Assembly (NCBI GenBank): GCA_916610825.1
Contig: OU744453.1
Coordinates: 13,405,751-13,469,750 of the forward strand
DNA length: 64,000 nt
From: Haliclystus octoradiatus
Taxonomy: Eukaryota; Cnidaria; Staurozoa; Stauromedusae; Haliclystidae
Direction: 5' to 3'
The translations under genes and the position numbers were made by a program. Shown piece by piece: positions 1 to 64,000 of the stretch (its first letter is position 1; every line of letters starts with the position of its first letter). The notes under the pieces were generated by a model. The model was not told where the DNA came from, made no database searches, and worked only from the letters and a program-made list of their open reading frames with translations.

Positions 1-54
1 ATTAACTAACATACCAAGACACATATCTAACATATATTTACTAACAAATCAATA

Positions 55-406
55 GGGTGGATTAGCTCAGATGGTAGAGCAACCGAACTTCAGATCGGAT
101 CATATCTGATCAACTGTGGTTTGAATCCCCCTAAGGTCAACTCAGCCTTGACTTCATCTGAAACAACAAATGAGTACCATCTGAGAATGGAATGGTCCAG
201 AGGGAATTGCATTGTGAGTAGCTGCGGAGCATCGTTGCGCATTGATAATCAATATCTGTCTGCCATGAAATCTGTTGAAATTGATCTGCAGTGTCTGAGA
301 TCAACAAAGAGCGTTTAAAATCATTGCTCTCAGCGAAAAAAGCCACTCATCTAGAAATAGAAGACTGGTACGGGTGCCTTCGGTAGGGCGACACCGTCTA
401 CATTAC
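55..406 (+). repeat. tRNA-derived SINE, copy 1
   Basis: Head with A box (TTAGCTCAGATGGTAGAGC) and B box (GGTTTGAATCC), then a 270-bp body. The same body occurs at 12548-12912, up to the shared ending ACCGTCTACATTAC. Antisense to TGR, in the intron after exon 5. Confidence 0.85.
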
Positions 407-412
407 ATTTTA

Positions 413-15655
<15,243 letters not shown>

Positions 15656-15960
15656 GTTGATTATAATTTCTTTGCAACCAAACTACAACAATATCCACAA
15701 TCTAATGTTGAATGTGCACCTCAAAAAATTTATGTAAGCAATGAAATCAGAAATTGCACAATTCTGATGTCAGCTAAAAATCTTGAGAAAGTTCTTTTTA
15801 CCGCGTGAGATAAGATCACGTGTAAGAGGTAACCAATCAGAACACGAGCCTGCTGACATCAGGTGTGTAGAGACTGTGTAGTCCCTATGATATAGTGTCT
15901 CACAATGAGATTTGTGTTTGTTGACAATTTGGATAGCTTCCATTGTCCCGTTCCCGGACG
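15656..15960 (-). promoter_or_regulatory. Candidate TGR promoter region
   Basis: Upstream of the TGR start codon the sequence holds CACGTG (15817-15822), a CCAAT box (15833-15837) and TGCTGAC (15851-15857), a Maf-type half site. The cluster spans about 40 bp. TXNRD genes are known targets of Nrf/Maf factors in animals. No TATA box at a convincing distance was seen; the role is inferred. Confidence 0.35.
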
Positions 15961-16299
15961 TTTTGTACTAGAGCCTTAACATCTCTACATGAGTTTTGTG
16001 TTGAATATTAGAAATCTAATGTATGGACTGAATGAACCTGAATGATAATCGGTCAAACTTGATTACGTTGATGACAAGAGCAAGAAAAATCATCATTTTC
16101 AAAAACAACGATTACTAAACTTGTATAAAACGGCGTCCTTTTGTGGGCAAAATTTGGCTTTTCTGTTCTGACGCTGCCAATGAATGGCAATGACGCTTGC
16201 GGCAGGCGTCAAACTCGACAAGCAGCATAAGAAAATAAATGGAATCAGTATCAATATTTTTGAAAAAGTAAAATGCAAATGATTTAAGGTCAATAGGGG

Positions 16300-16900
16300 A
16301 CTGGGGGCTTTATAATACAGCAGTAAATTTCTACCTTTAGAAACTAGGAAAACTTTATATAACGCCCTTGTTTCGACTACTGTACTGCGCTGTTGTGTGG
16401 GGGAATTGTATGCAAAAACACCTTGATCGCCTCCAGATACTTCAAAACAGGGGTCTACGGACAGTGCTTCAATGTCACTTCAGGACCCCTGTCTCGCAGA
16501 TGCTTAGTCAGATTGGTTGGCTATGCGTCAGAGACAGGGTGAAATACAATCAGCTTTCCTTGGTACATAAAATTAAATTCAGAAAGCTCCTCCTATGCTA
16601 TTCACATTCTTCTCTTCTCCATTCACCACCAAAACACGATCCTCAACCAATAACGATATATACATCAAACAAAGCCATCGTAACTCTTTCCAGTCAGCTG
16701 ATGCTTGTTTGTGGAACGATCTGCCATCCTCGATGAAAAATGACCGCTGACAGTTCGACTTATAGCACAATGTGTAAAAATATGCTATTGTAAATAGATT
16801 AATTATTTAGTTTTGGTATTTTTAAAAACATTATATTGTATTTTATATATTTTTTTATAATGAGCCCTTTGAAAAAAAGAACTCAATGAATGATGATGAT
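16300..16900 (+). mobile_element. LINE fragment: 3' end of a non-LTR reverse transcriptase
   Basis: Translated pieces KTLYNALV, YCAVVWGNC, HLDRLQILQNRGLRTVL, TPVSQMLSQIGWLCVRDRVK and, after a frameshift, FQSADACLWNDLPSSMKND are the conserved end of CR1/L2/Jockey-like RTs. It ends near a TGAATGATGATGAT tail, typical of short 3' repeats. 5'-truncated and broken. Confidence 0.8.
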
Positions 16901-17332
16901 TCAGTTTCGTATTTAAAAATTGCAAAACCGTCAGACAGTATTGCAGATAGTACTGAAGCTGCCGAATATGCAAATGCCACACCCTTTTTCGGTCAAAAAG
17001 ATCCATTTCTTTTGAAAATCGGTTAACCCGAACAGTAACTTATAATGATAAACACTACCATTGTGATTCTTCGCAACAGTGGGAGATCACAATAGATATT
17101 CTTTCAGTTTAGCAAACTCCATTGCTGTAGTTTTTATCGTATAATTTTAACAATTTCGTCGGGCAAACTTACAGAGTTAGAAGTTAGACTTCGAACTGTC
17201 CGAACTCTATGGGCGATCTTGACAAATACCCCCCCCCCCCCGATTAGAATCATGCACTGACAGTCGTGTAACTACAACCTACATACATTAAATACATGTA
17301 TACAAGAAAATCAGCAACATTGTACGCAGTTC

Positions 17333-17338
17333 TTTATT
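17333..17338 (-). terminator. Candidate FANCD2 polyadenylation signal
   Basis: AATAAA on the minus strand about 200 nt after the FANCD2 stop codon. It is the first clear hexamer in the 3' flank. Inference only, as no transcript evidence is visible. Confidence 0.45.
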
Positions 17339-17534
17339 TTTAACTATATTTTTACATATAATTTATTCCAAGAACCATTTCTACAAGAGTATCTGAATAT
17401 GAGTCTGAAACAGCTAGAATCCCTAGATACTGGATTCAATTTCCTAAATATGAATATAAAAACAGCTACAATTTATAAATTTATCAGCATTCGGTTATAT
17501 TAATCATTGAAACATTTCATCGATGATCAATTAT

Positions 17535-17654
17535 TTAGTAGCATGTACTGTAAGAATCAGCATGGTCGTCATCAACATCATCAATTACGTCATTGGTTTC
17601 ATTTTCCTTTGCGACGGTGACATTTTCGTCATTGTTATCATCTTCTCCGGCAGC
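17535..17654 (-). CDS. FANCD2: FANCD2 terminal exon with stop
   Basis: TTTTTCAG|GCT to TAA at 17537-17535. 39 residues, very acidic ([22 protein letters not shown]), as in the tail of vertebrate FANCD2. The sequence of such tails is not conserved, so the call rests on position, phase and composition. Confidence 0.88.
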   Translation of the reverse strand, partial: AAGEDDNNDENVTVAKENETNDVIDDVDDDHADSYSTCY

Positions 17655-20600
17655 CTGAAAAAGGAATCATTTAGCAGTGGATCAAGGCGGGTTCAGATTC
17701 AAAATGTTAGAATATATACGGGATTTCCCTGATTATATAAAAAAAATTAATATTAAACTTCTATTTAATATTACCGTAAGCAATTATTGAATGAGGCTGT
17801 GCGTAATATTCATTATTTTAGTACGGCAAAACTAATTTCGAAGTGTTCACGAAAACAGCGCAAAGTCAACACTTAATGTATCGCTTAGGGATAGCTTATC
17901 GGAAAGATAATTAAATTTTGCATCAATCGACCGGGTTCCTTTTGTTTAATTGATATTATTCTCGCTATATCGAAAAAAAATAAAACTTTCGTATTTGCGG
18001 CACTTTTGCATCTAGAAAACTTCTAAAACGCATCCAGTAAAGGGAAATGGTTGTGGCTAGATCGGGGGGGGGGGTAACTCAGTGACATTTTACGATTTTT
18101 TACCGATGCTTTTATTTGTATCAAATTCTGTTTTCAATCGATTCTAAAAAAAAATTATGAATCTGGTACCTTTGTATATTTACTACAAATCTATATTGGA
18201 TAAAATGAAAAATATAAAAGTTATTGCAACAAACATTTGTCAGACAGAAACGTTTATCACTAAAGTGCAGTTTAAAAATTGATTCATGTTAGTTATTTTG
18301 CTAGTTGATTCAAGTTGTTAGATGTAGGAAGGTACCATATACCAATTTTTAAAATCGGTTGAAACTGAATGTAATACAAATAAAAGCAGCGATAAAAAGT
18401 CATAAAATGTCATTGAGTTACCCCCAGTGATCTAGCCACGACCGGAAAAAACGTCAAAAAGACAAAGATTCACAGGAGAATACTCCATAAATTCGATTGA
18501 TAAATTGGCTAATTCGAATTAGGTCAATTGAGCATCCAAAAATGAATCCAAAGAAAGACTACATATAGGAATACATCACATAGGATGACCCCAAACACTA
18601 GCAAACTGCAAAGGTAAAGGCTATACCTCGACCTCGTCTTCTTCTTCGTCCTCGTCCTCGTCTGATTCTCGTTGTGTCATTTGGGAATGAATTTCATTGC
18701 CACGTATATCTCGATTTTTTAAATTTCCAAGCCAGAAAGCATCATCACAGTTATTGAATGCTAGCATAGTCTGAAACAAAATGTTTAGAATGTATTAATG
18801 AAAGTCTTCATTGTAATCTCCTAACACTATGAACCTTGGATATACTGAATCGCTACTGATAACTTACTTAAAACATACTGGAATGGGATTGAGTACTGAA
18901 ATCATACTGACAGTCACAAGACATTATAATCTAGATTGTTCTCACTCTACTGAAAAGAGCCCAATTCAGTAGCATACTCAGTAAGTTTTCAGTATGCTTC
19001 AAGCAGGTTTGCTGAATTTAACCTATCTAGAACATCATGGATATACTGAATCGCAACTGATAACTTACTTAAAACATACTGGAATGGGATTGAGTACTGA
19101 AATCATACTGACAGTCACAAGACACTTGATCTAGATTGTTCTCATTCTACTGAAAAGAGCCCAATTCAGTAGCATACTCAGTAAGTTTTCAGTATGCTTC
19201 AAGCAGGTTTGCTGAATTTAACCTATCTAGAACATCATGGATATACTGAATCGCAACTGATAACTTACTTAAAACATACTGGAAGGGGATTGAGTACTGA
19301 AATCATACTGACAGTCACAAGACATTATAATCTAGATTGCTCTCACTCTACTGAAAAGAGCCCACTTCAGTAGCATACTCAGTGTAGGATAATCGTTAGA
19401 CGATGACTCAAGATAATCACACAGTGGAGTTATCAACAGAATGAATATATTAGTATCACTACACTTATATATATGACATAGAAATGAGGCTACATAACAA
19501 AGAGGCTAGACTATATATTGATTATCACACATCTCCCCTTGGAGTCTATTTATAATAGAATGAAAATAGGCTAAGGATAATCTTGAGTAAGTGTACTAGT
19601 AACAAAATGTTGTAGCTAAATTTATCAGAAGGATAAGACAAACTGCTTCCAATAAATGATTAATTGAGCAAGTTGAGTAAGTTATGATAATTGTGTTAAT
19701 TTGTTAAAAGTAAGTAAATTTAAAATACGGTAGAATAGTATTTTATCAAACTAATACGAAACTAGTAGCTAATTGAAATAAAGTATAAATCAGCAAGTAC
19801 GTTGTAGATTTTCTCAAGACGCAATAATATACTGTGATAAACGTAATAAATTTCTGATACGTAATAGATTTCATAAGCGTAATAAATTTCTGATGCGTAA
19901 TATTGCTTGTGGCTATAATGTGATTTGGTACTATTATTATAAATGGTAATAGAATTAGCTCTCTTCGATAAGTCTTTGAGGTTTGCGGCGGTTTCTAGTA
20001 CTACGACGCGGAGCTGTAAGATCCGGATTTGAAGTCGGAAAGGCAGATTCTGTAGTCGTAGTAGTCGTACTTGCATCCGAAGATGTCGACGGAGAAGTTG
20101 TTGTAGGAAACCGGCGACGGATAAGACGGCGATTGCGACGAAGTAAACGTCCATATCTCGATTAGATAATACCTCAACAATAATACCGTATTTAGTCCAT
20201 TCCTTGGTGATTGGGTGTTGGACTGCAACATGGTTGCCAACTTCAAGAGATGGTAATGGATGTGCAGAGGCATTGTAGCGGCGTTCTAATTTTTCATGAG
20301 CGGCAGCAGCGTGTTCTTCAGCATCATGCTGCGATTTTTGCCATTTCGGATCGAAAGTTCGACGATGTGCGGGTAACGTGTCTTGTACAGGACGGCCAAA
20401 TACAATTTGAGCTGGTGATCTACCATCGGAACCAGGCGTATTTCTATATTGTAACAATGCTTTGGTCCATTCGTCAGCATTTAAACATGAGCGAGAAGAA
20501 TCCCAACAACGGCTAATAAGTTTTTTCATTGATTTAATCCCAGCCTCGGCTCGGCCATTTGACTGTGGATAATATGGCGATGATGGGCTTTTGGTGATGC

Positions 20601-23600
20601 CCCATTGAAGTAAAAAGTCATTAAATGTTTTGGCTATAAATTGTGGGCCATTATCACAGCAAAAGGTATTCGGTACTGAGCTCTGACAAAATACAGATCT
20701 TAGCGAGTTTATAACGGTACCTGTAGGAGCATTCTTACCAAGGTTGAATATAAATGGCCAACCAGAGTAGGCATCAATAATAACGAGGAATTGATGGGCA
20801 GCATACGTACCAATGTCACCGTGAAGTTCTTCAAATGCTTTTGTTGGTGCAGGACGAGAACATAGAGGCTCTTTTCCTTGAGAAGGTAATTCTTGTTGGC
20901 AAGGTTGACAGGAACGCGTGACTTGTTCAATCGCTGAGTCTAGGCCAGGCCAATAGACAATGTTTCTAGCACGTTGACGTGTACGATAAACGCCTTGATG
21001 TCCTTCGTGTAATTTAGCTAGAATTGATGGTCGTAATTGAGACGGAATGATTAGGCGACAACCGTATAGAACGAGATCGTCATCAATACTAAGATGATGT
21101 CGCAGATTCCAGTATGGTCGTAGAGCGTCGTCCACTGAGTCTTTTACGTCAGGAAATCCATCTCGTACCAATTGACGTAGTGCTTGGTATTCGCTGTCAT
21201 GGTTACCATGGTGAAGGACATCACTTACACGGAGGTCTAGTGGAGAGTCGGCATGAGATATTGCTAATACGGAGTTGATAAATGCTGTAGTTTCTTGTGC
21301 ACCTGATATATCGTTCTCATTTGGTGTAGACACAGGTGCCCTTGAAAGAGCATCTGCTGAGTGATGATCTTTTCCAGGCACCCAAGTTACTTTAAAATTG
21401 TACTGCAGCAACTTCATCCGTAATCTCTGTAACCGAGGGTTGGTAATTTCATCTAACCTGAAATTGTTCAAAATAGGCACAAGTGGCTTATGATCCACAT
21501 GAACGTCAAATGTGGGTAAGCCCATTAAGAATGTATGGCATTTAGTAGTAGCCCATACAACAGCGAGTAGCTCTAACTCTATCATTGCGTAGCGCGATTC
21601 TGTATCCGTTAGAAATCGCGAACCCGCTTGAACCAGACGCCAAGTATCATCTAATTGTTGTTGCTGTAATATAAAACCTAGACCTTTTAAGCGGCTTGCG
21701 TCTGTAGATAACATTGTAGGTCTCGATGGGTCGTAATATGCCAGTACAGGGGCAGATATTAATGCTTTTTTAACTTCAATAAAAGCATTAGTATGAACAT
21801 CAGTCCAATAAAATGTATTCCGTGTTTGTAACAAGGGACGGAGAGGTTCCGCAGCGGCGGATATAGTGTTTGTAAATGCAGATAATTGGTTAACTAGCCC
21901 TAAGAACGATCTAAGTTCAGTTATATTTTCAGGGCGAGGGAATTCTTTTATAGCCGATATAATGTTGTTGTCTATAGTATAACCATCAGAAGAAAGTTCA
22001 AATCCAGCAAATCGCACGGATGATTTTGCGTATTGAAATTTGTTTTTGTTCAGCGAGATACCACGTTCACGACAGCGTTGTAAAAACTGGCGTACATGTT
22101 GTGTGTGTGTCGCTGGTGAATTGTCATAAATAATTACGTCATCGACGACTTTTCGGAAACCGGTAAGACCAGAGAAAGCCTCGTCCATACGGCGATTATA
22201 ATGTTCACTTATGCTAGATATGCCAAACGGGGCCCGCAAATATTTAAAGCGGCCGAATGGCGTTATAAATGTTGTTAGATCCTGACTAACGGGGTCAAGA
22301 GGGCATTGATGATAGCCTTTCAATGCATCAAATGTCGTAAATACTTTTGCATGTGATGATGAAATGTCAGCAATAGATTCAGCTGGCGTTGGTGACGTGT
22401 AACGCTCACGTTTAACAAAACGATTTAATTTTGATAAGTCGACGCAAAGACGTACATCGTCAGAGTTTTTCTTAGGGGCGACAACTATAGGTGCGCACCA
22501 ATCAGTTGGCTCTGTTACAGGGGCTATAATTCCCTCTGTTTGTAATTGATCTAATACAGTTTTTAATTTATCTTTATATGCAAACGGAATACGCCTTGGA
22601 GTCGTAACACAAAATGGTGTGGCGTCATCAGATAGACGAATAGTAAATTGTTCACCAGGCATAGCTTTGACTTTTCCGTCAAATACATCCGGGAAGTCAT
22701 TGAAAATATTTTCTACGTTAATGTTATTTGAATTTTTGTTGTCAATTGTATTCAATAAGGGGTCAAATGATGACTTGTCCATAGAATTAGAGGTTGCTGG
22801 TAATGGTGTTGGGTAATGAGATGGTATTATGCCTAACGAACGGCTAGTATACCAAGATAAAAACACACCAGGGACACCTTCTAAGACATAAACGTCATCA
22901 ATCACAGTTGTACCCCCGAGGGTAAATTCAGCCGGAAAACGGCCTATGGCTTTTATACTGTGACCATCGGCAGCTTTTGGTGAAATGTCAGCTGGTAATA
23001 GATTATTTTTATCAATACATAATTGTTTCAAAATTGCAGGACCGGCGGCAGTAATGTCTGCACCTGTGTCGGGTGTTACATTGATTGAACCATGTTTGGC
23101 TACGTGGCCACCGATTTTGACTGAGATAGATGGGGCTTTACGTCCTATTGTTGCTAATATGGACCCAACTTGACCTTGAGGGCGAGTTGTAGACTTAGAG
23201 GTCTTACTTTTTGAACGGCATACATTCGAAAAATGCCCTTGTTTGCCACATTGTCCACAAAAGCGATTTGTAGCAGGACAATCATCACGGTCGTGTTGTT
23301 TTCGACCACAGTAAGAACATTTTTCATTGTCATTTATATTGTCCTTAGAATTAGATGCTGTAAAATTTTTCTTATTTGTTTGTTTTTGAACCGCATGTAC
23401 TGAGGGTTCAATATCACCTTTAATATCACTACGGTGTAAACGTGCTGCTTCCTCGGAGCGGCACTGAGCAATGGCTTTTTCTAAAGTTAATTTTTCAATG
23501 GAAAGTAATTTTTGAGTGATATCTCCATCGTAAATACCGCTCACAATTCTGTCTCTTAGGACACAGTCTTCAGTCTTGCACTCTTGACAGTGAGTGCAAT

Positions 23601-26600
23601 AGTGGCAAGTTTTTAACAACTCGCGCAGATCAGTTAGCCAATCGTCAAATGACTCACCGATTTGTTGCTCTCGTTGATTAAAAGTTTTTCTTTCTATCAC
23701 CACGTTCAGCTGGCCACGAAGATGACGACGAAGTGCTGAAATAATGTTAGCAGGCGTGGAAGCATCAGCGGCTGACAAATTTCTAACAACTTTAAAAGTA
23801 TCGGTTGAAATGCATAACTTCATTGCAGCCAATTGCGTCGACAACGGCTGATCTTTAAGGCCAGAAATTTCATGGTATGCTGACCAACGATCACTCCATA
23901 TCTCAAAATTTTCACCGCGATCTATAGCAATGTCCAGATACGGTGCTCTAATAGACGACGGTAGACGGTAACTATTAGTTGTTTGATGTTGTGATTCGTT
24001 ACGGGATTGTGTAGAATTAGACGAGCCAGTAGAATCGGCAATACTCGACGGTGGAGTAGTCATGTTAAAAATTTCAAAATAATAATAATGATGTTTGTAA
24101 TAAACGAATAAAGTTTATACTCGCAGCGCCATGTAGGATAATCGTTAGACGATGACTCAAGATAATCACACAGTGGAGTTATCAACAGAATGAATATATT
24201 AGTATCACTACACTTATATATATGACATAGAAATGAGGCTACATAACAAAGAGGCTTGACTATATATTGATTATCACACACTCAGTAAGTTTTCAGTATG
24301 CTTCAAGCAGGTTTGCTGAATTTAACCTATCTAGAACATCATGGATATACTGAATCGCAACTGAAAACTTACTTAAAACATACTGGAATGGGATTGAGTA
24401 CTGAAATCATACTGACAGTCACAAGACACTTGATCTAGATTGTTCTCATTCTACTGAAAAGAGCCCAATTCAGTAGCATACTCAGTAAGTTTTCAGTATG
24501 CTTCAAGCAGGTTTGCTGAATTTAACCTATCTAGAACATCATGGATATACTGAATCGCAACTGATAACTTACTTAAAACATACTGGAAGGGGATTGAGTA
24601 CTGAAATCATACTGACAGTCACAAGACATTATAATCTAGATTGCTCTCACTCTACTGAAAAGAGCCCACTTCAGTAGCATACTCAGCAAGTTTTCAGTAT
24701 GCTTCAAGCAGGTTTGCTGAATTTAACCTATCTAGAACATCATGGATATACTGAATCGCAACTGATAACTTACTTAAAACATACTGGAAGGGGATTGAGT
24801 ACTGAAATCATACTGACAGTCACAAGACATTATAATCTAGATTGCTCTCACTCTACTGAAAAGAGCCCACTTCAGTAGCATACTCAGTAAGTTTTCAGTA
24901 TGCTTCAAGCAGGTTTGCTGAATTTAACCTATCTAGAACATCATGGATATACTGAATCGCTACTGATAACTTACTTAAAACATACTGGAATGGGATTGAG
25001 TACTGAAATCATACTGACAGTCACAAGACACTTGATCTAGATTGTTCTCATTCTATTGAAAAGAGCCCAATTCAGTAGCATACTCAGCAAGTTTTCAGTA
25101 TGCTTCAAGCAGGTTTGCTGAATTTAACCTATCTAGAACATCATGGATATACTGAATCGCTACTGAAAACCTACTTAAAACATACTGGAATGGGATTGGC
25201 TATTGAAACCATACTGAAATTCACAAGACACTTAAATCTTGATGTTTCTCATTCTACTGAAAAACTCCTGAGACGAACATTGAAATTTGAAAGCTACTGA
25301 TCAAAGAACCGAATTCAATGAACTATCCAGCACATTTTCGGTATAGTTGGTTTTCATATTTTCAAAATTCATAGTGTTATGTTATGTGAATTCATTTTTG
25401 TCAAATATAATAATCCACAATTTGAAAGAACATTGATTCTCAAATCGCACAATTGTTTTTTTCGAATTACTATTCCAAAGTAATATTCAAATTATTATGC
25501 TCAACAACCAAACAAAACTGCTACTACAGAGTAAATTCAAAGTTAACTAATAATTATGTAAATTAGCAAACCTTGACTCTAAAGACAAACATTTCTAGAA
25601 GCTTCTTTATAGGAGGAACATGGCTTGTTAGTGACGAATCTCGAACTGTCTGTGAGACGAAAAAATGAAAGAGAAAACATGAAAAATCACTTTAATTTTT
25701 TTTACGCCAAATGGTGCAGGCTGCAGGTCTAAAAGTATAATCTTGCTTGATAGAAAGGTTATTCATTACACTATACTTGTGCCTCCAAACATCACATTTG
25801 CGAGAAATTTGCGATGGAGCACTGCAAATTCTGCATGGATCCTTTAATGAAAAATAGAGTAATTCCATGTCCATGAACTCGTAAACTTTTATTCACGGGG
25901 AAATGTATTTATAAACAAGGCAGTGGAATCACATGAATATTCTTGTTTCCCTTACTTTCAAATGTCCACAGAAATGATTCAAATTTCTTGTACTCTGCTG
26001 TAGATTTTTAAGAATACTTGCAACGATTTCCTGAAAAAAAAACAAGGTAATTTTAACATCACAGATATACTACAAACTATGAACAGTTAGTACCAGATTA
26101 TCACATCTAAGGGATAAATTTTATTTGTAGTCTGTCTCCGAAAAGCATTAATGTTAATTAATTCAGCAGTTTAAGAAACGGTCATGAACAATTGATGAAC
26201 AGTTCATCAGAACATTTGATGAACATTTAAAGAACAGTTCATGAACATTTGATGAACATTTGATTAACAGTTCATGAACTTATTTAACAAAACATTTCAG
26301 AAAATATACAAGAGATTGGTATATCACAACACAATCATTTTTACATCGTCATCGTCATCAAAAATATTTTACCAAATGTCTTTTTACATCATTCCAGACC
26401 TCACTTCTAGACATTGTTATAGCTTGTCCAGAGTATTATTCCTCATTGTTACACTACTGGAAAAATGTTATCAGGAAAATGATCAAATATAATTTTATCA
26501 GGAAATTGATAAATTATAATTTTACCAGGAAGTTGATAAAATCTAAACAGAGACGACCTAGCTACTGTATATTGAATAGCAAATTTAGGACGAATAACAT

Positions 26601-29600
26601 AACAGCGTATAGCGTAGCCAACAATTTATTATAAATCCATGGAAAACTCAATTGCAAATTATAAATACAGTGTAACCTGGAAATTTCACTTCAACTCATC
26701 TGATCACCATAAAGTCCACATTTTCAATACATAAATCACCGAGACAAATGTAAATAACTATAACTTGTTCTTAATCAACTTGGTTTAAAAAAATGTGGAC
26801 AATTCCACCATTATAGTAATACATTTTAGGGGCGGTGTCCAATTTAGTAGCTTCAAATTATAACATCAAAAAGAGGATGCCTTACATCATACGCTATTAA
26901 TAATAAAGCTCTTACAGTCTTCTCAGCCTTATGTACTCATAGTGCGTTATAAAGAACATATTAATTAAATCAAATTGGTTTCACTAATAGATAATCTATA
27001 GCTTTTCAAATTTATTCTCCACACCAACTTGTAACATAAGCTCTTCTGCTCTAACAAATCCTGCTTAAGCTCTTCTGCAGTTGCTATGAGAACTAATTTG
27101 TGAATGGGCCGTAAGTATTTCCCATTTTTGGTCCTGATCAATACCTTTCTCACTAATCCGTCGTCTCCAGCTTGACATTGGTCTACAATGGCAACTTCCC
27201 AAGTTTCTCTAGGTAAAGAACCATTCACACCTTTCTTCAGCACTGTGACATAGTCACCAATCCTCAAGTTTTCTCTTTTGCGGTACCACTTATTCTGAAG
27301 ATTCAATTGTGGTGGCATATATTTCACCCATTGTTGCCAGAACAGCTCAATCCTTCTCTGTACAAGGTCCATGCGGTTTCTTGGGTTGATTCTATCCTTC
27401 TGGGCTGGTTGATCTACCACATAATTATGTCCATGAAGAATTCAATTGGGGGTAACAAATCCTGCTTCATCCAATGGGTCATTAGAATTTCTAGGAAACA
27501 ATGATCTTGAATTTACCAGATACATTGCTTCATACATTGCAGAAAGGTTGACCATTCGTCTGGTGTAAGAGATCTAACTTCCCCATCAACTATTACTGCT
27601 AGAGCATTCCTCACACTACGGGTAAGCGATTCAATGGCTCCATTCATGTGCAACGCTGTAGGGGGATTCCAAGTCCAATTGAAATCTTTTGTATTAAACA
27701 AGTCATCTTTAGTTATTTCTTTCCAAGTTTCCGCTATCCCACGCCAGATCGATTCTGCACCAACAAAATTTGACACATCGTCCGTGTACATTGTACCTGC
27801 CCTATTTCCTTTAAGAGTGAGAAATCTTCAGAACGCTAATAATAATTTTTCAGTTGTCAGTCCTTTTCCACCACTCACAGTATCATAGACCAACTCCAGA
27901 TGGATGGCTCTTGTTGTTAGGCAACTAAAAATAACAACGTTTCCTTCGCTGGTTTTATTTCAAGATAATTTCACAGAGAAATACCAAAACAATCAGCCGA
28001 TGTTGCTTCAAAGGGTGCCTGGTCTTTTAGCATACAAAATAAAGGTAATTCACCCATTTTCTGCTTAAGAAATGGTCGATCCTGAATTCGACACTTAAGG
28101 CATCGGTTTTCTGCATGGAAAAGGTACCTCGGGACTCCCATGATTCAAAACCCATTTGCTTCTAATGCTGCTTGTGTGCGGTGCTTTCCTGCATGACCTG
28201 ACACCTGATGATAATGGTCAATTACTTTCTTTGCTAAATCAGACTTTGGAACAATAACCGGGGATACCATTTCCTTAGCCAGCCAATTGACCTTGCCAAG
28301 ACGTCCTCCCAACCTTATCATCTTGTCTTCCGCATCAAATATTGGGCACAAGTTTCTCAAAGTTTTACTCTTGCCATCCATATGTTCTTGTAGGGACTGC
28401 ATTATCCTTATCACCTGGATCAATTTCATTCCTATATTCCTCTCTCACTGCATCTATGCTCTCTTTCCATGTTTTCTGTGATTCCGCTATTCCCAATACA
28501 CGTTGATGCTCTAAACCTTCATTCGACATTGCCACTGATGAACTAATTGTACCTTTTGTTCCATGTTTCTTCTTCTTGTGTTGAGGTGGGGCTCTCACGC
28601 CATTTGTTAATTCTTCTTTGTTTCCATCGTCTACATCTTCAGAATTGTCTGTCTCTTTCGGCCAATTGACTTTGTCATGCTTCAAAAATTCTGTACATTG
28701 TTGCCATGTTTTGAAGTCTTCCATCTTGATTGGCTTCGTCAATGCGTCTGCGGGATTCAGTACTCCAGGAACGTATCTAGATACATGTGGTGATAAAGTC
28801 TCTTGCACTTCAGATACTCTGGATTGAACAAATGCTTCAAACTTGTCTGAATCTGATTTTACCCAATTTAGTGCTGCCATTGAGTCTGCCCAGCAAACAA
28901 CACTTTCAAATTTTGATATTAATGCTGTTTTCACTGCATACACTGATCTTGTCATTATCACCACACCAACTAACTCAATTCAAGTGCCAACTTTTGATTC
29001 TCAGTGGTGTTACAAGTGCTTTTGCTGCCACAAATTGTAATTGATATTCTTCGTCTGGCATCCTCCAACGCAAGTACAATACCGCTCCATATGCATCAAG
29101 ACTACCATCAGAAAATGCATGGAATTGTGGATCACCAATTGCATCCTTGGGACGTAAACAACGTTCGATTTTGATTTCCATGGCTGGCCACAAATCTTCA
29201 AATCTTTCTTGCCATTGTTCCTTTTCAGATTCTGACAGTTCAATATTCCATCCAATGCCTCTTTCCCACAACTTTTGCAGCTCAATCTTTGGTCCAATTG
29301 TTAGAGGCGATACCAATCCCATAGAATCCCAAAGTCGAGCCAATCCACTCAAGATGTGACGTTTTGTAAATACAGATAGTGAAAGTAGCCTCTCGCGAGA
29401 TTTTACTCTAATTTCATCTTTTTTTTGTCCCATTCATGTCCTAAGACATTTACTTTTGAATCAGTTGATGTAAACATTGATTTCTAGCGACTTAACATTC
29501 GAGTGCCAACATTTGATGGAAAAGCCGCCTTTTGAAAGTACCATGTCAACATCTTTGATGGCCAGCTCTGCTTCTTTATTGGTTGCAAACGAACTGGCAA

Positions 29601-32600
29601 TGTCGTCAACGTAAATATATTCCTTGATTACTTTCTTCGCTAGTGGTTGTTCTGTAGAGAATGCATCTGCAATGTGTTGGATAGAACTACTTGCTAAATC
29701 TGGGCTGGGTTTGTCTCCAAACAAAACTCTGGTCCATTGCAATGTTTTAATATCTGCTGTACCATCACAACCACGCCATAAGATACGTTGAAAGGGCTGA
29801 TCATCTTCTTCAACGTGTACCATGTTGAACATTTTTGAGATGTCACGATGGATTGCAACACAGCTTTCCCTCCACCTCATGAGAACAGAGAACAATTGAT
29901 TGTTGTAGTCTAGTCCTTTTTCAAAGCAGTCATTATATTGAATGCAGGATTTTATCTCCATGGCAGCGTTGTGCACAATTCGAAGTGGAGTAGTTTTACT
30001 TTCCTCGCGATATACTGGGTGGATGTCCAGGTAGAAAGCTTTTTCATCTTTTTTGGGACTGACTTCTTTCACAAATCCCAAGGAAATAAGGTCTTGGACT
30101 TGCTTATCAAACACTTCCAGCTTCTCTTGACGCTTCAATCTCTTCTCCAGTCTATCTAATGCTTTCACTGCTGTAGCTCTGTTCTTTGGAATATTATCTG
30201 GATACCGTATTTCAACTTGCTATTCTGCAATGCCAAGCTCCTTTGCAAACGCTGCTCTTATCAATGTCGTATCTGATCCTGAATCAATTAGGCATCTTGC
30301 TAGCCTCCATTGACCTTCAATATCCTTTGGAACTGAAATGCATTCGATGATGTTTCTACTGCTGTCCTGGGTTCTGATTGGAAATACTGCATGTGGACTA
30401 GATCATGATGTCTACCTTGACATTTTAAGCAGCCATTTTTTAAAGTGAAGCTTCTAGTTCTATGACCTCTTTCTAGGCAGTTAAAACATATACTTTGTTG
30501 AGCAATCAACGAACGACAATCGGCTATTGACTTAGCTTCAAATAATGGGCATCTTATTAGTGTATCACATGTAGCTTCACACCAACAATCATCATCTAAT
30601 GAATTCACTGAAGCAGATTTGATATTGCGACCATAATTGCTTTTTGAATAGGATTTGTCCTTCTTCATTGGAAGGGATTTCGTAACATTTCTCAAATATT
30701 TTGCCAGATGGTCAATGGTCATAGCTTTCCCCAACTCATCGCATAATACTCGGTAGTTTGATGACATTGTCGATGGTAGCTTATTATCAAGTATTGTCTC
30801 CATTAATCTTTTACCATTTGCTTCTGACTCTTCTTCAACCCATATTAATCTCTCTTTGTGCCTTTCAAGCTCTGTTGCCATCTTGTTAATCTGCTCGCTT
30901 GTTCTTTCAGCACGAGGCAACTCATCAAATAGCTTATAGTTGCCTTATAGACACTATTGCTGGTAACCCTCATCTCAATTCTAGCAAATGCTTCCTCAAT
31001 TTTGATGCTGGTTTTAACATCTTCTTGAAAGTTAATAGGTACTGACTTCAATAAGTAATACTTCCGTACTGAGTGTTTATTTTGGTTTGCAGCTTGTAAT
31101 GTCTCCATAAAGGACGACTTCCAACAGAAATAATCTTTGAAATCTCCACTCCAAGAGTCTGGCATAATCGAGCCTAAGCGGACTCCTTGTTCATTCTTAC
31201 TTCCTTTAGAAAGTTTTACGAATAGCTTTTGATTAAGTTCGTTCACTTCTTTTTGACCTTTCACCACTTCAGTTAGCTGTTCAAATGCTGCACTTATATC
31301 AGATACAGTAACATTGCTATGTACACTTTGTATGCCAATAGAAACAGTATCCTCATCAGTTGTTTCATCTGAAACATGATTACTTTCATTAGTAAAGTCC
31401 TTCTCGGTATGAGAATTATCTCTTCTAGTTCCACTAGTGCTATGAACATCTGCCGTTTCTATAATTTGATTGTTTAATTCAGACTGTGTTGCTTTGTTAT
31501 AATTAAGTTTAGCAAGTTTCTCTTCGAGCTGTCTTTCCAGGCCTGTGTCATTCTTTCTCTCTTAAATTACGTTGTAGCTGTTCATTTTGGATAGCCCTAT
31601 ATCGCTTCTTCCTTCATTAAACGATCCATACTTGTCCTTGTTGAATCCAAAAACTCCTTGTAGTTTTCAATCATTTCTTCATAACTCTCAATGTCATCAT
31701 CTTCGATAATCTCAGCTTCTTCTGCATTACAAATATAGAGGTCAATAATTGTCTCTAAATTGTTTACATTTACAGAGCATTTATCACATAGAAAACGCAA
31801 AGTATCAGTGTCCAACTCTTCTATAATAGCCTGCTCCAGATTATTACGAGATGTTTCTGCTTTACCTTCGGTTTTCTCTAGCTGAAGTCTTTCTCTAGCT
31901 GAATTCCTGTCATTATTCTTATATCCTATGTTTTTAAACTGGAAATTTCACTTCAACTTATCTGATCACCATAAAGTCCATATTTCAATACACAAATGGC
32001 TGAGACAAATGTAAATAACTATATAACTTGTTCTAAATCAACTTGGTTCAAAAACATGTGGACAATTCCACCATTATAGTAATTCATTTTAGGGACGGTG
32101 TCTCATTTAGTAGCCTCAAATTATAACATCAAAAAGAGGATGCCTTACATCATACGCTATTAATAATAAAGTTCTTACATAACCAGCTTATGTGCAAGTC
32201 AAAATTGCCAACGATTTTTTATTGTAAATTATCCAAATTTGCACTTATTTGAAATTGTTTCACAAGGATTTGACCACAACATAATTCACAGGGTTTGGAA
32301 TCCAGGTTGCACATAAGCAGGAATTTCACTTATCCGAATTGCACTTAAGGATTACACGATATGCCAATTACGCCATACGGGTAACATTATAGCCTGAGGA
32401 AGCAAATAAGTTGAATTGGGTTCTATATAAGAGCACTGACGTCCATAAAACCATAAAGTATTTTCCATATTATCATCAGTTTAGGTCTCTATTCCTTGGT
32501 TTTATTTCACTCTGTATAACAAAATATTAACAACAAATAGCATGTTTACCTTATTTTTCTTGAGTTGCTTGTCAAGTATGGGCATCGCATGTTTAACAAA

Positions 32601-35600
32601 TAACTCCAAAAATAATTTACCATTCTAGAATGAATAAAATCACAGTGTTTAAGTGTTAAACTTAAATGCTATGTAGGGTTCAGACATATAGATAAAACTA
32701 CATATTTATTGTGTGATTTATTAGGGTGTTGACCCTACAACGGTTACAAGGAAAGAGAGGGATTACATATTACAGTTGATTATTTACCTGAAGTGATAAA
32801 CGGAAGTTACAATATATATAAGACAACAAACAAACCACTACAGCTATAACAACAACATGTAAACAAATAAGATTTAACGGATCTAAAGATAATGAACAAC
32901 AACTTATAAATGTAATTGTAAATATAATTTTGTATAAATGCGTTGGGTTCAACAGCTGTAAATGAAGCCAATAATAGAGTAATATAGAGTAATTTGGCTG
33001 CCTGCTAGATTATCAAATTATGAAACTTTTCAAATCTCTAAATTTTTTAATACAATGATATCAAATAAAATATCAGATGAAGTATATTATTTTAAAACAA
33101 CGTCATAGACTCATACTTTTCATACAACAGATTTGTTACTGTACACAGTTATCTCGACACAAATGTTTGCATAATTTCACGACAACGGATTATCTGTATT
33201 ATTTCGCCAGTAAGACGTACATAAGTCGCGGACAGACACAGAAATATCGAAATATCGAAACATAGTGATATATAAACAGACAGTATTATTAGTATAAGTA
33301 GATATATAATATGTCATTAATCAATAGTCAACCAATAAAACGTAACAAATGAAAATATGTAAAACCAGACAGACCGTTAAAATTGATTATGGACAGTTCT
33401 CAACGTGAAAGAAATATAACTGTTAAGCATGTGTTTGACCTTGATGAAATACCCCCATCTAAAGGAGGCCTTTTAATAGGCTTTACGTGTTAATTAGACA
33501 TACACTACACAAGAATGACATACAGTAGTCGTATAATACAGCCCCTGCGAGAAACAGTTCAAGAGTTCATGAACAGTTCATGAACCCTCATAGACAGTTC
33601 ATGAGCAGTTCATTAACAGTTCATGCAAAATAGGCGCCATTCAACGTTCATGAACACTCACAGACAGTTCATGAACAGTAGATTAACAGTTCATGAAAAA
33701 TGGGGGCCGTTCAACGTTCATGAACTGTTCATGAACTCTCACAGACAGTTCATGAACTTTTAATGAACTCCTGAACTGTTTTTTGCAGGGACATGGATAG
33801 AAGGATCTCCCCTGCGAAAAACAGTTCAGGAGTTCATGAACAGTTCATGAACAGTTCATGAACGTTAAATGGCTCCGATTTTCCTGAACTGTTCATGAAC
33901 TGTTCATGATTAGTTCATGAACCCTCACAGACAGTTCATGAACAGTTCATGAAAATTTGAGGCCATTTAACGTTCATGAACTGTTTATGAGCTCCTGAAC
34001 TGTTTTCGCAGGGGCTTACTTGAAAGTTAACACAGTATTGGTTGGAGCTCACTGCTAAATTAAAATAAGTTAAAGTGAAATAAAATTTAAAATACAGTTT
34101 ATTCTTACCTTTAGTGCATAGCCAAGAACCACTTTACCATCAACAACCTGTCAGAAAATAAAATAATTAAAAACAGTTGCGATATTGTAAAATGCAAATA
34201 ATAGAAAACATCAAACCGATCTTATAGAGCATGTCATTTAACTTTCATAAATTATTTCAAATGGGTTTATGAGCATTATCTTTCCCCGCTGTGAAATAAT
34301 TTATCCTATTCATGAATACTTTATGAGTTGTTCATTTACTTTGTAGTCATATACTGTCCATTAACTGCTAGCAAACAATTCCTGAACTTTATGAACATTC
34401 ATGAACTTTTAATGAACACCTCCTAAAAATGAACACCACAGAAAGCAAACATTCATTTGTACATTAAACATTTATGTAATTATTCTTCAGTTTAGATCAT
34501 AAACAATACGGATCATATTTGGATCTAGTAAATTGAAAACGTTTGAATATAGTAATATGTTTTCAAGTTCATTCCTAAATACTGTTATCTTACCCGTACA
34601 AGACTGATCAACATATGAAAACATTTCACACCATCATTAAGCTTCACCAATAATTCAAAGTGATCCTAAAAAAAATAAATTAGAAGTATCTTGAATGATC
34701 TTCACGAACATTTTTCGTGGGTTCATGAACATATTTTTTTTGAGTTTATGAACAGTCACAAATAGTTCATGGACAATTAATGAACTGGTTCATGAACATA
34801 AAACTTCTAGAAAAGTTCATGAACAGTTCATTACCTTTCCATGAGTTCATGAGCAGTTTGCAGTTTCCATGAGCAGTGCAGAGCAGTAGTTCATAAACAT
34901 TATTGCAGAGCAGAGCAGTAGTTCATAAACATTTTTTGTAGGTTCGCGAACTTCATAAATTTTCACAGGAAAATACAAATGCCAGGCTGGAGGTATTATC
35001 TTATATGATCAGAAATGGAGACATTGTATTCGGTTGGTACTTCTCGTGTGCTATGCATTAATCTTCAGATCAATTCTTCTCATTGATCAATTCTTCTGAT
35101 ATTTCAGAATGGTCTCTGCTGGCAAGTATTTTGGTTGACACCACATGTGTCCGATCAATCTAACTATATATTAAATCTACTTGGCAAAGTTTATCTTTAT
35201 CTTGATAATAATTAACAGATAAACAATTAAGATAGCAGTTGCCGTCAATCTTTATTTGACACTTGAAAATAATTCAATAAGTGTTATTATGACCTATTAT
35301 TCCCAGAATAAAATCTCTATTTGAAGATGTAAAATCGACCGGCGGCCTTTGCATTTGATCTTTGAATATGGTGCGTGATTGTTTTGGACGATTATGGAAA
35401 GCCTCGGAATAAATAAACAAATTGTGCTGAGAAGAAGGAATGGCAGAATTTGTCATAACACGATAAGAAACACTGTTCTTTGATAGTTTTTATATGGGTA
35501 TTTATTATTGTTAATGTTTATAAATCTTTCAGTTGAGTTTTATAATGTATCGAAAGTTAACTATAAGATTTTGAGGAGAATAAATTATTTAATATTACAG

Positions 35601-38600
35601 TATAATGATATTAATTTTCGTTCATTCTTCCATGAAGCAACGTATTAATGCTATGGTCGAGAGCTTGTTATTGGCTTTAAAATTAATTGTATCTGAAAGT
35701 TAAAATTTGTTCAGATAGAGTGATGCACAGTGTACACTATAGTGAGAAATGACATTCTTTTTTCAATTTTGAGCCTGCAAGGCGCGATGGTCAATTTATC
35801 CAGCTTGCTTCATTACTATTATTTAGAATAAATTTAGAATGTGATTTCCTTGTCTTGTCTGCAAGATCATTTTTGAAAATAATACCCTTGATGGAACGTA
35901 ATACAACATTTTTAAATGTGAATAAGGATCAATTCATAATCCATTTGGGGCCTACTGTTTGGAGGTATGAAGTAATTTTATTCAGATATAGATTGACATA
36001 CCATTGACTTTTGATTCCGTGTGAGTACAGTGCGCAGCCATGAGACAAGCTCTTCAGAAATACTTCGATAACAAGCAGGAAAGGTGTTTCTTCAATGAAA
36101 GATACATATATATATATATATATAATAGTACTTATGTTGTCTGTACTGTTTTCATAGTGCTCAATGGCATTTGTAAATGCAGAGCTATATATAATTAAAT
36201 TAATTGGAAAAACACAAAAAATCAAACATTCATTTTTGCTACTTCAAGTTTCACGCCTAAGCGATCATCAGGCAATCTAATATACTAGCAATGAGTGTGG
36301 TCCATTATGGACCTTCTATGATAAAACTTTCAGATCACTTATAATTAAACAATTGACTAAGCTGACTATCGCTGTATAATACGGAGTATGAACTCTGGAG
36401 GAGAACATGAGACACAATACGCATTGAAACGATGTAGCATTAATCAATACATCTTAATCATTCCTTTAATAAAAATTTAATTTATTTCACATCAATTGAG
36501 TCGATTGAAATGTATAATTTAACGTAGCTATATCTACATAGAAAAAACTTTATTTTATGTGCTGAAAGGAAGCCAGAACACATTAATTATTATAAATTAC
36601 AAATATTCAGTCAAATTTCGAAATCTGAAACTATTCATAAAAAATCACTTCAAATCCGATCCGATCCGAAGACCTAAAATATTAACCCGAATCTGACCCG
36701 ATACGATCGGATCGCGTTCGGTTCGAATTCATAAATCTTTATTGCAATATATACAACACTAATGTGGTGTTCACAAAATAACGCCGTCAAGGTGTGGCCG
36801 GTCAAACTCGTGGCATTGCATGCAATATATTCAATAATAAATTGATTTAGCTTCGAAAAGACACATGGTCCACTAGTTTCTGTTATTAACATGATCAAAC
36901 GATATCTTTTGTTAATTAACAATGATTTACTGCTTCATATTAAAAAAAAATAAGAAAAATCATTGATAAAAAGTTGCCGAATGGCGGATTTGAACTGACG
37001 ACCTTGATATTGTGAGACCAGAGCATTAACCAATAAGCCACTACCTTACTTACTGTGATGGGCGCTTTGACTGTACTAATCAACAAACCTACTGCTTCGA
37101 CAACGTATATTGAACAAGGCCGACCCACGCGCGTCTATTGAATTTCAAATTATATATACAATCTGAAAATATTATGATATGATAGTATATGAGCCTATAT
37201 ATTTTTGATCTTTGCAATCTCAGCAAGTACGCCTGTGATTTTCATGGCAGTCTATCAAAATACTAAGAGTTCGTTGAAAATAAAATTTTATAAGTAAAAA
37301 GAAGATGTGAAAAGTTGGCCTCATAGTGTATCTTGTTATTAAATTTTCCAGAATAATAGCATCAACATTCTTTTAAAATGAAATAAAATTCTATAATAAA
37401 TCGCTATACTAATTCGATATTGATATAATGTTACATCTTGTTGTCAATATTTCTACGCGCTATTTATAATACATTACAGATGTCGAATGAAAGAAAAGAC
37501 GATTATGAATAAATTAATTATTTTGATAGAAAAACGAAAACAACTCATTTTGCCAGATTCGTGATATGCATATTTATTCAGAATTTATTGAAACGGACGC
37601 GATGGTTTATAGAGTGGAAATGTTTAGTGCAGCTTCAAAGATATAAAATACCATAGCCGATGGTAGTATTTAAACGCTCATGTTATGATGTCTGATGAAA
37701 AGGATTTACTTATATAGAAAATGAATCTACTTTACCTTGCATTTGATCGCGATATGAAATGATCATTTTTGTCAGAATTATTTCGAATAAAAAACAATTT
37801 ATATTTTATTCTTATCAGGCTTACATTCTCCTTCGATAAAATATGGTTGTTAACTTATTATTGATTGGTGTATTAACTCAGAGAACCCGCTATTATGTAT
37901 TTAAATGTTGTTCGGAGATTATGCCGCTCGTATAGTTTTTATTTGGATCTCATTTGGAAAATGGTAAGTTGTATTTTAATAAATATTGTTTGCTATGATC
38001 GATTATTTCATGCAACCTTTTCACTTTTTATTTTTGTAACACAAGGTTTGTTACACTCATCCAAACTGTATTAACTATTTAAAAATGTTTTTGAATTATG
38101 TTTTTGTGCTTTTAATTTCAAAGCAAAATTTTTGAACGCTGAAAATATTATAATTATTATTATTTTTCACAAATCATACGCTCAATTCAATTTAACTTTG
38201 TTGAATTTGATATATACCTGAAATTAACTTTATTAAATGTTGATCAACGATAATAACAAGACACCGCTATTTTTATTCTCGAAACTGTAGTAACATTATA
38301 CTGTGTCTTATTCTTATAGCAAGTCAACAAAATTAAATTTTAATTTTAATCGATGCTTACAATTCCTTCGTTAATTATGGAAGCAAAATCTGAAAATAAA
38401 TGCCTGCCTCGCTGCTCAAAACCAAATGATTCATATTTTTATATTAAATAATAAATTATAGAAATACTTTTGTGCAATGCCTTGATTAATTCTAAACTCT
38501 ATAATTTTATACTGTAGACAGATAATCTATTCGAACTTTGAATATTTTCGAATTAGTCGAACGCCAACGTCATTTTGAAAATTCTTGCAAGTTAATTTGT

Positions 38601-41600
38601 TTTTATGCCCCGCGATAGATTATTCATTTCAAAACAGATTGTCTGCTCAGTGTTCTCACAAATTATATATAAAAATAGCATTTTTAAAAGTGAAATGTTT
38701 TGTATCTCGATTTTGAGAAAAGTGATGAACGGCATTTTGTTTCATTAATAAATTAAATTAAGACCTAAAGTCTCTTTAATTTCATAGCGTTTGTGCCGCG
38801 CTATATGTATTGCTGATATCAACACTACATGAAATAGGTCTACGTTTCTTTGATTTCAAAAGATATTTTGTCTGGCCTAGTTATACTGGTAATTCAATGT
38901 AATTCAGCATTTCGTATTGTTTTAATTATCATAAAACTGATTCAGTTTCAAGTTTCACTTGTTCAATCAATTTACACGCAGCTTTTAAATTCAAAGCAAA
39001 ATATTTTTGTTCTGGGGATGTGAATTTGAATTCGATTTTGCTGCCCGCTAGATTATCGACCTATAAAATTTTTAAAAATCTCTGAATTTTTTAATGCAAT
39101 AATATCAAATAAAACATCAGATGAAGTATATTATTTTAAAACAACGTCATAGACCCATACTTTTCATACAACAAATTTGCTACTGTACACGGTTATCTCG
39201 ACACAAATGTTTGCATAATTTCCCGACAACGGATTATGCGTATTATATCGCCAGTAAGACGTACATAAGTCGCGGACAGACACAGAAATATAGAAATATA
39301 GAAATATTGTGATATATAAACAGACAGTATTATGTATATAAGTGATATATATATATATATTACTCTAGCCCCAAGAATAAACTGTATAGCTGTATCCAAA
39401 ATGCTTCATAGCCAATCACAGTTCAGGAAAACATTAGACAATTTCATAATACGGTCAAACCTGTTATAATGGTCACCTCTGGTCACTCTTGCAATGTCCA
39501 AAATAGTATTTTCTATTGAATCAAACCTGTATATAAAGGCCACCTGTCTATAATGGTCAATTTATCAACGTCTCGTAGCTGGCTGTTATATACAGGTTTA
39601 ACTGTATATTATATTAATAGTTTAATATAAATAAAGTATTACTTGTTAATGGCCTTTTATACAGGGTTCAATAAACAGAACAATGCTATTCACATATTAC
39701 CTCTAAAGAGTGGTCACCTGTCTATAGTGGTCTCTTTTTTGATGTCCAAAAAGTTTATTCTGTTTAATCCATGCTGTTCATAAAGGCTTAGGTTACCTGC
39801 ATATAGCTGTCAATTTCTCAACATCTAATAGCTGGGTGTTATAGTAAGATTTCATTGTAGCAGGTTTCGATTAAAACCATTAGCTAATAAAAGAACTTAC
39901 TTGTTAACTGTTCTCCATTCTAAATTGTCATCTGATGATTTATTCTCTATAAATGTTTTCACTGGACCAACTAATACTGTATCAATAGTAGAAACAATAT
40001 CTTCAGATGACTGGATATATGTCCTATTAAAAGAACATAGATAGATTTATGTCAGTCAATTTATGAAAAAATAAATTAACTCAAGAATTGATGAAGAGGT
40101 TTTCACAGGTGAATATGCAATAAAAACGTGTTGTGAACATTATTTTATTTTATTTTATGACTCAATATATTTCTAAATGCCGTTCTAGTGACTCGATTGG
40201 CTAACTCCCTGGTTTGGATCACACAAGCCATGAACAAACAAAGAACCATGTCAGCGGCCAAAACATCCAAAGTAATTGAAAATAAACCTCAAAATCCTGT
40301 GAACATCATTGATAACAACATTTCAAAAAGTTAGTTTTTATATCATTATTTTTGTTTACGCTACTGCATGATTTTTTTATTATAATAATATTGAGACAAA
40401 ACCAAATCATGCTACAGTACAACAAAAAATAAATCTAAAAATAGCAGAAAAGAAGATACCAAAATCAAATTGTTCAATAATGGAACTCTGCACCTAATTC
40501 GAATAAAGACCAAATTTGAAGAAGACAGAAATATAAAGCTTTGTGGTTAAATGTTTTTAACTTAGTAGAATTATGTTTTGTTTCACAAGACATTTTTTTG
40601 TTTGGGAATTCTGAAACCAACATTTGAGATGTTGGGAGACACCCGAAAGCTTAAAACAATCGCCTTGTGCTTTGCTGCTGCTCTTTTGTGTCTCCCAACA
40701 TCCCATGTGTTGGTATCAGAGAACACAAACACGGTTGTTGTGATGTAACCCTTTATTAAACAATTGTACTACAATACGTTTCAAAGTAACCCATGCATTA
40801 AACCTGTGAACAGGTTCAGCCTTCAGATTAAACCTGTGAACAGGTTCGACAAAAGGTTGAGCCTTTTTGAATCTTAGAGGTATTTCAGTATTTTCTTCTG
40901 AATGTTTTTGTTGAAGTTTTCGCATTAAACCATAAAAATATCAATTTTCTTCTGAATTCGCTCTAGCATTCCGGAATCTAGGATTGCAGGATTCCTACTT
41001 TTGTCGTTGGACCCTGCCTGTGAAAAAGCATTACAAACTCACAAACGTGGAATTCAATTGTTCATGAATTAATTATGAGAAGTTTGACAAGACGGTCGTA
41101 ACCTCCTCCCTTTGATGTCACCCATGTTGGATACTCACTGGATCCATGATGCAATTGTGGAATTGAATGCAGCACCCTTCTCCTTATCTCCAGATGGTGT
41201 TAACCAATCTCTACACAGGAATTCTTTGCAAAGAGAATCTGAAGTAAGACACAAAAGAGTTGATTCACACAGAAGAACACAGATTCGATTTGAGTGAAAT
41301 GACTCATACTGAAATCAACAAGTAAGTTGTCCAATGTGGATTTATTAAAAACGAATCCGATGACGTCATCCCTCCACCTCCAAATGATGAACTTTAAATT
41401 CACCATGATTTAACATTAAAATTACTTCACCGAAATTGATACACGTAATAAAAGATACATTAAGCTTACATATTACCTCTAAAAATAAAATGATGTCAGT
41501 GCGGGAAAACGCGAAATAGTACGGGAAAGCTGTATCAAAATCGTATAAGAAGAAGCAATAACTCATCCTTTTTGTTGTTACATTAAACAAATATACTAAT

Positions 41601-44600
41601 TATTCGAATAATTTCTCTATACAGGCCAATTTGAAGATTTGTTTGCCAGTACTTGCCCGTACTTTAATTTAATTTGAAAGTGCGACATTATTTTGAAGTA
41701 CAATATCAAAATGGCAATGAGTGATTAGTAGAAAAAGATTTCAATACCGCAATTGATGCGATGTTCCAATGGTATAATGCTCAGTATCTAATGAAACATG
41801 ATCAATATCCAGGTCGGTTAAAAATATTATCTATATTTTCTATTATACTATAATGTCAGTGCAATTGGGATAAGTGAAGTTAGCGTTCAATCTGACTTTT
41901 AAACCTACAGATTCTTTAGTCGTTGTTTAACAATATTGGTTACGTGAGAAGTAAATCTTTGACAATTTGACATTTGATTAACAATGCAACACAGCAATGC
42001 CCTTTCAAATGTCTGGTGGATATTTTGCTCAAAGCAATGCATGCACGACAGATAAATTAAAATAGAATTCATGTCTCATTTAGTCAAGATACAGCTGTGC
42101 ATTATAGCTCTTAATGTAAAACATAGCTATATCATGTATCTGAAATGTTTATCACTTGAGGGTTTGTACTACAGACCCTACAATCATTGCTAGGAGGCTC
42201 TTAATAATTCCCTCTGAAACAGTTGATCCATCATCATAATATGGCAATCATTTGTCGTTCAGATAAATTCAAGACTAAATTGACAATCAAGGGATAGGAA
42301 TTTCAGATCATCAGAACCAAAGCACAGGTACACTGCGAACGGGAAAAATCAGCACATCTGCCCCTGTGTAAAACAGTTTAGGGGTTCATGAACAGATCAT
42401 GAATGTTAAATGGCAACAAAATTTTCATTAACTATTAATGAACTGTTCATGAACTGTTTGTGAACAGTCTGTGAAGGTTCATGAACTGTTCATGAACTTC
42501 TTAACTGTTTTTTGCAGGGGTGAGTACTTTTTTGCATATTCTCTTATAGACAGTTGATAAGTCAATTACATACTCAATTCAGCATGATTCCCATCCCCAT
42601 TGATAAGTCCACATTTGATAAGAATTTGCATGATCAATTTTGCTGAATTCGACGATGGACATGTACTTTTCATACTTGTGAGATATTTCATAGCCAATCT
42701 AGACAAATCAATAATAGCAATTACATCTTTAATTTTCTTTGATTCGAAAATAAGGATGTGCGAATATGACACAAATCCGAAAATGATCCGATCCAACCGG
42801 TTTAGATTGAAGCACAATCAGATCAGATCTGTTCGGCAAAAAAAAAATTAGTTGAGTAGATGAACTATTCATGAACATCACATAAACAGCTCATGATTAG
42901 TCAATGAACAGTTCATGAACACTTACTTGAACAGTTCATGAAATTTAGAAATTTAAACAACCCAATTTTCATGAATCTTTTTCATGAACTGTTTTCACAG
43001 GGGCGCCATCCCAACTTCAAAGGAAATAATATGTCTTATATTTCAAAAATCTAACCATCTAAATCAAGTTTCTGTAAATTTGATCTAACGCACATCTTCA
43101 TTTCAAAAGAATGTTAAATAAGTTTTCTGATTTCAAGAAATACTGAGTGTTTAACAAACATTGAGCAATCTCACATATATGTGTTTACATCGTATTATAG
43201 TATAATAATTATACACTGAATGTGCAATCACCCTACGAAAAACAGTTAAGGAGTTCATAAACAGTTCATGAACAGTTCATGAACGTTAAATGGCTCCAAT
43301 TTTCCCGAACTGTTCATGAACTGCTCATGAACAGTTTATGACTGTTCATCAACAGTTCATGAACCCTCACAACCAGTTCATGAACAGTTCATGAACAGTT
43401 TATGAAAGTTTGGGGCCATTTAACGTTCATGAACTGTTCATGTACTGTTCATGAACTGCTCATGTACTGTTCATCAACTGTTCATGAACTCCTGGACTTT
43501 TTTTGCAGGCGCATGCCTCGATTTCACATGTCTAAACATGTGAGAGAGTCACATTTCTAAACACCATAGTATTAGTAAACCCAAATTGGTATGTTTGTGT
43601 CGAGTTTCTGTGAAATAGACCTTCAATTGTTTACTGTTCAGTTTTGCTGTAATTATGTTTGACTCATAGAAAATTAAAACTCCAATTTTTTACCTTAACT
43701 GGCTGTATTAAGTGACGTGATTACTTTGCCAAGTTTTTTTTAGATAAACAGATAAGCATTTTTGAGAAATAGGAATTTGAAAACAAGAGAATGAAAGTTG
43801 AGTGACGTCATACTGTAAAAATTCCTATCATGACAAGTTTTATGGTAAAATCACCACAATTATCAAGCATTCGTTTTTTATATTTGAAAATTGAGTTGTT
43901 GTTATGGACAAAACTCAATAACTGTGGTAATTTTACCATAATTGTCATGATAGGAATTTTCAAAGTAAGACTTCATTCAACTTCCATTCTCCATTTTTTA
44001 AGATTTGAAATTCGCACTTTTTAAAATGCTTATTTCTCAAAATATACTTATTTGTTTATCGGAAAAAAAACTTGAGTAAAGGTAAAAATTTTGATTTTCA
44101 ATTCTTATGAGTCAACGATATTGGAAGATTATGTATAGATGATGACGATGATATTATGACATCAAGATATTGTAATTACTTTGCAGTAGAGGAAACTTGA
44201 TCCGACACTTCTGATCGCTGAGGAGTTAAACACGAGAGCACAGAATCAAGGAGGTCTTCATTGTTGCTGTTGTGAAATCCATTCCTGTTAGTTGCAAAAA
44301 AACATGCAAAGAAATATGGTTATCCATCTCTGCATATCCATGTAGCGTACACAATGAATATAAAAATGTCAGCATTGATCCTGTCTGACGTCACACTCTA
44401 AACTGTTAGGGGTATAATTCGATATCTTGTTTTCACTTATTACCTTGCGTTAGGAATCTTACCTTGCCATTTTCCAACAATTATAAAGTTTATCAATGAT
44501 TGTCACCTCTGCGAAAACAGTTCAGGAGTTCATGAACAGTTCATGAAAATTGGAGCCATTTAACCTTCATGAACTGTTCATGAACTCCTAAACTGTCTTC

Positions 44601-47600
44601 CGCAGGGGCAGACACAAACGCATCTAAATAAGAGCAATGTGATCCATGAAATACCAGCATAGGCAGTATAAATTGGTCGATTAGGCATAATATAAGCAAC
44701 TCATTTATCATTTTTTTCTTTTTTTCTAAAGAAAACAGTTGACTATATTATGTTCAAGGTTTATCTCAAATATAGCATAGGTACATTTCAAGAAGAACAG
44801 AGTTATCTCCAGTATTTGGAATAATCAATTTTACTGAAGGCCTAATCAATTTGCAATATATTCTAAGCAAGCTCTGCACTGAACTGAATGCACAGATCAT
44901 AGCAGTTTATTACTAAAATGCAGGGTTCTATAAAGTGGCGACTCCAGGACTTAGAGTCTTGGAAAGATAGCAAAAATTTAGAAAGAGGAGAAGAAAATCG
45001 CTGTATCTAAGTTACAAGTGCTAACCTGCCTTGAAGGGGGGAGGCAATTTATAGAAAATATTTAAAAACTACTTTAAGTACAACCAACAACTTTTTATAA
45101 AACTTCTTTCTGGACAAGCGGGTTGATTTCAAAAAAAAAAGTTTCCAGAATTGCAAAAAAAAAATTCTTTCCCTTTCTCTGTGAAAAACAGTTCAGGAGT
45201 GCATGAACCTTGAATGACCCCAATTTTCATGAAATGTTCATGAATAAGTTCATGAGCTTTCAAGGACAGTTCATGAACAGTACATGAAAATTTTGACCCA
45301 TTTAATGTTCATGAACTGTTCATGAACTCTATAACTGTTTTTACCAGGGGTTTCTTAAGTCTATCTTACCAAAAAAGCAAAAGTAGAAATTTATTAAAAT
45401 TACCAATGAAGTAGTGTGTGAAATATTTCAAGAATTTTCCTATGGAGTAGACTTGCAAATTTGACACCATCTTCAAACATTCCTTTGCCATCCATTATAC
45501 CATTATTTTGATCAATTACTGACTGAAATTGAAATAATGTATTAAAACTCGGTAGGCACAGTCAAGCAATCAATATCAAACACAGCTGGAAGTCTTGGTA
45601 AAGTACCAAACACTTCCTGAATAGGTCTTTGTTAAATATGGCACAATCTAATCCAATTTTATATTTTTTTAAGTCAAATGTATTTTGAGAATAGGATTGA
45701 ATGTACTCTATATAGGACAGAGCGTTTCTAATATTGTTTCCATTTACATGACATTTCAGCTAAGAAGAGATAACCCATTGCACTTATGAGATATACTGCT
45801 GTGATTCTATTGTTTGAATGTTTTACCATCTTGATTGTGCCTTGTGAATTAGGAAGATATATGTTTCACAATGCTAACCGTGCAAAAAACAATTGAGGAG
45901 TTCATGAACAGTTCATGAACGTTCAATGGCCCAAATTTTCATGAACTGTTCATAATCAGTTTGTGAACCTTCATGGACAGTTCATGAACAGTTCATGAAA
46001 TTTGGGGTCATTTAACGTTTGTGAACTGTTCATGAACTCCTTAACTGTTTTCGAATGGGTTTGACAAAAAATAGCAACCTCAAACCCTGGCTGCAGATAC
46101 CAGATCTATCTTTACCCAAACTCAAATTAAACATCATTTGAGATTTTTGAAGAGGCATGACTGAGGCCTCGGGCTCAGGCATGCAAACAAAAATAATTCT
46201 AAATCTCAAATACTAACAACGAGTAATTTTTCATCAAGCTAGTTTAAGGCATTACTGAATAAAAGATTAAGAAGATAGCATGAGAAAGTGAAAAAAAAAA
46301 GAGTCGGTAACAAATATTTGTCTATGTCAGTAATGGCCACTACACAAATAACAATCATTGGCTCTAAAAAATCCAGTCAAATGCGTGCATAATTATTTGA
46401 ATATAACCTTGTGCGCAGAATAGTTCATGAATTGTGTAGATTAAGTACTTGTTTATGTCTCCCTCCTGTCGACCATAGTCTTACAGATATCAAGCAATGT
46501 GCAGGGCTGTCAATTACTAGCATTGTTTTGCGTGGTACCAAAAATTATTACCTAATTCAAAAGAGTAACAAATTATTTTATTCAGGTAATCAAAACAAAG
46601 AAAGTAATCAGTAATTGCTAGACGTAGAAGGTGATCCTGTACGATTACCAAATATAGTAACGATTAGTGATAAAGATGCTTTTTCAGAAAAGTAATTGAT
46701 TACAGGCCAAAATTACTGAAAAAGTAATTAATTACAGTAATCAATTACTTTAGTAATGATTACTAATAAAGATACTTGTTCAGAAAAGTAATTGATTACA
46801 GGCCAAAAATTACTGAAAAAGTAATTAATCACAGTAATAAATTCGCTTGGCACAGTGGAGGTGTTGAACCGATCAAACAATAGAATCACAGCAGGACAGC
46901 TTTTACAAGGACAGTAATTTTACAGTTAAACCGTTCTTAGCTCAAATATATATAAAATGGTCATAGAAACAGGAAAAAGATTATAAAATTGCTATATGAT
47001 GTCTGAATTTTTATATATCACAATTCCATTCTCAAAATATGAATCGGACTTTCAGCGAAGTCTTAAATGAGATTAGAATGTGCTATGTTTAGCAAAGGTT
47101 TGTAGCCTACTGTAAGTGTTTGGTGCTTCACCAAGACTTCTAGCTGTGTGTTGATATTGGACATGTGACTGCGCCTTTCGAATTACTTTAGTAACGATTA
47201 CTCACAGTCCTGGCAATGTGATATATCAATTGAACAATGGTATATTATGCAATTGAAAATATTTTGCAGTAAAATAAATGAATATATACCTGAAACTTAG
47301 CAATGGCACTCTTCAATAGTAACAAAAGCAGAGGAAGGTATTTGACAATGTCGTTCACAAATTCAACAGGGTCTTTGGTGGCAAGACGGGCAAAACCAAT
47401 TGATTTATCAGACTTTGGCTATTCAAAATAATTAAAAAAATTAAATCATTAGAAGCAAGCAATTATTTCTTGGTAACTTAAGAAACATAATTATTTTTTC
47501 TATGTTACAAGGAATCATAGCGCAACAGTTTCTCGTACAGTAATACATTAAACAGAGTATTGATCCCTGCGAAAAAGTTGAATGTGAATTTGCCATGATG

Positions 47601-50600
47601 TCATGAAACTTTTGAACAATTTCAAATGTCATGAACTGTCCGTGATTGTTCATGAACTGTTTATGAAATCATGGATTTTTCACAGGGAAAGTCATTATGA
47701 TTGTGAAGAATCAGCTAGAGATTATAAATACTTAGTTTCGGTTGATGTGACAATAACAATGAGTCACTTGAAAAAAATAAAATCAATATACCTTAAAGAA
47801 TGTCTTTCTTCCAGACGTTGTACTTGGTAATTTAAATTGAACTTTTGAGCACAGGTCTTCAACTAAGTAAATAATAGTTGGTAGAATGATTGAAGAAGCA
47901 GTGATATCCTAAAAAATAGAATAAATCATATAAAACCAGTACATATTTATTTATACAGTGGTGGTACTCATTATCATCATTATCATCAAGGGAAGTTAGT
48001 GTAGTGGTTACGGTGTTGGAGCTTGGCACGCAGGGTCTTGGGTTCAATTCCTGGCAATAGCATTATTGGTTGGTGTCAGGAAGAGCATGCGACCATTAAA
48101 GCTCACACATTCTTTCAAAAAAGACACTTGCTGTAAACAGTGTGTAATATTTCTCCTTGTACAGCTGTTTTTCAATAATTCATATGATTAATCAATGTAC
48201 ATGGGTAAATTGAAATAATTAATTAATAAATAATTGAAATGCTGGAATTGTAGTGCACTAACCTCGTCAAAAAGAGATTCATCTCGTATAGATTTAACAA
48301 CATTTCGATAATTGAATACATCAAATACAGAAACATCTAATTCCCTGAAAAACAAGATTTTTTATTGTAAGGAAATAATTTCAAAATACTTCCACTATGT
48401 GAAAAAAATCCATGAGTTCATGAACAGCTCATGAACATTTTTCTGTGGAACAGTCAAGAAGAGTTTGTGAACACTTCATAGACCGGTTCAGGGACTGGTT
48501 CATGAACGTGAAATTGCCTGAAAATTCATGAACAGTCCATGAATGTCCGGTCCAGTGCTCTAACAGTTGAACTACTTACACGGTCATCTGTTCTGCTTCC
48601 ATAATAACTGCAAGTCACTCTTGTCACTGTGAACTCTTACAGCTACATAGCACGCCGTTAGTTTTGCCGTGCCACATGAGTTGATTTACCAAGTGTCTAG
48701 TGACAATCACATCCCAACAAATATTTGTCTTACCGTAAGCAGTTCTTCAAACTTGTTATTGATTGCGAAATCTGTTTTTCATCTGGGATATCATCAATGA
48801 TATCATCCTCTGCAGTTTCATCACATGCAATCTAGCAAAGAAAAATCAAGACTTATTTTAAAAAAAAAAACACGGAGAAACTAGAAAAATACGACTATTC
48901 TATGAATGTTGTGAGTTTTAAATGCATATCTCAATAAACAGGAAAATATTGCCGATGCAATGGCGTCCACCATTGGTATGTAGCATATTTATTAAAAATA
49001 TCAAATGTATTTTTTATATGTGGCTGAATTTAAATGTTGACATATAAAAGAGAGTTCCTTCAAACGGTAATAACTCTCCAACTTCAATATCAAAATGTTT
49101 GAAAATAGTATCATTCGAATCACTGTGATTTTACTTGGTTTGCTATTTCATTTTCGTTTTGTACTTTTCGTATCAAAACAAAATGCATCTTTTCATTTGG
49201 CGGTCTTTCCTCCTTATGTCATCCCCTGCGAAAAGCCGTTCAGCAGTTCATGAACACTTCATGAACACTTCATGAGCGTTAAGTGGCTACAATTTTTCTG
49301 AACTGTTCATGAAACCTCACAGACTGTTCATGAACTCTTGAACTGTTTTCGCAGGGGATAGCGTGATATTGTTCACAAGGTGTGTCGTGATGGATCTCCT
49401 CAATTCAACTCAGCCCACATTAAACCCAGCAACGTAGTTAACTCATTGCTAGTAATATATATTAAACAAATAGAAATGATTATCCGTGTTGAGTACTCTG
49501 ATACGAACACACTGGGTGCATAATGAGACATGGAAGAGGCTTAATAACACTCTGGCCTCTTGAGTGTATATAGAACAACCCCTGCGAAAAACAGTTCAGG
49601 AGTTCATGAACTGTTCATGAACGTTAAATGGCTCCAACTTTCCTGAACTGTTCATGAACTGTTCATGAACAGTTCATAAACCCTCACAGGCAGTTAATAA
49701 ACAGTTCATGAACAGGTCATGAAAATTTGGGGCAATTTAATGTTCATGAACTGTTCATGAAGTCCTGAATTGTTTTCACAGAGGAATGACTATATTGTAC
49801 TTTGTACATATACAATACATATACAATACTACTCTTCTTGCCAGGAAAGTTTGCGATTCAGGGGGTGTAAAAACAGATATAGATAAATTATGTTGTGACT
49901 GATGACAGAGAGCTGTTTCGATTATTTGCATCATATTCTTTTAAAAATATGTAGACTTTCAAACAATTTTTATCCAAACAAATTATGGCAATTTGGAATT
50001 TAGTAATTAACTCAATGATAAGTAACAACCTGGTCTGCATCCAAACACGTAACATCATTGTTTTTACTTGATGCCGTCTTTTTCTTTCTAAAATTAAGAT
50101 ATCAAACAATTCATTGTTATTTGTATATAACTCACAATTTATTACCAGTTCATAAAAAATTAAGCAATGTGAAATAACACGTTTTTCACAGATCTTTTCG
50201 TAAGGTTTTTATGAACAGTTCATGAATCGTTTCATTGACTGCTTCGAGACTCTCTTTGATAACATGGGAAACAATTCAATATGAGTTACACTTTCACTTC
50301 AGAAGTTCAGTTCAGCAATTTTATATATCTACAGTTAATGCACGCATGTATACATAAACAAGAATTGAATTACGGAGCAAATGCATATTGAAATCTTTCC
50401 TCCTTTTTTGGGTTCAATACCAATCCACAAAACACTTCATATCCTTTTTGGCCAGTTTCTTTGTGTAACCTTTGCACAACCTGTCCAATTTGAACATATA
50501 TCTTTCCAAGAATCCCCCATTTCACATCAGAAGTCCATAGAAGCAGTATTGGATAGCTGGTATCAGGTTAAAAACCCCATAACAACAATCCTACTTTATA

Positions 50601-53600
50601 TAGAACTATCTGTGCAAGGATAGAAATTTATCATAGCTTATAAGCTTCTGAAATTTCAAATGCATACTAATATATCGGTACTTACTTTCCAGATTTACTG
50701 TCATTTTTCTTTTTCTCTAGCGGGGCTTTTGGTGATACACATTTGTTTGCTGCGATGTCAAATTGAAATTGAGGCATTTTGAATGATGCATGATCTATTA
50801 GAAAATGAAACGGCATAATTAAACACGGTGATGATAGATATGCCATAGCGTATCTTCATTTCTATCATTAAACCAAAAATAAAATTATCAACAATTTATT
50901 CAACAACAAAAAATGCATCAAGCTCAACTTGTTTATCACAATGTTGCTTGTTATCATGATTTGTTGCTGCTCATGGTCAGTTTCATTAGTCAAATTCATT
51001 ACCTTTTCATAACATACAAAAACTTGTGAATATGCCAATGTGGTTCATAAGTTTTTTACATTGTGAAAAACTAATGAAAAGTTTTTCACAATTTTATCAT
51101 AATTTTTCACAGCCTGTAGTACTATGTTCCATATAGCATTGATGAAATTAAACACCTCTGTTATTATTTTAAGTCAATTAATTTAAATCGTTATAAAGTC
51201 CATGAACTTTTTTCAAATACGTTATCTGATGTTTGAATCTGTCTTCGATTTATTCAAATCGCGACAGTTTGCTATGGAAACTAATCTGATCTAATTATTA
51301 AAACGGACTCTGAATGAATCACAGTTACGAAAATAAATAGACAATTCTATAAAAAATTTATTCAACAATCTTACTTATAAGACACTGAGCAAGTTGCCTT
51401 GACAGCAGTTGGATGTTAGACAATCTTTTTAAAACTTTACTTTGGATTTCTTTGTCTGAGCTGCTGGCAAATGCATTGATGAGCTAATTGGGAAGAAAAA
51501 AACAACTTCAATTCCTTTATAAAATTAATAGTCCAAATAAATGGGTCAAAATGTTAAACAGACGGTTATATAATGATTTCCTGTGTGAAGACAGTTCATG
51601 AACGTTAAATGGCCTACTTTTTATGAACTTTTCAATAATAAGTTTCATGAAAATTAGGTCATTTCACATCCATGAACAGTTCATAAACAGATCAGGAGGT
51701 TTATAAACATTTCATAAAAAGTACATAAACCGAACAAACTTTTATAACAGGGTCAGTATGTTTTGGTTGTTAAATGAATAAATAAAATAAATAATATCAT
51801 AAACCGCAAAACTGCAATTGATCAAATAAATCAAATTGTTCTTCAAATAACTATCCTGTATTATTCTGTAGCATTGTAGGGTTATTATATATATATATTT
51901 ATAAATCAGTCTTGAATAAGTCTTGAATAATTCTTGAATAAGTCCTGAATGAATGACGATCATCATCATGATGATAATGTTTTTGTGTTGTGTCATTAAT
52001 TGATAATATCAGCAACTTAAGTATACCTCTTGCAACCAGCTGATGGTGTAAACTAACGATAGACAAATTGTATCTTTAATACTTTTATTTGATCTAGAAA
52101 ATGCTTCTAAAGTTGCTTCGTTGAAAAGCGCAATTGGACATCCTAAAGAAGAAAAAATAGTTAATTTATATAATTATCCTTTTCATCTTCAAACTGATCA
52201 ACCCTTAAGAAAAGTTCATGAAAATTGAGCCATTTACCGTTCATGAACTGTTCATGAGCTCCTGAATTGTTCATGAAACCCTCATTAAAGGGTTACCACA
52301 CACTTGCCTTGTTTGTATTCATTTTTACTAAACGAGAAAAAGTTGGGAGACACGAGTGAAGTGCTTAAAAATCACGAGCTCCGAGCGAGTGATTTTTAGC
52401 TTCTCGGGTGGCAAGTGTGTGGTAACCCTTTTCTAAAATAAAACAAACGTCAGAATCTCATTCGAGGGCGAATTCTCAATTCACGAATTCACAATATAAA
52501 AATTCAATTTCAATTCATAAACCAAGCAAAGGAAATCATACAGCAAGATATATATTTTTGAATAAAGAAAGACACATCCAAGAACTTCTGTAATATAAAT
52601 TGTGCATAGTTCTCTAGAAATGTTGATGTACTAATTTTTATCTAAATTTAAGGTTACCTTAAAACAGGTAATAGTCTGCAATTGTCTTTCATTCTGTGTT
52701 TTTATTTTGCATGCTACATGGCAAATAACTCATTTACGACGCTTTTCAATAAATATAAACATCTTGAACTAAATATTGTTTTGTAAACCGTTGCTATAAT
52801 TGAGATATTCAATTGTTAAAATGTCTGTATTTGTTATTGTTAAAAGTAATTGTTGTTAAAATAATTGTTAAAAGTTGAAATGTCTGCATTTTTTCACAGA
52901 TCAAACTTTTGAAGCTAGCGGTTTTTCCCGGTTTTTAAAGCCACGTTTTACCTTAGGATTCCATGCACGCTCTTTCGACCAATCAGATCGCAGAAAACCT
53001 TTGTGATATTTTAGAACAATAGTTCATGGACAGTTCATGGAAATTGAGCCATTTAACATTTATAAACTGTTCATGAGCTCCTGAACTGTTCATGAAACCC
53101 TCATAAATAGTTCATGGACAGCTCATGAAAATTGAGCCATTTACCGTTCATGAACTGTTCATGAAATGTTTATAAGGTTTCATGAACTGTTCATGAACTC
53201 AACAAATTTCGAACAAAGATCGATTTTATTTCCAAAATGATTTTATTTAAATATTGGCTGGTTTCCAACAAAAAATGATTCATTAATTCATTAATGCATC
53301 TACTTTTAATCGATATTTCAGGGATAAGTGAACACATGTTTTATTTCTGCTTAGAGACACACCAGAGACCATTATGGTGATATCTTAGCTTGTCAAAAGT
53401 CTTTAAACTCATATCAGTACATTTCTTTAGATGTTATTCATATTTTTCACGGCAAAATATATTTGTAGTTTACAATTGATAGGTAAAAAAGCATGGAAAA
53501 TATTGAAAAATAATTTTTGTGGTCAAAAATCAAAAATGAAAGCAATCGAATTGGCTTAAAAGATCGATTTTTATTTCCAAAATGATTTTATTTAAATATT

Positions 53601-56600
53601 GGCTGGTTTCCAACAAAAAACGATTTATTAATTGATGTTACTTTTAATCGATATTTCAAACTCCTTAACACAATTTTAATGATGTTGCTATTGTTATTTG
53701 TTGATGTGGTTAATTTATTTGCTGCTGATATTTTACGCGGTTTATTATTTACTTTTTCCCCTCCCTTCCCATCCCTTGTTGGTTGACAAAGGTAAGTATA
53801 ACTAGGAATTCCACTGACTTAGCAGTGTGACTGGAGCTTGGTTGGTGGTGTCAGGTCTGCTATTGGTCAACTAGCTATTGTGTTTTGCTGCCAACCTCCC
53901 ACCAACCAAGCACCTAGGCCAAATTATTGTGATGTTAAGGATTCAAGATAAAGGGTTTAATCTAAATATTGACTGGTTTCCAACAAAAAGCGATTCATTA
54001 ATTGATGTTACTTTTAATCGATATTTCAAACTCCATTATGATCTTGACTAAATAATGCAGATATTTCCTAATGTTCCACGCTGTAACGGATTAACTCGGA
54101 ATAGGCTCGATGTGAGATCATGATGTGATAATAGTTAGCTTCCATCAGACCTTATTTCCCTACCTATTACATCACATCAATGTCAATTACCACATCGGTT
54201 TCCTGATGTGGACATCTGTTTCAAAATCTTTGGATTTGCTTACTAATACGAAAATAGCAGAATCAGATACAGTACAAGAAAGTTAGTTAATGTCCTGAGG
54301 TGAATTAGAGAATTTGTAGGATGGAAAAGAATACAAAAACAACAACACGGATAACTAAACAATCTATTGCAACATTTAATCAATAGAGTTATAGCTTGTC
54401 GAAAAAAATGAAACGTAACAAAAGTCAAACTTTTAAAAAAATTTTGGTACATTTAAAATGTTGTTTCCTTGCATAATTGATGCGATGAATAGTAAAACAA
54501 TTATCAAACTCGTTCTTTTGCATGACATTGAGAATTATCAGACCTCAATGCTCAAGACACTTGCAATTATGCTGCTTTTAAACCATACACATACCTAGCA
54601 ATGCACATATTCCAGACAAGTCGCCACTCTGCTTCTTTTCACACGTTTGAACAAGACGGAATTGAGGTGCCAGACTTGCAAGTTTATGATGCACAATAAG
54701 TCTAACATAAGAATGTAATTAATCAAAAAAGAAATCAAGTAAGACATGATAAACAGTAAAAGTTGACCCTGTTTCCCTGCGACAATGAATTATTCATGAC
54801 CTATTCCCACGTTTGTGAAATGTTCATGAAATTAGTATGATGAAGTTAATGCAGTGTTGCTCATGAAATGATTAATATTCTTCAATAGGGAACAGCATTT
54901 TTTCAAAGTTGTGAAATTGTGAAATTTTGATTTTATGTTTATATCTTCACAATCGTGGTCATCTGTTTAAAGCTTGAATCAACAAAGATGGATAATATAA
55001 TATCAAATATTAATTGGCATGGATAGATGTGTTTCATGATGTCTACTTATGATACTCCATGGCTCCATTGAACCGAATATCAATTTCCAGAAAGGCCGCC
55101 AACTGCTTAGTTTTATAACAAAAAAGTTATATCATTCCATGTCAAAAAAGTTGAAGGATATATTTGCAATGTTGAATATAACCAATGGAAACATTTCACA
55201 AAAAGGAATTTATCGTAAAGGCACATATCCCCTATGAAAAAAATCCAAAGCTTTCAAGTACGGTTCATGAACAGTCAAGTACGGTTTATAAACAGTTCAT
55301 GAACTGGTTCATGAACGTAAAATTGCCAACAGTTCATGAACATTTCATGAACTTTTGGGCAATTTTACATTCATAAAACTCATGAAATTTTTGTCACATG
55401 GGATTTTCATGTAACGTTCACAGAAAACATCATTTGTATGAATCTATTTCACAGATGAACTACCTTTACCTTGACGATGAAGTTGCAGCGTTAGATTCTA
55501 GCTCTTTGAGTAAAATTGGTGCAATATCTATAGCAATTGCTTCTTCGGTTGATTCATCAATGTCAAAACAAAGGTTCACTTGTGAGTTCTCGCTGAAATA
55601 TAAAAAGTAAATATGGTTAAGAACACATTGAAGCTACAACCACTATGCATTATGTCATAACGTATTATATTTTTGTTACGATATTATTCAAAGTAATCTA
55701 CCTCTGTTGTATCGTTTCGCAATCGATTGTGAACTTTTCTTGGAAATGTGCCATCATTGTTTCTGCTACCCATTCCTTCAAGGAAACAAAAGCAAATAAT
55801 TACAAAGACGTGATAGTCTTACCTAAAGGTCGGTTGAGAAGGTGCGTGAAATTTGAAAATGCTTAGAGCATAGATGTTAGAGTATTGATACTAACGACAG
55901 GAAGAAATAGAAAGAGACAAGTAAAGACTATCAAAACCAAAACGAACAGAAATCTGAGCTACATCACCTAATCAACTATCTACTATAGTTGTGTAAATAT
56001 AAATCACATATCATAATATGATAATAATAATAATAATAATAATAACAATAATAATAATATTAATACGGTTAATTATAGTTAATATAATCTCAACATTTAG
56101 TTAGCCATAGTAGGGTTATAAGTAGTATAGATGACCCTTTATTGGATATTACTAGAGTGACCACTATATACAGGTAGCTGTTAAAGCAGGTTTGACATTA
56201 CAGTCAAACTTAGTTATTATATCTGCTCTATTTATGCAGATGAGTAGTTGGACAATAATATAGAATGGGATAATATGTGAGGTACTCTGAACATGAGGTT
56301 ATAGGGGAATGGAATTTGGAACCTAAATTTTTTTAGGGGGGAATTATCATTTATCCACAAACCGGGTAAGCTTGCAGCTTTTTTTCATCGGGGTGGTTGG
56401 GTAATTTGTTAGTATTTTTGAAGCTTGTGTGCGTTTAATAGCCTGATGCCCTTCCTGACGCCAACCTATAGTGCTCCGACCAGGGATTGAGCCCGAGACC
56501 CTGCGGACCGTGGTCCAACGCCCTAACCACTACACCAAGGCCGCGAAATTTGGAACCCAGATTTGCGAGGGAAGCTCATCCATAATGGAAACCAAAGGGG

Positions 56601-59600
56601 ATATTAAGCAAGTTCCACACCAACTCACCAACACAGTAGAGTTAACATTTCCATTGTGAATGATTTGTGATAATTCATCATAAAATAATGCAGCTGAGTC
56701 TGACTGGCGTTCCGTTCCTTTCTGTAACATTTTCAGTAAATCTAAGGACTAAGAAGAACCAAACATTAACTACAAGCAAATAATATTATGATAAAGTATG
56801 ATTGTTTTGGAAGTAATTGTCCAAATAACTGGTATAACAGTAGAACAAAAATGTATATTTTATAAACCGGAGAAAACGTTGGTATAAAGCTAGCGTCATC
56901 ACAAGCTCAAATAAAATGTTACTAATGATGGGGTCATTCCATGGGGAATCTGCAGTTTTTCCCGGCACCCTCTTAGAATTTGGTAAAAATATATATGCAT
57001 ATAGATCTCGATGAGCTGAGTTTAGAAATGTAACTTATAGCCACGATTTCGCAACAGTTTCGATTTTATGGCACCTCGAAGTCGCAGAAAAGGTGTGAAA
57101 ATTACATTTTCGCTACTCAATTAAACGCTTTTATCCTTTCCAATTCTCGTTGGATTTCAACGATTTAAAACATCTGCAATAGAGGAATAAATTGTCTTGC
57201 CAAGTGTATAATTTAAAGCCATGCAGTTAAACATTTACTGCCATTAAAATTGAAATGAAAACTTCAAAAATACGTAGTGAAAAAGGTAATATTTCGATTT
57301 TTTTCAAATGTTAACAAAAGTTGCACAGCAGGTAGTTGTCTAACCCTATGTGACTCATTCTGTTGCTAGGCTGCTTCCTGCGGTGCTATTTCAATTTCTG
57401 TGCTCAAATTGCAATATTTATGTTTTAGCTGGAGTAATTTGCAGCTCAATTTGTCGGTGATTTTGGAATTAAGTTTATCAAACCATATATGTGAGATCAA
57501 TTAAATTCATTCAGTAGCACTGTATTCATTTAGAACGCTATCAACAGTTACATGCTATCTCCGCATGAAGCAATCTAAATTTATTTCAAGTGAGTCCAGC
57601 CAAAAGGCGTGAATCTTTGTCAATTAGCGGCGTTGTGACACCGACATATTGAGCTGCAAATTACTCCAGCTAAAACGTAAATATTGCAATTTGAGCACAG
57701 AAATTGAAATAGCACCGCAGGAAGCAGCCTAGTAACAGAATGAGTCACATAGGGTTAGACAACTACCTGCTGTGCAACTTTTGTCAACATTTGAAAAAAA
57801 TCGAAATATTACCTTTTTCACTACGTATTTTTGAAGTTTTCATTTCAATTTTAATGGCAGTAAATGTTTAATTGCATGGCTTTAAATTATACACTTGGCA
57901 AGACAATTTATTCCTCTATTGCAGATGTTTTAAATCGTTGAAATCCAACCAGAAATGAAAAGGATATAAGCGTTTAAATGAGTATCGAAAATGTAATTTT
58001 CACACCTTTTCTGCGACTTCGAGGTGCCATAAAATCAAAACTGTTGCAAAATCGTGGCTATAAGTTACATTTCTAAACTCAGCTCATCATGATCTATATG
58101 CATATATATTTTTTAACAAATTCTAAGAGGGTGCGGGGAAAAACTGCAGATTCCCCATGGAATGACCCGATGGTAACCGACGTCCAAATTACAATTCGTA
58201 TATCGCTATTGCTTATTAGAACTAATTGAATATTAATCGAATATCTATTGTTTCAGAAAACAATGTGGTTTATTGTTCGCAAACAATGGAATCACCCTCG
58301 CTCAAAAGTTATTAGCAGACAAATCTCATTTTGAATTTTCTTAGTCGTCATTATGTTTTCGGACGAAGAAAAAGGATTCACGGACAAATGAATGTGTTAA
58401 CGCAGTATTAGAATGATGGTTTACAAAGATTTTAAAAGGTTTAAAAGAACATAGTATTCTTTTCCTTGTTAAAATCATTTTGTATAGCCCTTTTTATACT
58501 ATTTATAATAACTTTTTATTATTCTAAACAAGGTCAAATAGTTGAAAAATGATTTGAATAGTTAGCTTTTGAAAGCTATTCGAATATATTCAAATAATCA
58601 CAATTGGTTACAATAACTAAATGATAGGCTACTGTGTAACATACAAAAGTAAAACTCTGATAAGTGAAATCAGACTTATTTGAAAGCCGGAAGAAAGAGT
58701 ACGTAGCATCTTGACTGTTTCTTGTGCGACGAGGCACAATAGCTGATATCTAAGATCAGGGTAACAACTGTAGTGGCTCGAAAAGTAAACTAACAATGGC
58801 AAAATACGTGGAAAATAGCTGGAAAATTTTAACTACAAATAAACTAGATAAGTCCTCACCATTTATCTTTAACTTGAAGGTTATAAGTCATCACATGAAC
58901 TCCCACAACAAAATATGCGTTCAACCAATAAGAGCTAAACACTGCATCGACTTCACGATTGACATGATGTTCGCATTAGAGTCAGATCTGCGCAAATGCT
59001 ACATGACCCTAGCTATCGTAACTCCGGTTACTTAATGCAAAACATGTGACATTGTCTGCTTATCGTCAGAATGGGTCAAGTTTAATTCAGCCTAGTTAAA
59101 AGTAGCGGCCTCTAAAATAGTTACAATTAAAATTACCTGTGATTCAATCGGATCATTTGTTTGTGGAGTTTCAGTGTTCCTAACAGTGAAAATCAGATAT
59201 AAGTTACTGAGAATTATGGAAAGTGTTACTTACAAACATATCCCTCATATTCTGTGTAAATGGTTGGTTCATGAACAATTCATGGACTTTATGGACAGAT
59301 CATGAACATCATTTTTGTTGGTTCATGAACTGTAGCTACAAACAAATCATGAACAGTTCATGAACCGGTTCTATAACTGGTTCATGAACAGTTCATGAAC
59401 TGGTTCAATAACTGGTTCATGAACGTATAATTGTTTGAAAGTTCATGAAAGCTTCATGAACAGTTCATGAACTTTTAGGCAATTTCACATTCATGAACTG
59501 ATGAAGGAGCTCAGCTTTTGCTAATAAATAATAGTCAAACAAATCTTGAGATTTTATTGCTACTGAGAGTTTAACACCAGAGTGATAATCAGGCAATTTA

Positions 59601-62600
59601 TTCAATGTTGTATAGATTCATGGGACTGAATTTGCTTTGGCATGTCACATCCGTAATACCCTCATACTAAGGAGCGACCCTGCACCTCAATATAGTTTAT
59701 GTAAGACATCACAATAAAAACCTTTTTGTTGAAGAGCAGCCAATTAAAATGGACGTCCCAGTGATTCCAATTCGCTTCGATCTGAAAATAAAATGTGAGA
59801 AAGGAATGACATCAGGCATCAAAGTGTGGCGGTTTATAGGTGAATAGATCTAGCGGCAAATTGAGTTACTATTGCACAGATTGATCCACATTAAGCACAG
59901 CATTTCATTGCATTGAGCAAATCATTAAGCTCAGATGGAAGATCACTTAGACATCAAGTCTGATAGTCAGCTTGGCATTAATAGAAACAAACTAGAACCA
60001 TTAGGTAACGACAGAAACGATGGACAAAGGTGGATTACATAAGAAGAGAGAGAGAGATGCAGAGTACAGGTGCTTAACTTAAGTCTTGATCATCAAATAA
60101 GTACCATTATGTGATAACAGGTGAAATGGACTAAGCTTGACTACATTATAGAGACATGTGTATCAAGTCATGGTTCAGAACAGCTTTGATGATGTACCTC
60201 ATTTCTATTCAAATTGTAAACTCAGCTTCTTAATCAAATATATGGTACATGGTATTCTAAGTTAGAATGTTCTGTATGTGTGAATAACACACAATATTAC
60301 ATGATTATAGACCTCTTAAAGTTATTATGAAACATTTGAATTCTCTTTTTTATTATCTATGATCACTCATACATCACATTTGGATTGAGACTTGAAGCTC
60401 AACATTGTGTTTCCAGTCAGGTTCTGCCTGGCTTCAATTTTTTATTTCGCTTTCTGTTTCACATATCGAAAAATACAGTGTTTCAGCTGTTTTAATTGTA
60501 TGGCTTTAATTTTCAATATCAAATTTCACTGGTCGTCGAATTCCAAGAACATTTTTACTGTTCAAATTATTCCCGCAATGCCGATGACTCATTGCTAGTA
60601 ATGTCAGTCCTAATATTAGTAAAATAAAGGGAAAATAGCTGTATTAAACACATGTAATACAGTGAAGCCTGTATAAAACAGCCAGCTACGAGAGTTAGAT
60701 AAGTTGACCATTATAGACAGCTGGCCTTTATATACAGGTTCAATGTAAAGTACAATGCAATGCAATGCAAGAAATAGATGTTACTCTATACAATTAATCC
60801 ACTTAAACAATTAATCTTACTAAAATCAAATTACCATTAAAACTTGATCTATCATATCATACCGTATCACAGCTCTTATAAAACGCGTTTTGAGATTTTT
60901 TGTGTTGACATTAGATTTCAAGTATTGTATGGATTGATTGAATCCCAATAAGGAGATAACTTTAATTACTTCATCGATATAACTATATAGAAGATGTAAT
61001 AACTCAAATGTTTGTTTTAGCTCTTAAATTGATATAACTTTAACTTTAAGTTCTGTTTTGATTTAATCTGCAAACAACTTTTAAAGAAACTGGATTACAC
61101 ACTCTTGGATTGTCGGTACTCAGGTCGGTACTCGGGTCGGTACTGTTAATTTAAACTCACAGATACAATTTACTGCCTTATTCTGTTTGCGATATTATGA
61201 TCGTAAAAATCCTATAATCTATACTTTAAATGTGTTGAGAAAAATAAAATACAATCTTAGCAATTTTATATCGCCTTTCATGCCTTCGAAAGCAGAAGTA
61301 AGGAGCTCAGGACCTGGGGGGGGGGGTAACTCCACCATGACGGCTATACAAGGATGTGCCACTTTTTTTGGGTCCATATTCAAGCTGAGAAATAACTTTT
61401 TGGGTATGAGATTTCAAATTTAGAGCTTTTGCGTATCCTATTTTTGACTTTTTCAAGAATTTTTGAAAAAATTTTGCATCATTTTTGTGTATTTACTTAA
61501 AATCAATCAACCTGCTGGAACTTTTTGGGTAGCATCAACAGAATTTTTGGAACCTTTTGGGTACTTTACCTTTTTCCAAAGTGGCACCCCCCAGGTCCCA
61601 GAAGAGCTGGAGTTACCCCCCACCCGGGTTCAGGAACGTGAAATTCATCTTTAACTAGAAAACCACTAAATCGTGAAAGAATTGCGAATAGTTTCTGACC
61701 GGAGTAGTATTTGTCAATTTTGCCCGACGATAGGCATTTGGCATATTTGGGAGCTTTAGCACTGTAATGCCTCCAAAATGCACGATATTTACTATTTTCG
61801 TCTCATAATTCCCCGAAATTCGAGTTAGATTTGTTATTGTGGATTGGGTCACACAGAAAAGAATATAACTCAGTGTGCTCACTGCTCACCATAGACATTA
61901 TGCAACAAATATAAGAAGTTTCGTAATCGAGATAATAAAGCGTTATGGGTCACAGAGTTCAAATCATTGAAATGCATGCAACTAATCATTGATTTATTGA
62001 ATATTTCATTTGCATGAGTTTGGCAGAGTTTGTCACTCAAACCATTGTAATGTGCTTTACACTGCCTATGCTCATTCGGTATTTAACTGGATACTAGTAT
62101 TTCAAATATACTGCATCACTACATGTTTGTATTTCTCCGTAAATCTGTTCATGTCCCCCAAATAAACAAGCAATTTGTGGGTGACTATCAGTTATACTGA
62201 AATCCATCAGATCACATTATCTAGATTCTTCTCATTCCTCTGTTAAACTTCTGAAATGCATCTTAAAATTTCAAAGCTACAGAGAGTGCCCGAGCAATTA
62301 TTAGGCTAACCTACTCAGTCAGTTTTCAGTAATATTTCAGACTTTTCAAAAACACACACATTTTAACTTGCAGAGGACAATTAACAATGTTAGCTGCTAT
62401 AGATGTTACTTATTATTAGAGCTTACTTCTGCTGGTTACTAGATAATTGCTTTCTTAAATAAACCATGAGATCTTCCTGTAAATGAAAGAGAAAATAAAG
62501 AATAAGGAGTAACTAGCCCAATTTACACTGTTAGCTTATTAATATCTCTCTTACTGTCTCTGGAAAACCCTAATGAAGCTACATCTGATAACTATAAATT

Positions 62601-63476
62601 AGTTGATTGCCCTATTTTTGTGTACTGAAAAATAGAAGTTTGTTTATAGGAATTATGCATGACGGCCTCTCTGGTGAAAGCAGCTTGTGTAAATGGCCTA
62701 ATTTCATGAGTTGTTCATAAAATACAAGTCATTTAATGTTTATGGATTTAGTTCATGTTATGTTATGTTATGTTATGTTATGTTATGTTATGTTATGTTA
62801 TGTTATGTTATGTTATGTTATGTTATGTTATGTTATGTTGTTATATTATGTTATGTTATGTGATGCGATGTTATGTTATGCTATGCTATGCTATGCTATG
62901 CTATGCTATGCTATGCTATGCTATGCTATGCTATGCTATGCTATGCTATGCTATGCTATGCTATGCTATGCTATGCTATGCTATGCTATGCTATGCTATG
63001 CTATGCTATGCTATGCTATGCTATGCTATGTTATGTTATGTTATGTTATGTTATGTTATGTTATGTTATGTTATGTTATGTTATGTTATGTTATGTTATG
63101 TTATGTTATGTTATGTTACGTTACGTTTATGTTTATGGTTATGCTTATGCTTATGTTTATGCATATGTTTATGTTTATGTTTATTTAGTTGGGGAGGTTC
63201 ATAAACACTTCATGAACAGTTCATGAACTCAGCAATTTCTTTTACAGGAGTCAAAAATGTAAAATTGCTACTTTTACAAAATAGTTAAATCTGAATGGAT
63301 AAATATGCAATGGTATTTTCTTCGGTACAACAATTATTAGATAATATTGATTACATAGTTGAGAAATCACTAACCATTGTTGAATCTGATGTTTCAAGAC
63401 TGCCAAGTGTACCAAGCATTGTGAATAGAGATCGTATTTGCTGCATGTTGAGAATATCAATAGAGTCCAGCAGGCC
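17535..63476 (-). CDS. FANCD2: FANCD2, 3' portion (29 exons, C-terminal 919 residues)
   Basis: Fanconi anaemia group D2 protein. With FANCI it forms the DNA clamp that is monoubiquitinated at interstrand crosslinks and stalled forks in the nucleus. Exons in transcript order (minus strand): 63476-63375, 62476-62427, 59781-59722, 59179-59137, 56748-56629, 55775-55702, 55592-55470, 54701-54595, 52142-52027, 51483-51375, 50794-50686, 50087-50030, 48831-48734, 48344-48263, 47908-47792, 47418-47290, 45522-45404, 44284-44180, 42698-42574, 41238-41139, 40023-39901, 36089-36002, 34665-34594, 34147-34109, 32624-32550, 26030-25956, 25649-25572, 18770-18627, 17654-17535. All junctions are AG/GT with matching phase and no internal stop; the sum is 2760 nt including TAA at 17537-17535. 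Remembered human FANCD2 aligns along the whole length, for example [37 protein letters not shown] and an acidic C-terminus. The first in-window codon follows directly after the conserved monoubiquitinated lysine (human K561), so that lysine should end the preceding exon, outside the window. Introns carry two sense-oriented LTR elements and many foldbacks. Family assignment is very secure; single exon borders are inferred by eye. Confidence 0.96.
18050..18442. repeat. Foldback element with GGGGGTAACTC arms (last FANCD2 intron)
   Basis: GTTGTGGCTAGATC + G-run + GTAACTCAGTGACATTTTA at the left, reverse complement TAAAATGTCATTGAGTTAC.. GATCTAGCCACGAC at the right. The G-run is 11 on one arm and only 5 (CCCCC) on the other. 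Confidence 0.8.
18627..18770 (-). CDS. FANCD2: FANCD2 in-window exon 28
   Basis: TTTCAG|ACT..GAG|GTATAG, 48 codons. Contains [20 protein letters not shown], the most conserved C-terminal block (human [19 protein letters not shown]), then an acidic run of Asp/Glu. Confidence 0.97.
18829..19382. repeat. 200-bp satellite array, left part
   Basis: Tandem units of 200-201 bp (phase marks GGATATACTGAATCG at about 18838, 19039, 19239), nearly identical. The third unit is cut by the Ty3 element at CTCAG. In the intron before FANCD2 exon 28. Confidence 0.93.
19383..24280 (-). mobile_element. Ty3/gypsy (Mag-like) LTR retrotransposon, very young
   Basis: 4898 bp, LTRs 19383-19531 and 24132-24280 (149 bp, TGTAGG..CACACA) that differ at a single base (GGCTAGA versus GGCTTGA). 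5-bp target duplication CTCAG (19378-19382, 24281-24285) inside the satellite. The purine-rich tract next to the left LTR (CCAAGGGGAGA on the minus strand) and a TGGCGCTGCG primer-site candidate next to the right LTR (about 24113-24131) give the minus orientation. Same orientation as FANCD2. Confidence 0.96.
19762..24063 (-). CDS. gag-pol: Gag-Pol polyprotein of the Mag-like Ty3 element
   Basis: 1433 codons, single frame. Gag about 1-230; two CCHC knuckles about 249-282 ([28 protein letters not shown]); protease [12 protein letters not shown] about 331; RT with [14 protein letters not shown] and catalytic VVDDVIIYD about 639; RNase H with STDASRLKG about 788; integrase zinc finger HEGHQGV..CQPCQ about 1021-1060 and DDE core with [16 protein letters not shown] (1138) and NGRAEAG (Glu about 1171). 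All active-site residues are intact. Beyond about residue 1300 the frame becomes Leu/Tyr-rich and unlike the family, whereas another frame from about 20165 to 19962 encodes an Arg/Ser/Thr-rich tail ending at a stop, so a one-base shift near 20165 probably altered the C-terminus. Confidence 0.92.
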   Translation of the reverse strand: MTTPPSSIADSTGSSNSTQSRNESQHQTTNSYRLPSSIRAPYLDIAIDRGENFEIWSDRWSAYHEISGLKDQPLSTQLAAMKLCISTDTFKVVRNLSAADASTPANIISALRRHLRGQLNVVIERKTFNQREQQIGESFDDWLTDLRELLKTCHYCTHCQECKTEDCVLRDRIVSGIYDGDITQKLLSIEKLTLEKAIAQCRSEEAARLHRSDIKGDIEPSVHAVQKQTNKKNFTASNSKDNINDNEKCSYCGRKQHDRDDCPATNRFCGQCGKQGHFSNVCRSKSKTSKSTTRPQGQVGSILATIGRKAPSISVKIGGHVAKHGSINVTPDTGADITAAGPAILKQLCIDKNNLLPADISPKAADGHSIKAIGRFPAEFTLGGTTVIDDVYVLEGVPGVFLSWYTSRSLGIIPSHYPTPLPATSNSMDKSSFDPLLNTIDNKNSNNINVENIFNDFPDVFDGKVKAMPGEQFTIRLSDDATPFCVTTPRRIPFAYKDKLKTVLDQLQTEGIIAPVTEPTDWCAPIVVAPKKNSDDVRLCVDLSKLNRFVKRERYTSPTPAESIADISSSHAKVFTTFDALKGYHQCPLDPVSQDLTTFITPFGRFKYLRAPFGISSISEHYNRRMDEAFSGLTGFRKVVDDVIIYDNSPATHTQHVRQFLQRCRERGISLNKNKFQYAKSSVRFAGFELSSDGYTIDNNIISAIKEFPRPENITELRSFLGLVNQLSAFTNTISAAAEPLRPLLQTRNTFYWTDVHTNAFIEVKKALISAPVLAYYDPSRPTMLSTDASRLKGLGFILQQQQLDDTWRLVQAGSRFLTDTESRYAMIELELLAVVWATTKCHTFLMGLPTFDVHVDHKPLVPILNNFRLDEITNPRLQRLRMKLLQYNFKVTWVPGKDHHSADALSRAPVSTPNENDISGAQETTAFINSVLAISHADSPLDLRVSDVLHHGNHDSEYQALRQLVRDGFPDVKDSVDDALRPYWNLRHHLSIDDDLVLYGCRLIIPSQLRPSILAKLHEGHQGVYRTRQRARNIVYWPGLDSAIEQVTRSCQPCQQELPSQGKEPLCSRPAPTKAFEELHGDIGTYAAHQFLVIIDAYSGWPFIFNLGKNAPTGTVINSLRSVFCQSSVPNTFCCDNGPQFIAKTFNDFLLQWGITKSPSSPYYPQSNGRAEAGIKSMKKLISRCWDSSRSCLNADEWTKALLQYRNTPGSDGRSPAQIVFGRPVQDTLPAHRRTFDPKWQKSQHDAEEHAAAAHEKLERRYNASAHPLPSLEVGNHVAVQHPITKEWTKYGIIVEVLSNRDMDVYFVAIAVLSVAGFLQQLLRRHLRMQVRLLRLQNLPFRLQIRILQLRVVVLETAANLKDLSKRANSITIYNNSTKSHYSHKQYYASEIYYAYEIYYVSEIYYVYHSILLRLEKIYNVLADLYFISISY
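24281..25300. repeat. 200-bp satellite array, right part
   Basis: Continues the array after the Ty3 element: phase marks at 24343, 24543, 24744, 24945, 25145. The last unit diverges after 25195 and includes a stretch related to 62190-62340. Confidence 0.93.
25572..25649 (-). CDS. FANCD2: FANCD2 in-window exon 27
   Basis: TCACAG|ACA..AAG|GTTTGC. Contains [20 protein letters not shown], matching human [20 protein letters not shown]. Confidence 0.95.
25956..26030 (-). CDS. FANCD2: FANCD2 in-window exon 26
   Basis: TTTCAG|GAA..AAA|GTAAGG. Contains [20 protein letters not shown], matching the human TFQLDTRLLHHLCGHSK. Confidence 0.95.
26180..26280. repeat. GTTCATGAAC repeat remnant
   Basis: Run of TTGATGAACAGTTCATGAAC-like units without recognisable termini, just upstream of FANCD2 exon 26 in transcript order. 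Confidence 0.65.
26671..26916 (-). repeat. 3' LTR of the decayed BEL/Pao element
   Basis: Begins TGTAACCTGG and ends AAAGCTCTTACA in plus orientation. Matches 31933-32179. Confidence 0.88.
26965..28429 (-). pseudogene. pol: Integrase of the decayed BEL/Pao element
   Basis: 28429-28145: LIVPKSD-type linker and [18 protein letters not shown] (zinc-binding). 27791-27513: [12 protein letters not shown] and [20 protein letters not shown] with the catalytic Glu. 27420-26965: [19 protein letters not shown] and [11 protein letters not shown] (C-terminal domain). The part between 27792 and 28140 is badly decayed. Confidence 0.82.
28365..30168 (-). pseudogene. pol: RT and RNase H of the decayed BEL/Pao element
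   Basis: 30168-29461: [27 protein letters not shown] and catalytic [13 protein letters not shown]. 29433-28975: [16 protein letters not shown]. 28964-28365: [16 protein letters not shown] and [13 protein letters not shown]. Three frames are needed to follow the protein. Confidence 0.85.
30300..31815 (-). pseudogene. gag: Gag of the decayed BEL/Pao element
   Basis: Fragments 31815-31597 (N-terminal), 31267-30845 (DUF1759-like, [20 protein letters not shown]) and 30920-30300 with zinc-binding [27 protein letters not shown] and [13 protein letters not shown]. Frameshifts separate the pieces. Confidence 0.82.
31933..32179 (-). repeat. 5' LTR of the decayed BEL/Pao element
   Basis: Matches 26671-26916; the terminal TG is mutated to TT. 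Confidence 0.88.
32550..32624 (-). CDS. FANCD2: FANCD2 in-window exon 25
   Basis: TTCTAG|AAT..AAG|GTAAAC. Contains [20 protein letters not shown], matching human YGRLFVEAFLKQCMPLLDF. Confidence 0.94.
32996..33303 (+). repeat. 310-bp dispersed repeat, copy 1
   Basis: Starts CTGCCTGCTAGATTATC and ends TATAAACAGACAGTATTA. About 90% identical to 39040-39344 in the same orientation. Confidence 0.88.
33542..33791. repeat. GTTCATGAAC foldback MITE (copy A)
   Basis: CCCCTGCGAGAAACAGTTC .. GAACTGTTTTTTGCAGGG, interior with many TTCATGAAC. Flanking dinucleotides AG and CA do not match. Confidence 0.85.
33809..34014. repeat. GTTCATGAAC foldback MITE (copy B)
   Basis: 206 bp, ends CCCCTGCGAAAAACAGTTC and GAACTGTTTTCGCAGGGG; 2-bp target duplication CT at 33807-33808 and 34015-34016. 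18 bp from copy A and 95 bp from FANCD2 exon 24. Confidence 0.92.
34109..34147 (-). CDS. FANCD2: FANCD2 in-window exon 24 (39-nt micro-exon)
   Basis: TGACAG|GTT..AAG|GTAAGA. Encodes [13 protein letters not shown], matching human VFDSHPVLHVCLK. Confidence 0.9.
34594..34665 (-). CDS. FANCD2: FANCD2 in-window exon 23
   Basis: TTTTAG|GAT..CGG|GTAAGA. Contains [19 protein letters not shown], matching human HEEKLLYWNMAVRDFSILI. Confidence 0.9.
34680..34960. repeat. GTTCATGAAC repeat remnant with local duplication
   Basis: Degenerate units, including GAGCAGTAGTTCATAAACATT repeated at about 34880 and 34912. Confidence 0.6.
34961..36001. other. FANCD2 intron, no recognisable feature
   Basis: No repeat family or coding homology recognised; the 60-codon minus ORF at 35274-35456 has no usable splice phase. 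Confidence 0.5.
36002..36089 (-). CDS. FANCD2: FANCD2 in-window exon 22
   Basis: TTGAAG|A..ATG|GTATGT. Encodes [20 protein letters not shown], matching human [20 protein letters not shown]. Its acceptor lies about 20 nt downstream of a (TA)n tract (36109-36123), a weak pyrimidine context. Confidence 0.87.
36109..36123. repeat. (TA)n tract next to FANCD2 exon 22 acceptor
   Basis: TATATATATATATATA about 20 nt upstream of the AG at 36090-36091 in transcript order. Confidence 0.85.
36224..36971. other. FANCD2 intron, no recognisable feature
   Basis: AT-rich sequence; short GATCCGATCCGA-like runs near 36655-36715 but no gene or repeat family seen. Confidence 0.5.
36972..37048 (-). repeat. tRNA-like sequence (SINE head or tRNA pseudogene)
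   Basis: Minus strand GTAGTGGCTTATTGGTTAATG (A-box-like) and GTCAGTTCAAATCCGCC (B box). The acceptor stem does not pair, so it is not a functional tRNA. Confidence 0.5.
37050..39039. other. FANCD2 intron, no recognisable feature
   Basis: 2 kb of AT-rich sequence between the tRNA-like sequence and the second 310-bp repeat. No ORF above 60 codons and no family recognised. Confidence 0.5.
39040..39350 (+). repeat. 310-bp dispersed repeat, copy 2
   Basis: Starts CTGCCCGCTAGATTATC and ends TATAAACAGACAGTATTATG before a (TA)n tail. The two copies flank FANCD2 exons 22-24. Confidence 0.88.
39452..39604. repeat. MITE, CAGTCAAACCTGTATA family, copy 2
   Basis: CGGTCAAACCTGTTATAATGG .. TATATACAGGTTTAACTG, flanked by TA on both sides. 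Inner AATGTCCAAAATAGTATTTTC also in 13064-13237. Confidence 0.75.
39655..39860. repeat. MITE, CAGTCAAACCTGTATA family, degenerate copy 3
   Basis: GGTCACCTGTCTATAGTGGTC, GATGTCCAAAA and AGCTGGGTGTTATAGTAAG parallel the neighbouring copy. Confidence 0.6.
39901..40023 (-). CDS. FANCD2: FANCD2 in-window exon 21
   Basis: AATAG|G..AA|GTAAGT. Contains [20 protein letters not shown], matching human [20 protein letters not shown]. Confidence 0.92.
40616..40714. repeat. Short foldback with GGGAGACAC arms
   Basis: ACCAACATTTGAGATGTTGG-GAGACAC and GTGTCTCCCAACATCCCATG-TGTTGGT form an inverted repeat. GTTGGGAGACACGAGTG recurs inside the element at 52287-52432. Confidence 0.65.
40850..41022. repeat. Degenerate copy of the CAGGGTC / AGGAATCC MITE
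   Basis: TTTTCTTCTGAAT occurs twice and GGAATCTAGGATTGCAGGATTCC precedes GTTGGACCCTG, parallel to 13242-13414. Confidence 0.5.
41139..41238 (-). CDS. FANCD2: FANCD2 in-window exon 20
   Basis: CTTCAG|AT..CA|GTGAGT. Encodes [20 protein letters not shown], nearly the human SLARQFLCRVWPSGDKEK. Confidence 0.95.
42361..42520. repeat. GTTCATGAAC foldback MITE (copy C)
   Basis: 160 bp, CCCCTGTGTAAAACAG .. CTGTTTTTTGCAGGGG; 2-bp duplication TG on both sides. 54 bp from FANCD2 exon 19. Confidence 0.92.
42574..42698 (-). CDS. FANCD2: FANCD2 in-window exon 19
   Basis: GTCTAG|A..A|GTATGT. Contains [20 protein letters not shown], matching human [20 protein letters not shown]. Donor choice was decided by phase with exon 20. 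Confidence 0.9.
42846..43003. repeat. GTTCATGAAC repeat, degenerate left end
   Basis: Several TTCATGAAC units and the right terminus CATGAACTGTTTTCACAGGGG; left terminus not recognisable. Confidence 0.7.
43231..43511. repeat. GTTCATGAAC foldback MITE (copy D)
   Basis: 281 bp, CCCTACGAAAAACAG .. TTTTTTTGCAGGCG. If one C was lost from the left end, the flanks are CA on both sides (43229-43230, 43512-43513). Confidence 0.85.
43659..44115. repeat. Foldback element, TGACTCATA family, copy 2
   Basis: 457 bp with TTGACTCATA and TATGAGTCAA ends and inner arms such as TTCCTATCATGACAAG / ATTGTCATGATAGGAA. Ends 64 bp from FANCD2 exon 18. Confidence 0.82.
44180..44284 (-). CDS. FANCD2: FANCD2 in-window exon 18
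   Basis: AACAG|G..AA|GTAATT. Contains [15 protein letters not shown], matching human SQPLEELLSQSVHYL; phase fits on both sides. Confidence 0.87.
44506..44608. repeat. GTTCATGAAC foldback MITE (copy E)
   Basis: 103 bp, CCTCTGCGAAAACAGTTC .. ACTGTCTTCCGCAGGGG; 2-bp duplication CA on both sides. Confidence 0.92.
45176..45350. repeat. GTTCATGAAC foldback MITE (copy F)
   Basis: 175 bp, TCTCTGTGAAAAACAGTTC .. AACTGTTTTTACCAGGGG; duplication TT on both sides. 53 bp from FANCD2 exon 17. Confidence 0.9.
45404..45522 (-). CDS. FANCD2: FANCD2 in-window exon 17
   Basis: TTTCAG|TCA..TG|GTAATT. Contains [20 protein letters not shown] and [10 protein letters not shown]. The split TG|G codon restores the conserved tryptophan of the human LFAW motif. 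Confidence 0.94.
45877..46060. repeat. GTTCATGAAC foldback MITE (worn copy)
   Basis: CCGTGCAAAAAACAATTGAG .. CTTAACTGTTTTCGAATGGG with intact inner units. Confidence 0.8.
46502..47212. mobile_element. Non-autonomous hAT element with 8-bp target duplication
   Basis: 711 bp, CAGGGCTGTCAATTACT .. AGTAACGATTACTCACAGTCCTG; perfect 8-bp direct repeat GCAATGTG at 46494-46501 and 47213-47220. Interior is rich in GTAATTAATTAC/TAATCAATTAC and has a tandem duplication of about 113 bp (about 46670-46850). No transposase. Ends 78 bp from FANCD2 exon 16. Confidence 0.93.
47290..47418 (-). CDS. FANCD2: FANCD2 in-window exon 16
   Basis: GAATAG|CCA..CAG|GTATAT. Contains [20 protein letters not shown], matching human [20 protein letters not shown]. 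Confidence 0.93.
47564..47688. repeat. GTTCATGAAC foldback MITE (worn copy)
   Basis: TCCCTGCGAAAAAGTTG .. GATTTTTCACAGGGA; flanks GA and AA do not match. Confidence 0.75.
47792..47908 (-). CDS. FANCD2: FANCD2 in-window exon 15
   Basis: TTTTAG|GAT..AAG|GTATAT. Contains [17 protein letters not shown] and RKTFFK, matching human LLFLLEDLSQKLE..RVPFLK. Confidence 0.93.
47993..48135 (+). repeat. tRNA-derived SINE, second family
   Basis: GTTAGTGTAGTGGTTACGG (A box) and GGGTTCAATTCC (B box), then TTGGTGTCAGGAAGAGCATG and ATTAAAGC. The same body follows the tRNA-like head at 56395-56545 on the minus strand, so this is a family and not a tRNA gene. Confidence 0.75.
48263..48344 (-). CDS. FANCD2: FANCD2 in-window exon 14
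   Basis: TTTCAG|G..GAG|GTTAGT. Encodes [19 protein letters not shown], matching human [20 protein letters not shown]. Confidence 0.93.
48410..48560. repeat. GTTCATGAAC repeat remnant
   Basis: TTCATGAACAGCTCATGAAC and further units; ends not recognisable. Confidence 0.6.
48734..48831 (-). CDS. FANCD2: FANCD2 in-window exon 13
   Basis: GCTAG|ATT..CG|GTAAGA. An acidic stretch ([16 protein letters not shown]) leads into SLKNCL, just before the RELD motif completed by the next exon. Confidence 0.9.
49223..49357. repeat. GTTCATGAAC foldback MITE (copy G)
   Basis: 135 bp, CCCCTGCGAAAAGCCGTTC .. GAACTGTTTTCGCAGGGG; duplication AT on both sides. Confidence 0.92.
49579..49784. repeat. GTTCATGAAC foldback MITE (copy H)
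   Basis: 206 bp, CCCCTGCGAAAAACAGTTC .. GAATTGTTTTCACAGAGG; duplication AA on both sides. Confidence 0.92.
50030..50087 (-). CDS. FANCD2: FANCD2 in-window exon 12
   Basis: 58 nt, TTTTAG|A..CAG|GTTGTT. Encodes [19 protein letters not shown], the disordered basic linker; phase agrees with both neighbours. Confidence 0.87.
50686..50794 (-). CDS. FANCD2: FANCD2 in-window exon 11
   Basis: AATAG|AT..AA|GTAAGT. Contains [12 protein letters not shown] and the lysine-rich stretch LEKKKNDSK, a likely basic linker or nuclear signal at this place in the family. Confidence 0.9.
51375..51483 (-). CDS. FANCD2: FANCD2 in-window exon 10
   Basis: AATTAG|CTC..A|GTAAGT. Encodes [20 protein letters not shown], matching human [20 protein letters not shown]. 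Confidence 0.92.
51580..51752. repeat. GTTCATGAAC foldback MITE (worn copy)
   Basis: CCTGTGTGAAGACAGTTCATG .. AACTTTTATAACAGGG; inner AACGTTAAATGGCC is the family mid-section. Confidence 0.65.
52027..52142 (-). CDS. FANCD2: FANCD2 in-window exon 9
   Basis: CTTTAG|GA..GAG|GTATAC. Contains [15 protein letters not shown] and [10 protein letters not shown], matching human CPIFLTDLE..FLTLNWFRE. Confidence 0.92.
52200..52432. repeat. Half GTTCATGAAC repeat joined to an AAAGGGTTACCAC foldback
   Basis: TTCATGAAC units to about 52283, then AAAGGGTTACCACACACTTG (from 52287) whose reverse complement CAAGTGTGTGGTAACCCTTT ends at 52432. The same junction appears at 63955. Confidence 0.7.
52995..53215. 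repeat. GTTCATGAAC repeat remnant
   Basis: Repeated ACAGTTCATGAAAATTGAGCC ATT and TTCATGAACTGTTCATGAAC units; termini lost. Confidence 0.65.
53219..54034. repeat. Three direct repeats of about 100 bp
   Basis: ATATTGGCTGGTTTCCAACA and ACTTTTAATCGATATTTCA recur at about 53219-53325, 53563-53672 and 53955-54034. Between the last two is a hairpin built on CTTGGTTGGTGG / CCACCAACCAAG (53838-53913). All in the intron between FANCD2 exons 8 and 9. Confidence 0.8.
54595..54701 (-). CDS. FANCD2: FANCD2 in-window exon 8
   Basis: GTTAG|A..G|GTATGT. Contains [20 protein letters not shown], matching human QKLVSPLCLAPYFRLLRLC. Confidence 0.92.
55235..55405. repeat. GTTCATGAAC repeat remnant
   Basis: ACGGTTCATGAACAGTCAAG, ACAGTTCATGAACTGGTTCATG units between FANCD2 exons 7 and 8. 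Confidence 0.65.
55470..55592 (-). CDS. FANCD2: FANCD2 in-window exon 7
   Basis: TTTCAG|C..AG|GTAAAG. Contains [18 protein letters not shown], matching human DGIAINLLPLLFSQ. Confidence 0.92.
55702..55775 (-). CDS. FANCD2: FANCD2 in-window exon 6
   Basis: TTGAAG|GAA..AG|GTAGAT. Encodes [20 protein letters not shown], matching human [20 protein letters not shown]. Confidence 0.92.
56020..56064. repeat. (AAT)n microsatellite
   Basis: Near-pure ATAATA tract with one ACA interruption. Confidence 0.9.
56395..56545 (-). repeat. tRNA-derived SINE, second family, minus-strand copy
   Basis: On the minus strand: GGTGTAGTGGTTAGGGCG, then GGGCTCAATCCC, then TTGGCGTCAGGAAGGGCATC and ATTAAACGC, parallel to the 47993 copy. 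Confidence 0.72.
56629..56748 (-). CDS. FANCD2: FANCD2 in-window exon 5
   Basis: TTCTTAG|TCC..TTG|GTGAGT, 40 codons. Contains [10 protein letters not shown] and [10 protein letters not shown], matching human SALYYDEFANLI. The upstream AG (not the closer CCTTAG at 56742) is required to keep phase with exon 4. Confidence 0.92.
56931..58168. mobile_element. 1.24 kb palindromic foldback element
   Basis: Arms 56931-57459 and 57639-58168 (about 530 bp) are near-perfect reverse complements around a 179-bp spacer; ends GGGTCATTCCATGGGG and CCCCATGGAATGACCC. Direct 4-bp flank GATG at 56927-56930 and 58169-58172. No ORF of note. In the intron between FANCD2 exons 4 and 5. Confidence 0.93.
58173..59136. 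other. FANCD2 intron, no recognisable feature
   Basis: Contains a 79-codon plus-strand ORF (58796-59035) with no recognised family; probably chance. Confidence 0.4.
59137..59179 (-). CDS. FANCD2: FANCD2 in-window exon 4
   Basis: 43-nt micro-exon, GTTAG|G..CAG|GTAATT. Encodes [14 protein letters not shown], a weakly conserved linker. Supported mainly by splice sites and phase fit with exons 3 and 5. Confidence 0.8.
59255..59515. repeat. GTTCATGAAC repeat remnant
   Basis: AACAGTTCATGAACCGGTTC and AACTGGTTCATGAACAGTTC units, about 75 bp from FANCD2 exon 4. Confidence 0.65.
59722..59781 (-). CDS. FANCD2: FANCD2 in-window exon 3
   Basis: TTTTCAG|A..AG|GTTTTT. Encodes [19 protein letters not shown], matching the human YKLIGIIGAVTMAGI stretch. 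A longer shadow frame of the same DNA is open but not homologous. Confidence 0.88.
59782..60657. other. FANCD2 intron, no recognisable feature
   Basis: A short GA run near 60040; nothing else identified. Confidence 0.5.
60658..60748. repeat. MITE, CAGTCAAACCTGTATA family, short copy
   Basis: TACAGTGAAGCCTGTATAAA .. TTTATATACAGGTTCAATGTA, about 90 bp palindrome. Confidence 0.65.
61307..61632. repeat. Foldback element with GGGGGTAACTCCA arms
   Basis: GACCTGGGGGGGGGGGTAAC..TCCACC at the left and TGGAGTTACCCCCCACCC at the right, with inner GTGCCACTTT / AAAGTGGCAC. Shares the G-run-GTAACTC motif with 18050-18442. In the intron between FANCD2 exons 2 and 3. Confidence 0.65.
62190..62345. repeat. 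Dispersed relative of the 200-bp satellite unit
   Basis: TTATACTGAAATCC, CATTATCTAGATTCTTCTCATTC and AAAATTTCAAAGCTAC..CTCAGTCAGTTTTCAGTA parallel the satellite and especially its last, diverged unit at 25145-25300. Confidence 0.6.
62427..62476 (-). CDS. FANCD2: FANCD2 in-window exon 2
   Basis: ACAG|GAA..AA|GTAAGC. Encodes [16 protein letters not shown]; the RKQLSS motif is conserved in FANCD2. Confidence 0.92.
62666..63250. repeat. GTTCATGAAC repeat expanded by an internal microsatellite
   Basis: Left CCTCTCTGGTGAAAGCAG with TTCATGAGTTGTTCATAAAA, then the pentanucleotide tract, then CACTTCATGAACAGTTCATG and CTTTTACAGGAG at the right. The microsatellite appears to have grown inside the element. 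Confidence 0.65.
62755..63185. repeat. Mosaic pentanucleotide microsatellite (ATGTT)n(ATGCT)n(ATGTT)n
   Basis: About 430 bp: TTATG units to about 62875 with a few interruptions, then about 31 pure CTATG units to 63030, then TTATG units again, then hexamer-like TTTATG variants. A 5-bp unit reads the same pentapeptide in all three frames, so the long ORFs here are artefacts. Confidence 0.97.
63375..63476 (-). CDS. FANCD2: FANCD2 in-window exon 1
   Basis: 34 codons, phase 0 at both ends (TTTTTTCAG|GGC .. ATG|GTTAGT). It begins [18 protein letters not shown], matching the segment immediately after the conserved ubiquitination lysine. Confidence 0.92.
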
Positions 63477-63919
63477 CTGAAAAAATCAATAACATTAAAC
63501 ATAGTATGAGCAAATATTGAACGCTTCATAGACTTTATAGTAGTTTAGTAGTAGTATAGACAGTAACAATGTAGGAAGGTACCACTCTTCTTTCGCTTAA
63601 CATATTTTCTTTACAATGGACATCACAAATCCGGTGAAATATAGCTCACAACTTGAAAATAAGACAATTCACGATACAAAACATTATGAAAAGATACAAC
63701 CTGTTCATAATACATTATCAATTGAATCTATATAAATAATAAATATAAACAAAGGGAAATATGACGTACAATAATCACAACATTCAATGAGTAAAACCAA
63801 GTTAAATAATCAAGATCTTAGGAATTGCCATGATGTTTTTGATATTACTTACCGGTAGTGATTATGTCTCATGCAAACCTCATTAAACATGTAAAAACAT
63901 CACCCCTTTGAAAGCAGTT

Positions 63920-64000
63920 AATGAACGCTAAATAACCCAATTTTAAAAAACTTTTCATTAAAGGGTTACCACCATTCATATTTATTAAACGAGAAAAAGT
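63920..64000. repeat. Half GTTCATGAAC repeat and start of AAAGGGTTACCAC element, cut by window end
   Basis: GTTAATGAACGCTAAATAACCC, then CATTAAAGGGTTACCAC and TTTATTAAACGAGAAAAAGT, matching the 52285-52345 junction. Confidence 0.6.

Follow-up and report, generated by a model that had tools for sequence, protein, structure and literature searches.

Foldback MITEs with CCCC...GGGG termini and 2-bp target duplications in Haliclystus octoradiatus: a likely link to a divergent EnSpm-like lineage

Short foldback elements flanked by identical dinucleotides recur within a 64-kb stretch of Haliclystus octoradiatus DNA (hereafter the window), raising the question of which transposase moved them. The preliminary description had assigned six copies (B, C, E, F, G and H) the flanks CT, TG, CA, TT, AT and AA and had fitted copy D by allowing one deleted base; we recovered all of these copies at their described positions and with these flanks, copy D having CA flanks and one terminal C absent. 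Identical 2-bp flanks are thus found in seven of the copies A to H, copy A being the exception:

33542..33791, no strand assigned: MITE copy A, 250 bp, flanks AG and CA, no 2-bp match
33809..34014, no strand assigned: MITE copy B, 206 bp, duplication CT
42361..42520, no strand assigned: MITE copy C, 160 bp, duplication TG
43231..43511, no strand assigned: MITE copy D, 281 bp, duplication CA, one terminal C absent
44506..44608, no strand assigned: MITE copy E, 103 bp, duplication CA
45176..45350, no strand assigned: MITE copy F, 175 bp, duplication TT, left end diverged
45886..46051, no strand assigned: degenerate member of the family, retaining only its foldback arms, with decayed ends (inverted repeat I1, 83% complementary)
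49223..49357, no strand assigned: MITE copy G, 135 bp, duplication AT
49579..49784, no strand assigned: MITE copy H, 206 bp, duplication AA, self-folding (z = -14)

As had been proposed, the copies form a single MITE family, with the termini CCCCTGCG...CGCAGGGG; this CCCC...GGGG end is the unusual feature of the family. Its terminal 33-mer has 4,918 near-perfect copies in the 262-Mb genome, while the reversed control has 0. In each element a short terminus is joined by repeats of the palindrome GTTCATGAAC, whose commonest spacing is 11 bp (177 pairs of successive motifs; next class, 30), and the elements fold back because these repeats stand in both orientations. The foldback character described for the family is borne out by copy H, whose folding energy is -67.4 kcal/mol compared with -21.7 for shuffled sequences.

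The target duplication was assessed in 73 two-ended copies from sampled loci and the window. These were selected by their ends alone, and they are not a random sample of the genome because many loci were picked for resembling copy H or for carrying an exact end. Identical 2-bp flanks occur in 50 of the 73, compared with a mean of 9.2 and a maximum of 21 in 10,000 shuffles, a clear excess that upholds the proposed 2-bp duplication of variable sequence; the chance of a match, previously put at 1 in 16 per copy, is actually about 1 in 8. In the 2-bp register the two positions match in 61/73 and 55/73 copies, the other registers tested giving 11-30/73, and no excess of identical flanks was seen among these copies at any length other than 2 bp. 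A separate sample was defined by one exact 33-bp end only and comprised the first 30 places among those listed, all on one contig (C1). A script located the second end for 27 of the 30, and 18 of these 27 paired copies have strictly matching 2-bp flanks; four further copies (L043, L050, L056 and L060) match after a one-base shift, and the flanks of L040 read AA by eye. The target has no fixed sequence, as the preliminary description had stated, but its wording of no sequence preference was slightly overstated, since the target is AT-rich and skewed. The same description had set the family apart from three common MITE sources, and the flanks agree: TA makes up just 8 of the 50 matching pairs, contradicting the TA-only duplication of Tc1/mariner, and identity at 4 bp (0/73) and at 8 bp (0/73) contradicts the TTAA duplication of piggyBac and the 8-bp duplication of hAT.

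Empty sites could have revealed a longer duplication. From the 50 insertions whose flanks match we examined 14, excluding those flanked mostly by the family's own repeat because alignments there are ambiguous; for five of the 14, a spanning match exists elsewhere in the sampled DNA. Four of these five, with empty sites in other repeats, agree with a 2-bp duplication: after removal of one 2-bp copy, the junctions are gapless in 13/15 matches for L008, 10/10 for L022, 1/2 for L019 and 1/2 for L026.

The preliminary description had called for a long element with the family's ends and a transposase frame. We found two broken relics but no intact autonomous element with such ends. Two of the 30 exact ends sampled on contig C1 look unpaired (L045 and L047; three if the doubtful 1,011-bp partner of L043 is discounted), and one of them, L045, leads into a transposase fragment closed by a second, diverged family-type end. 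Here the left end is an exact 33-bp match, followed by some 110 bp of MITE sequence and then a 255-aa open reading frame, downstream of which (in L080) a one-sided 531-bp array of 16 TTCATGAA motifs ends in ...TTTGCAGGG[A]; the outer flanks, TT and AT, do not match. An independent relic, L081/L083, whose protein is 57% identical to that of L045, closes with a one-sided 349-bp array of 16 motifs and CTCGCAGGGG, with the family-type terminus CGCAGGGG. Neither relic combines a left end with the N-terminal coding region.

Broken as they are, both relics show the residues typical of the CMC/EnSpm (CMCT) class (D, D, C(2)C, H(4)H and E), within the motifs TDG, DLPAKA, CISC, NVHNAGVHY or NVHDAGHHY, and FPFED. 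Similarity of the L081 exon to PF02992 (Transposase_21, E 3e-4) and to DUF1258 (E 2e-4) stays under the Pfam cut-offs, and a profile of the genome's own CACTA transposases aligns with this stretch of L081 through TDG, D.P and C..C (E 1.3e-4 when run against a set of seven sequences). The L045 frame has no Pfam match, and the same CACTA profile gives unconvincing values both for it (E 0.9) and for an intact 682-aa cousin, L082 (E 0.03), which is 33% identical to it over 166 aa. For L082, the script found no convincing ends, and there was no Pfam match above cut-off and no match among solved structures; its AlphaFold model (mean pLDDT 34) was left unused. Relatives of L045 were found at five other loci (46-70% identity), all short or broken, and for the L081 exon there are just two further relatives.

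Based on these findings, we consider it likely that the family consists of non-autonomous foldback MITEs belonging to a divergent EnSpm-like (CMC or 'CMCT') cut-and-paste lineage with CCCCTGCG...CGCAGGGG termini and a 2-bp duplication. The transposase, earlier suggested to be of an unassigned or little-known type, probably belongs to a known kind, given the CMC/EnSpm-type motifs in the two relics with family-type ends. A DDE transposase of CMC type, possibly aided by a partner protein, would recognise the terminus together with helically phased subterminal sites, excise the element and join it to target cuts staggered by 2 bp, the repair of which would leave the 2-bp duplication. We infer that the MITEs are mobilised in trans, that protein binds their ends, and that the living transposase belonged to the EnSpm-like lineage.

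The link between a CMC-type transposase and the MITE ends comes from two loci, and an undescribed transposase class could instead move the family, the two relics having come to lie beside arrays by chance or by nested insertion. Consistent with this, the relics are old and the MITEs younger, and L045 lacks matching flanks. A family end lies downstream of only two of the five relics examined, with none downstream of L085, L086 or L087 (L087 covers only 1 kb), and the family end of L043 continues into other sequence without a transposase. Against it, one-sided arrays are rare, with four in 363 kb of sampled DNA by a threshold set after the L045/L080 and L081/L083 arrays had been seen, yet two of the four close the downstream side of these relics in the right orientation; moreover, of the few unpaired exact ends, one abuts a relic. 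We regard an undescribed class as unlikely and retain the EnSpm-like assignment. Counting against that assignment, the relics are few and broken; moreover, the MITEs lie on average only 3.8% from their consensus (ten 206-bp copies), so another protein may have been the last to mobilise them.

We also entertain, stopping just short of favouring it, the possibility that the family represents a separate animal lineage of the CMC/RAG-related clade, in which CC..GG has replaced CA..TG, the duplication is 2 bp, survival is almost entirely as thousands of foldback MITEs and a CACTA-like 11-bp phasing has been kept. With the EnSpm-like assignment an orphan MITE family gains a probable parent, and our results suggest that end sequence and duplication length may shift inside the clade that contains RAG1. 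Despite their several types of end, the four CACTA families and the CCCC family of this one genome have an 11-bp subterminal spacing in common, which makes the role of helical phasing directly testable.

Among known systems, Foldback/Galileo elements (P superfamily) resemble the family in their long, internally repetitive inverted repeats, but their duplications are longer, at 7-8 bp. Their transposase is also a different one (PMC3573991). MITEs of piggyBac have terminal CCC...GGG (CC[C/T]T motif), as the family does, but a TTAA target and a 4-bp duplication in place of 2 bp of varied sequence; the coral MITEs are of this TTAA/piggyBac type and do not fit (PMC2872659, in excerpt). No published description of the family appeared among the titles and abstract openings of a literature search; three papers, all on insect pests judging by their titles, contain one of the four strings searched.

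Mobilisation by a PHIS-type transposase (PIF/Harbinger or ISL2EU) would accord with the short duplications of that group, 0-4 bp in the consulted sections of PMC10045372 and PMC12730594, and PF13359 is very abundant in the genome (150 matches scored of 414 candidates, with many identical-scoring intact frames). However, no DDE_Tnp_4 transposase was found linked to the family ends by distance, a weak test: on contig C1, 0 of 26 listed PF13359 matches lie within 5 kb of any of the 100 listed exact family ends. The transposase that does lie between family-type ends is CMC-like, and we consider a PHIS source quite unlikely.

The family resembles CACTA/EnSpm elements in the residues of its relic transposases (D, D, C(2)C, H(3-4)H and E), in short subterminal repeats in both orientations and in a short target duplication. 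Canonical CACTA elements with open frames exist in this genome, and for four of the PF02992 families (L076, L077, L078 and L079) the ends of one copy each were read. The 11-bp phasing is common to both: lag-11 self-match is at least 0.37 in 8/8 CACTA ends, and the two relic arrays give 0.38 and 0.44, compared with 26/2000 control stretches; in these arrays lag 11 is not the sole best, ranking third in one and level with lag 31 in the other. Cross-mobilisation of the MITEs by these elements is nevertheless very unlikely in our view. The four families have CACTATGA or CACTACCAAC ends, of the CACTA or CA..TG form, as opposed to CCCC...GGGG, and duplications of 3, 3, 4 and 3 bp as opposed to 2 bp, from which canonical CACTA was judged unlikely as the direct source (a fifth family, L061/L075, lies outside the comparison). 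Their subterminal motifs differ from those of the MITEs, and an exact-pattern search places CACTATGA no more than 30 bp from an array motif of the family at only 4 sites in the genome.

The fungal Plavaka and ESTA elements of the CMCT clade resemble the family described here in duplication (PlavakaA 2 bp, PlavakaB 2-3 bp, ESTA TA), but Plavaka differs in its ends, TGT..ACA or CATCA..TGATG, and ESTA in duplicating TA only (PMC12730594, in part). The Plavaka domain PF18759 has 0 matches in the genome, though control genomes gave none either. For the CMC clade as a whole, the available portion of the same source (PMC12730594) gives ends that are mostly CA..TG and duplications of 2-5 bp, a range into which the 2-bp duplication of the family falls.

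The identical dinucleotide flanks reported in the preliminary description were confirmed, on re-reading the foldback MITE copies of the window (A to H, 33542..49784), for copies B, C, D, E, F, G and H, and matching 2-bp flanks are absent from copy A. Throughout the genome (261.9 Mb, 33 contigs; the window is C10:13405751-13469750), the terminal 33-mer of this family has 2,524 + 2,394 occurrences with at most 3 mismatches; one perfect element may give two such ends, and the reversed control gave 0. Among 73 distinct two-ended copies from the loci examined and the window, read by script, the 2-bp flanks are identical in 50, compared with a mean of 9.2 and a maximum of 21 in 10,000 shufflings of the flanks. 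Identity extends to 3 bp in 3/73 copies and to 4-8 bp in 0/73, and the positions of the 2-bp register match in 61/73 and 55/73. The chance of a match, earlier put at 1 in 16 per copy, should be about 1 in 8. The dinucleotides do vary (n = 50: AT 12, TA 8, AA 7, CA 6, TT 6, TG 5, AG 2, CT 2, GG 1, TC 1), yet the proposed freedom from sequence preference is a slight overstatement: judging from these counts and from the composition of both strands, in which G makes up 2% of first bases and C 2% of second bases, the target site is AT-rich and skewed.

The joined flanks of all 50 matching insertions were compared with the DNA examined, and 14 were studied closely with one 2-bp copy removed. Spanning matches occur elsewhere for five of the 14. 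Gap-free junctions were observed in 13 of 15 matches for L008 (TA) and in 10/10 for L022 (TG), where the five listed matches are tandem-array units in the window; one of two matches fits for both L019 (TT) and L026 (TG), at 69-80% identity, and none of five fits for L003 (CA), where the junction bases align in most rows and a gap of ~5 bp lies close by. These empty sites, which are paralogous repeat copies and not alleles, fit a 2-bp duplication and not the longer one that they might have revealed. The dispersed repeat hosting the L003 insertion is also seen at window positions 48005-48107 and 56367-56529; it has a tRNA-like box and is SINE-like by eye.

Other repeats in the window
3261-11541: BEL/Pao element (Pao peptidase, DUF5641)
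18837-19383, 19765-24114, 24280-25263: Ty3/Gypsy-type ORF between two tandem arrays (1,450 aa; RT, RNase H, integrase)
62755-63181: 5-bp repeat array, 84 copies

A 750-aa ORF on the opposite strand seems to lie between the first ORF and the protease of the BEL/Pao element; its zinc-finger (C17orf113) and hAT-dimerisation matches are both below cut-offs. The arrays on either side of the Ty3/Gypsy-type ORF have a similar 200-bp tandem unit and may lie within the long terminal repeats of that element. ORFs of BEL/Pao and Gypsy type point to an animal genome, BEL/Pao being a group of animal elements.

The MITEs are 65 to 545 bp long, most commonly 206 bp (10 copies, with a mean divergence from consensus of 3.8%). 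Successive TTCATGAA palindromes are most often spaced by 11 bp (177 pairs; next class 30), and self-folding of copy H gives z = -14. The longest, L042, is an expanded copy of 545 bp with 70-bp tandem units and the duplication AT. Among the ends listed, exact family ends seem clustered on G000:C1, at 36.9-37.4 Mb and 2.2-2.8 Mb.

A long element with family ends and a transposase, suggested as a search target, was recovered in part, as two relics with family-type ends; no intact autonomous partner of the MITEs was found. In 30 loci sampled solely by an exact 33-bp end, the partner end is missing by script in three; at L040 it is present by eye, and L047 is truncated. L043 has a doubtful partner 1,011 bp off, past unrelated sequence without a transposase. 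The first relic, L045, has ~110 bp of MITE sequence followed by a 255-aa ORF, downstream of which (L080) lies a one-sided array of 531 bp and 16 TTCATGAA motifs, with the terminus ...AACTGTTTCTTTGCAGGG[A]; the L045 flanks do not match each other. Searching the genome with the L045 protein gave five further loci, all of them short or broken, which share 46-70% identity with it; another 20 rows match at 24-33%, and the longest frame among these has 682 aa. The second relic, L081 (C10:10503866, 57% identity), is closed at C10:10506589 by the terminus CTCGCAGGGG, which follows a one-sided array of 349 bp that holds 16 motifs. By eye, a LINE-like reverse transcriptase sequence breaks up the 5' part of the L081 gene. 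No family end was found downstream of the relics at C11:8521531, C1:9707250 and C1:9311451 (1 kb only for the last), and the family-end link is supported by two of the five relics examined, a sixth (C1:17460184) being left out. The L045/L080 and L081 arrays are two of four one-sided arrays in 363 kb of examined DNA, a MITE-enriched set with some overlapping loci and a threshold fixed post hoc. Downstream of the C11 relic lies other sequence.

In our best reading, the MITEs were moved by a CMC-type transposase with 2-bp staggered integration. Such an enzyme would recognise CCCCTGCG and phased GTTCATGAAC sites, would mobilise the MITEs in trans and would integrate them at 2-bp staggered target cuts. 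The missing intact partner, the differing L045 flanks and the age of the relics, which are old whereas the MITEs are younger, weigh against this source. We consider it improbable that PHIS elements gave rise to the family: their transposase (PF13359) is very abundant in the genome, but on contig C1, in a weak check, none of 26 listed matches lies within 5 kb of any of 100 listed exact family ends. The same weak check placed such an end near 0/4 PF02992 matches and 1/6 L045-like loci, namely L045 itself. Intact 525-aa DDE_Tnp_4 (PF13359) frames occur, for example, at C6:9834102, C11:233130 and C5:7231893, and because many of them score identically, a recent burst is suggested.

As to the CMC-type reading, the L081 frame contains TDG ... 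DLPAKA ... CISC and later NVHNAGVHY and FPFED, and L045 has NVHDAGHHY and FPFED; together these give the D, D, C(2)C, H(4)H and E signature of the CMC/EnSpm clade. The L081 exon matches Transposase_21 (E 3e-4) and DUF1258 (E 2e-4), both below curated cut-offs, and a profile of the genome's own CACTA transposases aligns with L081 through TDG, D.P and C..C (E 1.3e-4). With this profile, L082 (E 0.03) and L045 (E 0.9) give a weak match or none; the L045 ORF has no Pfam match, and 166 aa of it align with the intact L082 ORF at 33% identity. PF02992 (Transposase_21) has 36 matches in the genome, and ends were read for four of its families, one copy each, with a fifth family, L061/L075, left out.

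Canonical CACTA elements of the genome
L079, 1086-8293: ends CACTATGAAC, 3-bp duplication TAA
L076, 1369-8888: ends CACTATGAG, 3-bp duplication CTA
L077, 826-8141: ends CACTATGAATAA, 4-bp duplication ATTT
L078: ends CACTACCAAC, TTA at both sides, read by eye

All four are CACTA elements without CCCCTGCG, and are an unlikely direct source of the MITEs. Among periods, lag 11 ranks first in seven of their eight ends and shares first place with lag 33 in the other (0.37-0.53), the subterminal motif being family-specific and the 11-bp spacing kept. At lag 11, one relic array reaches 0.38, which ranks third behind lags 36 and 37, and the other reaches 0.44, on a par with its lag 31; of 2,000 control stretches, 69 have lag 11 on top and 26 reach at least 0.37. 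We read this spacing as helically phased putative binding sites; in plant Spm, the TNPA sites are helically phased.

Our literature search returned no paper describing the family in its title or abstract opening, and the family may already be named in Repbase. The transposase had been thought unassigned or little known; its probable class is known, and the published duplication range of the CMC clade takes in 2 bp (PMC12730594). The CCCC...GGGG termini of the family break the clade's rule.
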